In this document: in pieces, positions 1-64,000 of the stretch
Layout: each line of letters begins with the position of its first letter
Position numbering within the stretch: the stretch's first letter is position 1
From: Aurantiochytrium sp. KH105
Taxonomy: Eukaryota > Sar > Bigyra > Thraustochytrida > Thraustochytriidae
Assembly (NCBI GenBank): GCA_003116975.1
Contig: BGKB01000088.1
Location: 124,001 to 188,000, forward strand
Length of the DNA stretch: 64,000 nucleotides
Reading direction: 5' to 3'
Translations under genes and position numbers: made by a program
Notes under the pieces: model-generated
What the model was told of the DNA's origin: nothing
Database searches by the model: none
What the model saw: only the letters and a program-made list of their open reading frames with translations

Positions 1-1208
1 TCTTCCCCTTTGCGTGTGTGCTCTCGCCGACGGTTGCTGCTCTGCTTTGGCGCCTCGTGCGTCTCCAAAACGCGACGTCTCGCAGGACGGGTTGCCGCGG
101 CATTGCGGACGGGGCGGCGCGGGCGCAGGCAGGCAGGCGGGCGGGCCAGAAACAAGGAGGGTCCGCTCGCGAGCGCGTGCTCCTGGCTCGTCTCGTCGGG
201 AGCGCTCATGGCGTTTTCGAGGCCCGGGCCCGCGCCATCCCTCCTCGCGTTTATTTGCGCCTACCCGCGGCGCCCCCGCGAGCGCGGCGCAGGCGTGCGA
301 AGGGCGGCGCGCGGCGGGGCGCAGCGATCGGGCGAACGTACCGGTGGGTCTCGGCGGTCGGTCTCGCGCGGCGTGCGGCGGCGGCTGCGGCTGCGAGGCG
401 TTGCGTTGGTGCTTTGATTTTTGGCCTCTGCCCGCCCCGCCTCAATTCAATGTCTAGAGCTGCCGCTCCAAGTGCACAATGCGCGCCGCGCAAGTGCGCA
501 GCCCCGGCCGCAAGTGCGCTTTCGCCCCCGCGCAAGTCCGCATACCGGCCCGCGCCAGGCGCAAGTGAGGGAAACGGCCCTGCAAGTGCGCTTAGGCCGC
601 CGCGAAGTGCGGAATCGACGCGCGCAAGTGCGGAATCGGTCGGCCCTAAGCGCGGCGACCTCCACTGACCCGCAGCGCGCTCTGTCGAGCTTAGTGGCGT
701 GCCTTTTAGCTTTGAGGTATTCTTTTCGAGGGGATCGAGGTGTGCGAAAAAATGCCTCTTGAAAGTATGTCAGTCGTGAGGATAATTATATGGGCTAAAA
801 GTGACAGTGGAGTCAGTCGGAGTTGCGGGATAAAAATGTGAGCGTTTCACATGTTACCGTTTGACCGCCATCTTCGGCCCGACCTCGCCCGGCACGTTGG
901 ACATAGGCCCCTAATACCTTAGCATGCAATGTTATGTAGTGTACGCAAGGAAAGTGAGCAAGGCAACGTACGAAAAAAAAAAAAAAAAAAAACCACGACC
1001 ACATTGGCGCATGCCACAGACAACGGAAAAAGATGTAAGATTTTGATAGATTTTTTGCTGGCTGGCGCAGGCATTAGCTTGGCTCTGCGAGAAATTCACT
1101 GTCTATGCAAAGCAAGGCAAGAATCGCGTGCGTCATATTGTCGAGACCAATAGAGAAAAGAGACAATTGCGGTCTTGAAAAAAGAATGGGTGATGCAGGT
1201 TGGCAAAC
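1..1208. other. GC-rich intergenic region, no gene seen
   Basis: The first 700 bases are very GC-rich. Several overlapping long open frames exist there on both strands, but they are Arg/Ala/Gly-rich and resemble no protein, so I read them as compositional artefacts. The stretch holds a regularly spaced CAAGTG array (listed separately) and a 20-base A run at 973-992. The last 200 bases are AT-richer and probably contain the 3' end of the minus-strand aminotransferase transcript. No RNA gene was recognised. Confidence 0.6.
467..632 (+). repeat. CAAGTG(C)G motif array with about 21-bp period
   Basis: Eight copies of a motif close to GCAAGTGCG occur on one strand, with the AAGTG core (AAGTC in one copy) beginning at 470, 492, 512, 534, 563, 584, 605 and 626. 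The steps are 22, 20, 22, 29, 21, 21 and 21 bp, so nearly all are two helical turns. The sequence between copies is not conserved. CAAGTG is an E-box-type hexamer (CANNTG). A protein-binding array is plausible, but the function is unknown. Confidence 0.7.
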
Positions 1209-2726
1209 TCACTGGAGCTTGGCCTGGTAGGCCCGGATGGCATTGGCGAGGCGCTCGATGCCAACGCGAATGTCCTCCGCATCATAATAAGAGAAGGAAA
1301 GGCGAAGGTAGTTCTTCATGCTGTCACCAAAGCTGGCGCCCGGAAGGAAGCAGACCTTGTGGTTCTCGGTGGCCTCCACGAGAAGGTCAGCCGCAAGCTG
1401 GCCCTCGGGGAGCTTGACGAGAACAAAGTAGCCACCCTGGGGCTTCTCAAACGTCGTGCCCTCCGGAAGGAACTCCTCGAGAGCCTTCTCGAGGGTCGAG
1501 TAGCGAGTGTAGAGCGTCTCGCGGGTCTTGTCGAGGTGCTTGTCCTGGAGTCCGAGGTCAATGGCGCGCTGCACAATGCCAAAGATGACCGGGTTGAGGC
1601 CACCGCTCGAATCGAGCTGGCCGCAGGCAGTGATCTGCGCAAGGATCTCCTTGCTGCCCTGAAGCCAGCCGGCGCGAAGAGCTGGGGCCAGAATCTTGCT
1701 GAACGAGCCCATGCAGAGCACCTTGTCGTGCTTGGCAAAGGTCATCATCGGGGGAGGAGGGGTAATGTGCGGGAAGGTAAGAAGCTGGTAGACCTCGTCG
1801 CAGAGGAGGATGAAGTCGTACTTGGCCGCGAGGGCGGCAAGCTTCTCGCGGCGCTCCGCGCTCAGGGTGCGGCCGGTCGGGTTGTGCGCCGTAGGCACCA
1901 CGTACATCAGCTTGGGCACGGGGCCGGCCTCAAGGGCCTGCTCCAGCTTGTACACGTCGAGGCCCTCCTCGTCCATGGGAATCTGGCGGCAGTTGAGCTT
2001 GAAGTCCTTGAAGATAGACTTGGCCAAAAAGTACGTGGGCTCCTCGGCAAAGACGAGGTCGCCGGCCTGGAGAAAGAGAGAGCAGACGAGCGCCAGCGTG
2101 CCAGTGACGCCGTTCGTCAGCATGATCTTCTCCTTGTCGACCTCGTACTGGTAGCGCTCCGTAAGGAACTTGACCAGAGAGTCGCGGCACTTCTCAAAGC
2201 CGTAAAGGTGGCCGTACTGAAGGTAAAGCGGGTCGGTCTCGGCCAGCTTGGCGTTGGCCGCCTCGCGAATGTAGTCGAGGGGAAGCATCGACGGCGCCGG
2301 CTGGCCCACCTTGAAGTTCACCTGGGTGTCCACCGTAGGGACGTCATACTGTGCACCATCACCCCGATGACCAACGTTGAAACGTCCTCACATTCACCAT
2401 TGGAAAGTCCGCGCGGAGGTCGATTCGTCGGCGTTAGTTTCCCTATTCCCGACCATGCCAACCAAGCGTGCTTTCTAACGCATGTCACCCATGCCCGTCC
2501 GAAAGAAGACAAATAAACTTGCGCTCCGCGCGTGCACAAGATCGTAGTAACCTCGAAGGCAGGCGTAAGTGAGAGACAGCTACGTTTCCCGCGTAGCCAC
2601 ATGCCTGCGTGCCTGCGTGCCTCCGAAGGTCTCGTATCCTCCTCTGCGTCCACCTCGTTCGCCCATTCCCCCCCTCTCTTGCGATCCGCGCGATCCGAAG
2701 CGACGTACCTGTCCGTAGTCGCCCAT
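1209..2726 (-). CDS. PLP-dependent aminotransferase, class I/II (2-aminoadipate/aromatic type)
   Basis: Fold-type I aminotransferase, expected to move an amino group from an amino acid to a 2-oxo acid using pyridoxal phosphate. It belongs to the branch that includes 2-aminoadipate and kynurenine aminotransferases; the exact substrate cannot be read. Visible landmarks are the substrate/PLP loop TAHNPTGRTLS, the CDEVYQ aspartate, and GSFSKILAPALRAGW with the Schiff-base lysine. The frame has no ATG of its own: it opens after a stop and first meets GTG at 2333. A tiny upstream exon solves this. Exon 1 is 2709-2726 (MGDYGQ), with donor GTACG at 2708; the acceptor CAG lies before 2348, where exon 2 continues YDVPTVDTQ in phase 0. 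The intron is 360 bp and the predicted protein 385 residues, close to family length. The neighbouring phosphodiesterase gene diverges from it. Confidence 0.88.
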
Positions 2727-3984
2727 CTTGACTGCTCTCGCTGCTTCTGCTGCTACTGCTGCTTCTCCTGCTGCTGCTGCTCCTGTCTCGTCTCGATCCG
2801 AGTCTGCCTTGCGCGTCCTCGTCGCGCTCCAGGTCGCCGTCGCCCAGACGGTGAATCTCCGCGCAGACGTGTGGCTGCGAGGCCGCCCGGACGCGGCGCG
2901 CCGCGCAGGTTGGGCCTCTTTTTAGGCCGCCCGGCCGCAGTGTCCCAGGATATCCTCCCCCACCGCGGCGGCTCTTCCGTAATGCGAGGATAGCCGCTGC
3001 TCCCACGTGAGGAACTTTTTTCTTTTATTTGGCGCGGGGCGTTGCCGGGCCGCGCGGGCGGGCGGAGGACGTCTTCAGGATGGCTTCATCGCGGCCAGGG
3101 GGACGCGGATGCGTTCGGAGAACGCGGGGACGGGAGGGACGATGGAGCTTGATTCTCGGCGCGTGAAGATCAATCACCCGCGAGGTGAAGTTGTCAATCG
3201 CTGGGGGTCGGTCGGTCGGTCGGTCGACGGGCGGAGTCACTGTGGTGGCCGAAGGCCTCGCACGGTGTCATTTACAGGCCAGCCCATGGCGTGTCTCGCG
3301 GCTGGCTGCGGCCGGTGAGGAAAGCCTTCACGCTTGTGGGATTAATCTGCCCGGTTACGGTCGAGTTGCGGTGGCGATTGGGTCTAGTAGGCAACTATGC
3401 GCGAGGCGTATACACACAGACCGCGAGATCAAGATGAGCGAAAAGATGAACTAATATTCCCTCTCCTTCCTATCATCGCCTTCTGGCTAGCGAGTAGCCT
3501 GCTGGCAGGCGAGACCATTCGAACTCACGCAACTTGAAGCAACACAGTGAAAACGGCACTGGGTAGTATCCAGCCTATTACGCACACACCACCCTTGTGG
3601 CCAGCCAGGTGATCAGCGATCCGTTAAGAATTGTCAACTAAGTGACTGACTGACTCCCCAGTCTCAGTGACTGGGTCTCCCTCGGTGCGGACACTGTAAA
3701 CTAAATGCACCAGCTGGCTGCGCTCTCAGCGGAAAAAGCGGCTCTCTTGGTGCATGGGTTCGTAGGCGTACGACTTGCGACAAACAAGTGAGAGCGCCGC
3801 ATTTGGACGCAGGCAAGCGTCGACGCCGAGCTGACGGCGTCGAAGCACGGACCACCGCGCGGCCTGCGTGCCTGCGTGCTGGTGTGCTCGCTCGCTCGCC
3901 GCAGAGCCAAGTACAGGGCCGTAGGCCAAAGCGCCAAAGGCACGTGGCCTCTGGCGCATCTGCGCCATCTTGCGCCAAACGAAA
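2727..3984. promoter_or_regulatory. Divergent intergenic region between aminotransferase and phosphodiesterase
   Basis: About 1.26 kb separates two divergently transcribed starts, so it should hold both promoters. It contains a (GGTC)5-type run at 3206-3225 and a short (GCTC)n tract at 3887-3899, about 90 bp before the phosphodiesterase ATG. Two GCGCCAAA octamers (3931-3938 and 3972-3979) have the form of E2F-type sites. No convincing TATA box and no gene were seen. Confidence 0.5.
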
Positions 3985-6900
3985 ATGGGAAGTGCAGCCA
4001 CGACGATGAAGAAGGATGACAAATCAAAGGCAAGCGCCACACCCGTAGCAGAGCAAGGACAGCAAGCGCATGAGGCAGCAAGCCCTTCGGATCCTGTGAA
4101 TGGAATTCCAAACTATGGATCTCAAGCAAAACTCGACATTTACGGAAGCGGCTCGACGCGGCGAAGTCTGAACGACTCAATGCGTCGCTCGTCCTCCATC
4201 CGGGAAAAGAGGGTCTCGATTCAAGAGTCGCCTAGCAATGGCCTATTGGCAGCTGTCGCGACGCTACACGAAGTTACGGGTGAGGACGAATCCTTGGTGT
4301 TCTCCACAAATTCATCGCAAAAACTCGACTCGCCAGATGTTTCAAAGTCGAACACGTACTCAGAGGGCCCTGGGGATCACGAAGAGGAAAAGGAAGACGA
4401 TGAAGCCGAGGAAAAGGTTTCAAAACGTAGACCCTTCAAACTGAGCCACATGGGCACCGCTGTGAGTGTAAAGCTCGAAGAAATGCCGCAAAGAGGCCGC
4501 GCCTCCTCGCTAACCATGAGCGGTAAGATTCTCGCCAAGCGTTCGGCATCATCTGTTTTCCAGGCGTGCGATACCTCGGTTGACGATTTTGCCAAGAAAT
4601 ATCTTGTTTCGCTGCCGCGCGGTGGCCACTGGTGCAAACTTGGCGACGTTGTGCTCCAATTCGGTTGCCCCCCTGAAACGATCAAAGACTCCATGCAACT
4701 GGGTTTGGCTGTCCCGCAATACTTCGTGGTGCTTGGCAAGCTATTCTCGCGAACAAAGGGCCTCAACTTCGCAGAGCTCGAGTTTCCGGCATATTTCAAT
4801 TTTTTTATCCGAAAGCAGCGGACTGTGGTCATCACCACCGAGGCGATCGAGCAGCGCGTCCGCGCGCTCTTCCAAGAAACACTGCTTGGACCCAAAGAAG
4901 CAAAACTAAAAGCCGAGGATGACTTTCTGCCCGGTACCACGCCGGACTGTTTTCCGAACTTTAGAGCTGAAGGAGAATGGCTCGATGCAGCGCGGAAAAC
5001 CCTCAAAATCGACGACCTCCTCGAGTTCAAACTATTTTCAGAAGCCAACATGGACAATTCGGGCTACTTTAGGACTCTGCGCGCCAGCTTGGACAACAAT
5101 AAGGTCTCCATCGAGTTCGACCGAGCTGATAAAGTCTTTCGAGTTCATGCTCCCGATGTCGTGGAAACGCCTGGTTTCTTTTCCCTCTTTGGCGAAGAAA
5201 TCGTGCGGTCCATTGAGGACGACAGCCGCACCGAAGAAGAGCGGACGCACGTTGACGTACCTTCGCTCATTGGCCTTCCACTGCTTGGAGTGACGATGCT
5301 TGGCACCTCGCATGGATTCGATCCGCGTGGGGAGACGACTGGATTCGTTGTTTGGGGAAATCGACGCGGCACAATGGTCGACCCCCCTCCGTATGCAATC
5401 GAATGTCTCATGCGTCTTGGTATCTCCACCCGCGCAATCGACTCGATCGTTCTTACGCACTGCCACAGCGATCATGATGCTGGGACGTTTCGCCGCCTTC
5501 TCTTTGACCAGCATATCACCATCTACACCACCACCACCATTTTCAACTCCTTCATACGCAAGTACTCGGCTATCACGGGCCTCTCGCAGGAGTTTCTGCG
5601 CAGTTTGCTTGTTTTTCGCAATGTGTGCATTGACGAAGAAGTCTACATTCACGGTGTCAAGTGGAAATTCTTCTATTCGCTCCACACCATCCCGTGCATA
5701 GGCTTCGCCGTCACCTTGGACGGAAAAACAATCGCATACAGTGCCGACACCCACAATGACCCTCACCTCTTTGAGCGCATGTATGAGGACAAAGTCATTG
5801 GACAAGGCCGTCTTCAGTCCCTGCAGAGCTTTCCCTGGGATGCTGACCTTATCCTGCATGAGGCTGGCGTGCCGCCGATTCACACACCCATGAAGCGCCT
5901 GGTCGAGCTTCCCGATTCAGTAAAAGCGAACCTCTATGTGGTCCACGTTGCCAACAAAGACGTTCCAGCAAACAATGGCCTACGAACCCTTAGCGTAGGA
6001 GAAACTGTGGCGCTCGATGTTGAACCGAGCCCTATGGAGAACGCCATCGAAATTCTCGACGTACTTTCGTCAATCGACATCTTTCATGAGGCTTGCCAGA
6101 AATTTCGAGACTCGGTCTCCATTCTGCAATATTTCAACTTTGAAAAATACGAGGCAGGAGAACGCATTGTTAGGACTGGGGATCCTGGCGACAAATGCTT
6201 CGTTCTTATTCGTGGAGCTGCCCGAGTCTCTTGGACAGTTAATGGCGTGTCCGATTCCAAGCTCTTCAACGTCGGTGACTACTTCGGGGAGACATCCCTT
6301 GTCACAGGCGCGCCACGAAACGCCGACGTCGACGCCGTCACATCGGTCTGGGCAGCCACGATATCTCTCACGCACTTTAATGCGTTGGTGCGCGGCACCT
6401 CGATTCGGGAAGATCTCATCTCCCTTTCTGAGACGCGAAAGACGAACAGCTGGCAGCTAGTATCCAATCACTCCATCCTAGGGAAGCTATCCTCAACTGC
6501 AAAGACTCAACTCGAGGTCATCATGGTGGAGCGCCACTTTGTTGCGGGCGAAGTGGCGTGGGAGACTGGAGATCACGCTGATTTTGTTATGCTTGTGCAG
6601 AGCGGTCTCTTTCACCTAAAATGTGATGCAATGGCCCTCCGTCGAGATCTAGCCCTCAGCGTCATGGTCGATCCGGATTCTGGGATCTTGCGCATCATGG
6701 GTTGCAAGGTTTACCGAAGCCCCAGCAGCGCAGCGCGTGATCCCGCGATCCCACTTGTTGGCGACAAACAAATTGGCAATACTTCAGGTGGTTCGAGTTC
6801 GAATATTTTAGATAATACCGCCGCTGACTTTGAGCAATCAATCGAATCGGCAGAAGCCTATTCTCCAGGATCCTCTGTTAAAAAGCAGTCTCTAAGCGTG

Positions 6901-7188
6901 AAGTTAGGGGTCACAGACAGTCAGAGATCAAGGCGCGGGAGTCTCGGGGTCAGGCGCAATGGCGAAACTGATATCGACATACAAGCGAACACGACAGAAG
7001 ATCTTTGCGGACCAGGAGCGCTTATTGGAGACTTTGATGCTGTATTTGCAAAAGAAACCGTCGCATCCACCTGCTTCTGCGTAGAAGCTGGCACTGCGCT
7101 TCTCATACCGGCCAAAAAATGGAAACAGTTCTGTGGAAGGTATCCTGGAGGCCTGCTCTTCTTCATGGACAAGCATATTACAAGATAA
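3985..7188 (+). CDS. Cyclic-nucleotide phosphodiesterase with metallo-beta-lactamase core and cNMP-binding domains (GbpA/GbpB type)
   Basis: A 1067-residue protein starting at the first ATG of the frame (3985). Residues 1-190 are charged and disordered. The catalytic part (about 270-670) has the metallo-beta-lactamase/class II phosphodiesterase signature THCHSDHDAG near residue 490, with later metal-ligand candidates in YSADTHNDP (about 585) and ILHEAG (about 620). Residues about 690-800 form a cNMP-binding domain with a canonical phosphate-binding cassette, FGETSLVTGAPRNADV, keeping both Glu and Arg. A second cNMP-like domain (about 815-1060) is interrupted by a Ser-rich insert of roughly 130 residues, and its cassette has no Arg. 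This layout matches Dictyostelium PdeD/PdeE (GbpA/GbpB), phosphodiesterases of the class II-like catalytic fold with two cNMP domains. Inference: cyclic nucleotide binding at domain 1 regulates hydrolysis. Whether cAMP or cGMP is used is not readable. Confidence 0.88.
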   Translation: MGSAATTMKKDDKSKASATPVAEQGQQAHEAASPSDPVNGIPNYGSQAKLDIYGSGSTRRSLNDSMRRSSSIREKRVSIQESPSNGLLAAVATLHEVTGEDESLVFSTNSSQKLDSPDVSKSNTYSEGPGDHEEEKEDDEAEEKVSKRRPFKLSHMGTAVSVKLEEMPQRGRASSLTMSGKILAKRSASSVFQACDTSVDDFAKKYLVSLPRGGHWCKLGDVVLQFGCPPETIKDSMQLGLAVPQYFVVLGKLFSRTKGLNFAELEFPAYFNFFIRKQRTVVITTEAIEQRVRALFQETLLGPKEAKLKAEDDFLPGTTPDCFPNFRAEGEWLDAARKTLKIDDLLEFKLFSEANMDNSGYFRTLRASLDNNKVSIEFDRADKVFRVHAPDVVETPGFFSLFGEEIVRSIEDDSRTEEERTHVDVPSLIGLPLLGVTMLGTSHGFDPRGETTGFVVWGNRRGTMVDPPPYAIECLMRLGISTRAIDSIVLTHCHSDHDAGTFRRLLFDQHITIYTTTTIFNSFIRKYSAITGLSQEFLRSLLVFRNVCIDEEVYIHGVKWKFFYSLHTIPCIGFAVTLDGKTIAYSADTHNDPHLFERMYEDKVIGQGRLQSLQSFPWDADLILHEAGVPPIHTPMKRLVELPDSVKANLYVVHVANKDVPANNGLRTLSVGETVALDVEPSPMENAIEILDVLSSIDIFHEACQKFRDSVSILQYFNFEKYEAGERIVRTGDPGDKCFVLIRGAARVSWTVNGVSDSKLFNVGDYFGETSLVTGAPRNADVDAVTSVWAATISLTHFNALVRGTSIREDLISLSETRKTNSWQLVSNHSILGKLSSTAKTQLEVIMVERHFVAGEVAWETGDHADFVMLVQSGLFHLKCDAMALRRDLALSVMVDPDSGILRIMGCKVYRSPSSAARDPAIPLVGDKQIGNTSGGSSSNILDNTAADFEQSIESAEAYSPGSSVKKQSLSVKLGVTDSQRSRRGSLGVRRNGETDIDIQANTTEDLCGPGALIGDFDAVFAKETVASTCFCVEAGTALLIPAKKWKQFCGRYPGGLLFFMDKHITR

Positions 7189-7891
7189 CGCTCGAGTGGA
7201 AACACAACAGTATGCTCCAGGGACGTAGGTCTGTCGCCAACCTCAACTTTGCATCACACGCTGTACAGATGAACTGTGCAAAGAGCATGATCAAGCTGGT
7301 CGATCGTCGGAGAGCATGCAATGCTTTGCAGCCCAAACTCCTCCATTTGCCATGCCAAAGGTATTTCAAAAATGGGGCCAAAGCAGCGAGTTTTTGGAAT
7401 GGCGACAATACCTCGGAATAGCGACAATGCCTCGCCCCAACTCTCATCATCAGCAAGACCGCCTTGGCGGACAAAACGTCTTCCGGCACAGACCGGGCCA
7501 TGATCATTGGAATATTACAGCATCTCCTTGACTAAATTGTTAGACTTTTCCGGCCTTGCCTTGGTCAAAAATCGATAAACAGTTTTGGAAGGGTTCCCCT
7601 CACGAATGCCGTTGTTTCTGATTTTTGATCTGGTTTTTTACTAATGCGCGCAAGAACCGAAGACTGATTCAATGCTCAAAAGTGGGCCCGAAGGTGCATA
7701 TAGGCTTTTGGAGAAAATTTAGTTTCTCTTTGTCTAAGAAAGACAGCAAAATGTAGTAAATTATTCTTAAGCTCAAAGCTTGCTTTTCAATCAGACGGAC
7801 AAAGAGACATGCATACGGCATTCAGTGATAGCTATTCAATTTTTCATTCCTTTTGCTTTTATACTAGAAACCTACATTCAAATGAATGTTC
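7189..7891. other. Convergent intergenic region
   Basis: This 700-base gap lies between the 3' ends of the phosphodiesterase (+) and dynein (-) genes. It is AT-richer than the coding DNA, especially after 7540. I see no gene, no RNA gene and no clear repeat. Small open frames here are not protein-like. Confidence 0.6.
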
Positions 7892-10800
7892 TTAGTCGTC
7901 GAGGTTCAAAAGACATGCGCAACCCATCATCACCCATGTATTCGGATCCACATCTGTCTTGACCGAGACAGCAAGGACGTAATTCGTTGACATACCGGTC
8001 GTGCTAAGAACGCCTTGGCGATCCGAGGTCTTGTACACCGGACAACGATAATCGACCGGATCCGGAAGAAAATTGATCTCAGGAATGAGATGCACAGGTG
8101 GCAGCGCTGTGAACATTTGGCCCAAAAGAGATTGATCCATAAGCTCTGACTCACGATTGAAGCGTGCTCCTTCCATCCACATGCCATATACTAAAACACC
8201 ATCCTCCGGAGACTCGACGATCTCCTCAGGCTCCTTGTTGATGATGCTATTATTGAAAGTAAGCTCGTCCACCGCGACCTTGTACTTTCGGGCATGCGTT
8301 TGCAGCGTACCCGTCATGAAGCCCTGAGGGAAAAAGAATGCCTGTAGCGGGAAAGTGACAGGCTGCCCCTCGTACAACCAGGTACGCAAGAACTCCACGC
8401 GAAAGATCATGTCCTTGACCCAACTCATGAGCGTTTTGCGTGACGCAAATCCTACATTGGCCCAATTCGGAGGCACCTGGTTCACCAAGAATGCGCTGTA
8501 CATCTTGTCAAGATCGAGACTCATTACAACAAGACCCTTGATGGCACGCGCAAGCTCCTTGAGAGTACTATTCATCGTCCGGATGAGCTTATTGAATTTC
8601 ACCATCTCCTGCGAGAGCACCGTGTCGAGCGAGGAGATCAGACCCGAGTCCAGAACCACAAACGTGTTTGGTCCAGCAAGCTCCTTGTCGAGAAATTCGG
8701 GAACCTGACCTTCAATCTCGGCCACGAGATCGAGTACAATGTCATCCGAGCTCATTCCCCCGCCTCCACCGGACTCGCGGGGCTGCAGACCCAACATTGT
8801 CGTAATCATGTTGGTGCTCTCCGCCTTCTGAAATGTAATCTCCGCATTCTTATGCATTCCAAAGACCTCAGGATTGTCGACCATAGGAAGCTGCTTCAGG
8901 TATACATTCACTTCGCCAAAGCTGCATTCTGGAGGGGCATAATACAAACCAGACTTGGAAAACTTGTACTCGTCCACAAGAATGCCCGGATTGCAGAATT
9001 TTTGCAGAATGCCCATCAAGCACCTCCGATCCCAGTCGTCGGTGACGCGACCACCGTAGTTAATCTGACCAGTGACATAGAGAAGAGCATCCCATGGAAC
9101 CGTAGCCTGCTCGTCCAGGAAGCGCCGGAGTGTCTCGCGCGAGGTTTCAAGATCGGAGTCGTTGAATTCATAGCGAATGTTCCACCCCAGCGGACCAAAC
9201 TTGCGCCGCTCCTGCACCAGCGCATGGAAGAACGAAAATCCAACGAGAAGTTTCTTCCATGGCTGCGGTTTGAGACAGCCTTCCCAGATCGACTCGCTTA
9301 CAATATTGTTGTCAAAGCTGCGAATCAGATTGGCGCGAAGACCCTTCGGCGGCTCGTTGGTGAGCTTGACGCCATTTTGCAGCACCGTCACAGGAAAGTA
9401 TGTCGCTGGAAAGGAGGTAAGGTAGAGACGAAAGTCTTCGTGAATCACGTCCTGGTTCTCTTCCAGACCAAGCACAATCTTTTCGAGCGTTGGCATCCAC
9501 GATTTCGCAAGATGGCAATTTTGTAAAAGCACCCAGTCGCCGTTTTTGACAGAGTTCTCGATCAAGCGCTCCGCGTGCGGTCCTTGACCTTGGCCTAGAG
9601 AAATGACATGCAGACGCTCGCCGTAGCCTTTCTCCTTTGCGAATTTGAGAAGCATTGCCGTCGGATCGGCACCCTGAGAGAGAACGAAAATCAGCGGTGT
9701 AAAGCGGTTCGTTCCTACGTAAACGTCCTCCATTTGAACAGGCGGGAACTCCACAAAGCAGCGGCCGAGGCTCTTCTCTACAAAACTATTCATTGCAACC
9801 AGCAAGGATTCCTCCTTGACGACCTTGACGAGCATGAGCTTCTGGAATGCATTGATCTGCGACTCAAAGTCACCGGGCATATTCTCAAAGTAAGGGCCAT
9901 CCGACTCGAACCAAGGCCGCCACGTGTCAAAGTCTTCCGCGATAGCGGTCGCGAGACCCGCGAATGGTCGGTAGGTTTCCTGCGTGGGGTCTTCGGAATC
10001 TTCGCCGTCTTCTTCGTCGTCGCCATTGTCCTCTTCCGCGTTGCCTTCAGCACCGTCCGAGCTCTTGCGCACAACAAGCTTGAGGTCGCGGTCCATCGCG
10101 CAAATATTGTCCCACTGCGCGTCATTCAACAACTCTGCGTCGACAGCTTCCGCAGGAGGGCCCGGCATATCCGTGCGATCCACGACGCCGGCACCACGAA
10201 GCATTAGCATGAACTCGGGCCGTGTAATACTTACGGCCTCGAGCAGAATCTGGAAACAAATGAGACTCGCAAAGAGCGACTTGTGTGTCTCAAAGAGACC
10301 GCGCGCAACCTGCGTGAAAATGTACTCCGTCTGCGCTTTAAGCAGATGCGCGATGCGCCGCTCAAATTCACTCTTGTCGTCCATACCATCATCCGCGGGT
10401 TGTGGCAACGTCAAACTCGTGAGGAAGAGCGCTTTGACGAAACTGAGCGAGTACTGGTACATTGGATCAATCTGAGTGAGGTCCGCAATGACAAAGTAGA
10501 TGATCGCGCCTCGCGTGGCCACGGGGCGATACGAGGCACGTGCCTCCTCAATGCTCACCTGCGTCTTTTTCGACTCCTCGACTCGCTCGTGAATGATTGC
10601 TGAGGTCGTCTTGGAGTCGGCAAGAGTGTTGATGAGAACCTCGTCATCAAGAATGTTGCCTGTCGACTCGGAAAGCAGCTGAAGAATCTTGGCTTCGAGA
10701 TCCTTTAGCTGCTTTGCGTCTGCGGCCATGGTTGTCACAAGCTTATTTTTCTTCTCCTCCACGTCAGGTCGCTCCGACTTGACGACATCGCCTAGAAGCT

Positions 10801-13800
10801 GATCAGTCAACCCGATAAAGGTCACCGTGAAGTTGATGAGGGTAACCTTGATACAAATCTCCGGCAGATAATGAGGATTCGGCATCTTGGTTGTCATGTA
10901 GAACTTGAAGTTGTCGTCGTAGTCGATGTCAGAGTCACCGAGGTGGATAAGCTTCCGTCCACCCTGAAAGAAGACCGCCTTTTGCAGCACCGGCTCGAGT
11001 GAGGGGTCAATGTGCTCGTCGAGATCCTCAATTAGGACAGGGCGACCAACGCGGATGCCGTTCTCTAGCGAGCGCAAGAGATTCGGGTTCGACATTTTGA
11101 TCACCTCGAGGTTATTGACGGACTCGGTGTTTTTAATCCAGCGATTGGCCTGACCCTGCGGGTCAATCATGAGTGGCCAGCGCTTGCCGCGAAAGACCAG
11201 CAAGGCGCTGTCTGCGGATACTGCATCAGACGGCAAACCGTCAATCTGCCACGCTCGCAGCTGCACAGGGTTGCCGATCGTGTTTTGCAACGAGGCGCCC
11301 TCGGTGCAGGGGATGTTCAGTTCCCGACACCGGGAAAGCCATTGATCTACGAGTCGCTTGCGGAAGGGCCCCGTGAATGCGCCATAGTACGAAATGCAGC
11401 CAGCCGAAATCATCACGTCGCCGGTGAGGAGTTCCATGTCCTGCGCAATGTTGACGAGCGTTTGCTTCCAGCGCACACCTTCGGACTCGAGACCCGATGT
11501 GAGCTTTTCCGCGCGCACGAGGCGGTCCTTGGTAAGCTGGCTCTGATCTTCGAGCTCTTTCTTGGCAGCAAGTGACTCATCGAGCTGTTGCTGCAGCGCT
11601 GCTACCTTGTCGCGAACCGCTTGCAACTCGGCCTGCTTTTCGGCGAGAAGAGCGTTGGCCTGGTCCATCTGCGCATTCATCTCCTTGAGCTTGGCCATTT
11701 TGGGCGCCACCTCCTTTGCCACCTCGGAATAGATGTCCATTGCGTGTACAAACATACACAGAGAGGTAGCTGCAATCGACACCTTGCGCACATTTTCGAC
11801 TTGCATGATTTCCATTCCCACGTATTTTTTAATCTTCTTGAGTGCCGCAGCGGGGATGTTGTCCTTGTCGTACTCTTTGAGATTCTTCATGAAGTTGTTA
11901 TCATTGAGTAGCTTCTTGGAATTGTCCCAGTCCGGTTTCGAGCCAAAGAGAATGCAGATTGCCTCCATGACTGTTTGCACGGCGGGAGGCGGCTTGGCAA
12001 AGGACTTAATTTCGGTAATGTCCTTCTTATCAAGGGAGTCGAGTGATTTGAGCGCGTCATTTAGTGCTGGCATGGCCACATCCAAATCGGCCTGGGCATC
12101 CGCTTGCACAGCGCCCACTTCCGCAGCCTGCGTTTTAACGACAGCCTCGTCCTTTGCGACGCGTTCCTCCACCACGGCAGCTTCTGCCTTATCATTGTTG
12201 ACCTGCTCGATCAGCTTCTCTGTTTCGGCAGCCTTGACAACCAGAACGGGCTGCAGCTTGACCAGTTCGGCCTGGAGATCGTCGACAATCTGGTTCGTCT
12301 CGTTGAGCTTCTGCACACCCACCTCCATGCGCTTCTCCACCACCTTGAGTTCCTGACGTTTCTCCGCGAGCATGCTGCGGTAGAGATCGATCAGATCGAG
12401 GTAAGACTTGGGTGTCGTGTACACGCGCCTTCGCAGTTTGTCAAAGAACTCCTCCGAAATTTCGATGACACTCGTATGGATCTCGCCGCAAATACTGACG
12501 AGAGACTCGCGCACCTCGGGCGTAACATCGAGCTCTGCAAGAAAACGCTGGGCCACAGACTGAAGCGCAGACTGCGGCCACTCCATGTACCAGTCAATGG
12601 TCGTACAATTGATGAGAGAAGGAAAGTTACGGCAGCGAATGCGCAGCGAGTCACCTACCGGCGACATGCATAGTACAATGTGCAAGAGATCACGTACGCG
12701 CGCGATAAACTGGAGCCGGCAGTTCTCGCGTGTCTCCGGGATGCCCATCTCCTTGACCACGGGAATCATATCGTTGAGAATGCGATCCATCTCGTCTTGC
12801 GGGAAGAGATTCGGAATCTCACCGCTGTTGAGGATGTTGTTGATGTCCTCCAGAAAAGCCTCTTCCACAATTTGCGTGTCGGTAAAAAGAAAGACCGTGT
12901 TGAGACCCTTGACTCCTGTTTTGATCATGAGCTCCTTGATGTCCTCGTGGAACTCACCGAGCCCGTAGCCTCGCACGAGCTCAATTTGGAAGCACTCAAA
13001 GTCGCTCATAAAACTCGCGAGCCGCGTACAGCTTTGTTTGCCGCTACCACCGACGCCGATCAAGAGTGCGTTACCGCGTGGCTGCCGAATGATGCGCGCG
13101 ATGCGAGAGATATGCTCGATGGCGTCGCCAAAGAATACCAGGTTCATTTGCGTTGGATTCGACATGTTGTACTCGTCGAGATTGTCTTCAAGCACTTGCT
13201 CGACTTTGGCCTGATCTTTGGCCACCTCGTACATGCGCTCGTCGAAAGCAAGGCCGGGCCGCAGAAAGTCGCAAAACATGATTGGCCAGTCGCTCTCAAA
13301 AACCTTTTCGTGGGTCATACTTAGCTTGAGCTGACGGTTCACTAGCTCGATCAGCAAGTTCGTAAACCATCGCTTGTCCTCGATATTGATCAAACGGTCA
13401 TGGAAGACGCGCATGGACTCGTGCATAAAGAGAAGTGCAAAGGTGTCCGGCTCGGCGCACTTCTTTGCCGGCGTCATGAGGATTCCTTGAAAGACCTTGG
13501 ACACATCTCGCAAATTAAACGTGTAGTGCGATTTCGCTGGCGTTGGCAAGAGCTCGAGACTGATGCGCTCAAAGATCTCAACGACGGAGGCGACGATGGG
13601 AGCCACGAGATCACGACAGGCGTCATTGGGGAAGGCTTGCGCAAAGCCACCGAGAATTGCCTTGAAAATGTGCTGCATTGTCTTGCTCGAGGCAGGGCGC
13701 ATGCAAAGGATATTAAAGTGTCGCTTGAAGCGCGGCGTGACGGGGTTGCGTCCACCACCCGGGGGCGCCGCTGCCACCATGATCATGGTGTCCTCAATGT

Positions 13801-16800
13801 CCTTCCAAAAGAGCTTGTCACGGTCGTAAAAGCCCTTCATGTCGAGAAATTGACGAAGCAGCTCTACAGGGGGCTGCGCGCCGTATTCCTCTACAAGTGG
13901 CATGTTGACGTCATCAACGAAGATAACGACACGACGTCCCGCGGGTGCGCCAAGCAGCGTCTTGCGTTTCTTCTCGAGCTTGCCTTCGATTGTGTTTTGC
14001 GTGACAAATGAGCTGGTCTGCGCCGAGAAACTCATAAAGATGGGGACGACCGCAAGTCCCTCTGGATCATCTTCGGGCAGCGGAGACGCGCGAGAAAGTG
14101 TATCTGCCACCACTGAGGTCTTGCCCGTACCTGTGACACCAGTGAGGAAAACAGGGCGGTCTCGTTTCATGAGTTGACGAATCACGTAGGAGTAGCGTGT
14201 TGTATCGACGCTGGGCACGAGGAGCTGAAAGTATGGAACCGAGGCATCAAAGGTAAAGCTCGGAATAATCTCCTCGAAGCTTTTCCATTGACCGCCCGGG
14301 TCGCCTTCAATGTCGACAAAGTAGTCATAGACGACGCCGCCAGGTGGAATCTGCACCTTACGGTCGGAGCCATCAAAATTCGCTCGAATCATTTCGTTGA
14401 AGCCGTCCCATCCCTCGAAGCTGATCGTTCCTCCGACAGCCCACACGAGGCTGAAAAGGAAGAGTTTGTCGACAAGCTTTTTCGCATCGGCTTCTTTGAG
14501 ATTGGCGGAAGCATCCTTGGCGAAGAGCTTGACGCCCATTTCGGGCCGCAGCAGAGACTCAAAGAGCTTGCACAGAGCAGTGACTAGGTCTCCATTGAGC
14601 GTAAGGACGGGTTCTTTGCAGTTTCGACGCATGTAACGCAGCGCGTCGTCAACGAAAAGGTCAAAGTCCTCAAAGAGATGCTCTCTAACATAGGCCGGCG
14701 TTCCTTCAGGCAAGGCGTCTGAGGCAAGCCAACTGATCACCAGTGGTCGCCAACCAAGGTCTTCAGGAGCCATGTACATGACACCCAGACGCGACACAGT
14801 CGCGGGAGATGCCACGGCAAGATCCATGACCTCGAAAAGGCACTTCATCTGAACCTTGAGCTTGATGCGCTCACCGTTCGCCAGACAGAGCGTCATGTTA
14901 TCGTCTAGAACGGTGTTCATGTTCTCAATCCAAAGTGCGTCGATCGGGCCATCGAAAACGGTCCAGCGTTTGACATTGTCAGATCCATCGCAGTCATTGA
15001 CCGCCTTGCGCATGATCGTCGACGCCAGCCCGTCATGCCACTCTTGCGTTAGTTCATTGAACTCACCGTAAAGCTCACCCATCGTGATGCACTTAGGGTT
15101 GAGCACGGTGGCTTCAGCATACTGATACCTCTCGTCATCAACGCCTCGATCGCGCATATTCTTCATTGCAGCCTGAAGCACCTTCCAGCACGTGGTCTTG
15201 CCGCCTCCGGTGGGCCCGACAATCGTAGCTCCGAAGCGTACGTTGAAGACGTCGAATTGCTGAATGATCTTGGTGATGAAGCTGGGAACAGGCTGCAGGT
15301 TCATGTTGGAGATTTCCTGCTCAATGGCCTCCTGGAAAAGCCCATAGTCATGCGTGGGGACGACGACACCGGGGAACAAATCCGAGACAATAGCATAGAA
15401 CAGTGGAAGATCTTCGGAAAGACATTTTGGCACGTTCGAGTCGCGCAGGGCACGAATGAGAGTGACGTCTTCACTGACCTCGGGATTGCCGCGCTTGAGA
15501 CCACCTGCCATGACCAGCACTGACTTCACGGCACGAAGGCCATAATCGTAGTGGGGCTGCTGTGAAAGCTGCTGCGAACTGAGATGGAAGAGTTTGATCA
15601 TTTTGCGAGAAAGCGTCTTGGCATCGCCGAAACCTTCAGCAAAGAGCATAATTTCGGCAATCAGAGCATAATCTGGAACCATCATCGAGACTGGCCGGAA
15701 GCAGACCTTGAGGTTATCAGGCAGCTCCGTGCGGCCGGCATAACCAGGGTTCATGGTAACAATTACGTGATGGTCTTTGAGTAAGATGTCGACGCCCATA
15801 AACATGATGCGGGCTTTGCCCTCGAGACGACCCTGGCGCAAGAGTAGAAGCTGCTGTGCCACCACGGAAAGCACCTCGATATCAATGCGGTTAAATTCAT
15901 CAAGGCAGGTCCACGCCCCGGTCTGGGCGAGTCCGCGAAAGAGTTTCCCCATCATCTTGTAGTCAATCTGATCCGAGCAATTAAAGACAATGCACTGGAC
16001 ACCCAGCGCCTTTGCAAGATCCTTCGAGGACTCTGTCTTGCCTGTCCCGGCAGGTCCAGCAGGCGCAGCGCCGAGCTTGAGCCCGTATGATCCTGTAATG
16101 GTCATCCAGCATCGATCCGTCAGCGGTGTAATCACCAGACGGGTCGTGCATCCCTGGTACTCGTAGCCAAAGTTAATGACAGCGTCAGAGTGCCGCACAC
16201 GGCAATCGTCAACATCAGCATCCCAATAGTAGCGCAGCTGCATCTGCCAGGTGAAGTTTCCAACGTCGGAAATGCGCTCTCGCTTGAGCGTCTCCACGAT
16301 GTCACGAGCGTGGACGTCGGTGGTGACGAGTGCAACAATGACGCGACGTTGACGCTTGGTCAAATCTCCGCGGATGAGCTCAATGAGCGCCTGAAGCTCA
16401 TCGAGATTTACCTGGTACCAATCTGCCATCGCGTGCTCCGAGTCTTCGCTGCGCAGTGCGCTTTCCGTGCCCTGTACCCATGTCATTTGCGCTGCCGTGG
16501 CGACAATCTGACCAGGGTGTTCGAGAACCCAATGGCGGCGTTCCTTGGTAGGGTAGTCGAGCAGACCAACCTTCATGAGCTTTTGCAAGGAGATACGCAT
16601 ATGGTGTTCCACGGACGAAAGCCAGTCCTCGACGTTACCACGAGCTTTTAGATTCTTTCCGAGTTCAATACGCTCGCCTTCGGGCGAGAGCATTGCCTCA
16701 ATGTCGATACTGTTGGCTTTGGAACCAAAGTCGAGTCCCACCAAAGCGTCGAAGCACTTGCGCAGATGGGGCTGCACGGCCTGAGGGTCCTTCGTCTGCG

Positions 16801-19800
16801 CGAGGATTTCCAGCAGCTCATCATTTGCAAGAAAGTAGAAGCGCGGAAAGGCCGCGCGCTTGGTTTCGAGGTAGTCCTCGAGGCTCTTTTGAATTTTGTC
16901 AAGCGTCTCGTTGCAATTTTTGAATTTGTCACAAAGACCCGCCAGTGTGCACGCTTTCAGCGAATTTGGGTCGTCCGAGGTTCGCTTCATGTGAGCCTTC
17001 CAAAAGGTGTCTACCGCAAAGAATTTTTTGGACTCAACCGGGAGCTGGCGCTGGATATCCGGCGCCGAAAAAATTGTCTCAAGGTACATCCACCCGCGTT
17101 GGCAGACAAGCCACTCGTCAAGGGTCTCCTGAAAGGTGACGAGCTTTTTGCGCCACGACTCGACAACATCCTTGATACCGGCAACGTAACGGGAACCCAT
17201 GATGGTGCTGATGGTAACGAGGGAATCGTCGAGATTTGTCACGATCTCCTCGACGCTTCCGAGAATGTAAACGTCCTTTTGCTCCTTGTAGTTCTTGAGC
17301 TCGAGCTCTGAGGTACGCCATACATCCTCAATTTTAGTCAACATGGCCTCGAGCACCATTTCCTGCGCGGCAGCCACGGCGATGCCTTGGATTTCTTCCT
17401 CGAATTGACCAATTTGATTCTCCATGAGCTTGCCAAGCGTGAAGCCTTCGACGTTCTTGATCTCGTATCCGACGAGGTCGTGAATCTTCTTCCAGTGTCG
17501 CTCCTGCAGAGAGTCGGAACAAAGGGCCACAATGACGGGGAGGGTGATCTGCACGTGATTGACCGCGTCCTTGAGGCTTGGACCCGAGGTCGAGTTGGGA
17601 AGCCCTCGAATAGCCTTGAAGGCGATCTTGTTGTGCACCTTGACCTGCTTGTCCATCTCTTCAGCGTCGAGATCTTTGAATTCGGTGTTCATCCATTGCT
17701 GCAAGAGCGTGGACCACGACTTGATGCCAGTCCAAAGATCGTACTTGACCTTGAGGTCTTGGACAACCTCGTCGAGAACCTCGAATTCGGACACCTCGAG
17801 GTCTAGGTAGGACTGGTTGCTCTGCAAAACTTCGATTTCTGTGCGGATGCGTTCCAGCTTGTCGTTTTGCGTGGTCATGTACGTCACCATCTCCTCCATG
17901 TCGGCCCCGGCGTCTTCGATGCCCGGATGGTCGAGGGTTTCGCGCAATGCTGTGATATCCTTTTGCACCTTGGGCACCTGGCTGCTAATGAGTTTGATAA
18001 ATTTGGCCGTGTCTTCTTCCTTGCGAGCCTCGCATGCCTCGACGGTGGACGTCAAGTCGTTGAGCTGATCCGTGATCATGCGCATGTGCGCGACTTCCTG
18101 CTCGGGGACAGGCCACTTGTGGCGTTCCAAAATCATCGCGAATTGTTTAATGTGACTGGAGCGGTCGCCGAGATCCTTGAGGAGATCAGCGGCGATGGCA
18201 AGGAATTTACACTTTGTCGTGAATTCCGCCACGGTCGTCGGCTCGAAGGCGGCCTTGGCCATGTTTGTGGCAATATCCTCGAGCAGTTCCTTTGACTCGA
18301 CGTTCATGATTCCAGGAATAACCTCCTTGATGGCCATGAGGCACTTGTACGGGCTTGGCAAGAGCATCTTTTTCAAGGCACGCGAGTTGACCTGCATGAT
18401 ACCAATATCCGCCGAGATGGGAATGCCACCGAACTCGTTTTCCTGGTATTTAAACTTTGCAATGAGCTCCTCAAATACGTTGAGCTCCAAAGAGCGAAAT
18501 TCTTGGACCTCGTTCTGCTGCTTGCTAGCATTTTCTTCATAGGTGTCGCGGAAGGGCTCAAACACACGCGCATATTCAAGCGCTTCGTCGACCGCTGCGC
18601 GCAGGTCGTCGAGAATGGTGCGCTTGACATTGGTAAACTCCTTTTGATTGAGGATGATAGAGTCAAGCTCGAGATCATCCCCTCCGCCGCCGCCGTCGCC
18701 ACCGCCTTCGCCGCCCGCGGCTTCGCCTTCCTTATTGGCCACTTGCGTGTACGGCGCGAGTTCTTCGTGAGTAAGAAGTCTATCGGCTGCAGTGAGGACA
18801 CCAACGGCCTCATTGATGGACTCTTCAATGACTCCTTCAAAGACAGCGTAATTGGGCTGCAAAATGAGCGGGGCAGCGTACTTGCGGCGTCGACGCAGGT
18901 CACGTGCTTCGGCTTTACGCTTTTCCCTATCTTCGGGCTCCTCATCCGGGTTTCTTTCGTCCTCCGGGGTCTCGTAGCCGTCTTCTTCGTCTTCACCTTC
19001 TTCGAGCTCTCTCTTCTCCTCCTCGGGGGTTGGAGCCTTGGGTTTCGGGCCAAAGGCAGTATCGACAGAGAAGAGAGGCACGGCTTCCTTGACGCCGCCT
19101 TTCTTTTCGATGACGATCTCCTTCTTCTTTTCCTCAGCGAGGCGCACGATGCGCTTGGGGCGCACTTTGGGATTGACGATCTCCGAAAAGGATCGGGCTG
19201 AGGAGTACGCCATGTCGACAAGGGTCACATTCATTTGAAAGTCAATGAGACGAATGAACTTTGCAAGTTTCTTGCACTCCGTACGAAGAGCGGCGCGCTC
19301 CATAAAGGTCATCTTGTGATCGGCGACGATTTCGTTGTGCTCAAGAAACTCGTCGAGAACATGATCGCAGGCGTCGCGGACAATGCGGCGAATCTCGTCA
19401 GAGACCTCAATGACGGAAAGCTGGAGTTTTTCGCGGTGGGCTCGCTGTGTCTCGCGAAACTCGTCGAGGGTGTAGGTCTTGGAACGGTCTGCACTCACGA
19501 GGCGACGCGCGCCGAGCGAGAGACACATTTGCCGAATCTGCAAGAGCGACTCGCGCAAACGATTGTTGAGGATGAAGAGCTGTTTTTGCAGCACCTCGCT
19601 GCCGATTTTGCGTTTGGCGCCTCGTACGTTGCGCTTCCACATTGTAAAGTTTTTCCAGACGCGGAATCTCGCAAAGAAAGAGATACTCTTCATCTTCGAG
19701 AAGATGCGAAATTCGTGTTCCCAGAGGTCCATGGGGGTAAACTCAGCCTGCGAATCTGTAAAGTGCGTGACGCCCTCGCGGCTCAGGGTAAAGTAGTCTT

Positions 19801-20629
19801 CGGGGTCGACCATTTTGTGGTCCACGACGCGAAGTTCGTACACGCTATTAAAGGCGGCTCGTGGGCGCAGGTAAAAGAACCCTCCATTCTCAAACTCTTG
19901 GGTTTGTTTGGGCGTGAGCTCGAGCTGTGAGGCAAAACTCACCGGGTAAGAAGCATCATGATCCGCAGGGGTGTCGCCTTTGGCGGGGCTAGGGGCAGTG
20001 GGCTCGGCAGCTTTCTTCTGCGCTTTCTGTTGTGCAGACTTGCCAAGGACGCCCATGGAGTTCATTGCCACTGAGGCAAGGGTCGTTGGCCCGCTTGCCG
20101 CCGAAGTTTTCGACGAGGCGGGCGTTGGTGCAGGCGCCGGGGCAGCTCGTGCGGGAGATTTCTCGTGGCGAGGACGCAAAAGGCCCTTGGCGAACTTGAC
20201 AGGTTTTGAGTCCGTGCTCGGATCTGGACGCAAGATTTGCGTAGGTTTTGCGGTCAGAACAGACCCAGTGGTTCCAGTCCCTGTGACTCCAAGGGCGCCT
20301 TGCTTGGGCACAAGCTGCGACGATGACGCTTTAGGCGAAGCTCTTGCAATCACATTGCGGCGGAGAGGGCTCGACGCTTTGTGTGAAGCCGCTGCTGATC
20401 CCGCGTAGAGCCGCGAGGAAAGACTGTTCTTGCGAGCAATGCCCGCCGCGAGTTCAGACTCTTTTTGCTCTTGTGTGAGGCCTGCGCCACTGGCGCTTTG
20501 GCCGGACGCAAGGGGGTCCTCATCTTCGTGATTGTTGCTTTTGGTGGCATTGTTCAATGTCGCAGCCATTCTCGTGGGTGAGTTACCGATGGCGGCGTCA
20601 CGCGACTCATCGGAGCCTTTCCTTTCCAT
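7892..20629 (-). CDS. Axonemal inner-arm (single-headed type) dynein heavy chain
   Basis: A 4245-residue motor in a single uninterrupted frame, starting at ATG 20629. N-terminal 250 residues are Ala/Pro/Ser-rich and disordered, and an acidic Glu-rich stretch lies around residues 530-590. The tail and linker follow. Four P-loops are visible: AAA1 GPAGTGKTES (about 1524) with Walker B CLDEFNRID, AAA2 GPTGGGKTT (about 1803), AAA3 GVTGTGKTS (about 2164) and AAA4 GVGGSGKQS (about 2523). Coiled-coil stalk arms flank a microtubule-binding domain near 2880-2990. The C-terminal domain ends with the usual LSTTGMSTNYV segment. Length, the short tail and the axonemal AAA1 motif place it with the monomeric inner-arm group (DNAH1/3/6/7/12 class); I cannot choose the orthologue. 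A very acidic insert (GNAEEDNGDDEEDGEDSED, about residue 3525) precedes AAA6. It should power flagellar bending, implying a motile zoospore stage. Confidence 0.97.
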   Translation of the reverse strand: MERKGSDESRDAAIGNSPTRMAATLNNATKSNNHEDEDPLASGQSASGAGLTQEQKESELAAGIARKNSLSSRLYAGSAAASHKASSPLRRNVIARASPKASSSQLVPKQGALGVTGTGTTGSVLTAKPTQILRPDPSTDSKPVKFAKGLLRPRHEKSPARAAPAPAPTPASSKTSAASGPTTLASVAMNSMGVLGKSAQQKAQKKAAEPTAPSPAKGDTPADHDASYPVSFASQLELTPKQTQEFENGGFFYLRPRAAFNSVYELRVVDHKMVDPEDYFTLSREGVTHFTDSQAEFTPMDLWEHEFRIFSKMKSISFFARFRVWKNFTMWKRNVRGAKRKIGSEVLQKQLFILNNRLRESLLQIRQMCLSLGARRLVSADRSKTYTLDEFRETQRAHREKLQLSVIEVSDEIRRIVRDACDHVLDEFLEHNEIVADHKMTFMERAALRTECKKLAKFIRLIDFQMNVTLVDMAYSSARSFSEIVNPKVRPKRIVRLAEEKKKEIVIEKKGGVKEAVPLFSVDTAFGPKPKAPTPEEEKRELEEGEDEEDGYETPEDERNPDEEPEDREKRKAEARDLRRRRKYAAPLILQPNYAVFEGVIEESINEAVGVLTAADRLLTHEELAPYTQVANKEGEAAGGEGGGDGGGGGDDLELDSIILNQKEFTNVKRTILDDLRAAVDEALEYARVFEPFRDTYEENASKQQNEVQEFRSLELNVFEELIAKFKYQENEFGGIPISADIGIMQVNSRALKKMLLPSPYKCLMAIKEVIPGIMNVESKELLEDIATNMAKAAFEPTTVAEFTTKCKFLAIAADLLKDLGDRSSHIKQFAMILERHKWPVPEQEVAHMRMITDQLNDLTSTVEACEARKEEDTAKFIKLISSQVPKVQKDITALRETLDHPGIEDAGADMEEMVTYMTTQNDKLERIRTEIEVLQSNQSYLDLEVSEFEVLDEVVQDLKVKYDLWTGIKSWSTLLQQWMNTEFKDLDAEEMDKQVKVHNKIAFKAIRGLPNSTSGPSLKDAVNHVQITLPVIVALCSDSLQERHWKKIHDLVGYEIKNVEGFTLGKLMENQIGQFEEEIQGIAVAAAQEMVLEAMLTKIEDVWRTSELELKNYKEQKDVYILGSVEEIVTNLDDSLVTISTIMGSRYVAGIKDVVESWRKKLVTFQETLDEWLVCQRGWMYLETIFSAPDIQRQLPVESKKFFAVDTFWKAHMKRTSDDPNSLKACTLAGLCDKFKNCNETLDKIQKSLEDYLETKRAAFPRFYFLANDELLEILAQTKDPQAVQPHLRKCFDALVGLDFGSKANSIDIEAMLSPEGERIELGKNLKARGNVEDWLSSVEHHMRISLQKLMKVGLLDYPTKERRHWVLEHPGQIVATAAQMTWVQGTESALRSEDSEHAMADWYQVNLDELQALIELIRGDLTKRQRRVIVALVTTDVHARDIVETLKRERISDVGNFTWQMQLRYYWDADVDDCRVRHSDAVINFGYEYQGCTTRLVITPLTDRCWMTITGSYGLKLGAAPAGPAGTGKTESSKDLAKALGVQCIVFNCSDQIDYKMMGKLFRGLAQTGAWTCLDEFNRIDIEVLSVVAQQLLLLRQGRLEGKARIMFMGVDILLKDHHVIVTMNPGYAGRTELPDNLKVCFRPVSMMVPDYALIAEIMLFAEGFGDAKTLSRKMIKLFHLSSQQLSQQPHYDYGLRAVKSVLVMAGGLKRGNPEVSEDVTLIRALRDSNVPKCLSEDLPLFYAIVSDLFPGVVVPTHDYGLFQEAIEQEISNMNLQPVPSFITKIIQQFDVFNVRFGATIVGPTGGGKTTCWKVLQAAMKNMRDRGVDDERYQYAEATVLNPKCITMGELYGEFNELTQEWHDGLASTIMRKAVNDCDGSDNVKRWTVFDGPIDALWIENMNTVLDDNMTLCLANGERIKLKVQMKCLFEVMDLAVASPATVSRLGVMYMAPEDLGWRPLVISWLASDALPEGTPAYVREHLFEDFDLFVDDALRYMRRNCKEPVLTLNGDLVTALCKLFESLLRPEMGVKLFAKDASANLKEADAKKLVDKLFLFSLVWAVGGTISFEGWDGFNEMIRANFDGSDRKVQIPPGGVVYDYFVDIEGDPGGQWKSFEEIIPSFTFDASVPYFQLLVPSVDTTRYSYVIRQLMKRDRPVFLTGVTGTGKTSVVADTLSRASPLPEDDPEGLAVVPIFMSFSAQTSSFVTQNTIEGKLEKKRKTLLGAPAGRRVVIFVDDVNMPLVEEYGAQPPVELLRQFLDMKGFYDRDKLFWKDIEDTMIMVAAAPPGGGRNPVTPRFKRHFNILCMRPASSKTMQHIFKAILGGFAQAFPNDACRDLVAPIVASVVEIFERISLELLPTPAKSHYTFNLRDVSKVFQGILMTPAKKCAEPDTFALLFMHESMRVFHDRLINIEDKRWFTNLLIELVNRQLKLSMTHEKVFESDWPIMFCDFLRPGLAFDERMYEVAKDQAKVEQVLEDNLDEYNMSNPTQMNLVFFGDAIEHISRIARIIRQPRGNALLIGVGGSGKQSCTRLASFMSDFECFQIELVRGYGLGEFHEDIKELMIKTGVKGLNTVFLFTDTQIVEEAFLEDINNILNSGEIPNLFPQDEMDRILNDMIPVVKEMGIPETRENCRLQFIARVRDLLHIVLCMSPVGDSLRIRCRNFPSLINCTTIDWYMEWPQSALQSVAQRFLAELDVTPEVRESLVSICGEIHTSVIEISEEFFDKLRRRVYTTPKSYLDLIDLYRSMLAEKRQELKVVEKRMEVGVQKLNETNQIVDDLQAELVKLQPVLVVKAAETEKLIEQVNNDKAEAAVVEERVAKDEAVVKTQAAEVGAVQADAQADLDVAMPALNDALKSLDSLDKKDITEIKSFAKPPPAVQTVMEAICILFGSKPDWDNSKKLLNDNNFMKNLKEYDKDNIPAAALKKIKKYVGMEIMQVENVRKVSIAATSLCMFVHAMDIYSEVAKEVAPKMAKLKEMNAQMDQANALLAEKQAELQAVRDKVAALQQQLDESLAAKKELEDQSQLTKDRLVRAEKLTSGLESEGVRWKQTLVNIAQDMELLTGDVMISAGCISYYGAFTGPFRKRLVDQWLSRCRELNIPCTEGASLQNTIGNPVQLRAWQIDGLPSDAVSADSALLVFRGKRWPLMIDPQGQANRWIKNTESVNNLEVIKMSNPNLLRSLENGIRVGRPVLIEDLDEHIDPSLEPVLQKAVFFQGGRKLIHLGDSDIDYDDNFKFYMTTKMPNPHYLPEICIKVTLINFTVTFIGLTDQLLGDVVKSERPDVEEKKNKLVTTMAADAKQLKDLEAKILQLLSESTGNILDDEVLINTLADSKTTSAIIHERVEESKKTQVSIEEARASYRPVATRGAIIYFVIADLTQIDPMYQYSLSFVKALFLTSLTLPQPADDGMDDKSEFERRIAHLLKAQTEYIFTQVARGLFETHKSLFASLICFQILLEAVSITRPEFMLMLRGAGVVDRTDMPGPPAEAVDAELLNDAQWDNICAMDRDLKLVVRKSSDGAEGNAEEDNGDDEEDGEDSEDPTQETYRPFAGLATAIAEDFDTWRPWFESDGPYFENMPGDFESQINAFQKLMLVKVVKEESLLVAMNSFVEKSLGRCFVEFPPVQMEDVYVGTNRFTPLIFVLSQGADPTAMLLKFAKEKGYGERLHVISLGQGQGPHAERLIENSVKNGDWVLLQNCHLAKSWMPTLEKIVLGLEENQDVIHEDFRLYLTSFPATYFPVTVLQNGVKLTNEPPKGLRANLIRSFDNNIVSESIWEGCLKPQPWKKLLVGFSFFHALVQERRKFGPLGWNIRYEFNDSDLETSRETLRRFLDEQATVPWDALLYVTGQINYGGRVTDDWDRRCLMGILQKFCNPGILVDEYKFSKSGLYYAPPECSFGEVNVYLKQLPMVDNPEVFGMHKNAEITFQKAESTNMITTMLGLQPRESGGGGGMSSDDIVLDLVAEIEGQVPEFLDKELAGPNTFVVLDSGLISSLDTVLSQEMVKFNKLIRTMNSTLKELARAIKGLVVMSLDLDKMYSAFLVNQVPPNWANVGFASRKTLMSWVKDMIFRVEFLRTWLYEGQPVTFPLQAFFFPQGFMTGTLQTHARKYKVAVDELTFNNSIINKEPEEIVESPEDGVLVYGMWMEGARFNRESELMDQSLLGQMFTALPPVHLIPEINFLPDPVDYRCPVYKTSDRQGVLSTTGMSTNYVLAVSVKTDVDPNTWVMMGCACLLNLDD

Positions 20630-21242
20630 GCTCCTTTGCGACGTCTACAGAGACGCACGCGTTGACGGATTAACGCTGACGTTCTTCTCCGTCTGGCCGG
20701 CAAAGCGAATATTGAATGAAAGAGCGGATGTATGCGCAAAGCTTGGTCTTTCTCGGAGTTGCGCGCGCGAGAGAAAAATACAAGCGCCGTCTTCGTGCAC
20801 GCGCCCCCTGCGCGTGCTTTTGAAGCTGGCCTTGGCAGGGCGGAGCAAGCTGGGGTCTGCCTGCTTGGGGCGCGACGGCCCGGCGATGGGTAGAGACTTC
20901 GTCGCGGCCTTGTGACCGCGATTCTACGCGCTACGTCACAAAGGTCACGTACCTAAAGTGCCTTGCTGAGGCGACGCTCTCTCTGTGCGTACATGCGCCG
21001 TCTCTTATTGCAGCATTAAGCGCAAAACGCCAAGCCAAGCAGAGCTTGAGCTTGAACAGTAGAAGTCTCAACGGTCATGAGGTCCCCGCGGTGTCCTCGA
21101 CAACGGTACACACTCCTTTTTTTTCTTTTTTCTTTTTTTCCAGATCTTGGCACCCCGCGTCTACATCTCTTGATTTGCACCATGAGCTCGACCACAAGTA
21201 TAGAAGTAAAACAAGGAGAGCGTAGTGGTGAGGGCGAACGAT
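20630..21242. promoter_or_regulatory. Dynein heavy-chain upstream region
   Basis: This holds the dynein promoter (minus strand) and the 3' flank of the next minus-strand gene. A T-rich tract lies at about 21116-21140. No (CTCG)n tract like those near other starts is seen, and no gene. Confidence 0.45.
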
Positions 21243-23972
21243 TTAATCTTTATGGGGATGCGGCAGGTCCGGCAGAGGTAGTGGTTCCGGTTTGGATGAC
21301 AGGGTGCTCAGACAAGCGTCAATCTTGGCAGACATGCCCGCTCGTTCCGGGGCGACAGCCTTGACAACCCAGCTCGGAATAGAGCCATTCGGGTCTATCA
21401 TTTGAACATTGCTCATCAGACTCGCGTTAGGCTCAGTCGGATGGGGCTCGAGTTTGATGCCCGCAGAGAAAACCTTTGCCCTCACGTATTTGTCCGAAGG
21501 TGGACTTAGAGCATCTGGAGCTGACACCATGATCACCTTGACGGTGCCGTCTTTGTCGATCTGGCGAAAGGTAATAAGGACCGAATCTCGGGCCGTAACG
21601 ACCATGGGAAAGGGCGACTTGTACTCTACATGTTGGACGTCGCAAATGTCGATGGGAGCGTCATCAAAGGCCTTGCGCAAATACGCTAAATCAAGTTCGC
21701 GAAGCGGCGTGCTGCGCTTGTAGAGATCGTCGTAGTCATCCCGGTGCGCAGGATCTGACATGTATGCCGCAGCCACAAGTGGGGACGCGCGAATTGTGCC
21801 AACGCCCTTTGTGTGCGTGAGGCCGCGCTCGGTCTTGAGGTAGCACTGGACACCGTTATAATTCTTTAAAAACGTCCACCCATCCCCTTCACCGACGCTG
21901 ATCGCCTTTTCAAAGGCAGCGTTGGCGCCTTGAAGAATTTTCGTAAACTCTGCCATTTCTTGCGCGGTCGCCTTGGGTGGACCTGAGAGCTCGGCTTCTG
22001 CAGCGGCGAGGGCCTCTGGCGTGCGGCCGCGACCCTGGCCAACGCCAAGAAATTTGCGCGTCTCAGCAACTTTGAAAACTTGCCTTCGCAATGATTCGTC
22101 CATGAGCGCCTGCATGAAATCATTCAGCTCGTGGACACGCGCTTGCAGGAAATCCTCATCAAGACTGGAGAACCAGGTTTTCCCCGGCAGCTGCGGAAGG
22201 ACACCATGGCCAAACATGCGACGAAGTTCGTGACGCAAGGTATCGAACTGACTGAAGCGACGCCAGACGTACCAGGCCAGACCCTCATGCTCGACGCGAA
22301 CACGGTACTGGGCGTATAGGTCGTCGACGACTCGACTCCCGACGACGGAAACCTTCAAGGTATGACCTTCCTTGTCGCGTACCTTGCGCTTACCTTGCGG
22401 CGCATTGTCTGCGCCAAGACCAGTGCCTGGTCGCGGTTTCTGCCGGTCGTACCCCACGGCATCGGCGTACCACGATGCAAAAGCTAGCATGGCAGCAACG
22501 CCAGCGCAAAAGAGGGTACATGGGTGTGTTTCACCCAGCATTGTAGCAGAGGCAAGCGCGGCAAGCGCAGCGCCCGCCCCAAGAGAAAGGACATTTTCAG
22601 AAGCAGTGATAAGAGAACTCAGCGACTGCGGTACAATTGCCGTGATTGACGAAGCTTCGTCCGACGAGGACTGGGTCGGAAAACCCGCGTGGGTCCGAGC
22701 AATGACGACTGCCATGATGACGGTAGTGGCGGCGCCAGCCCTGAGAAATCGCATTTCGAGGTTGGGCGTCTCGCGAGCGCGAAAAAAGTGGAACACTAAT
22801 GTGCAGGCAGAGACTGCGAGTACCACGGCAGCCCAGCGCGCGCGTGCGTCGTACAGCGCAAGATCGCGCCCTGTCTTGGTTGTGGCGAGAACACGCGCAA
22901 CGACGTACACGAACAAGGCTGGGCCCGCGAGCAAGGGGGCTGGTGATGGCAGGGTTGACGGCGAGTCTTCTCGAGGATCTTGCGCTTGGTCAAAGGCAAA
23001 GAATTGGCAAGTGAGAACTGCAATTGCCAGCACGGATGTCACCCAAAGCTCTGTGCTTTGCGCCGTGGGATCTGCGAGTGCTTTCGTCGTGATATTTGTA
23101 GCGAGATCCTGGAGCTTAGCTTCTGGGCCTTGATGGCTTTTCGCGCCATCTGTTTTTCCATTTGCCTGAGGCATGGAAGAAGGCCTTGTATTCTTGGGAG
23201 CTGCTGCTGTTGCTGCTGCTGTTCCTCCTGCTGATACTGACGCGGTCGACGATGGCTCGGGCTTAATGGTTTGCGTCGGTTTTTCTTGCTGCTGTGTGGA
23301 GACGGCAGACGCCGGTGGCGATGCTTGTCGATTTCTTGGTGTCGAGGCGGGCGAAGATGCAGTTGAGTTTGTCGGAGCAGAGGAGGAGACATCCTCTGTG
23401 GTATTAACCAGCACGCTGGGCGCATGCTTCGCGCGACTGGCCTCGAGATGTTCGCGAAGCGGATCATTGCTGGCATCGACAAAGAAGCGCTTCATGAGAA
23501 TGTCAGGCTTGTTGATATGCGGGGGGTACTTGTAGGTGAGATTTTGCATGAATCCCGAGCCATCAGCATTCATCTTGCGCAAATCCTCGGTAGTACCTTT
23601 ACCGTGAGGGAGCACGGCCACGATGCGAAGCGGGAACTCCTGCTCAGGGTCAAAGGTGCATGTGTCCATGACCTCGTCGCCGCGCTTTGTGCGAATGAGT
23701 TTTTCGCCTGCATTGATCATGTGCGTAGTGCTGTCTTCGCCGTTTTCGCTAATGTTGCGCACCACAAAGTTTTCCTCGTGTACGTCGATGTGCTGTAGGA
23801 CCTTAAGCATCATGACGATCTTGCGAATTTTCCAGCCGACTCCCATGGCTTTGAGCATAGGATCAATCGAGTCCGAGGCATCATTGTTCACGCGCCAGAT
23901 CCCACAAAAGTCTGTGGGCTGCGCAGGACCTCGCGAGGTCGCCCGCCCGCGGGTCTCAGGCGTCTGCGACAT
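21243..23972 (-). CDS. Multi-domain lipid-binding membrane protein: FABP-like, transmembrane, PX and START
   Basis: Predicted 909 residues from ATG 23972; the frame stays open further upstream, but the first upstream alternative is only a GTG. Residues about 20-160 look like an intracellular fatty-acid-binding protein: DFCGIWRVNNDASD, then a MLKAMGVGWKIRK helix segment, then beta strands. Residues 170-310 are Ser/Thr/Pro/Ala-rich. Around 310-520 there are about six hydrophobic segments. Residues 540-645 are a PX phosphoinositide-binding domain (RRFSQFDTLRHEL, LPQLPGKTWF). Residues 687-895 are a START-type lipid-transfer domain (GWTFLKNYNGVQCYLK; RDSVLITFRQ). START and PX assignments are firm, the FABP-like one is moderate. 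Inference: a membrane-anchored lipid carrier or sensor working at phosphoinositide-marked membranes or contact sites. I do not recognise this exact combination. Confidence 0.85.
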   Translation of the reverse strand: MSQTPETRGRATSRGPAQPTDFCGIWRVNNDASDSIDPMLKAMGVGWKIRKIVMMLKVLQHIDVHEENFVVRNISENGEDSTTHMINAGEKLIRTKRGDEVMDTCTFDPEQEFPLRIVAVLPHGKGTTEDLRKMNADGSGFMQNLTYKYPPHINKPDILMKRFFVDASNDPLREHLEASRAKHAPSVLVNTTEDVSSSAPTNSTASSPASTPRNRQASPPASAVSTQQQEKPTQTIKPEPSSTASVSAGGTAAATAAAPKNTRPSSMPQANGKTDGAKSHQGPEAKLQDLATNITTKALADPTAQSTELWVTSVLAIAVLTCQFFAFDQAQDPREDSPSTLPSPAPLLAGPALFVYVVARVLATTKTGRDLALYDARARWAAVVLAVSACTLVFHFFRARETPNLEMRFLRAGAATTVIMAVVIARTHAGFPTQSSSDEASSITAIVPQSLSSLITASENVLSLGAGAALAALASATMLGETHPCTLFCAGVAAMLAFASWYADAVGYDRQKPRPGTGLGADNAPQGKRKVRDKEGHTLKVSVVGSRVVDDLYAQYRVRVEHEGLAWYVWRRFSQFDTLRHELRRMFGHGVLPQLPGKTWFSSLDEDFLQARVHELNDFMQALMDESLRRQVFKVAETRKFLGVGQGRGRTPEALAAAEAELSGPPKATAQEMAEFTKILQGANAAFEKAISVGEGDGWTFLKNYNGVQCYLKTERGLTHTKGVGTIRASPLVAAAYMSDPAHRDDYDDLYKRSTPLRELDLAYLRKAFDDAPIDICDVQHVEYKSPFPMVVTARDSVLITFRQIDKDGTVKVIMVSAPDALSPPSDKYVRAKVFSAGIKLEPHPTEPNASLMSNVQMIDPNGSIPSWVVKAVAPERAGMSAKIDACLSTLSSKPEPLPLPDLPHPHKD

Positions 23973-24858
23973 TTCGCAAACAAAAAAAGGTAGGTCTTCC
24001 GCTTCCCAGCACGATGGACCTCGCGTCTCGCGGACGCGCGTGCACGAGGCGGACACAGGGACGATGAGAGGAGTTAAGAATGTATGCGCGCGAGGTAGAG
24101 ACGGGTTGCGAGCCCCGTCTTCCGTCCGGGTGCTCGCTCGCTCGCTCGCTCGCTAGCTCTCTGTTTGAGGGGCCGTATACGCGCTAGGAAGATTTTTGCG
24201 CCTCACAGCGCAAGTGGCCTAACAAAGCACCTTGACTTTTCCCGCAAGAATTAGGCCATTTGATTGGAACCCATACTTGTGATCGAAAAGAGAGGATCTC
24301 GACGACTAAAAAGGTGGTTGCGCTGGTGCCCAAACGCAGCTAGTTAAGACGGATGTATTACTGCCTCGCACGTCAAGTCGTTTGCTCTCATTATCGATCT
24401 TGTTTGGCATTGAGCGCTTCATTCTGAATTTGCGTGATTTCTTATGCGATGTCAGAATCGAAACTACTCAGCTCCACAGAAAGCGGCGCGCTTCATTGGG
24501 TGATTATATGTTCCTAATCTTGCAGTCGCATCATACCATAGACTGGACCTTGCAGGGCTTACGGATTCATCTGTGTGATAGTCGTAGAGTAAATCGGCCT
24601 AGATGGGAAAGAGCGGCCATGCAAGCATGCCAAGCTGCTAACTTAGTGTGCGTTGCGCCTTTTGCGTTTCTGTATAGTATCTTTTTAAAGGCTTGACAGT
24701 GAATAATTTTTACATTTTTTACAAGTTTTTCTTACACAATTGCCGACGCTCAGGCGTGGCTATCCTTTCACGCGCGTGCGCTGTACCGGACATCGACGAG
24801 AATTCTCGTATGTCCGCTCGCAGTCTAAAGAAAAGACGGCGTTGGTGTGTTGTCTCCT
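23973..24858. promoter_or_regulatory. Upstream region of the FABP/PX/START gene
   Basis: About 890 bases without a convincing gene. A (CTCG)n tract lies at 24132-24154, about 160 bp upstream of the minus-strand ATG. CAAGTGGCCTAA at 24211-24222 and its near-inverted copy TTAGGCCATTTG at 24251-24262 form an imperfect palindrome with a 28-bp spacer. The right half also contains the 3' end of the small Lys/Ala-rich gene. Confidence 0.5.
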
Positions 24859-25014
24859 CTACTTCTTCGACTTGGGGGCAGCCTTCTTCTTGCCGCCGGC
24901 GGCGGCCTTCTTGGGCTTGTCCTCGGCCATGGCCTTGGCGGCCTTGGCAGGCTTCATTGCGCCCTTCTTCTTGGAGCCGGCCTCCGCCGCAAACTGCTGC
25001 TTGCCATCCGCCAT
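24859..25014 (-). CDS. Small Lys/Ala-rich basic protein, histone H1-tail-like
   Basis: A 51-residue frame with a good start context (AAAGATGGCGG) and a stop at 24859-24861. The product begins MADGKQQFAAEAGSKKK and continues as Lys/Ala/Gly/Pro repeats with segments such as MKPAKAAKAMAEDKPKK, ending KKKAAPKSKK. It has no hydrophobic segment. The composition matches the C-terminal tails of linker histone H1 and the short H1-like proteins lacking a globular domain that some protists and bacteria have. Inference: a nuclear DNA-compacting protein. It could instead be the last exon of a longer gene, but the strong start context and GC-rich noncoding DNA upstream argue against that. Confidence 0.55.
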   Translation of the reverse strand: MADGKQQFAAEAGSKKKGAMKPAKAAKAMAEDKPKKAAAGGKKKAAPKSKK

Positions 25015-27824
25015 CTTTCCTTGATCGATCGAAGCGTCTAGCTTGCGCTGCTTGTTATGCTGTTGTGCTTGGGATTCTCGTCGAGTTGCAGGTTTGCTTG
25101 CGTCTCGGTCGTCTCAACTCCGGTCTGCCCCTCGCGCTTTCATGTTGCATCCTCAAAGTCACGTCGTCGCACTGGTCATTGTCAAGTTGCGCCTTCTTCG
25201 CAAAGCTCGCGAAGAGCGAGCGCGGAGAGCGAGCCCGTCGGCGCGCCGGCCTGCCGGCTTTCGCTCGGGTCGAGGCGAGGCGAGGCCAACAGGGTCCCAA
25301 CGCACACCTCGCCGACGGAGAACCCGCTCTCAAATGCACGCTCTCAGGGGTCACGAGTGACGTCTTCGGAAACTAGGGTAGGGTCGCGCCGCCCGTGCTC
25401 GCGTCGCGGCGACCGGGACCGCCGCTGCCGCGCCGCAGCCGAGCGCGTCGGAGAAAGCCAGCCGTGCCGCCAACTGCGCACGCAACGGCAAGAGCCGCAG
25501 TGGCCGCTGCCGTCGGGCCCGGCCGAGGCAGGCCACTGGTTGCAGCCTGGACGACTCGACTTGCTGGTGCCAGCCAGGGCGCGGCCGCCGGCTCATGCCC
25601 CCAGCTAGAATAGACAATCTGACCATCTGGCTGATGATGATGATGGAAACGCTGCTGCAGCAGCAGCAGCTTGTTGTTGCTATTGGTGGCATGGCTGCCG
25701 GCTTTGAGAGCCGAGTTGGCGCTGCTTGGCCGTGCGTGCGTGCGTGAAGCTGAGATTGTCAGCGGTGGCGGCAGCGGCGGGTGGGTGGCTGCGCGCGCCT
25801 CTGGAGCGTGCACGTTCGAGCGATACCGCAGCGAAGAAAGCGCGAGCGAGGGTGAAACGCGGTGGCTTGACGGCCGGTCGTGCAGTGCGGTAGGTGGACA
25901 GAGTATGCTGTCGTAAGCGAGTTCTGACTGCTGGCCAGTCAGTCAGTGGTGCGCCATCGTCGAGGCTGAATGGTGGCTGGTTGCTGTTGCTTGATCCATG
26001 GCCCAAGCTGCCATGCGTCAAGAACCTGCGAGCGTGGCGCCTGCGCCAAGGCAAGGCAAGGCAAGTCGGGGGGTGAGAGGCTGCCTCGATGCCGGGGTGG
26101 GTCTGGATCGATCGGTCTCACGAGCACCTGCGGCATGCGCGTCTGGCTCTGGGCCATGCCTACGGAGGCTCGGAGACTCGTGCTTCCATCATTTCTACCA
26201 CTGTCACGGCACGCACCTCAGCACTCACGCACTCCCTTACTCGTCTTGGCCGTGTTCGCATGCGCATGTCCATGTGGTCGCGCAATGGGCCGCTCGGCGG
26301 CCGCCAGGCCTTCTCATTCGGCCCCGGCCCACGGCCCATGAGCAGGCTCGCGCCGCGGACAGATGCGGAGGTAGACAGGAATGATGGCCATTCCTTCACC
26401 GGTTTCCTCGCGCTCTTCACAGGGCGGATACCTCTGCGACACGAGACTATCTGGCTGCCTGCAGCTGCAGCTGCTGGCTGCTGCTGGTCGAGCGAGGGTC
26501 GATCGAATGACGATGATCGCGACCCGACCAACGCCTCGGCCTTGGCCGATCGACGTCGATGCGTTGCCTGCTGCTGCTGCCGCTGCTGCGTGCACGTCAC
26601 CATCGCCACCATCACCAGCGGCCAGGGCCCGTGCGCTTTATCCATTCTACCAACCCCAAAACAAATTCACGTTTCTTGGCTGATGAGATAGATCACTCTG
26701 CAAAACTAACACTTTCACCGCAGCCTCCCCGGTTCGTCTCGGCGCGGCCGTGACCGCTGGCCGCACTTTCGCTTCGCATGTCTGGAAGTGGCCATGGTGG
26801 ACGTCTTATGTGCTGCCTGCGCTCGTGGCGAATGGCCCTGCAGGTGGGTGGATGGACGGGCGGGACGGGACGGGACTGAAGGAAAGGGAAGGGAAGGGAA
26901 GGTTTTCTCGTTCGCAGCGCGATGGCCGTTGACGCTCCCGCCAGGACCCCTCCCCGAACTGGACTTGGACTGTTGGTCGTCTCTTGGTTCGAGTCCACCG
27001 ACCTCGACCGAGCACCTCGTCTCGGGCACGGACCGCGCCGCGCCGCGCCGCGCCAAGCCGCGCCAAGCCAGGCTGCAGCTGCAGCAGCTGCTTGCTGTCC
27101 TGGTCGCTGCGCAATCTGCAGCTGCTGTCGGCAACGGCCTCGCGGCTCATCAATCCATCGGAGCCGCTCATTTCGGCGCACACGCGCTTCTTCTTTCTTT
27201 CTCTCTTTCTCTTCTGCCCTTCGCTTTCGCGCAAAACCGACGGCCGCAGACCGTCCGTCCATCCGCGCCGCGCTAATGAACCGGGCCGCCAGTCGCAGAC
27301 GCACGCAGACGCACGCAGTCGCAGTCGCAGTCGCAGGCGCTCGCCTGTCCGCTCGCGCGCTCGCTCGCTCGCTCTCGCGGACTCCGGAGCGGCCGCGTCG
27401 CCGCGCCTCGCCTCGCCTCGCCGGCGATTCCGGGCGCTGGCCGTGCCCTCCGGCGGCTTCGCGCCCGCGCCGCAGATGCGCGGTCACGGGTGCCGCCGGG
27501 TCCCGCGTGGGGGGGCACTGTGGAGACCCGGTTTCCCCGGCGAAAGGCCGATTCCAGTCAAGTCCAGAAAACCCATCGGGATACTACTACACGCACGCCG
27601 CCGCGGTCAACCAGCCGGCCGTGGCGCTTCTGGGCGCGAGGAGTCGCGGCTCGCGGCGACACTTGGGAGCCGGAGGCAGCGCGAAGCAGCGCGGGGGCGG
27701 AGTCGTGTGCTGCTGCTGCGTCGCGGCCTGCTGGCAGAAAGATAGAGTCGGGGCGAGTCACAGGGATGGAGGGAGAGGGCAGGAGCTTGCCTCGAGCAGA
27801 GCTCGGCCTCGCTCGGTGCCCGGC

Positions 27825-27869
27825 CATGCGATGCGATGCCATGCCATGCCATGCCATGCCATGCCATGC
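27825..27869. repeat. (CCATG)n microsatellite
   Basis: A run of five-base units, first GCGAT-type then CCATG, repeated about seven times. It is the clearest of several simple repeats in the ornithine decarboxylase upstream region and is likely length-variable. Confidence 0.8.
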
Positions 27870-28684
27870 TGTGCTGCGAGGGCGTGATGGCGGCGACGCG
27901 GCGCGGAGCGCGAGGATCGCGAACGGCCGGCTGGCTGGCTGAGCACGGAAAGTACTGGCCGGTCCGAGGGGCAAGGAAAAGAGCAACGCCCCCCCCCCCC
28001 CTCGCAGCCGTCCATTCCTTCCTTGGTTCATTGGCCGCCATGCCGGATATCTTACTACGTATCATTAGCCCAGGAGAGGAGTGGTACGGAGCCGGGACAG
28101 GACATCTTGACGCTGCAGCTGGCAGTGGCAGTGGCTGCTGCTGCTGCTGCTGATGATGAGACGGAGACGACGACGACGACAATCCTACGACCAAGCGCAT
28201 GTCGAGGGCGGTGCGTGGCTTGGAAGCAGAGGCGAGGCCATGCATGCGTGCGTGCGTGCACAACAACTAAACTAACGCGAAGAGCGGGTGCAACGTTGGG
28301 TCAGGCCGCCGCGCGGCACAGGCGTGCTCGCCACCGAACACATCACAACGCATCGCATCGCATCGCATCCTTTTTCCCTTTTCCCAGCCGTGACAAATGG
28401 ACTGCGACCACTGCGAGTCGTTCGTTCTTCGTGCGGCTTTCGACCAACCAGCTTTTCTCACCCCCCTCCCCCGATCCCCCACCTTGTCGCCTTTTCGGTC
28501 GAAGAGCGAGCGCGCGGCGCCGAGCGAAAGCCGGAAGGGCCTAGGGACCTCGTAGTGCCCAGCTACCGGAAAACCTGGCGCACCCGTGAGCCAGCCACCG
28601 CCACTCACTGACAGGGAGGCGAGGAGGGGCGAGGCGAGGCTGGCATAGAGGGAAAAGCAGGGAGAGCGAGCGGGCGGGCGCGCG

Positions 28685-28692
28685 ACTATAAG
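28685..28692 (+). promoter_or_regulatory. Candidate TATA box of ornithine decarboxylase
   Basis: The sequence CTATAAG lies about 250 bp before the ATG. Initiation 25-35 bp downstream would give a leader of about 220 nt that is free of ATG codons. No other TATA-like sequence was noticed in the last 300 bp before the gene. Confidence 0.45.
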
Positions 28693-28936
28693 CGAGTAAG
28701 CAGCGAGCGGCGAGACGAGACGAGACGAGACGCAGCCCGGCGCGGCGAGGCAGAGCAGCGAGCGAGCAAACAAACCCGCAACTCGACCGAGCGCCCCGCG
28801 AGACCTCCGCAAAAGCAGCGAGACAAGCACAAGCACAAGCACCAGCACCAGCGCAAGCACCAGCAAGAAGAAGCGCAGCCGGCAGGCTCCGCAAGGAGGC
28901 GCGAAGTACACGCTCTCGGCGGCAGCGCCGATCTCG

Positions 28937-30322
28937 ATGGAAGGGGAGCTCAACGCACGAGTCTGGGCCAGCATCAAGGAAAGAGTAGAACATGGCGAAG
29001 ATGAATCGGCTTTCATGGTCGTGGACCTTGCAGATGTGGACAGCAAGGTGAGGGCCTGGCGCGCGCTCCTCCCTCGCGTGGAGCCCTTCTATGCCGTCAA
29101 GTGCCACGACGACCCGCAGATCCTGCGCCGCCTCGTCAAGCTCGGCGTCGGATTCGACTGCGCCTCCAAGGGCGAGATCGACCTCGTGCTCGAGGCCGGC
29201 GCCAGCCCCGAGGACATCATCTTCGCCCACCCCTGCAAGGCGCAATCGCACCTCCTGCACGCCGCCCAGGTCGGCGCCGAGATGATGACCTTTGACAACG
29301 ACGACGAGCTCTTCAAGATCAAGCGCCACTTCCCCGGCGCCAAGATCCTGCTCCGTCTCCTTCCCGACGACTCGAGCGCCGTCTGCCAGCTCGGCGTCAA
29401 GTTCGGCGCCGACATCAAGGCCGTGCGCGGCCTCATGCAGACTTGCCTCGACCTCGATCTCAACCTCGTTGGCGTCAGCTACCACGTCGGCAGTGGATGC
29501 CAGGACATCGCTGCCTTCTCCGAGGCCGTTCATCTCGCGCGCCGCGCCTTCGACATTGCTGAGGAGCTCGGCATCCAGCTCAGCATCCTCGACATTGGTG
29601 GCGGCTTCCCCGGCGAGTCCGTGCGCCACTGGAAGGCCGCCGCGGCCGCGCGTGAGGCCGCCGAGTTCAACGGCGTCGACGACGACAGCCTCGAGGCCAA
29701 GGGCGACGCCCGCCTCTTCCCGGCGCTTGCCCGCCAGCTCGGCCCCACGCTCGACCAGCTCTTCCCCGCTGAGTCCGGCGTGCGCATCATTGCCGAGCCC
29801 GGCCGCTACATGGTGCACTCCTCCTGCACCCTGGTCGCCAACGTGCTCGCCCGCCGCCGCACCGTTGTGCGCAACACCGAGGTCTTTCGTTACTACATTA
29901 ACGAGGGCGTCTACGGTAGTTTCAACAACATCATCTACGATCACGCCACCGTGCAGGGCTTTCCCCTTCGCGTGCGTGGCCGCCGCCAGGTAGAGCGCGA
30001 GGCACTTCGTCGCAGCGGATCGGGCGAGGACCCGCTCGCTCCGGGCGCCGCCGAGTCGGACTTTAGCGACGACGATGAGGCTGCTGCCGGTTCTTCCTCC
30101 GAGAACGCCGTTGCCTTTGTTGGCGAGGTCGATGGCGAGCAGCTCTGCGAGGGCAGCGTCTGGGGCCCCACCTGCGACGGTCTCGACTGCGTTCTCAAGG
30201 ATTCTTACCTGCCGCGCCTCGAGGTTGGCGACTGGATGTACTTTCCGGACATGGGCGCCTACACCGTCGCCGCTGCCGCCAAGTTTAACGGCTTCGAGAT
30301 CGCCACCAAGGTCTATATCTGA
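28937..30322 (+). CDS. ODC1: Ornithine decarboxylase
   Basis: PLP-dependent decarboxylase converting ornithine to putrescine, the first committed step of polyamine synthesis. The 461-residue protein has the PLP lysine at residue 55 in PFYAVKCHDDP, FDCASKGEI, the HVGSGC loop, the phosphate-binding DIGGGFPG, EPGRYMV, and the catalytic cysteine at residue 413 in GPTCDGLD, where the opposite subunit completes the site in the usual dimer. The frame remains open without an ATG back to a stop at 28697, so 28937 is the first Met; the upstream codons are Ser/Thr repeats and look like leader. An acidic Ser-rich insert of about 30 residues (DFSDDDEAAAGSSSEN) precedes the catalytic Cys region. The protein ends at KVYI without a mammalian-type C-terminal degradation tail. 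Confidence 0.96.
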   Translation: MEGELNARVWASIKERVEHGEDESAFMVVDLADVDSKVRAWRALLPRVEPFYAVKCHDDPQILRRLVKLGVGFDCASKGEIDLVLEAGASPEDIIFAHPCKAQSHLLHAAQVGAEMMTFDNDDELFKIKRHFPGAKILLRLLPDDSSAVCQLGVKFGADIKAVRGLMQTCLDLDLNLVGVSYHVGSGCQDIAAFSEAVHLARRAFDIAEELGIQLSILDIGGGFPGESVRHWKAAAAAREAAEFNGVDDDSLEAKGDARLFPALARQLGPTLDQLFPAESGVRIIAEPGRYMVHSSCTLVANVLARRRTVVRNTEVFRYYINEGVYGSFNNIIYDHATVQGFPLRVRGRRQVEREALRRSGSGEDPLAPGAAESDFSDDDEAAAGSSSENAVAFVGEVDGEQLCEGSVWGPTCDGLDCVLKDSYLPRLEVGDWMYFPDMGAYTVAAAAKFNGFEIATKVYI

Positions 30323-31413
30323 AAAAAAGAAGAGACGCGCATGCCCGCTTTGACAAAACGATGACGATTGCACCTCGTCACCCATCAGTTCGTCAAAAGC
30401 TCGCCTTCTCTACCTCTTCTTTTTTCTCTCACAACCCCGTTCTTTTCTCTTTGCACCACCACCCCACACTAGCAAGCTCTCTTTACTTTCACAAGAAGAA
30501 AGAGCCCCGGTGGAGCTAGTTTTAGCTAGGAGCTAGCAAACGACGCGCCCGGACGCGAGCTCGTCGTTCTGATTACGTGACTATGTATACCACTTAGAAA
30601 ATAAAATGCTTTTCAAGTTCTCATCTCAAGTCGATTGGTGTCGTACTCACAGTGTGGTATCTTTGGTGCCGAGGCGGCCGATCCTTTTGGACGGATTTTG
30701 ACTCAATCTCGCCTCTGTCCCGAGTCACACCTATGTCCCTGGCAGCGGGACTAGTATCGTTCTGGCCCATGTTCTTTCTATCCACCTCACTTGCAAACGA
30801 AAGCGAAAGTCTCGCGACTGTCCCGCATTGCACAAAGTCCTGACATTGGGACTACGAATTTCTCCCCCACTTAGGTTGCCTCACTTGCAGACAAAGAATT
30901 TTGGGCAATCAAGATTCTATGGCCAACAAAATGATTTCGATCCGATATACATCTCCTCAAGGCCCACCAGACCTCTTTATATGACCTCGTCGTGTAAAAT
31001 AACAGCACCATTCTCCTCTCTCTCTCTCTCTTTCCCTCTCTCTGGTTGCCTTTCTTTTTGTGATTGTCGTCATTGGACAAAGTTATGAAAATCTTGCAAC
31101 AGGTTCGAGTACACTAGGCCTACGGAAAGTGAGCATTGTGGGATGAGGGAACTGACACTTGGCTAATCAACCATCCAACCAACCAACTAGCAAGTAGACA
31201 GATGGAGTGAGTCACTGTGACGTGTTGGGGATCACTTAAATTTACACCGTGACGCAGCAAACGCTCGAACGTGTTGGTAAAAAGGAGGCTTTGCTCGTGC
31301 GTGTTCGCTCACTGCAGGTCCGAATCTTCTTCGGAAGAGAGTGCGCGGCTTCCCCGTCCTTGTGCTTGAAGCTAGTTAGCTAGCAAGGTTAGGGTAGCTT
31401 AGCTCAGCTTCGC
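30323..31413. other. Convergent intergenic region after ornithine decarboxylase
   Basis: The region contains a polyadenylation-type AATAAA at 30600-30605, about 280 bases after the ornithine decarboxylase stop, and a (CT)n run near 31017-31032. The rest shows no gene, tRNA or repeat that I can support. The opposite end is the 3' flank of ARL3. Confidence 0.55.
30600..30605 (+). terminator. AATAAA polyadenylation-type signal (ornithine decarboxylase)
   Basis: Perfect AATAAA hexamer in AT-rich sequence about 280 bases downstream of the stop codon. Assigned by position only. Confidence 0.4.
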
Positions 31414-31974
31414 TTACTTGCCCTCGTGGGCGGCGCCGTCCTCCTTGTCATTGAGCTGCTCCACGAGCCACTCGAGACCGTCCGAGAGACCCTCGCCAGA
31501 CTTGGCCGAGCACGCCTGGATCTGAAAAGCGCGGTCGTCGTTAATCTGAAGAAGGTCCGCCACCTCGGACGCCGAAATAGCGCTGAGAAGGTCCTGCTTG
31601 TTGGCAAAGACAAGCACCGGGGTGCCAGCGAGCTTGTCCTCCTTGAGCAGGGAGGCAAGCTCTTCCTGGGCCTCGTCAATGCGGCTGCGATCTGCCGAGT
31701 CCACAACGTACACGAGCGCGTCAGTGTTATCGTAGTAGTTGCGCCAGTACGGGCGAATGGTCTTCTGGCCACCAATATCCCAAACGTTGAGCTTGAAGCC
31801 GGCGCTCTGAATAGACTTGATGTTAAAACCCTGCGTCGGCATGATGTTATCAATATCCTCAGCGGACAGTTTCTTCAGGATAGTCGTCTTGCCGGCATTG
31901 TCCAGACCCAGCACCAAAAGACGCGCCTCGTCATCCGACTTCTTAAGCTTGCGCAGCAAGTTCAGGAGACCCAT
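31414..31974 (-). CDS. ARL3: ADP-ribosylation factor-like GTPase ARL3
   Basis: A 186-residue small GTPase with the full ARF/ARL motif set: P-loop GLDNAGKT, switch [10 protein letters not shown], switch [14 protein letters not shown], base-recognition NKQD and CSAKSGEG. The N-terminus [12 protein letters not shown] and the stretch [11 protein letters not shown] match ARL3 rather than ARL2 or ARF1. In established biology ARL3, loaded by ARL13B, releases lipidated cargo from UNC119 and PDE6D inside cilia, which fits the flagellar genes in this window. The start ATG at 31974 gives family-typical length, and the coding frame has no intron. A short acidic tail ([11 protein letters not shown]) extends beyond the usual end. 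Confidence 0.94.
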
Positions 31975-32945
31975 GGTTTCGTTTGTTTGGTGGACGCGCT
32001 CGGCGTTCTAGTTCTTCGCTTCTTTCTTCGACGTCGATATCGTCGTTGTTGTTTGCAAACAAGCACGCACGTAAGCAAGAGTCGTCGAAGTTAGCTCTCC
32101 ACTCCTTTTTGACTCCGCACGAACGCAGCCTCTTGATTGATGCCAGTCTCTCTTTTCTCAGCGTGGGCGGCCAGGCAGAACTTACCGAGCTGGTTGCGGC
32201 GCGCTTCGAAGGCCCGTGCTTCGTGCTCCTGTCGTCGGCGACGCTGCTTCTTTCGCTCCAAACGACAAGATGTAAGCGATGAGAGACCTTTGAAGTTTGC
32301 CGACCTTCTGCCGCGCAATGTCTTGCCGTGCAACGAGAGCTCTTCTCCTTAGCCCGGAGCACGCCAATTGGCTTGAGGCTCGAGCCCATCGTAACCGTCT
32401 CTTTAGAGTTTTCCGTAACCAAACTCTTACTAGCCCAACGGATACCTATGCAAGTCAAGGTGGAGGTAAGCTTTGGCACGTTGAGCTGGCTGGCTGGCTG
32501 GCTGTCTGGCTCGTAGTAGCGCTTGCTTGCCGTAATACGCTCTTATTTGCCGTTGTGCGATCAATATTCAGCCGGCCTCTGCCTTGTAAAGGCATTGGCT
32601 TTTAAAAAGAACGAAACCGTCCACATTGGGGACTTTAAGGCGTTCGCCATGTATGAGCTCTACCCAGTCCGAGAAGCAAGTGCCAATGCTTGAGAGCGTC
32701 TGAAAGAAGTGGGCTTGGTGCGTAAGGGCGGCGCGTGTGTAATATGAGCAGTGAGAGGCAGAGAGAGACAGAGAGAGACTCAGATGAAACAAGGAACAAA
32801 GCTAGCTGTCCGCCTGGCAAGGATGACATGAAGACTATCGCGCCGCGCGCCGCGCCGCCCTTGGGTGCCGCAATTGGCATCGAGATCGCAAAGGGTCGAA
32901 CCGGGCAGCTCGGCGGCTTCGCATAATGGGCTTTGGTCGCGGGCA
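31975..32945. promoter_or_regulatory. Divergent intergenic region between ARL3 and the epoxide hydrolase-like gene
   Basis: 970 bases that must contain both promoters. I see short CTGG-type repeats (32484-32510) and a GAGA-rich stretch (32757-32780), but no TATA box, RNA gene or protein-like frame. Confidence 0.45.
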
Positions 32946-33723
32946 ATGATCGCGCGACCTATTCGGGAAAGGCTTGTGCTATGGGGCGCCGGGGCTGCCT
33001 GCGGAGCGGCCCTGCACGCTCTCGGCTGTGCAGCCTATGCCGCCTGGACATCTCAAGCCTCTTCTTCTGATTCTGCTTCTTCTTCTTCTTCTTTTTCCTC
33101 GCATGCTACGGACGAGCCTGAAATGCGCTGGAACGATATTGATGCCGATCTCACGCTCTCTGGCGGTAGCACCAAGATCGCTTGCCCGATCGAAGTGGTC
33201 AAAGCTTTTTTATTGGCTCAGAGTTGCCGAGACCTCGACGCAATCTGCAACTTGGTGGCAGAAGACATTATTTACATCAATGAGCCACATCCACCTGAAT
33301 ATACAATTCGTGGCAAGACCATGTTTCGAGAGGCTTTTGCTGCTTCAGCGTGTATGCGATGCATCAAAGCAGACTTGACAACGCTCAAATTTGCGCGCAA
33401 TGGCTCCCTTGTCTTCGTTGAGCGCATCGATAACTTTCTCATCAATGGCACCTGGCTAAGAATACCCATTTGTGGATACTTCAAGGTAAGAAAAGATAGC
33501 CTTGCGCCGTGGAGCCCTTCCTTGGCTTTTATATTCACCAGCTTCTGACTGACAAATGCTCTTCTCTGTCCAGGTTTGCCAAGGCAAGATTGAGTTTTGG
33601 AAGGACTATTGGGACTATTGCCGCTACAAGGAGTTTGTTCGCAACACTTTTGGCAAGGGGGCAAGCATGCGAGCTGCCCTTGCCCAGGACCAAATCGTCA
33701 AACCTTCCGCCTCGGCCTCATGA
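32946..33723 (+). CDS. Limonene-1,2-epoxide hydrolase-like enzyme with N-terminal membrane anchor
   Basis: Two exons, 32946-33485 and 33574-33723, joined in phase 0 across an 88-bp intron (donor GTAAGA, acceptor CCAG), giving 229 residues. Residues 10-35 form a hydrophobic anchor, followed by a Ser-rich linker, then a SnoaL-fold domain. All residues known for the limonene-epoxide hydrolase active site appear conserved by alignment from memory: Tyr110 and Asn112 in IYINEP, Arg160 and Asp162 in VERIDNF, and Asp191 in FWKDYWD. Members open epoxides with water using the Asp-Arg-Asp triad. The substrate is unknown; terpene, sterol or fatty-acid epoxides are possible. The splice is required, because GYFK in exon 1 and VCQGKIEFWKDYWD in exon 2 together restore the last strand. 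The ATG chosen is the first in frame. Confidence 0.85.
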
Positions 33724-34303
33724 CGCGGACATGCTTTCCACAACTCTGTTTCCCTTTCTCCAAGTTCCCCTTAAAGAACATGTCCGCCAGTGGCATCGTT
33801 CGATTTGGCGCACACGACTCGTGTTCGCCTGAGCAATGTCGTGAAGACGATCAACTCTCCTCCTTTTTTTGCGTGCTGCTTTTCCACAGAGATGCAGGCA
33901 GACCCAAATCACCTCTCGCCGCCATTCTTCACTCGAAAATCATGAACAGCATTCATTTCCGCTGTATACACCAAAAGCAACGAGCTCCATCAACTTATCT
34001 GTCAAGTTGGGACGGACGCTGGATGACAACCGGGTCCAAAAAAAAAAACACCGCGAAAAAATTGCGCGAAAAACCAAGGCTCTGCCGCGCCAGTCTTATT
34101 TCTCTCGCAGCGCTCGGGTCCACGATCAACGTGCGCGGGACCGCAATTGTCTCAGGAGTGCGCCTTGCCTAGCTGACTACCCGGCGACCGGTCTCCCTCC
34201 GGCGGTCCTCTGCGCGGCGTAGCTCGTTGCGTGCGAATCGGAAAAGAGGCGCCGAGCGAGGCAGAGCAAGTGGTCGCGAAGGTCACAAGCTCATTCCAGA
34301 AGC
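33724..34303. other. Intergenic region
   Basis: 580 bases between two plus-strand genes, holding the 3' flank of the epoxide hydrolase-like gene and the promoter of the next. A 9-base A run is at 34039. No gene or RNA was recognised. Confidence 0.5.
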
Positions 34304-34573
34304 ATGAGCGGGCTCTCGCGGCTGGCAGACGTCGGCCAGCGCACGGTGGTTGCGGGGCTCATTGGCGCCACCCTTTTCCTTGGATACTCGACTTTCAACC
34401 AGAGCGTGACGCTGGTCGAGCGCAGACAAAAGCTCAATGCCAGGCTTCGCGAGCTGGAGGAGCAGGGTGTTGTCCCAGAGGGAACCTCTGACGGCAAGGT
34501 CAAGGGCCTCAAGCTCGACATGAAGACCATGGAAGTCACCTTTAACGACGAGGTTCTTGACTCCAAAAAATAA
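34304..34573 (+). CDS. Small single-pass membrane protein (possible COX14-like)
   Basis: An 89-residue protein starting at ATG 34304. Residues 7-30 (LADVGQRTVVAGLIGATLFL) form one membrane helix with a short amphipathic lead. A charged, probably coiled segment (ERRQKLNARLRELEEQG) and a polar tail follow. The layout, and the LADVGxxT start before the helix, recall COX14-type cytochrome c oxidase assembly proteins of the mitochondrial inner membrane. The resemblance is short, so function is inference only. No intron is needed. Confidence 0.65.
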   Translation: MSGLSRLADVGQRTVVAGLIGATLFLGYSTFNQSVTLVERRQKLNARLRELEEQGVVPEGTSDGKVKGLKLDMKTMEVTFNDEVLDSKK

Positions 34574-35066
34574 GACTTGCTTCGCGTGAGTAAAACAACC
34601 AACTTGATTTTTCTTTCCTTTCCTGTTGAAACTCCTTTTTCCATCTTTCGGCTGTCGATGGATTGCATCAAGTCTCTTCGTTACTTGACTTGACTTCTCT
34701 TTCTTTCTGCGCTAGCGAGAGCACGACGGACAGCCAGTGGATCTTGTGCCTGATAAACAATGTATTTCGCTTTGTTGTATCGTGAGCGAGACAGCGGCTA
34801 TACTGGCCGTTCTCGTTCATATCAACGAACTGAACCAAATTGGCACATCCTTTCACTCGTGCGCGACGTTTAGCCAGTAGATCTTGTGCCTGATAAACGA
34901 TAGCCTTTTGCCTTGTTTTATCGTGTGCGGGGCAGCGGCTACACCGGCCGTTCTTGTAATGAACTAGACAAAAAAAATCGCACGTCCTTTCACTCGCTCT
35001 CCTCTTTCCTCTCTTATATTTTATAAAGGGCAGGACAGATAGTCTTTCTTTAACATGTAGTGGAAC
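34574..35066. other. Convergent intergenic region with a tandem duplication
   Basis: The gap between the small membrane-protein gene (+) and UTP18 (-) contains a two-copy direct repeat (listed separately) and no protein-like frame. Confidence 0.6.
34732..35000. repeat. Two-copy direct repeat, about 140-bp period, each copy with a hairpin
   Basis: Unit 1 starts at 34732 (AGCCAGTGGATCTTGTGCCT) and unit 2 at 34872 (AGCCAGTAGATCTTGTGCCT). Further matches run through CTGATAAAC, a TTGT...TATCGTG segment, CAGCGGCTA-AC-GGCCGTTCT and CCTTTCACTCG. In each unit GATAAAC... can pair with ...TTGT(N)TATC to give a hairpin of about nine pairs with one bulge and a loop of about eleven bases. Copies have diverged by substitutions and small indels. 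Origin unknown. Confidence 0.7.
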
Positions 35067-36597
35067 CTAAGCGGCGGTCTTGTAGTGGTTGAGACGGTAC
35101 AAGAGGCAGCGACCGCGATCGTTGCCGAGGGCAAGCATACCCGATCCAGGGCTAAAAGAAACTGCACTAGCATAATGCAGCGGAGTTTTCGATGTCGGCC
35201 AGTTCTGCACAACGCTGAGCGTGTTCGTGTTAAACAGGCGCACGGCATCCTGCTTGCGACGCGACATCAGCGCAAGCAGTTGACCATCGCCATTAAAGGT
35301 CACCTGGTCCACAGCGGTGGTGAGCGACATGATGGCCTTGGTAGGCTCCGGAGCCTTGCTCGCGTCTGCGCGGCTCAATGCGTCCATCTCATAAAGGTTC
35401 ACAACACCGTTCGAAGAGCCAACGGCCAGCCGATCGTTCGCATTCGTCACGGCCAAGGAGCGCGTCCACGTGCTACCCTGATCCTGAAAGCGAAAAAGGA
35501 TGCGCCGCGTCCGCATGTCCCAGCAATACACGCGACCATGATCGCCGCCAGAGTACAGGTAGCGCCCATCCTGCGAAAAAGCAGCACAAGACGCGTTCTC
35601 GTTCATCTTGACGTTTGCCACCCACTGCTTGGACTCCTGCGAGACGAGGATAACGTTGCCGTCATATCCCATAAAGGCCAGGAGAGAACCGTCCGGAGCC
35701 ACGGCCATACTCTCCAAACTGCGCTCCGCTCTGCCTAGAATGTTCGGAACCTTGCCTACGGACCCGGACTCGAGGTCGAGCCAGTAAAAGAACCTGCGTC
35801 GGCCGACGCAAATGAGCTGCTCGTGATTACGACCCGTAAATTGCGCGTTAAAGATGGGCATATCGCGAAGGTAAACAGACTCTACGCGGGCATTCACCTT
35901 GCCGTCGACCTTGAAAATGCGCACTGCCTTGTCGTATCCCGCGGTGGCCAACAGCTGCCCCTGTTTGTGCCACGCCACGCTCTGCACTACGGCTTTGGAT
36001 GGCGCGTGCTGGTTCGCGTCGTTCAGCCGGGACACGTACAAACGACCCGGAGGGAGCCGTCGGAACTCGTTTGCTCTCCGCGTGAGGGGCTCGCTGCTAC
36101 GGAGGAGAGCCATCTCTTCGTCCTCGGAATCTGCATCATCCGCATCCCCCTCTGCGTCGTCACCAGCGTCCTTTCTGCGCGCACGTTTGCGTGAAGGCAA
36201 CTCCGCCCATTCTGCGTCGCGGTTCATTTTCCGAAATTGCTCTCGGAGTCGCTTCGAGTATTCTTTGCCGTCCACCACGCCTTCGTCGCGATCTTCGCGC
36301 AGCTTGCGCGCCTTGCTCGATTTGCGAAGATCGACTTGGACCGCAAGATCGTCGTCGTCTTCCCACGCTGCCGCGGCGGCCTTCTTCGTTTGATTTTTCT
36401 TCTTCTTTTTCGTCAATCCAGAGTCTTCTTCGTCGCTGTTGTCAGCGGCGCCCTTGTCCTCGACAAAAATGTCCGCGTCGCGCAGCTCTCGCGCTTTGGC
36501 GCCGCTGTTGACAGCCTCCAGCTCCTTTCGGGTCTTTGAGCTTTTAAGGTTGCCGAAGAGGGCCATTTCCAGCGCCTGTTCTTCCTCGTCACTCTCT

Positions 36598-36630
<33 letters not shown>

Positions 36631-37643
36631 TCGTCTTCTTCTTCTTCTTCTTCTTCATCCTCCTCCTCCTCGTCGTCATCACCATCCTCTTCTTCAGCAT
36701 CCTCGTTCGCGTTCGACCGTGCGCCGTTGCGCGCAATCATTTGCGAAATGAGATCGCCTTCTTCTTCTTCTTCTTCCTCCTCCTCCTCCTCTTCTTCTTC
36801 TTCTTCGCCACTCTCGATCACGTCATCGGAATCCGAAGATTTCTCTGCACGCTCTTTCGTCACAATCAGCTCCTCTTGCTCCTCCTGGTCATCTTCCTCG
36901 CTGTCATCATCGTCCTTGGCGGATGGAGGGGCAAATCGCGAGCCCCTCCGCGTAGTGCGCGGCGTAGCGAGGATTGTCTCTGCCGTACGATGAGAAGCTT
37001 CAGCTTCCTCTTCGTCATCGTCCTCGTCCTCGTCGTCGTCATCTTCATCCACTACCTCGTCGTCGTCATCGCCGTCTTCGACTTGGGCATCGACATCAGC
37101 TTTTTCGTCATCGCTATCCTCCTCCTCAAGATCATCAGTGTCCACCTTTGATGGCAGAGCACTCGTTTCGGCAGTGAGTTCTTTGCCCTTTTCTTCAACT
37201 GACGCATCCGAAAGGTCTTCGTCCGAATGACTCTCATCGCCACTCTCAACATGGTCTACCTTAACAAAGTCGTCCCCTTCCGCAGCTTTAGCGGGCGTCG
37301 ACGAAGCTTTAGCGGGCGTCGCCGCAGATTTGCGGAGTTCGAGATCACCCATCGTCTTTCTCCGACGCTGTGCGCGCGTAAGGAGCGGCGAAAAGTGGTT
37401 GACGATTTCGACAGAGCTATCGTCCGAATCATCACCCTCGTCCGCAGTTCTAGACTGCTGCTTCTTGGCAGCGCGAGAAACCTTTGGCTTGACAGCAGTA
37501 GCAGCTCCGCGCTTGGGCAACTGGCGCGACTTCGGCTGCTTTACCGCTGTTGCTGCCCTCGTTGCAGCTCGGGTCTTGGACTTTGATGGTGTCGCCACAT
37601 CGCCCGGGGACTTGGCCCCTGCTCCCGTTCTCGTGCGAGGCAT
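35067..37643 (-). CDS. UTP18: U3 snoRNP-associated WD-repeat protein UTP18
   Basis: An 858-residue, intron-free frame from ATG 37643. The C-terminal 350 residues are a WD40 propeller matching UTP18: SRLNDANQHAPSKAVVQSV, YDKAVRIFKVDGK, YLRDMPIFNAQF, YSGGDHGRVYCWDMRTRRIL, GSSNGVVNLYE and a C-terminal LGNDRGRCLLYRLNHY. UTP18 is part of the UtpB subcomplex of the SSU processome in the nucleolus; in yeast it recruits the Mtr4-exosome through an N-terminal AIM motif. The first 45% is unusually long, with a basic start, two TPAKA-type repeats near residues 110-125, and very acidic Asp/Glu tracts (roughly residues 165-355), including a pure Asp run. Those acidic tracts resemble other nucleolar proteins and are encoded by GAN codon repeats likely to vary in length. 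Confidence 0.95.
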
Positions 37644-38191
37644 GACGACACGCTAATCTACTCTGTTCAATCCCACGAGTTGTCAACGAATGCGTCGACG
37701 ATCAGGCTCAAAGAAGAGCGTACGTAAAAACCTCGAACCAGAGGTTGAGTCGCCAAGGCTTGGCGCAGACGTCGAGACCGCGCCAATTGACTCTCGATCC
37801 GAGATCAAGCCTTCCTCGGACGAATTCCGCAACCAGCCGAGCGGATTGTTTGCGTCCGCCCGCGCTCGCTCGCTCGCACGCTCGCTTGATGATGTCGCTC
37901 GTCGCCTCCTCTCCGCGCGCGCGCGATAAGAGTCTTGTTTGCAGTCGGGGTCCTGTCGCCCAGAACTACTGGCCCTGCGCAAAGAACACTCGAGCGAAAC
38001 GGAACGAATGTTGAACATGCAAATAGGTCTTTTACCGTACTTCGAAAGGTCGTTTAGCCCTTTTCCGTCGACCCGGTGCCTCTATCTTGCTAGTTCGCTT
38101 GAGCGTAAACCGGCAAAAGCGTCGCGCCGCGCAGTAGCGCCGTGCGTACGGGTCGCTCGGAGCACAGCGAGGGCACTCGCGCGTGAGTAGG
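37644..38191. promoter_or_regulatory. Bidirectional promoter region between UTP18 and p24
   Basis: 548 bases between two divergent starts. A (GCTC)n tract lies at 37863-37885, followed by a Pu/Py GCGCGC run at 37915-37925. No gene. Confidence 0.5.
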
Positions 38192-38981
38192 ATGGGCGCT
38201 CCCACGCGTGCATCAGTTCTTGCTTTGCTTGTGGCTTTGGTGGCTGCAACGCTCTTTCCCGCGTGCGAGGGACGCACCTTCGTGACGATCAAGGCAGACG
38301 AGGAGGTCTGTTTCTTTGAGGACCTCGCGACTGGAGAGCAGATGCGCGGCTCGTACCAGGTCATCGATGGAGGGTACCTCGATATTGACCTGGCAGTGAT
38401 CTACTCCAGGACACAGAAAAAGATCGTCGAGCACTATCGTCAGGAAGAGGGCAATTTTGAGTTTGACGCCGCCGAGGCTGGACGCTACAAAGTGTGTTTT
38501 GGAAACAAGCTCTCGACGAGTGCCGCCAAAAAAGTACAGTTTTCGATCCATGCCGGTCGTGTTGACGAGCTCCTGGAGAATGAGGCCACCGAGGGTCTCG
38601 CAGACAAGGTAAGTCTTTTAATTTTCCATGAACCAGTTCACGACCCCAGGTCAAGAATCGAGAACTCACCAATCCCTTTGCGATATTATGCCCAATCCTT
38701 TTTACTCTCTCTCTCTCTCTCTTTCGTGTACATGTAAATTTTTATAGTCTTCGGTGGATCGTGTTCATCAGCTCGTGCTCAGCCTTGGTCGCCGGGTTAG
38801 CGACCTCAAGGAGCAGGAGGAGTACCTACGACGGCGCAGCGAGCGCCACCAGCGCACCACAGAAAGTACGAGCTCCAGAGTTCTTCTTTCTTCCTTATGC
38901 GAAGCTTTCATTCTCGTTGCCGTCAATCTCTGGCAGATTTACTATTTGCGGAGGTTCTTTGAAGTCAAGCGCATTCTCTAG
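38192..38981 (+). CDS. p24/EMP24/GP25L family cargo receptor
   Basis: Two exons, 38192-38608 and 38748-38981, in phase 0 (donor GTAAGT, acceptor TTATAG after a CT-rich tract); the intron is 139 bp and the protein 216 residues. A signal peptide (VLALLVALVAATLFPACEG) is followed by a GOLD domain with the two family cysteines (EEVCFFEDL and YKVCFGNK), a coiled coil (LSLGRRVSDLKEQEEYLRRR), one membrane helix (SSLCEAFILVAVNLWQIYYL) and the short cytosolic tail RRFFEVKRIL. The FF pair and basic residues of the tail match the COPII and COPI sorting signals of p24 proteins, which cycle between ER and Golgi as cargo adaptors. The subfamily is not assigned. The ATG chosen is the first in frame and directly precedes the signal peptide. 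Confidence 0.93.
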
Positions 38982-39654
38982 CTCGTTCGCGTCGTGCTTT
39001 CTGTCACAATGATTCAATACAATTTTTTTTTTCCTGGCAACGCGCTCACTGTCATGACGTGCAGAACTGAAGGCTCGTGAGACATTGGGTTTTCCCATTG
39101 GCTTCTCTTTTTGTTCGAAAGACACTTGCTGACATGGTATAAACGATTTACATGAGGCGACCAGCAACAGATTAACGACTGGCGGCGAGTTCTTCTTTTT
39201 GTTTACAAACAAAAATGATAGCCTGGCTTGCGTTACCATGGTGGACAAAAAATCATGGGCGCCCTTGCCCAGCGTCCTTGTTTCCACGCGCTTGCCATCA
39301 AGTCCAGGAAAGAAAAAAAATGAAAAAGAAAAAAGAAAAGAAAAAGAAAGTCGGAGCGAGCGAGTGAGCGAGCGAGAGAGCAAACTTGAAGCATCGAGCG
39401 CCTCCTTCTCACCTCACCATCGCGAAGACCCCCGCGGCCGAGGAGCGCGCTGCGAAGAGTTGGCGCGCGGAGGGGCGCGGGCCAGCTAGAGCGTTGCGCG
39501 ACTGGGCTGCGGCGGGCTGCCGCGCGGGCACGCGCGCGACGAGGAACCTCCCTCGGCCGGTGTCGAATTGAGCCTCGCCGCCGAGACCCCGAGGGAGTGC
39601 ACACGCGCGCGTGCGCGCGCGCAGCGAAAGGGCGTCGCGCGGCAGTCCGTGAAG
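38982..39654. promoter_or_regulatory. Upstream region of the ubiquitin-like gene
   Basis: A purine-rich AAAG tract (39308-39350) runs into a (GAGC)n tract at 39352-39380. GC-rich leader DNA with a (GC/AC)n run at 39601-39622 follows, just before the ATG at 39655. The left part is the p24 3' flank. No gene seen. Confidence 0.45.
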
Positions 39655-40955
39655 ATGTCGGCTCTCGAGAATGAGGACGACCTCATGGACCTCGAGTCGT
39701 CCTTTATCGCACTCACGATTCGCTCGCTGTCGGGCATCGAGATGCCCTTTCCGCAAATCAGCCTCTTTGTTGGCGTCGATGAGCTCAAGAGAATCATCGC
39801 CAACGAGAATAGCGACTTCCCCGTATCATCTCAACGGCTCATTAAGGTAAGTCGGCCTTGCACAGTCTCTAGAGATTTGCCCTTTCTCTTTCTCTTTCCT
39901 CGCTTACAGTCTCGAGAGATTTGTCCTTTCTCTTTCTCTTTCCTCGCTTAATTTCGACACGTTTGGCGTGCATCCCACTGACGACACCATTTGCGCTTGT
40001 GTAATTCTTACTTGCTTAACAACAACAACAGGGTGTCACCGTCTTTGAGGACTCCAAATCACTCGGAGACGTACGTTTTTCTGGAACAAAAAGAAAGCAA
40101 CCAATTGAAAGATCATGCGTTTGCCACACCCATTCACGTGTTTTGGTGAAATCGCACGCACAAAACAGACAGAGTCTCACTGACGTCGTGTTGCTTACCC
40201 ATGTATGCCTCACAGTACAATCTGAAGAGCGGCGATACAGTATATGTGGTAAAGAAACTTGACGCTATCGACGACGATGGCGATGGCGACGACGGCCTTG
40301 GCCCCATTGTTCGCGTCACGAACAGTGTCGATTCGAACCAGATTACGGTGGTCGTACCTAGCGGTGCGCGCGGTGGCTCACGTTTGCTCATCAACCCTCC
40401 TGGGCGCGAGCAAATGTCTGTTCTTGTCCCCGCGGGCCTGCGAAGCGGCGATCGCTTCCAGGTCCGTCTGCCTCCTCTCAACAATGCAAACCGCAATGAC
40501 CGAATTCGAATTGGCGGGAACAATGATGGTCAAATCATGCAGGTCACTTGCCCAGGTACGTGTATGGATCCTGTTTTCTCTCAGAAGCGGGTTACTTGCA
40601 GGCGAATTTCCTCGGGTGCTGTCTTTTGGTGCATTTTGCAAAATTTTACACACCAATTGCTGACACTCTTGATCCACTCGCACGTCGACTATCATGTATT
40701 TTCTTTTGCGCAGCAAACGCCCGGGGCGGGCAGTCCATTCTCGTACGTTTTTAAAGTAGCCTCTCTTTTGGCCTGTTTGCTTGATGAGGCGTTAAAGAAG
40801 TCAGAAATCAGAGTCCGCTGACGTGAGTTTCTTTTGATCACTCTATTTGTTTTGCGTAGATCGAGGTCCCAGGTCGCGGCAGGATGCGCGTCGAGGTGCC
40901 ACGGGGTGTACGACCCGGACAGACCTTTCGATTCCGTGTTCCTCCCAGCACATGA
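39655..40955 (+). CDS. Ubiquitin-like-domain protein with duplicated VPxGxxxGxxF modules
   Basis: Five exons: 39655-39846, 40032-40070, 40216-40555, 40714-40742 and 40860-40955. All introns are GT-AG, with phases 0, 0, 1 and 0, giving 231 residues. Residues about 14-92 form a ubiquitin-like fold: IALTIRSLSG, VDELKRIIANE, SSQRLIKGVTVFEDSKSL, YNLKSGDTVYVVKKL. No C-terminal Gly-Gly follows, so it is a built-in domain rather than a conjugated modifier. After an acidic linker come two copies of a beta-rich module with pattern V-x-x-P/A-G, R/GG-x-x, VPxGxRxGxxFxVxxP: ITVVVPSGARGGSRLL with VPAGLRSGDRFQVRLPP, and MQVTCPANARGGQSIL with VPRGVRPGQTFRFRVPP. I do not recognise a named family. Exon 4, only 29 nt, is needed to keep the second module in frame. 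Confidence 0.85.
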
Positions 40956-41681
40956 TGATCATATAGCTAGTTGGTGTCTTCCCAAACCAAGCCTGCGTTA
41001 CCTACATCCATACTACGTCATTCCCTCTCGCTTTCAATAGTCTATTCTTCACTTTTCTTCGACGCTAGATACCACACGATCAAGTGACAAATGTTTTTGA
41101 TCACGCGACTGATTGCGTAGAGCTGTCTTTTGGCCTTTTGTAAGACTCCGTCATTGCCATCGGAGGACAGCGTGCTGTCTCGCTACGATCTCGCATTCTG
41201 ACTGGTACTCCTTGTCTCATCTTGGCAAGCTTATCATTCTCAATCTCCAAGTTGTTTCGTTCTTTTGTCTTTTCCTTGTTTCTTTCTGCTCATCATATGT
41301 CGAGTCGTTTTGTCCAGTCTTTGTTTTGCCATTTGTTGGATAGATGAATCAAACAGGTGAAGGTTGACACCAAGAGATCCAACCAGCTTACTTCCTCCAA
41401 CGCAAAGGCTGCGGCCATCATAAATCACGGACTGCTAGCCTCCAGAAAACACAGACTCGCCAAATTCCTCGTGCCAGTCTTTAAACTTCAAAATGTATTT
41501 CGCTTCGTTTGTTCTACTCATTTTTCTCACAAGGTTGCCTCACGTCGAGACGTCTTGTTGAGTCTTTGACATTCAAACAACCGTGGAAAACTACTGAATT
41601 TTTGTGGAAATCAAGGCCTACGGCAGACAGGCTCATGGCATCCTTTTGCGTTGACTTCGTCCGAGACCATACTTCCTTCGC
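40956..41681. other. Convergent intergenic region
   Basis: 726 bases between two converging genes, with mixed composition. I see no gene, repeat or RNA gene that can be supported. Confidence 0.55.
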
Positions 41682-43081
41682 CTAGTAACGTTCGACGTCA
41701 TTGACAGGCTTGGCCTCGACAACCGGGATCGTCGTTTGTTGCTGATGCTGCTGCTGCACGTGGCCACCGGTGGCGCCTGTGCCACGGTTCATCTCGACCG
41801 TTGTAGGCGCGTGCGATCCTGCGTTGGGGCCTTGGCCCTGCTTTTCTCTGAATTCCATCTCGGATTTCATTTGCGCGGCCATGCAGCCAAACGTGACCAT
41901 GTACACGATCTTGGCAATGAGGTCCACAATTTGTGCTGCTTCGCGGCTGTGATTTTCAACAGTTTCCAATTTATTTTGGTTTTTTTTTGTGGGAGGAGGG
42001 AGGGGGAGGTGTGGTATAAATTGCGGTGCGAGACGTCAAAACGGCGCCAATGCGTCCGTCCATCGATTTTACAAACAAACCAAAAAGTACACGCGTCAGT
42101 CAAATAGTTCGTAATTGGCCACTCTTTCCCCACCTTCCCAGGTGAGTTGCGTCACGTGCAAGCCGAGCTTGCCCTTTAGCCTTTTCCCTTCTCTCTCTAC
42201 AAAGAATGAATGAAAATCTAACGTACAGCTCCTCAATGCAAATGGAGAGAAGATTCAGCACACAGCTCAGAATTTGCATAAAGTTGTTGAAGCGAATGAT
42301 GCGGTTATCGCACGGATCAGAAACAATCGAGTACTGATCCATGATCATGAAGCGCGTCGCGGAGATGGAGCACGAAAGACAGCAGCACACCTCCATGCAG
42401 AGGCAGAACTCGGGGCAGTTTTCTTCCCCCATGTTGCCAGGCGAGATGCAGCAAAACTGCAAGTATCCCTGGCAGCACCTGTAGTTGTTCATATTGTATC
42501 CAAGTGCGCGTGTGCGAAGCTGGTACGCCGCGCAGACGGGGCAAAAGGCACCATAGCAGCACCAGAGCGTTTCCTCCGTGGGTGCGTCCTTCATGAGCAC
42601 CTTCCAACGATTTGCATGTTGAATACGGGGATCATCCTCAACGGGATCATCCGGAAAGCTGCGTTGTCAGGGCGTAAAGTATGCAAGGTCAATTTCGACG
42701 CAAACGCGATACGCAGCGTTGAGCCATGAAAACCCGAGACAAGTAGGTACGAATGAAACGGTGCCAGCACGTTAGTTCATATTTGTCTGTTTCAACATCT
42801 CCGACCCTCCCACCCGTCCGCGACCCTGCTCACGCGGTCCGCAAGCTCTGGACATCGCGGTGACCGCTGCGCGCCCCATCGCACCCAGAGGCTCCTCGTC
42901 GCCCCGCGCAGCGCGTCCTCGCGCGCAGCTACATCCCGCGAGGGAGCCAGCCTTGGTCGTAGTTCTCGCAGTCGTCGCGGTCACTCTCACCATCCATCCA
43001 TCCATCCACCCGTCCCTCCCTCCCTCCCATCGACAGCCCCGCGCGCACGTACCAGAAGCAGCAGGCGAAGCAGTCCACCAT
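41682..43081 (-). CDS. Cysteine-rich PLAC8-like membrane protein
   Basis: Three exons on the minus strand: 43053-43081 (29 nt), 42227-42658 and 41682-41946. Introns of 394 and 280 bp both interrupt after the second codon position; donors are GTACGT and GTACGT, acceptors GCAG and ACAG. The product is about 241 residues. Exon 1 encodes MVDCFACCF, and the join recreates a Cys codon followed by FPDDPVEDDPR. The core is extremely Cys-rich (LWCCYGAFCPVC, YRCCQGYLQFCC, FCLCMEVCCCLSCSISATR) with a membrane helix (FMQILSCVLNLLSICIEEL) continuing into REAAQIVDLIAKIVYMVTFGC. The tail is polar and Gln-rich. The pattern resembles PLAC8/Cys-rich-domain proteins, often plasma-membrane proteins linked to metal resistance or cell size, and related uncharacterised protist proteins. 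Function is unknown. The LSM5 gene diverges 333 bp away. Confidence 0.82.
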
Positions 43082-43414
43082 CCTTGCGCTCGCGCTCCGG
43101 GCGCGGACCTCCTCGCCGTCTCCCTCCGCGCGCGCTCTCTCGCCCTCGCTCGCGGCGGCAATCCGGCTCTGGCTCTGGCTCTGGATCTCCGGCCCGCTCT
43201 AGCTCGCTTTCTTTCTTCTCGCTTTCTTTCTTCGTTGCCCCCTTCTTTCTTTCCCTTCTAGCGGTTGCGCCTCCGTGCGAGGTGCGCGCCGCGCAGTCGT
43301 CGCACTAGTCGCGACTAGTGGCGCCACGGAGGGAGAGGATGGAGCGAAGGCAGGCGCGCAGAGCGCGATCGAGGACGCGAGGAGCCGCGCGCGCGAGGCC
43401 CCGGGGAGGAGACC
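43082..43414. promoter_or_regulatory. Short bidirectional promoter (PLAC8-like / LSM5)
   Basis: 333 GC-rich bases between two divergent ATGs. It contains GGCTCT-type repeats (43161-43180), a pyrimidine-rich TTTCTTC tract (43207-43258) and a TCGCACTAGTCGCGACTAGTGG near-palindrome around 43300-43320. No TATA box is evident. Confidence 0.5.
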
Positions 43415-44015
43415 ATGGCCGCGCAGCTGCTGCCGCTCGAGCTGATCGACCGGAGCGTGGGCAAGAAGATATGGGTCATCATGAAGGTGCGTGCGCGTCG
43501 AAACAGCTGCCTCGAAGCCCGGTCGGCCGGCCGTTTGTTTGGGTCTCGGCGACGCAGCAGCAGCTTGGCGCAGCTTGGCGTGGTGTGGCGCGCTGCGACG
43601 AGCGCGTCTAGCTAGGGTTGTCGAGCGTGTCTGGCTGGCTAGTTTACTGACGGAGACGGGGTGACTTTCGTTCTGACTTTCTTGTTCATTTCGCTCCTGC
43701 ACGCGGGCTTGCTCGCTCGTTTGGACGCGATCACAGGGTGACAAAGAGCTTGTCGGCACTCTCAAGGGCATCGATGAATTTGTCAACATGGTGTTGGAGG
43801 ACGTCACCGAATAGTACGTTTTCGATTGCGCTGCCCTGAAAGGATTGTATACAAGCGCGCGATAAACTAACCATGGCCGTACCTCTGTACACAGCGAGGT
43901 CACCTCTGCAGGCAAGACCAAGAAACAATTGAAGCAAATTCTACTCAACGGAAATAATGTAGCGCTCCTCGTCCACGGGCGGACGCCAGAAGACAACGAA
44001 ACGGAAGCAGCATAG
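43415..44015 (+). CDS. LSM5: U6 snRNA-associated Sm-like protein LSM5
   Basis: Three short exons, 43415-43486, 43737-43813 and 43895-44015 (donors GTGCGT and GTACGT, acceptors ACAG), encode 89 residues. The protein reads [20 protein letters not shown], then [20 protein letters not shown] (Sm1 motif), [12 protein letters not shown], and [15 protein letters not shown] (Sm2 motif), closely matching LSM5 throughout. LSM5 is a subunit of the nuclear LSM2-8 ring that binds the U6 snRNA 3' end, and of the cytoplasmic LSM1-7 ring used in mRNA decapping. It was invisible as one open frame because every exon is short. The gene is convergent with TRM6, only 94 bp away. Confidence 0.95.
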
Positions 44016-44109
44016 TCTAGTAGAGTGAATATTCGATTCCAACACGTGTACAAGAAAAAAAAAAAAAACAGATCCAAGCTTGGTTGCCGAAAACATACAA
44101 AATGTAACG

Positions 44110-46262
44110 CTACTCAGAGGATGATGTGGCTGCTGACACCTCCGCGGGCACTGAGGTCTGCGTCGCGCGTCGAGCGGCATCCTTGGCAGCGCGAGGGTCC
44201 CGCTCTGACTTGACTGCCTCTTTGTATGCGGCTAACTTGTTAACCTTGACATGCACGAGTTGGCCTTCCTCAGCATCCGGGTCAACCTTGTGACCTGAAA
44301 GAAGGAAGCCGCTGCGACCGCTCATGCTCATGAGCGGGTGCGTCCGGCTCGGCAAGACTTGCTGCTCACGGCAAAAGGTTTCTTGAATGGCCATGCCCAC
44401 AGCCACCTTGTTGTTGGCCTGTTCACGAAGCTGCACGAGCGGATCGACTGCCTCACTAAAGACAACAAAAGGCGCGCCAGGCTTGAGGAATTTCAACAGC
44501 CCGAAAAAGCTTCGCTTAATGTCGTATTTGCTGGCGAGAATGAGGCTCGTGGCCTGGGCATTCTTGAGCTCCGAGTACACTTCAACATTTTCGCGCGCAT
44601 CGGCTTCTTTCGTAGGTAACTTGTTTCGGGTGCCACGAATCGTGAAACCAATGGCACGAAGATTTTTTTCAAGGTCGGCACGCTGGGCGCTTACCGTAGC
44701 GTCGTCAGCGTTCGAGCCATCGAGAGCCGCAAGCCGCTGCTCCAATTTTTCCTTGTGTTCGTAGAGTCGTTCGAGCTTGGTCTGCAACGTAGTCAAAGGC
44801 TCCTCGCCTGAAAAGTCTTGCAGCACCTCGGACAAATTCACCTCGCGAAGCGTGGCAATCTCCGTCGGAGACGGGTTGAAAAAGTGCAGCATACGCAAGT
44901 CACTCCAGCCGGTATCAAAGTGACCGCAATACAAACGGCCATGACCCGCCAACCTCTCGAGAATGGCGCCTGTCAGCAAACCTTCGGTGGACTCGACCAA
45001 AAGCGGACGCGAGCCTGCCTGAACATTCGCCATGGCCAGAATTTGCGGAAGCACGTCCCGCGCACGGAAATTGGCAAACTTCATGCCAGTCTCCGCAATC
45101 GAGCTCCACAGCGTTGCTGCAATGGTGATGGCATTAGTTGGCAAGACACGCATCTTTCGCGAATGCTTGAGTATCTTTTCGCGACGAAACTTTTCCTGCG
45201 AGTATTCGGTTTTTTCGCCAAAGTTTTCGTTGGCCTTTTGCAGCTGATCCACAATTTCTTGCTCAGTCATTGTTGCGCGCATGAGGCCCATCTCTTCCGC
45301 AGAAGGCTGTTTTCGGCCCGCGATATCAATCAGGTGCTCATTGGTGCGCATTTTCGCGTTTGAGGTGGATGCTTCTTCGTCTGTAGGTTTTGTCCGGGTC
45401 ATACCCAAGTCGTCCTCCACTTCGTTCAGGGCTTCCAAAAGCTGGGTACGACGCAAGGCCAACTCGTCCATTGAGGCGTCAGGGAGCAGGCCAACCGTGT
45501 TGGCGCATCTCACGGGCCGGTAAAGGGCCCATTTGGGGTGTGGGTCTGTTTCCGCGTCTGCGCTCGTGCCTGTGTCTTCGCCTTGCTTCTTTTGCTTCTT
45601 TTGTTGTGGCCCACCCTTGTCCTTGTACACCTTGCCCATGATCGTGAACTTCTTTTCCTTTTCTGCAACGAAGCGAGGCATGAAGATAGACTTTGCAAAA
45701 GCTTGCAGACGAGCTTCCGGTTCCAAAGGCTTGAGGTCGAAGCATTCCCCGATCCGCAGACCAATGAGCCCTTCCGTCATGACTGTGCACTGATTCACTG
45801 GCATACGTCTGCGTCATCATCCCTTTGCCACGTTAGTAAATTATGTTCGACATTGCAATTGTCATTTGTAACAACAAGGTCAACATCAGTGTCTGCCGAA
45901 ATCGTGTGCGTAACGTACCCGTTTTCTACGGCCTGGACCAGCTCATGGGACCCGGCCTCGTTCGCGACCACGAACCATTCTCGCGCTTCGACAGTGCCTG
46001 GCGATTGTTTGCGAAATGCCCACTTTTGCCGGCGGGCTTCTCCAGCAGACATCATTTCTGTCTTTTCCTCATCGAGCGTCGCGTCCGACTTCTCCTCTCG
46101 AGCTGCGGAGCTCGCGAGGGCCTCCTTCTCCTCCTCCTTCTTGTCCTCTGCCACGGGTGGAGGCGGCGCCGCCTCTGTGACCGTGGCCGCCTCGCTCTTT
46201 TCTTGAGGCAACTTTTGCTCTGCCTCTCCGTCCACAAGGGCCGGCGTTGACGCCGAAGACAT
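44110..46262 (-). CDS. TRM6: tRNA (adenine-58-N1) methyltransferase non-catalytic subunit TRM6/GCD10
   Basis: RNA-binding partner of TRM61 in the nuclear complex that makes m1A58 in tRNA. Exon 1 is 45919-46262 and exon 2 is 44110-45808, giving about 680 residues. The 110-bp intron has donor GTACGT, branch point TACTAAC and acceptor GCAG, with the phase matching exactly. Without the splice, two overlapping open frames would be read. Family landmarks in exon 2 are TEGLIGLRIGECF, ENFGEKTEYSQEKFRREK, VLPTNAITIAATLW, the Rossmann-like core starting RPLLVESTEGLLTGAILERL, SLILASKYDIK, and the C-terminal VLPSRTHPLMSMSGRSGFLL. As in the family, no methyl-donor-binding motif is intact. Exon 1 adds an unrecognised acidic, Ala/Glu-rich N-terminus ending REWFVVANEAGSHELVQAV. 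Confidence 0.92.
45832..45838 (-). promoter_or_regulatory. TACTAAC branch-point sequence in the TRM6 intron
   Basis: A perfect TACTAAC lies on the minus strand, its branch A about 24 nt before the acceptor GACGCAG at 45809-45815. Together with donor GTACGT at 45918 it defines the intron. Confidence 0.8.
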
Positions 46263-46538
46263 CCGCCCCTTCCTCGCACGCTTGTCTGGCCTCGGCCCCG
46301 AGTCGCTTCACCGGCAAGGCGGGATTGGGCTGGCGGCGTTGTCGTCCTCAGGCAGGCTGCCATGCATGCGCGGCTGGGTCTCGCTCGCAAAGCTACTTTG
46401 CCGTGTTTACCCCTCTCCTCCAAGAGATGATCGGCTGAAAAATGGAAAACACTCAAAAGATGAGCAAGGACAGGTGAGGACCAAAGCTTGAGCGGCGGCC
46501 GCTTGCGCCGAGGGTGCGAAGCACATGGATCGCGAGGG
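46263..46538. promoter_or_regulatory. Short bidirectional promoter (TRM6 / SNAPC1)
   Basis: 276 bases between the divergent start codons. ATG triplets at 46460 and 46525 lie out of frame with the SNAPC1 start and could be upstream reading frames; 46460 is followed by a GTGAGG donor-like site. No TATA box seen. Confidence 0.45.
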
Positions 46539-48521
46539 ATGGGCTCTCTGGCGTGGCAAGTAGACGCCCTGCTGAGCGAGTTTGCCCGACAAGAGTCACT
46601 CGCTTGGACTGACTTCTGCACGTGCTGGCGCGAGGTCGACTTTGCGCAAGTTCACCACCTCGCAGAAGCCTGCGCGGCGAGCAACAGAACTCGACTCCAA
46701 ACGCAGTTCACAGCGCGCGCTATCGCACGGGCCCTCTTTAGCACTTTCTTGCGCGCCTTGCAAGTCCCAGCGCCGCTCGAAAAACGCGTGGGAGCCCTCT
46801 TTGGTCTCATTCTCGCAGCCTCAACCCAGACGGTTGACCCGCCAGAGCCAATTGCGCTCGCACCGCACGCGCTTCGAGCATGCGTCAGAGCCGCGCTTGA
46901 GGCACGCGGGTGCGGCAACGATGACGCCTGCGTTGCTTTGCGAGCTCTCACAGATGGCGATCTCGCTGTTTTCGAAGTCAGTCTCGCATCCGAGGAAGAA
47001 GCCCAACTCTTGCGACGCTGTCAAGGCCAAGAGACGCCCTTATCGGAAGACGTTGATGTGCGTGCGTCACTAACAAGCCCTCAATCTTTTGTTGAGGATT
47101 GTCTTGAGACAGGACCTGTGAATCTCGCGAACGATTTCCGCATGCAGACGCTTCGCTCCGAGCGCCCGGAACTCTTTTGTCTCCTGGAAAACCGCGACGA
47201 GCGTACTCGGACTTTTCTTGCACGATGGTATGCGTCTTCCAACGATGGCCCAGACCCGCTTGCCATAAGAGACCACATCGAGACTGTGGCGTCCACACAT
47301 TCATTTCGGGGGGCGCCGATTGACGTTCAGGAGAACTCAAATGCTTCGCCAAGCCTGGGCTCGACGACCACACGGCTATGCATAAGCAAGGATGTTGAAC
47401 TTATTGGCTGGACTCGTCTTCATCTTGCTGAAGCTGCTCGGGCCCATGCACGACGAGCTGCTGCTGGTCGTCGCCGTCGCACAACAAGTCCTGTTGTCAG
47501 CGCCACGGGACCTCAAAGTGGCACTAGTTCAGTTGACATTGACGCCAAGCTCACGTCTGCCGCAGCTCTTGCTTTCGACAATTTAAGCGAGAGCGAAAGC
47601 AGCAGCAGCAGCAGTAGCGACGAAGATGACGATGATAAAGAGACAAACACCAAAGGCCTCGCCCAGTTCCTACAATTGCTCCGCGCGCCCGAACCCTTGG
47701 CGAGCGCGGGCGCCACCGGGGCCGCTGGTGGAGCCGGGCCACGAGCGGACACACGAGCTCGGAAGCGACAGAGGGCCCGCAAAACACCGTCGGCCTCGGC
47801 GGCGGGTCGTCAACCTGCTCCTGCTGCTCCAGCGGCGGCGGCGGCGCCATCAGCTGTAGACGACATCGACGCCTTCCTCGCGGATCTCCGCGTGGGCGCC
47901 GGGGTCCTTCTGGAAGACGCGGGTCTGCAGAGCCTGACCACCACCTCAACTCAGCGGGCAGCACCGCGGCCGCGCCAGCAGAGGCGGCAAAAGGCCGATC
48001 GCGCAACGAAAGCGACACGGAAGTCTTCGTCAACTTCGACCTCTACAGCGAAAAAGCGGTCTCAAAAACCTGCGACCGCTTCTTCTTCTTCGTCGTCGGC
48101 GTCGTCGTCGTCGTCGTCGTCATTGTCGTCGCGTTCGGTGAGCAGGCACACCTCTCGGACACAACCAGCAGTCAAACAAAGGCTGCCCTCGCAACAACAA
48201 CAACAAGGACGAGGCAAGAAGCAAAGAGCATCTCCCAACACCTTATCTGCCGCGAGGAAATCCAAAAGGTCCTCTTCCCAACGTTTCGAACCCTCTCTTG
48301 CTTCTGTTTCTCCCGCCGCTGCTGCTGACTCAAATTCTGCTTCAACGTTAGCTTCAGAGCGCCAGGAAGACGCGCAACGTTGCGCCCTCGGTCGCGCCAA
48401 GAAAAAGAAGAAAAAGCAAAAGCAAAGATCTGCGACAGGCACGAGCGAGGATTTTGGAAACCTCGACGTTGACGCCTTTTTGGCAGGTCTCCAGCAGAAA
48501 AACGATGGCCACGGAGGATGA
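46539..48521 (+). CDS. SNAPC1: snRNA-activating protein complex subunit 1 (SNAP43)-like
   Basis: 660 residues from ATG 46539. The N-terminal 100 residues align in order with SNAPC1: VDALLSEFARQESLAWTDFC, a TCWREVDF segment, FTARAIARALFSTFL, and the signature LEKRVGALFGLILAASTQ. SNAPC1 with SNAPC3 and SNAPC4 forms the core that binds the proximal sequence element and directs Pol II and Pol III transcription of snRNA genes. The C-terminal half is disordered, rich in Ser, Ala, Arg and Lys (RKRQRARKTPSASA, a Ser run near residues 515-530). A short motif occurs twice: DDIDAFLADL near residue 445 and LDVDAFLAGL ten residues before the end. The stop overlaps the start of the HAD gene by 17 nt. The family call rests on the N-terminus only. 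Confidence 0.8.
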   Translation: MGSLAWQVDALLSEFARQESLAWTDFCTCWREVDFAQVHHLAEACAASNRTRLQTQFTARAIARALFSTFLRALQVPAPLEKRVGALFGLILAASTQTVDPPEPIALAPHALRACVRAALEARGCGNDDACVALRALTDGDLAVFEVSLASEEEAQLLRRCQGQETPLSEDVDVRASLTSPQSFVEDCLETGPVNLANDFRMQTLRSERPELFCLLENRDERTRTFLARWYASSNDGPDPLAIRDHIETVASTHSFRGAPIDVQENSNASPSLGSTTTRLCISKDVELIGWTRLHLAEAARAHARRAAAGRRRRTTSPVVSATGPQSGTSSVDIDAKLTSAAALAFDNLSESESSSSSSSDEDDDDKETNTKGLAQFLQLLRAPEPLASAGATGAAGGAGPRADTRARKRQRARKTPSASAAGRQPAPAAPAAAAAPSAVDDIDAFLADLRVGAGVLLEDAGLQSLTTTSTQRAAPRPRQQRRQKADRATKATRKSSSTSTSTAKKRSQKPATASSSSSSASSSSSSSLSSRSVSRHTSRTQPAVKQRLPSQQQQQGRGKKQRASPNTLSAARKSKRSSSQRFEPSLASVSPAAAADSNSASTLASERQEDAQRCALGRAKKKKKKQKQRSATGTSEDFGNLDVDAFLAGLQQKNDGHGG

Positions 48522-49170
48522 AATCGCAATTGTGGCGCAGAGAATCTGCGATGCCGGAATACGCGTGGTTGCTTTTGACATGGATCAGACAGCGGTCGGT
48601 GCGCACTCGCGCGGACGTCTACGTCGCGGAGCACCTCTTGCTGAGTTTCTAAGCAAAACAAAGGCCGACTTCATAGCTCTCGTACCCAAGCTACTCGAAC
48701 GCGGTCTGGGTGTAGCAATTGCCACGCACTCTGACGCGAGCCAATTCCGATACAATAATGTCATTCGGCCCAGCACTCACATTCTTGGTCTCGAGCTAGC
48801 CCAGACTGTGATCCGCCATGCCTTCTCTGCTGAAATCGCCGAAGCGTTCAAGATCATCGCTTACAATCCTCGCGCACACGATGAAGGTACCGAAGATGCT
48901 TTCTTGATCAAACGCTACCACATGCGCGTGCTGCAGGAGCACTATTCTGTTGCTGCACAAGAGATTTTGTTCTTCGATGACGCACGCGTCGTCGTCGACG
49001 ACTGCAACGAAACATGTGGCGTTCGAGCCTTTGCGGTTGACCCTTTACGCGGCTTTGAGCTTGCCGACGCGCAGCGTGCCCTCGACGTGCTTCTCGAGCC
49101 CTCCAAGCCATCGACCCGTGATGGTGCGGATGACGCTGCTGAAGTGGGAAAAAAAAAAGGTAACGGGTAG
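48505..49170 (+). CDS. HAD-superfamily phosphatase-like protein
   Basis: 221 residues from ATG 48505. The HAD core is clear: motif I FDMDQTAVG with nucleophile Asp25 and acid/base Asp27, motif II IATHSD near residue 74, a lysine in FLIKRYHM as motif III candidate, and motif IV ILFFDDARVVVDDC (Asp158, Asp159). The small insert between motif I and II suggests a minimal-cap enzyme of the MDP-1-like type, which act on small phosphorylated metabolites or phosphotyrosine. The substrate is unknown. The next ATG (48580) lies inside motif I, so the upstream start must be used, making this frame overlap SNAPC1 by 17 nt on the same strand. The Lys-Gly tail is short and polar. Confidence 0.85.
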   Translation: MATEDEIAIVAQRICDAGIRVVAFDMDQTAVGAHSRGRLRRGAPLAEFLSKTKADFIALVPKLLERGLGVAIATHSDASQFRYNNVIRPSTHILGLELAQTVIRHAFSAEIAEAFKIIAYNPRAHDEGTEDAFLIKRYHMRVLQEHYSVAAQEILFFDDARVVVDDCNETCGVRAFAVDPLRGFELADAQRALDVLLEPSKPSTRDGADDAAEVGKKKGNG

Positions 49171-49676
49171 ACCTAGGGTTATCGCTAGGAATGGGTTATA
49201 AGCCCAACAGACACCTCTTCTAAATAAAATCATTGGAAAAATAGCCAGACATAGCAACTTCTGGTAGGCACGCCTAGCATTCCGCTTCTACACAAACTGG
49301 AGTGTGTTGCGGTGAAGCGTCCAACGCTCTTTTTCTTTCTTATCTACGCCTCCCGAGCTTGTGTTGCGGTATACACGGTCAAGTAGCGCGGCAGCTTATT
49401 TCAGGTCCAGCACGCAGCGATACTTCTTTCTCTCTCCCCCCCCCCTCCTCCGCCAACCCCCCTTCCGCCAACCCCCCCTTCTCTTATCTCCCTCAGCCCC
49501 AGGGGCCTCGGCCCTCCCCTGTCTCAACGGAACAACTTGAAAACCCAGGCAGGCCCAGGCCACACCGATGACCAGCCACTCACTGGTCGCCACTGTGCAC
49601 TGCAGCGTGTGTCCATTGGCCACGTGAATGGGCCTCAGAACCATAATTAACCAGTGGGCCCGACAGGAAAACGAGC
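49171..49676. other. Intergenic region before the first SulP gene
   Basis: 506 bases. A polyadenylation-type AATAAA at 49223-49228 follows the HAD gene by 55 bases. A C-rich tract with repeated CCGCCAACCCCCC lies at 49436-49480. No gene. Confidence 0.55.
49223..49228 (+). terminator. AATAAA polyadenylation-type signal (HAD gene)
   Basis: Perfect hexamer in AT-rich sequence 53 bases after the stop codon of the HAD gene. Confidence 0.45.
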
Positions 49677-52600
49677 ATGGGCCGCATGCACCAGAGGCTC
49701 GCGCCTGCCGCGCAATGGCTGCAGGAAGTGCGGCAAGACTTTGGCCGTCCAGGACTTTCAAACCTAGTGCTCTCGGGGATCATCAATGGCCTCCTCATGT
49801 TCGTCTTTTGCTGTGTCTTCGCCGTCCTTGTATTTCAGGACAAGCGTGATGATAGCACCGTCCTCAAAGACTTTCTGCCCGTCGGCGTGTCCATGCACAT
49901 CTTCTCCGTCATGATGGGAAGCATCTTTTACGCTTGCTTCACGAGCTGCAAGGCTTCCATCGCTGGCCCCGACATCAATCCAGCGCTCTTTTTTGCCCTC
50001 ATCGTCGAGTCCATCCAGCTCGGCGCCGACTCGCAAAACCCTACGCCTGTAGAGGCAATCCTACCAACCTCGCTGCTGGCCATCTGCATCGGGACCATCC
50101 TCATCGGCGTCACCTTTCTCACGCTCGGACACTTCAAGCTCACGCGTATCGTGCAGTACCTGCCAGCCTCGCTCCTCAATGGTTTCCTCGCCTGCATTGG
50201 TTACAAGGTCATGAAGGCCGCCCTGACCACCACGTGCGGCGATATCTACTACAAGAAGCCTGGCAAATTCATCTTTTGGAAACTCATGCTGCCGGCGCTA
50301 CCCGTAGGCTTTGGCTTGTACTTGGCCAAGGCATATCACATTGGCCAGCCCGGTGTAACATTCCCCGTCATCTTGCTCGTGCCGCTGGGCCTCTTTTACG
50401 CTGCGCTTGTCATCTCTGGAACCTCGCTCGAGCAAGCTCGAGACCAGTGTCTCGACGTCGAGTCGAGCGCCTCTTGCGCAGGCGGGTGGTTCTACCCTGA
50501 GTTTGGTAGGGGCGAGTTCGGCGCCGTGTACAGTACGCTGGATCTTGCACACGTCGACGTGGGCGCCTTACTGTACTCTTTTAGCGACCTTCCGGCCATG
50601 CTGCTCATCGTTGTCATTGACTACTTGCTCAAGCTTGCGGGCACGAAAAAGGCCGTAGGTTTCGACTTTCCCTTTGACAACGAGATGAAGACGGCCGGTA
50701 TGGCGTGCTTGGCCAGCGCTGTCGGAGGCTTTAGCCCGCCGGCGTATTCGCAGACCAAGTTCACGGTGTTGAACATTGGCATCACTCACAATCCAGAGAG
50801 CCGCGTACCCGGTATCGTGACGGGTCTGTTCAACGCAGTACTGTACTTTTGGGGCTTTCCGCTGATCAACTATCTTCCTCGCTTCTTCCTCGGCGGCTTG
50901 CTCATCTACGCTGGTCTCGGCTTCGTGGTGGACAATCTGATCAAGAGCTGGAATCGCGTCTCGCGCGAGGAGTTCATGGCGATCTGGACGATTGTGATCG
51001 TGAATGCGGCAACAAGTCTGCTGGTTGCTGTGGTGGTGGGCATTATCTTGTCAGCCATCATCTTTGCAATCGCGTACGGGCGCATCAGTGTTGTCAAAGC
51101 ATTTATACCTGGAGAGGCTTACGAATCACATGTCGTTCGAAACATTCTAGATTCGGACAAGATTGCCCATGTCGCTCAGCGATATGCAATCGTGCAAATG
51201 CAAAACTACATTTTCTTTGGATCAGCAGGCCAGATTTTAGACTTTGTAAAGGTCATCTTTCGCGCTGAGCAGTCGAAAAGACATGTTTTGCGTCTACAGT
51301 ACCTCATCTTCGACTGGACGCACGTGTACGGTATCGACTACAGCGGCCTTGGCGTCTTTCTTGATATCATCAACATGGTCAAGAGAAAGAACGTCAACAT
51401 TGTGTTTACTGGCGTCGATGCGCCCATTTTGAATTCAATGCTACGCGAGAATCTTGTGCAGCACGTTGCAGGTATCTACAGCTCACTCGATCAGGGCGCC
51501 GAGTGGATCGAAGAGCAGCTGCTTGAATGGGCACATCTTGTTCGCTCGCGATGGCTTGAGTTTCGTCCTGTCATAAAAATGCACGAACGAGCGAAAAATA
51601 AAGCCATCTATGATGTATTTGGCCAAATCGTGAACAAGCACGACTATGGCCGAATCATTGGAGATGCCACGAAACGTCGGGTACTGAGCAAAGATGAAGT
51701 TCTCTGTGAAATCGATGATGTCGCGACCGCCATGTACATTGTGCAGCAGGGTAAGCTCGCATCATATAAACGCGATGGCGCTGGTAAGCTCGTTCGTGTC
51801 GGCTCGTACGCTAGGGGCGCGTACATTAACGAAATGGCGATCTTCTCCTCGGCCAAGCTTCAACATCGAGTTGTCGCTGAGGGGCCATCTGGTACCATTG
51901 TGCTGGAGCTCAGTGCTGATACCTGCCGAAGACTAGAAGCGGAACGCCCGGACGTCCTTGCTGAGCTGCAACGAACGATTCTCAGGTACTATCGCCAACA
52001 TGGAATTAAAGCTGAGCGCAAAGATCAGATTCACAATGCGAGGCAGAACCTCAAGCAATTGATGGCCTTTCACGCTAAAGGTCTGCACACACAGGGTGCA
52101 GCGGGCTTGAACATTTTGCCGAGAGGACTGCAGTCGGAAGTTTCCGAGGAAGACCTTGACGCATCAAACGAGAATGGCGAGGCCTACATGAGAAACAATG
52201 GCTCAATTGAGAGCGACGAGAGCATCCCCACCTTGAATGGTCTCCAGGGTAGATCAGGCGAGTCTCAGCGAGGAGATGAGCAGCGTAAGTCTGGGCGCAT
52301 CAGTGATTGCAATGCAATCACGAAGAAAGCAAATCTACGCAAAGTTTCACCTTACCTCGAATCTCAGGGCGATGGCGCGCTGGTCCTTTCCAGCGACAAC
52401 AGCTTGGAAGCCTCCTTCAGGGCCGTGTCTGGAGCGACATCGCGGACGACAATCACAGACCCTGTCCCAGGCGAGGTGTCCCGGCATATGGAAGCACTCA
52501 CCACGGGCGTTGCTCTTGTGCACGCTGCACTCAAACTGACAGATGAGCAAACATCAACCCCTCTACGAAACGTGCTTCGACACTGGACGGAAGATCGAAC

Positions 52601-55364
52601 TCTCAGCGATATGGGGCTTTCACGCGAGACGCAATATCTATTCGGCTCCAATACAGTCGCTCAGCTCGCGAACACCAGCGACGCAGCGCCGATACGAACC
52701 TTCAATCAGTCGCTGCAACTTTCCTCTACGGGGATGCTATGTCTGAGCCCTGAGCGCATCAAGGCCAGCATGGACTGTTTTCGCGCGCAAGATACGCGAG
52801 GCGCGCAAAGGCTCGACACTAAACAAGTCCTTGACGCACTCCAAAAACTTGGCCATCACATCAACGAGAGAGACTTGGCAATACTCCTCGCCCTCGATGC
52901 ACATGGAGACTTACACGTCGCGGACGAAAGCAATCATGGCCTCCTCAAGTCGCGCACGCCAATCCTCACGCTTTTGCGCGACCACAGTGCGCACACTTCG
53001 ACACGGCATGTTGACAGCGCAGAGATCAAACGAGAATCACAGATCGAGCTCATGAGTACCATGCTGCGCTCAACGGCGTTTTTCCCTGTTCTGGAGAGCT
53101 CCAATGAGGGATTTACAAGTGCGACCGCGGAACGCTCCGAGATCCTCATTTTTCGCCGCGAAGAAGCCCTATGCATGGAAGGGAACCCGGTGAACAGCAT
53201 GTTTATCATCCTCGACGGAGTCCTATCCGTCACACAAGGCGACACGACACGAACAGTTCATGTGTCACACTCCCCATTTGTAATTGGGGCCGACACCATA
53301 CTGCATCCTGGCACCATTCCGCAGCACGCAATCTCGGCAACAGTCGTCTCACAGCGAAGCATCGCAATTGAGATTTTGCGATCCACGCTGCTAGATCTCC
53401 TCCCTGTCACGGATCCGACTTTGCGCACCGAACAGAAGAAAGCCGTGCGTCGTGCTGAAATCCAACGTGAAACCGCGCGCAAGGCGAAATCCTCTTCGGG
53501 ATCAGTTCGCCGCATCGAATCTGTTCTCGCGCAGCAGCAGAAGGCAACCTTTGGTGAGCGCTACCGCGCTTTGGCTAGCGTTGATCTCTTCAAACCTGTC
53601 GCTGAGCAAGACCCTTCGCTTATCTCGCGCCTTGCATCGGGGTCCGAGGTCATCGTTTTCCATGAGGGTCAGTCCATCTATCTTCGAGGTGCAACAGCCA
53701 ATGCAATTTTTGTTGTCATATCGGGCGCGGCTCGCATTGAGCAACCGTCTCAAACAGAAGAAAATCCTAGAACGCTTGCTGAACTCTCGGTCTCAAACGG
53801 GAAAACGGAAAGAGCCTTTGTGCTCGGTCAAGCAGAGTTTTCCAATGGCACGGCTAGCTACGAAGACGATGCAATCTGTGCGTCGGAAACAATGGTCGCG
53901 CTCAAGCTGTCACGTGGCTCGCTGCGGAATTCGTTTGAGGAAACGCATCCAATCTGGGAGGTCTTTCAAGATAACGCTCAACGCGGCAACAACAGGGCTT
54001 CGAGAGCGCGAATGGCCGCAAAACTGGGGAATATCCGGCAAAAGACACTGCGGATGATTCGATCTCCTTCGACGCGAAGACCTTCTGACGATTCAACACA
54101 CCAGGGTTCTGGCAAGTTTGCAAGTGCAAAGGAATCCAAGAGCAAACGCAAGGGTTATAAAAACGAGCTTCGTCGCATCATGTCTTCGCCTAATGTGGCT
54201 GGAGCAGTTTCCCCGCAAAGTCCACTCTCACCTCAACAAAAAGGACAAGTTGACGCACAATCTCCGAGCATCAATCAAGGTGTCCGTGGCAACCACGATC
54301 TCAGCAACAACAATAGCAACTATGAAAAGGATAGGGACAATGGCATTGACATTGACAATGGCAATGACCATGACAACAATAGCAATGACACCAGCAATGA
54401 TGATAGCAACAACAGCAAGAACGAAGACAACGTCGAGCAAACGATGCCTATGACGCAGCATGTCCATCGAGGCACGGAGGTAGAGCTCTTCCAGTTCCTA
54501 AACCTCGTCACGCGACTGAGCCTCTATCCGCTATCGTCAGGTCAAGTGTCAGCCCTTTCTAAGCTCTTCAAAATGTATGCGAGCTCTCTACTTTCCAGAA
54601 GCAAAACGAGCAGTCCCGGCGACAAGGACATTCTCGACATTGAAGCCGGTCAAGACGGAAATGAAAAACACGGAGAAGCAATCTGCGTCATCACCAGAAA
54701 GAAACTTCGCAAACTTTTTGAAGACGCAGAGCTGCAGGTCCTCTGCCACAACATTGATGTAGTCCTCCAAGAATGGGCTTCTGAAGACGCTGATGTTCCA
54801 GCTCTTACTTTGCAAAGTTTCGTCTCGGTGATAGCACTCGACGTGCAGAACGAACAAACTCTACTCGAGGTTGAGTCGGTCTACAAGACCATTCTGGGCT
54901 TTCACGACCAGCGAGACGGAGCTGTCGCCGCCTTTGTCGATTCGTGGACGCCGGAGACAGGCCATGGTATGTCTATCTCAGAGAAGTGGGAGCTTGTCAC
55001 GAATACATTTGATCTGGGCATTACATCGCGAGATATCCAAGAATGCTGGAAGCGTTTCATCGATGCTGAGATATCCTTTGAAGCGGCGGAAGAAATGGTT
55101 TTCGAGGCGGATCTCGGTGGCGCGGGCTACATTACCTTTCAAGAATTTGTCGACGCCGTCGAATTCGTCCATCCCATAGAGCTGACATCTTCTATGGCTG
55201 ACATTGTCATGCTTCAGAGGCAAATTAAGCAGGCAAACTCTCCAACCGCGAGTCTTACTCGAATGTTCAGGGGCTCAAACCGACGCGGCAGTGTGTCCCG
55301 GGCTCTCCTTGCCACTGCAGGACCCCTCTATAAGAGAACCAATAGTTCCCTCGATCATAAATAA
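49677..55364 (+). CDS. SulP (SLC26-like) transporter with STAS, three cNMP-like domains and EF-hand-like segments, copy 1
   Basis: A 1895-residue, intron-free frame from ATG 49677. Residues 25-480 are the SulP membrane domain (about 12-14 helices; QYLPASLLNGFLACIGYKV, GGFSPPAYSQTKFTVL). Residues 505-610 are a STAS domain (YLIFDWTHVYGIDYSGLGVF). The first cNMP-like domain (about 650-780; MYIVQQGKLASY, GAYINEMAIF) has no cassette Arg. Two more lie near 1136-1250 (MFIILDGVLSV) and 1300-1430 (IFVVISGAARIEQ). EF-hand-like segments are near 1030-1080 and in the last 250 residues (EMVFEADLGGAGYITFQEF). An Asn/Asp-rich stretch occupies about 1540-1590. SulP-STAS-cNMP proteins include yeast VSB1 (YGR125W), tied to vacuolar basic amino acid storage; substrate and ligand here are unknown. 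Copy 2 follows in tandem. Confidence 0.9.
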   Translation: MGRMHQRLAPAAQWLQEVRQDFGRPGLSNLVLSGIINGLLMFVFCCVFAVLVFQDKRDDSTVLKDFLPVGVSMHIFSVMMGSIFYACFTSCKASIAGPDINPALFFALIVESIQLGADSQNPTPVEAILPTSLLAICIGTILIGVTFLTLGHFKLTRIVQYLPASLLNGFLACIGYKVMKAALTTTCGDIYYKKPGKFIFWKLMLPALPVGFGLYLAKAYHIGQPGVTFPVILLVPLGLFYAALVISGTSLEQARDQCLDVESSASCAGGWFYPEFGRGEFGAVYSTLDLAHVDVGALLYSFSDLPAMLLIVVIDYLLKLAGTKKAVGFDFPFDNEMKTAGMACLASAVGGFSPPAYSQTKFTVLNIGITHNPESRVPGIVTGLFNAVLYFWGFPLINYLPRFFLGGLLIYAGLGFVVDNLIKSWNRVSREEFMAIWTIVIVNAATSLLVAVVVGIILSAIIFAIAYGRISVVKAFIPGEAYESHVVRNILDSDKIAHVAQRYAIVQMQNYIFFGSAGQILDFVKVIFRAEQSKRHVLRLQYLIFDWTHVYGIDYSGLGVFLDIINMVKRKNVNIVFTGVDAPILNSMLRENLVQHVAGIYSSLDQGAEWIEEQLLEWAHLVRSRWLEFRPVIKMHERAKNKAIYDVFGQIVNKHDYGRIIGDATKRRVLSKDEVLCEIDDVATAMYIVQQGKLASYKRDGAGKLVRVGSYARGAYINEMAIFSSAKLQHRVVAEGPSGTIVLELSADTCRRLEAERPDVLAELQRTILRYYRQHGIKAERKDQIHNARQNLKQLMAFHAKGLHTQGAAGLNILPRGLQSEVSEEDLDASNENGEAYMRNNGSIESDESIPTLNGLQGRSGESQRGDEQRKSGRISDCNAITKKANLRKVSPYLESQGDGALVLSSDNSLEASFRAVSGATSRTTITDPVPGEVSRHMEALTTGVALVHAALKLTDEQTSTPLRNVLRHWTEDRTLSDMGLSRETQYLFGSNTVAQLANTSDAAPIRTFNQSLQLSSTGMLCLSPERIKASMDCFRAQDTRGAQRLDTKQVLDALQKLGHHINERDLAILLALDAHGDLHVADESNHGLLKSRTPILTLLRDHSAHTSTRHVDSAEIKRESQIELMSTMLRSTAFFPVLESSNEGFTSATAERSEILIFRREEALCMEGNPVNSMFIILDGVLSVTQGDTTRTVHVSHSPFVIGADTILHPGTIPQHAISATVVSQRSIAIEILRSTLLDLLPVTDPTLRTEQKKAVRRAEIQRETARKAKSSSGSVRRIESVLAQQQKATFGERYRALASVDLFKPVAEQDPSLISRLASGSEVIVFHEGQSIYLRGATANAIFVVISGAARIEQPSQTEENPRTLAELSVSNGKTERAFVLGQAEFSNGTASYEDDAICASETMVALKLSRGSLRNSFEETHPIWEVFQDNAQRGNNRASRARMAAKLGNIRQKTLRMIRSPSTRRPSDDSTHQGSGKFASAKESKSKRKGYKNELRRIMSSPNVAGAVSPQSPLSPQQKGQVDAQSPSINQGVRGNHDLSNNNSNYEKDRDNGIDIDNGNDHDNNSNDTSNDDSNNSKNEDNVEQTMPMTQHVHRGTEVELFQFLNLVTRLSLYPLSSGQVSALSKLFKMYASSLLSRSKTSSPGDKDILDIEAGQDGNEKHGEAICVITRKKLRKLFEDAELQVLCHNIDVVLQEWASEDADVPALTLQSFVSVIALDVQNEQTLLEVESVYKTILGFHDQRDGAVAAFVDSWTPETGHGMSISEKWELVTNTFDLGITSRDIQECWKRFIDAEISFEAAEEMVFEADLGGAGYITFQEFVDAVEFVHPIELTSSMADIVMLQRQIKQANSPTASLTRMFRGSNRRGSVSRALLATAGPLYKRTNSSLDHK
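50595..51067 (+). repeat. 473-bp tract identical to copy 2 (56842-57314)
   Basis: Reading base by base, this stretch of SulP copy 1 shows no difference from 56842-57314 in copy 2, including all third codon positions. It begins just after a G/A difference at 50594 and stops abruptly at 51067, inside the last membrane segment, where the copies diverge. It sits within a longer region of high identity that starts near 49770. Confidence 0.85.
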
Positions 55365-55905
55365 GAAGCCTATACCTATACAAACAATCGTGCGCGCAAT
55401 ATCATTCATACACGACCATGCCTGCCTGCTGTCCGTTGTCCTGGGCTGTACATAATTGGCATACCTAGCTTTGCGCTACAGCAAAATTCTTCTATCTGCG
55501 ATATAACATGGCACCACGAGCGCGCAACAGCGCTGACGCGGCCGAAGCTCGAGTAGGCCTCTTCTTCGCCGGTGCGGTACCCCAAGCCTCTAACCCTAGA
55601 GGCGTGGTGTGCCACAGTGGCGCACAGTGGCAGCCTGCTCAAGCTACTACTAGTACTACCAGAAGTAGCGTAACCGTCATAAAACAAAAGTGCATACATG
55701 TACGTTAGCCATCTCCCACTCAGCCACTGTCAGTATTTAGCTCACCACTTGGCGGAGGCGTCTACGCAGCCCCATTGCCAGTGCGCCGCGTGTCTGTCTG
55801 TCAGCTAGGCCATGACTCACAGAGGCAACGTGGTAATTGGGAAAAGCAAAGCCGTGCGAAAGCAAAAGGCTCGCTCTCGGGCCACCGAGGAGAGCAGCGA
55901 CGAGG
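55365..55905. other. Intergenic region between the tandem SulP genes
   Basis: 541 bases, not visibly related to the DNA before copy 1. An ATG at 55812 opens a 95-codon frame that runs into the copy 2 coding region in a different reading frame. It may be an upstream frame or a sign of an unrecognised short intron. No other gene. Confidence 0.5.
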
Positions 55906-58900
55906 ATGGCACAAGCCTCGACGCCATGGCCCTCACGCGCGGGCAGCATAGCAAAATACCTGCGCAGGGCACTAAAAGGATCAGACTTGCATGGATCAGG
56001 ACTACTGACCTTGGTGCTCTCGGGGATCATCAATGGCCTCCTCATGTTCGTCTTTTGCTGTGTCTTCGCCATCCTTGTATTCCAGGACAAGCGCAATGAT
56101 AGCACCGTCCTCAAAGACTTTCTGCCCGTCGGCGTGTCCATGCACATCTTCTCCGTCATGATGGGAAGCATCTTTTACGCTTGCTTCACGAGCTGTAAGG
56201 CTTCCATCGCTGGCCCCGACATCAATCCAGCGCTCTTCTTTGCCCTCATCGTTGAGTCCATCCAGCTCGGCGCCGACTCGCAAAACCCTACGCCTGTAGA
56301 GGCAATCCTACCAACCTCGCTGCTGGCCATCTGCATCGGGACCATCGTCATCGGTGTCACCTTTCTCACGCTCGGACACTTCAAGCTCACGCGCATCGTG
56401 CAGTACCTGCCAGCCTCGCTTCTCAATGGTTTTCTCGCCTGCATTGGTTACAAGGTCATGAAGGCCGCGCTGACCACCACGTGCGGCGACATCTACTACA
56501 AGAAGCCTGGCAAGTTCATCTTTTGGAAACTCATGCTGCCGGCGCTACCCGTGGGCTTTGGCTTGTACTTGGCCAAGGCATATCACATTGGCCAGCCCGG
56601 TGTAACATTTCCCGTCATCTTGCTCGTGCCGCTGGGCCTCTTTTACTCTGCGCTTGTCATCTCTGGAACCTCGCTCGAGCAAGCTCGAGACCAGTGTCTC
56701 GACGTCGGGTCGAGCGCCTCTTGTGCAGGCGGGTGGTTCTACCCTGAGTTTGGCAGGGGCGAGTTCGGCGCCGTGTACAGTACGCTGGATCTTGCACATG
56801 TCGACGCGGGCGCCTTGCTGTACTCTTTCAGCGACCTTCCAGCCATGCTGCTCATCGTTGTCATTGACTACTTGCTCAAGCTTGCGGGCACGAAAAAGGC
56901 CGTAGGTTTCGACTTTCCCTTTGACAACGAGATGAAGACGGCCGGTATGGCGTGCTTGGCCAGCGCTGTCGGAGGCTTTAGCCCGCCGGCGTATTCGCAG
57001 ACCAAGTTCACGGTGTTGAACATTGGCATCACTCACAATCCAGAGAGCCGCGTACCCGGTATCGTGACGGGTCTGTTCAACGCAGTACTGTACTTTTGGG
57101 GCTTTCCGCTGATCAACTATCTTCCTCGCTTCTTCCTCGGCGGCTTGCTCATCTACGCTGGTCTCGGCTTCGTGGTGGACAATCTGATCAAGAGCTGGAA
57201 TCGCGTCTCGCGCGAGGAGTTCATGGCGATCTGGACGATTGTGATCGTGAATGCGGCAACAAGTCTGCTGGTTGCTGTGGTGGTGGGCATTATCTTGTCA
57301 GCCATCATCTTTGCCCTCACGTACGGTCGAATCGGGGTGGTCAAGGCATATTTTCATGGATGCGACTACGAGTCCAAGGTTGTTCGAAGCGTAAAGGACG
57401 CCTCCAAGCTGACTCATCTGAGCAAAAGGTACGCGATCGTGCAAATGCAAAACTACATTTTCTTTGGCTCGGCAGGGCAAATTCTCGACTTTACGAAATC
57501 TCTGCTCGCGGAACAGGCTCAAGTGACGCGTATGGGACGAGTACGCTACCTCATCTTCGACTGGACGCATGTGTACGGTATCGACTACAGCGGCCTTGGC
57601 GTCTTTATTGACATTGCAAATGTCTTGAAAAAGCACGAGGTCATGTTTGTTTTCACCGGCGTCAAGGAAAACATCATTCGCAGCATGTTGCGAGAAGGTA
57701 TTCTCCAGCACGGTGCAGCAGTTTTTGATCATCTCGATCTTGGCGTTGAGTGGATCGAAGAGCAGCTGCTTGAATGGGCACATCTTGTCCGCTCGCGATG
57801 GCTCGAATTTCGGCCTGTTGTCAAGCTCCATGACCTTGCAAGAAATAAAGCCAAGCACGATGCTCTGGAAGAGATTCTTAAAGACACCGGATTTGGAAAT
57901 GAGCTCTGGCGTTTCGTGAAACGCGTCGTCATTGCCAAGGGCGAGACGCTGTGCGAGCCCGGCAAACCTGCGGAATCGCTCTACATTGTGCAGCAAGGAA
58001 AATTTTCCTCTGTTTTTGCAGACGCTAATGGCAATGTGCGCAAAATTCGATCGTATGCTCGAGGTGCGTACATTAACGAGATGGCAGTCTTCACGACAGC
58101 CCCGCAACAGCACAAAATTATCGCAGATACAGAAAATTGTGCGGTCATTGTCATGACGCAGTACGAGATTTCGCGCCTTCGCGCCTCGCGACCTAACATC
58201 TTCATGGCTCTACAGCAGACGATTCTGCGCCACTACTGGCAGAGTAATCTTAAACTTGAGCGAGAAATCTCGGACTTTGAGCAGTTTGCACCGCTCCCGG
58301 GGGATCTGAGGCAGCAGGACTCATACGACGCCGAAGCGAGCGCATCTGTCAAGTCTCGCTCTGGCAAATTGGCGAAAAAGTCATCCTTGCTGAGTCGCGG
58401 ATCATCTTTTGTTTCTCATCTCTTTATGATGGGCGGGCTTTCAGCATCAGCGGCGGCGCCTGATAGGGGTTCTTTGATCGGATCATCGACACATATTCCG
58501 AGCGCCGCAAACATGATGGCGAGTTTCCGAGGCTCGCAAAAAAAGGCAATGCAAGCCTATAACGGATCGGAAGCAAGCTCAGTCCATGTTGAGGAAGCCG
58601 GGCTTGCCTTTCTGCATGCGGCCATCAATCTCATCCAAAAGGACTCCGAGCGCTGGCTTATCCAAGACGAGCTCCTTGGTGCTGGACTCACCAATAAAGT
58701 TTCTACAGGGACGACCCTCAACGTCCTCTTTGAAGGATTTTCTTCCGAGATCGAACTTCTTCACGGCAAAGCAGGCATCGTCCGGCTTCAAGCATATACC
58801 GACGAAGTGCATAATGCAGAAGCCGTAGAACGCCCTGCGCGCATTTGCGAGGACGAGGAGGACCTCTGCGCAGAAAGCACGAGCCTGGGGCCAGAGAAAA

Positions 58901-61527
58901 GTACCCGCGCCGAATCAGTCGATGAAACAAGCTCAAACGTGACGGCCATCAAGACATGGGAGGAAGCGGTTTGTTGCAAACTCAGCAAAAAGGTCGAGGC
59001 GGAGTGTCGCGCCGTATTCCAGACTTATGCGAGCCAAAACGAAGACGGGAAAGTTCTTGTCACGCAGGTCATTCAAATGCTGCAAGACACCGGGCACTAT
59101 CTCAGCCAGAAAGAAGCAGCTCTTATCATGCACGGTCGGAGTTGGTCGGCCTCCTCTGGGGACACGAGCTCCATTGCGGAGAATCCGCAAATGGAATTTA
59201 TGTCTCTCCTGCGAGGCGTTGAGAAGGAAGACCTTACTCGGCACATTGACACTGCAAAAATATCTCGTGCCAAGCAGCTCGAGTTCGTCAAGCTCTTTCT
59301 TTCGAACACTGCCGTTTTCGCGGATCTTGAACTGTCGATTCCGGGAATCATCTCTGCAGTGGCCGAACGTTCCGAGCTGCTCGTCTTTCATCAAGGCGAG
59401 TGTGTTTGCGCCGAATCTGCCCCCGTAAATAGCATGCTCATTGTTGTCGACGGTATGATTACCGTACGCAAGGGCACGACAAAGCGAACAATGCACGCCT
59501 CACAGAGCCCCATTATCTTCGGCGAGGATCTGGTCTTCCTCCCTGTCAAGGAGGTTGGTACATTTTCTTCCTCTGCAGAAATTGCATCGACTCACGCAGT
59601 GGTCATCGAGGTCTTTCGCCACGTTTTGCAGCGCGCAGTCCCGCAAGAACACTCCAAGTCGAGGCAATTACAAAATCGCGCGATTCGGCTAAAGATCCAA
59701 CAAGAATCACGGTATCAACTGCCTTCCGTACGCAAAGTCCTGCCCGTCATTCGTCAGCAGCAGCGAGCTCCTTTTGGGGCAAGGTATCGTGCTCTCGCTT
59801 CCGTCGACCTCTTCAAGGAGAGTGTTCAGGCGGATCCGTACCTCATTTCGCGTGTCGCTGCTGAAACGGAGCTCATCACCTTCAATCAGGACGAGTTTGT
59901 CTTTCGACAAGGCGATGTTGGTGACTTTTTGCTGGTTGTAGTAGCTGGAGACATCAAGGTAAGAATCCGACACGACAACGGCGTGTCACATACACACACC
60001 ATTCATTTCAATGAGTCTAAAGGCGGATATGTTCTCGGCGAGCTAGCATTTTACACGCGCAGACACGAACGTACCGCAGATGCCATTGTTCACTCGGAGA
60101 CGCTCATGGCGCTTAAAATCTCCCGATCCTCGCTTCAGTCCATCTTTGAGTCATCGCACAGTATATGGGCTCTCATCCGTGATCGAGCTCATAAGTTCAA
60201 TCATATCAATGAGGAACTCCCTTCCGTGGGCGTCAGTGCCAGGCTCAAGCAGATTGGTGCTCAAACCTATCGTCGGCTAATCAACAACAACAACACCAAC
60301 AACATCAACTCGTCCGCAAAGTCCCCCGCCGAAATCGGCGACAACGCAGCACCTCCGGGAAGCTCGGTGTCGAGCGCTAATATTGAGCAAAGTGATACTG
60401 GTAACTCGAGCATCTTTCGAGCCATTAGCGCTGAATCTGAGAAAAGGAATCGAGACATGCAAAGGACCACGTCTCAGAGTAGCCAAGGAACTGTCTCGGA
60501 GGCAGACTTTCTCAACATCGTGTCCATGCTCACGTTCTATCCGCTGTCTCTCAAGCACGTGGGCACCATTCGCAAGGTCTTTGAGCTTTACGCAACAGCT
60601 CCATTGCACCGGCACAGACACATTTACGGCAAGGGATCGCTTGCAAGTGCAGAGGACTTGTATCCTGAGGGCTGCATAACACTCTCCAATCTTTCCTCAA
60701 TGATCGAAGATGCAGGACTTGTACTTCACGATAAAGTGCTTGCTCATGTCATGGACGAGTGGAAAATTACTGATGCAACTGGATACCTTGAGCCCGCCAT
60801 CTCTTTCACGAGCTTACTGTCTATCATTGCTGCTGCTGTGAAAAGACAGCGATTGCTTCTCGAGGTCGAGACAATCTTCAAGATTATCTTAGCAAACGAT
60901 GAGGTCATGGGCCCGAGACTTAAAAAGGGACTGCAAAATGTGGAAAGTCGCGCGGTTCCGACGGATCAAAAGTGGAGGCGACTTGCTGCAAAGAAAATCG
61001 GAATTACCCCGGAGATTCTCCGCGGTGCATGGCTCGAGTTTCTTGATGTTGATCTTAGCCCTGAGGCTGCCGAGGAGATGATATTTGAAGCGGACGAGTC
61101 AGAAAACGGGTTTGTCTCCTTTGGAGACTGGCTTGATTCTATCCACAGCGTCTACCAGATCGAGGTCGAGGGCACAGACAACTTCACGGTGTTCGAGACT
61201 AAGATGATGGGACTCGACCGTACAATCAGTACAGATCTTCGTCGCGACGACTCCGTCTCCTTTTCAACCTCATTTCAGAATGCAGTACCAATATCACGTT
61301 CCGAATATCTCAAGACGAGCGGAAGCGACAGCTTCTCAGGTTCCACGTTGGCTACTTTCGGCAAGCGCATTGCGAGTCTTGGGCCAGGCATTTTGAACGA
61401 TACTAAAAATATCGTTGCTTCGGCACGTCGGAGCTCCAGGACGCGTGTAATTCCCGAGCCCGCCAGACCCGAAGGCATGGCCAAGCAACGCGTCTCCTCG
61501 GCACCTTTTACATCACCCAATTTATAG
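55906..61527 (+). CDS. SulP (SLC26-like) transporter with STAS, cNMP-like domains and EF-hand-like segments, copy 2
   Basis: About 1873 residues from the first in-frame ATG, 55906; the frame is open upstream to a TTG at 55837. The architecture matches copy 1: SulP membrane domain, STAS (YLIFDWTHVYGIDYSGLGVF), cNMP-like domain (LYIVQQGKFSSVF, GAYINEMAVF), a linker with an EF-hand-like helix, two more cNMP-like domains (MLIVVDGMITVRK; FLLVVVAGDIKVRIR with a complete-looking GGYVLGELAFYTR), an Asn-rich stretch (INNNNTNNINSS) and a terminal EF-hand-like segment (EMIFEADESENGFVSFGDW). The membrane part is almost identical to copy 1 in DNA, whereas the regulatory tail is only moderately similar in protein. 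Inference: the same transported substrate under different regulation. The N-terminal 30 residues are unrelated to copy 1 at DNA level. Confidence 0.88.
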   Translation: MAQASTPWPSRAGSIAKYLRRALKGSDLHGSGLLTLVLSGIINGLLMFVFCCVFAILVFQDKRNDSTVLKDFLPVGVSMHIFSVMMGSIFYACFTSCKASIAGPDINPALFFALIVESIQLGADSQNPTPVEAILPTSLLAICIGTIVIGVTFLTLGHFKLTRIVQYLPASLLNGFLACIGYKVMKAALTTTCGDIYYKKPGKFIFWKLMLPALPVGFGLYLAKAYHIGQPGVTFPVILLVPLGLFYSALVISGTSLEQARDQCLDVGSSASCAGGWFYPEFGRGEFGAVYSTLDLAHVDAGALLYSFSDLPAMLLIVVIDYLLKLAGTKKAVGFDFPFDNEMKTAGMACLASAVGGFSPPAYSQTKFTVLNIGITHNPESRVPGIVTGLFNAVLYFWGFPLINYLPRFFLGGLLIYAGLGFVVDNLIKSWNRVSREEFMAIWTIVIVNAATSLLVAVVVGIILSAIIFALTYGRIGVVKAYFHGCDYESKVVRSVKDASKLTHLSKRYAIVQMQNYIFFGSAGQILDFTKSLLAEQAQVTRMGRVRYLIFDWTHVYGIDYSGLGVFIDIANVLKKHEVMFVFTGVKENIIRSMLREGILQHGAAVFDHLDLGVEWIEEQLLEWAHLVRSRWLEFRPVVKLHDLARNKAKHDALEEILKDTGFGNELWRFVKRVVIAKGETLCEPGKPAESLYIVQQGKFSSVFADANGNVRKIRSYARGAYINEMAVFTTAPQQHKIIADTENCAVIVMTQYEISRLRASRPNIFMALQQTILRHYWQSNLKLEREISDFEQFAPLPGDLRQQDSYDAEASASVKSRSGKLAKKSSLLSRGSSFVSHLFMMGGLSASAAAPDRGSLIGSSTHIPSAANMMASFRGSQKKAMQAYNGSEASSVHVEEAGLAFLHAAINLIQKDSERWLIQDELLGAGLTNKVSTGTTLNVLFEGFSSEIELLHGKAGIVRLQAYTDEVHNAEAVERPARICEDEEDLCAESTSLGPEKSTRAESVDETSSNVTAIKTWEEAVCCKLSKKVEAECRAVFQTYASQNEDGKVLVTQVIQMLQDTGHYLSQKEAALIMHGRSWSASSGDTSSIAENPQMEFMSLLRGVEKEDLTRHIDTAKISRAKQLEFVKLFLSNTAVFADLELSIPGIISAVAERSELLVFHQGECVCAESAPVNSMLIVVDGMITVRKGTTKRTMHASQSPIIFGEDLVFLPVKEVGTFSSSAEIASTHAVVIEVFRHVLQRAVPQEHSKSRQLQNRAIRLKIQQESRYQLPSVRKVLPVIRQQQRAPFGARYRALASVDLFKESVQADPYLISRVAAETELITFNQDEFVFRQGDVGDFLLVVVAGDIKVRIRHDNGVSHTHTIHFNESKGGYVLGELAFYTRRHERTADAIVHSETLMALKISRSSLQSIFESSHSIWALIRDRAHKFNHINEELPSVGVSARLKQIGAQTYRRLINNNNTNNINSSAKSPAEIGDNAAPPGSSVSSANIEQSDTGNSSIFRAISAESEKRNRDMQRTTSQSSQGTVSEADFLNIVSMLTFYPLSLKHVGTIRKVFELYATAPLHRHRHIYGKGSLASAEDLYPEGCITLSNLSSMIEDAGLVLHDKVLAHVMDEWKITDATGYLEPAISFTSLLSIIAAAVKRQRLLLEVETIFKIILANDEVMGPRLKKGLQNVESRAVPTDQKWRRLAAKKIGITPEILRGAWLEFLDVDLSPEAAEEMIFEADESENGFVSFGDWLDSIHSVYQIEVEGTDNFTVFETKMMGLDRTISTDLRRDDSVSFSTSFQNAVPISRSEYLKTSGSDSFSGSTLATFGKRIASLGPGILNDTKNIVASARRSSRTRVIPEPARPEGMAKQRVSSAPFTSPNL
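56842..57314 (+). repeat. 473-bp tract identical to copy 1 (50595-51067)
   Basis: Second member of the identical tract; it ends at the codons for IIFA of the final membrane helix. Flanking high identity extends left to about 56017. Confidence 0.85.
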
Positions 61528-62280
61528 GCCTAGGTCGCTTACGAAATTAAAGACGACACGATCTTTCTTCATACTGTTTTTTTTAACCTTCTTCTTTTGT
61601 CTTTGCCTCCTCGTGTGCAAGGGGAAATGGAAACAATTTGCCAAGTTGACAAAATTTGCCAAGCTGACATATCGTCCTAGCCTATCCAGCCTTCTGCGTA
61701 CGTACTAGTGAGACAGACGCCCGCTTGTCAACGAACCAACTTCAACCTGCCACTCACTCTAAGTGAAGCAAATTCGCAAAACCTCCCAAACTCGGCGAGT
61801 CAAAGCTCGCAATCTTGCAACTAGGAGCCCCAAGTAACTCACAGACTCGGCGACTTGAAGCTCGGAAGCGTGCAAATTTCGCAGGTGTCCCAAGTGGCCT
61901 AAATTTGCCCAAATAGAGCTGTTGGGTCACTTTGCGCCATGGGCCCGACGCTCGTCCGGAGAGGTTTAGCTTGGTCGCCGCGCGCCATCCCTTGCGAAGC
62001 CCGACTCGCGCGCAACGCCACGCTGCGCACGCTGCGCGCCACAGTCCTGCGAGAGGCTCGCCCGCGAGCTCTACTGCCTCCCCCCGGACGGTCGCAGGCG
62101 AAACAAGGCGCAGTAGGGCGCGGGCTGATCGAGCGCGCGAGCAAGCGGCCTTCTCCGCGGGCGGCCGGGCGTCGAGACCAAGAAGCAAGCCTTGCAGAGC
62201 TGCAAGCGACCACCGCGCGCGCGTATAGAGCACTCGCTCGCTCGCTCGCTCGCTTGCTTGCTTTGCGGGTGAAGTCTAAG
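61528..62280. promoter_or_regulatory. Upstream region of the LC8 gene with direct repeats
   Basis: Contains TTTGCCAAGYTGACA twice (61637-61670), a diverged direct repeat of about 45-60 bp (61789-61834 and 61848-61896, each beginning ACTCGGCGA and ending CCCAAGT), CAAGTGGCCTAA at 61891-61902, a TATAGA sequence at 62224-62229 and a (CTCG)n tract at 62233-62250, about 30-50 bp before the ATG. A long open frame reads into the LC8 gene from 61939, but that part is Arg/Ala-rich and looks noncoding. Confidence 0.55.
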
Positions 62281-62580
62281 ATGGCGCCGACAGCGAGCTC
62301 AGCCCCTGTGACGTGTGATGTCAAGGCCTGCCATATGGCGCCGGAGACGCGGGACAAGGCCCTTGGATTTATCGCAGATGCAGTCGCCCAGGGCAAGGTC
62401 GAGAAAGATGTCGCAACACAAATCAAGCGAAACATGGATGCACAAGACGCGGCGGGAACCTGGCACTGCATTGTAGGCCAGGATTTTGGAGCCTCTCTTT
62501 GCTTTGAGAACAAACATCTCCTTTTCGTCAAGGCTGACGAGAAACACATTCTCCTTTTCCGATCTTTTGACCAATTGTAA
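62281..62580 (+). CDS. Dynein light chain, LC8/DYNLL type
   Basis: 99 residues from ATG 62281. Matches LC8 along its length: VTCDVKACHMAPETRDKALG, VEKDVATQIKRNMD, the hallmark GTWHCIVGQDFGASL, and HILLFRSF at the end. LC8 is a dimeric hub that binds short linear motifs in dynein intermediate chains and many other partners, and is part of axonemal arms and radial spokes. The loop after NMD is slightly shorter and the beta-strand FENKHLLFVKADEK diverges from animals. No intron is needed. The inner-arm dynein heavy chain and ARL3 in the same window suggest a flagellate. Confidence 0.93.
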   Translation: MAPTASSAPVTCDVKACHMAPETRDKALGFIADAVAQGKVEKDVATQIKRNMDAQDAAGTWHCIVGQDFGASLCFENKHLLFVKADEKHILLFRSFDQL

Positions 62581-62867
62581 AGTCAGTTTCACGAACACAT
62601 CCAAATTATTTCAAACGTAGGCAGTTCCTCTTTCTCTTGATTTCATTCACTGCGCGATTTGCGCCGTGACGAGATCCAAAACAACAGCAATTAACATTCA
62701 ACGCTTTTTGAGCTTTCTATCTGTACGCTACTTCACATGTGAGAGGACCCGAATGGAGGGAAGAGCGACTTGGCTACATGACACTCGCAACGCAAGGACC
62801 GACGGCCACAGCCATCGAAGACGAAGGCGTTTCTCTTTCTTGTAACTTCCCCGATGCAGGACTCGCT

Positions 62868-64000
62868 TCAGTCATGGCCTCGGGGGACGGGGGCGGAGAC
62901 AGCCGCAGCAGCAGCAGAAGAAGAATGAGAGGAAGTCGGCATGAGGACACGATCATGCAAAACTGTCGCTGTTGTCGAAAGGTCCATAAGCTTGTCAAGA
63001 GAGCCGTCGAGCTCAACAGGGTCACCGCGTTCATTGTACAGGGGCGGTGGCGGCGGTGGCCAGGGGAGGATGGGGAAGTGGTGCGCAAACTCCACCATTT
63101 GTAGCACGGTGTCAACATGCGGATTTCCTCCGCAGAGATTTGTTGTGCATTGGCTCACGATTGCCTTGTAGAGCCTTTGTGGGGCTGCCATCTGACACTC
63201 CAACTGATCCATACTGCGCGTGGAAAGATGGAGACCGGTCGTGCCGTGCAGCTGCAGGCGCATGATTTCATCCACTGGAGTCCACCACAGCAGCGCAATG
63301 GCACGCGTGGTTTGCGCGTCTTTCGTAAGCGCCAGCAAAAACAATCCTCGTGCATTCAAGACAAATCTAGCACGCAAGTGTTTTGTCTCACCGAAATCTT
63401 CAAGTGACATGGCCTTTCCTGCACGATGAAGCATAACGGGCTTGACGTCCCTAAAAACGAGCCCATTCACCAATGGCCATGTCTCCGTGTAAGCAAGCAA
63501 ACCGCGCTGAAGGTCTGCCTGTGTGGGCGCCTCCGCACCTGCAACAATGGCTTGAGCCAAAGCTTGCGATACATGCGCTGCAAATCGATCCACCGCGTGT
63601 TGGAATCGCACCATCCATGGCGTCGTGTGCCGCTTGCCCACCCTGCGTCGAACGGCTTTGGGAACGTGGCCGAGACAAACATGCGCACGCTCCGGCGCGT
63701 CGAGATCGAGCCACTGATCGAGTCCACCAGAAATTTGCACACTTGCAGCGAGACTTGCAACATACGCCAAGGCCTCCGGATTACTTGTACACATTTCCCC
63801 ACGCTGTAACGAAGACATACGTTGCCAGTAAAGCAATTCGGCGCGGAGATCGTCTGTCGAGGAGTAAAACCACAGGGATGGCGCGCAAATGAAGGACTCC
63901 AAGCGAATACGAATCGTCCCGCCGGGGTACATTTCGCCCATTGATCCCCCTGGCGGGGATTGCGACACAGACGTCGCGCTCGCTATTGCAGCCGCCAAAA
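62868..64000 (-). CDS. Unidentified protein, 5' end beyond the window
   Basis: The frame is open to the right edge, so the start is missing; at least 376 residues are seen. I do not recognise a family. The visible part begins Ala/Ser-rich, then has a folded-looking region (GGTIRIRLESFICAPSLWFY, LRAELLYWQRMSSLQRGEM, HTTPWMVRFQHAVDRFAAHV). Then comes a segment alternating strands and a helix (HLRARFVLNARGLFLLALTK, TTRAIALLWWTPVDEIMRL) that could be a PH-like fold, which is only a suspicion. Near the C-terminus is a Pro run (LPWPPPPPPLY) and a Ser/Ala-rich tail. No membrane helix is evident. It is convergent with LC8, 287 bp away. Confidence 0.65.
   Translation of the reverse strand, partial: LAAAIASATSVSQSPPGGSMGEMYPGGTIRIRLESFICAPSLWFYSSTDDLRAELLYWQRMSSLQRGEMCTSNPEALAYVASLAASVQISGGLDQWLDLDAPERAHVCLGHVPKAVRRRVGKRHTTPWMVRFQHAVDRFAAHVSQALAQAIVAGAEAPTQADLQRGLLAYTETWPLVNGLVFRDVKPVMLHRAGKAMSLEDFGETKHLRARFVLNARGLFLLALTKDAQTTRAIALLWWTPVDEIMRLQLHGTTGLHLSTRSMDQLECQMAAPQRLYKAIVSQCTTNLCGGNPHVDTVLQMVEFAHHFPILPWPPPPPPLYNERGDPVELDGSLDKLMDLSTTATVLHDRVLMPTSSHSSSAAAAAVSAPVPRGHD

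Follow-up and report, generated by a model that had tools for sequence, protein, structure and literature searches.

Domain-limited gene conversion in a tandem pair of predicted SulP-STAS transporters with diverged cyclic-nucleotide-binding tails

How do two neighbouring genes come to share a membrane domain that is nearly identical at the DNA level when the sequence on both sides of it has diverged to saturation or close to it? The window (the whole 64-kb stretch of DNA that was analysed) is part of contig C88 of an assembly of 76.0 Mb in 367 contigs and contains such a pair, referred to here as A and B. Very probably, an old tandem duplication gave rise to two giant SulP-STAS transporters with cyclic-nucleotide-sensor tails, and ongoing conversion limited to one domain would have left what is likely to be one transporter with two differently regulated tails.

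Gene pair and domain layout

A and B lie in tandem on the forward strand, both as long uninterrupted frames of about 1,880 residues each. The genes and their best-delimited domains are as follows.

49677..55364, + strand: gene A, with a SulP membrane domain, a STAS domain, three cNMP-binding stretches and a C-terminal EF-like region (open reading frame and Pfam; 1895 residues, no stop)
55906..61527, + strand: gene B, architecture as gene A (open reading frame and Pfam; 1873 residues from the first in-frame ATG)
51171..51491, + strand: STAS domain of A (PF01740, E 4.5e-11)
57430..57708, + strand: STAS domain of B (PF01740, E 1.2e-10)
51678..51935, + strand: first cNMP-binding domain of A, the best of its three stretches (PF00027)
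57925..58179, + strand: first cNMP-binding domain of B, the best of its three stretches (PF00027)

The first in-frame ATG of gene B is at 55906 (55837 is TTG). Scores for A and B respectively are 59.9 and 60.0 bits for Sulfate_transp (PF00916, cut-off 23.2), 42.9 and 41.6 bits for STAS (PF01740, cut-off 22.6) and 82.7 and 99.1 bits for cNMP_binding (PF00027, cut-off 27.5), the last with three stretches per protein, of which the best has a Pfam position and the others were placed on the A/B alignment. An alignment-based profile finds prestin, AtSULTR4;1 and pendrin, with matches that run from the later membrane segments on into STAS. By their membrane and STAS domains, both proteins are classed as SLC26/SulP proteins with a predicted transport function. 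Membrane topology was taken from the hydropathy profile only, set beside the 14-helix 7+7 SulP fold.

Elsewhere in the window lies another cyclic-nucleotide gene (3970-7188, + strand). Its 1072-residue product combines a metallo-beta-lactamase-type domain with a cNMP-binding one, and we take it to be reminiscent of the cyclic-nucleotide-stimulated phosphodiesterases of Dictyostelium. An uninterrupted frame on the − strand (7892-20629) encodes a dynein heavy chain of 4,245 residues, in which the motor, the stalk and the C-terminal domain are all recognised; together with the long open frames of the window, it may point to a flagellated protist, perhaps a thraustochytrid. An ornithine/arginine-type decarboxylase gene (28937-30322, + strand) has a long open frame, 28541-30385, on the opposite strand. 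The Rfam scan gave no matches at gathering score and a tRNA scan of the 64-kb window found none.

The membrane-domain block on two haplotypes

Aligned in register (offset 6247), A and B have no clear similarity up to about 49750, are 98.0% identical over a 1,300 bp block that covers the membrane domain, and diverge abruptly from 51068 onwards.

49768..51067, + strand: homogenised block in A (residues 31-464, membrane domain), with 26 differences in 1300 bp from B and no site diagnostic of A versus B in four copies
56015..57314, + strand: homogenised block in B (register offset 6247), equivalent to C88:180015-181314
50595..51067, + strand: 473 bp identical in A and B of this haplotype, with 11 sites where both jointly differ from the other haplotype

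An earlier, sequence-only reading of this DNA had placed the start of near-identity at about 49770 and a collapse of similarity at a single point. The start lies 2 bp earlier, at 49768, and near-identity does end at one point, 51067. The same reading had described 473 bp as identical even at silent sites, and the count over 50595-51067 is indeed 0/473 differences, compared with 26/827 bp over 49768-50594 (Fisher P 1.05e-5). Synonymous divergence, which it had proposed to follow along the genes, is far from smooth: it is low in the block and near or at saturation on both sides. From 51068 on, STAS dS is about 1.5, and most later parts of the tail are saturated, with dS not computable. Nonsynonymous change is rare inside the block. 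The last identical codon is residue 464 and the last hydrophobic segment spans residues 432-479 (hydropathy, 19-residue window), which would put the downstream edge in or just after that segment, toward its end by eye.

The pair is present again on contig C59, where 16.6 kb of the fetched stretch align at 95.2% identity; gene A there is 97% identical, and the frames of both genes are open. Three other SulP-cNMP loci also occur twice, their copies being 94.2, 93.9 and 96.3% identical over the main piece of the alignment, and the assembly seems to hold two haplotypes or homeologs, with C88 and C59 carrying alleles or homeologs of the pair. A search of the genome with the block DNA returned at least four full-length copies, plus 120 bp at 76% in each copy of a third paralogue described below.

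Every aligned variable coding site was classed among the four copies, A1 and B1 on C88 and A2 and B2 on C59. Inside the block there are 46 variable sites: none separates A from B, 15 are within-haplotype (A and B alike on each haplotype), 2 are trans (A1=B2, A2=B1) and 29 are singletons (B1 19, A1 5, A2 3, B2 2). Outside it, the 2,252 variable sites comprise 1,979 that separate A from B, 7 within-haplotype, 1 trans, 151 singletons and 114 with at least three states. The A-versus-B sites that border the block, 49766 and 51068, are the same on both haplotypes.

A1 equals B1 at 14 consecutive variable sites, 50663-51048 (0/50,000 permutations), and A1-B1 dS in the last part of the block is 0.009, owing to a single difference in the codon that crosses the edge. 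Over 50595-51067, allelic dS is 0.112 for A1-A2 and 0.122 for B1-B2. A2-B2 dS in the three parts of the block is 0.000, 0.017 and 0.035, whereas alleles differ by 0.11 over the tail. Along part of their length, the two paralogues therefore resemble each other more than each resembles its own allele, the pattern of concerted evolution. Run tests were not significant for A2-B2 (P 0.82, where nearly all sites agree), B1-B2 (0.14) and A2-B1 (0.20).

Within-haplotype sites cannot come from one ancestral conversion, and so require either conversion after the haplotypes split or parallel mutation; the latter is rare, since only 7 such sites occur outside the block. Conversion acted after the haplotypes split, on both of them and with the same block edges. 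The site patterns thus bear out the repeated conversion that had been proposed from one haplotype, whilst its proposed purpose, that of holding the transporter constant, has the standing of an inference only.

The part of the block upstream of 50595 carries the trace of another kind of exchange.

50100..50594, + strand: tract in which A1 equals B2 at 21 consecutive variable sites and B1 is mostly the odd one out (0/50,000 permutations; site list)

The zone of scattered differences noted earlier is real, but it is not a simple older tract, as A1 equals B2 throughout the variable sites of 50100-50594. Over 50108-50594, A1 and B1 differ at 18 sites, at 17 of which B1 alone deviates, and A1-B1 dS in this 4% zone is 0.126, which resembles the allelic value (0.11 over the tail). 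Polishing or error correction could exaggerate the run of 21 sites and the 0/473 identity, but the contrast of the block with its flanks would stand. The tract in A is a probable inter-haplotype conversion with A1 as recipient. The donor was probably B2, because A1 differs from A2, but not from B2, at 50100, 50195, 50222 and 50288; transfer in the opposite direction, from A1 into B2, is not favoured, as it leaves the match of A2 unexplained. A1 also equals A2 at 12 consecutive variable sites, 50306-50663 (P 0.00024), a sign of inter-haplotype exchange. The segment 49768-50107 is a finer mosaic. At least three exchanges seem to be needed: one within haplotype 1, one within haplotype 2 and one between them.

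These patterns are consistent with a process in which gene conversion between the neighbours repeatedly overwrites the 1.3 kb membrane-domain block, independently on the two chromosome copies and with one or more exchanges between them. The remainder of A and B would have diverged until conversion was no longer detectable, save in three short islands in the STAS region.

51189..51220, + strand: STAS island 1, a 9-codon identical run between A1 and B1, with no A-versus-B diagnostic site between 51188 and 51221
51300..51367, + strand (57547-57614 in B): STAS island 2, YLIFDWTHVYGIDYSGLGVF, from codon runs, with no A-versus-B diagnostic site
51501..51541, + strand (57748-57788 in B): island 3, WIEEQLLEWAHL, just after the STAS match, identical in A1 and B1 (codon runs and four-copy sites)

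Near-identical islands in the tail had been noticed from the letters of A1 and B1, and both are present: 51300-51359 has one mismatch and 51501-51541 none. Across the A1-B1 tail, 447 conserved residues are degenerate, and the same codon is used in 185 of them, where codon usage predicts 162. Runs of 17 codons (51459-51539), 12 codons (51324-51359) and 9 codons (51189-51218) are the longest, with P values of 1e-4, 5e-5 and 5e-5 (20,000 permutations). The A2-B2 tail has 451 such residues, with 180 identical codons against 160 expected. Its longest run is 21 codons, 51300-51365 (0/20,000 permutations), while its second and third runs, of 8 and 7 codons, reach only P 0.012 and 0.007. The three islands thus exceed chance, although the overall excess of codon identity is modest. 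STAS island 2 has within-haplotype sites at 51311 and 51335, and 51296, close by but outside the island, is another. The probability of three such sites within 39 bp is 0.0076, which gives moderate support to the conversion of tracts of about 70 bp as well, such as 51300-51367. Longer stretches that lack A-versus-B sites occur at 54098-54165, 54308-54363 and 54443-54492; they were set aside, as few codons align in them.

Diverged tails and competing explanations

Allelic dN/dS is 0.02-0.12 in STAS, in the three cNMP-binding domains and in the C-terminal region of both genes, and higher in the linkers (0.10-0.49). Values for A and B respectively are 0.39 and 0.11 in the middle EF-like segment and 0 and 0.32 in the last residues. 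The low values in the regulatory domains show that both tails are maintained under purifying selection. Differences between the tails are found in the third cNMP domain and at the C-terminal end.

53826..53867, + strand: third cNMP domain of A, ligand-cassette position GQAEF...SYED, without Glu and Arg (alignment, by eye)
60037..60078, + strand: third cNMP domain of B, ligand-cassette position GELAF...ERTA, with Glu and Arg (alignment, by eye)
55110..55145, + strand: C-terminal EF-like loop of A, DLGGAGYITFQE (weak: calmodulin match E 0.0013; Pfam below cut-off)
61093..61128, + strand: C-terminal EF-like loop of B, DESENGFVSFGD (weak: troponin C match E 0.12)

The Glu and Arg of the cNMP ligand cassette contact the ligand. 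The difference between A and B at the third domain is the same in both haplotypes. A search of the PDB with the third domain of B gave 21 sequences at E 0.01 or better, multi-domain chains first, with best values of 2.7e-6 for a whole multi-domain chain and 1.9e-4 for the best chain with a stretch passing alone; for the third domain of A, the best PDB value is E 0.07. B thus appears to keep the predicted ligand-contact motif and A to have lost it. In the first cNMP domain of both proteins, NE is present with no Arg at the usual place (by eye).

At the C-terminal end, A reaches 14.9 and 13.3 bits against Pfam EF-hand cut-offs of 30 and 25.4, and B has no match at E 0.1. Loss of the EF-hand in A alone was considered but is not claimed: the loop residues of A look weaker, yet its calmodulin match (E 0.0013) is better than the best EF match of B (0.12).

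A third SulP-STAS-cNMP paralogue, with one match per contig on C31 and C14 (L011, L012), provides a baseline. Its membrane domain, STAS, first cNMP domain and C-terminal EF-like region align with those of A and B, and it shares the GPDINP motif in the third membrane segment; it differs in that it is not homogenised, has one Pfam cNMP match, and the regions of cNMP domains two and three are either absent from it or poorly aligned. Identities to A and B respectively are 45% and 45% in the membrane domain, 34% and 41% in STAS and 26% and 25% in the first cNMP domain, compared with 99, 61 and 40% between A and B. From the 45% in the membrane domain, A and B would be expected to differ strongly there without conversion. 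GC3 is 0.73-0.74 in the block, 0.53-0.59 in the tails and 0.54-0.65 in the short N-termini, and 0.66/0.64/0.64 along the third paralogue. Long-running GC-biased conversion would fit this contrast without being proved by it: relative to the third paralogue, the block is raised and the tails are lowered by about the same amount. Two more SulP-STAS-cNMP genes, on C77/C57 and C48/C242 (L013-L016), have GQVQDA instead of GPDINP in the third membrane segment, as read from one aligned copy of each gene, and may or may not form a second substrate group.

The explanations that compete with domain-limited conversion linked to two regulatory outputs can be set against these results. It is quite possible, if somewhat short of an even chance, that conversion is real but neutral, persisting wherever the genes stay alike, and that the membrane/STAS boundary has no functional meaning. 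The equal edges on both haplotypes suit a limit set by homology, and the STAS islands sit on strongly conserved residues. The position of the edge at residue 464, near the end of the last hydrophobic segment, speaks against neutrality, as do the separate constraint on the tails and their different ligand cassettes, though neither observation amounts to proof of selection. A more specific functional reading, which we offer tentatively and consider rather doubtful, is that selection keeps the transport cores identical by continual conversion in a "paired transporter", with the same solute and shared dimers, one tail having kept cyclic-nucleotide sensing and the other having lost it; the edge would then fall at the membrane/STAS junction as converted tails are selected against.

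One event that preceded the split of the haplotypes, either a conversion or the transfer of the membrane-domain segment into a neighbour already diverged, with ordinary mutation since then, would account for edges that are equal on both haplotypes (last A-versus-B site 49766, first 51068). On this account the block should contain some A-versus-B sites and hardly any within-haplotype ones; 0 and 15/46 are observed. Such an event may explain how the block was founded, but not its present state; as the sole cause it is improbable, and the four-copy site patterns contradict it.

Still less probable is an artefact of assembly or polishing that copied one repeat onto the other. Consensus errors do occur in near-identical repeats, but two contigs carry the pair with different block alleles and with unique flanks on both sides of both genes, the block is present in at least four full-length copies, otherwise with just the 120 bp match in the third paralogue pair, and an artefact cannot make 98-99% identity out of saturated divergence. 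The mis-assembled repeat against which the sequence-only reading had warned is not what the second contig reveals, with its same edges and different homogenised alleles.

An account without any conversion, in which extreme constraint on the protein together with its codons or RNA keeps the membrane-domain DNA alike, and to which the rarity of nonsynonymous change in the block and its high GC3 might point, has next to no probability and is ruled out by the allelic synonymous differences (A1-A2 dS 0.112, B1-B2 0.122) where A1 and B1 hardly differ, which indicate that block sites are free to change, and the third paralogue has diverged to 45% in this domain. Unequal crossing-over is also unlikely, as both haplotypes retain two genes with unique flanks on both sides.

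Under the preferred explanation of tandem duplication with ongoing domain-limited conversion, the outcome would be one transport activity joined to two different regulatory tails. A and B may carry the same solute under different signals, possibly as mixed dimers, which could form because SulP proteins are dimers (PMC13160679).

Known systems and significance

cNMP-binding domains share the general fold class of the RmlC-like jelly roll. In yeast, Vsb1 (YGR125W) is described as having a SulP membrane domain, STAS and a cytosolic RmlC-like jelly-roll domain whose truncation gives the deletion phenotype (PMC13160679, PMC7440668), and the first of these states that it moves cationic amino acids (PMC13160679). 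Vsb1 resembles A and B in its order of SulP membrane domain, STAS and cytosolic jelly-roll-type domain, and differs in having one such domain in 1,036 residues compared with three cNMP stretches in about 1,880. A has N37 and M41 in its first membrane segment and D99 in its third, positions that are not equated with Asp-223, Tyr-227 and Glu-278 of Vsb1, and a substrate assignment from the Vsb1 residues was considered and dropped.

LtnT is a cyanobacterial SulP-STAS-cNMP protein, as cited in PMC13160679. Among prokaryote genomes, 82 stretches match and two loci were retained, one of which (L017, from Cyanobacteria bacterium FACHB-502) spans the protein, the other being L018. L017 matches residues 20-768 of A (25% in the best segment), which by the extent of the alignment comprises the membrane domain, STAS and first cNMP domain; at 742 residues it is too short for any counterpart of cNMP domains two and three or of the C-terminal extension in A and B. 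Among viral contigs, 61 stretches match a pattern and none encodes a relative. None of the open-licence papers among the matches listed, most of them represented by a title and the start of an abstract, describes such a transporter pair.

The closest evolutionary parallel would be the paired receptors Siglec-11 and Siglec-16, in which repeated gene conversion is reported to keep the ligand-binding halves alike whilst signalling differs (PMC5701461). As in A and B, one half is kept alike by conversion and the other halves have diverged, and in A and B the shared half and the diverged halves are both present in one genome. The systems differ in that the Siglec case concerns an extracellular lectin domain in primates, with several species and glycan-binding assays (PMC5701461), whereas A and B concern the membrane domain of a predicted protist transporter, known from the sequence of one genome.

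Domain-limited conversion that combines a shared recognition half with differing outputs is already known from vertebrate immune receptors (PMC5701461). The comparison of two haplotypes makes the conversion process testable within one genome. If the reading of A and B as one transporter with two regulatory tails is true, this protist pair would extend the same evolutionary design to membrane transport, and one solute pathway would be wired to two control inputs without drifting apart.
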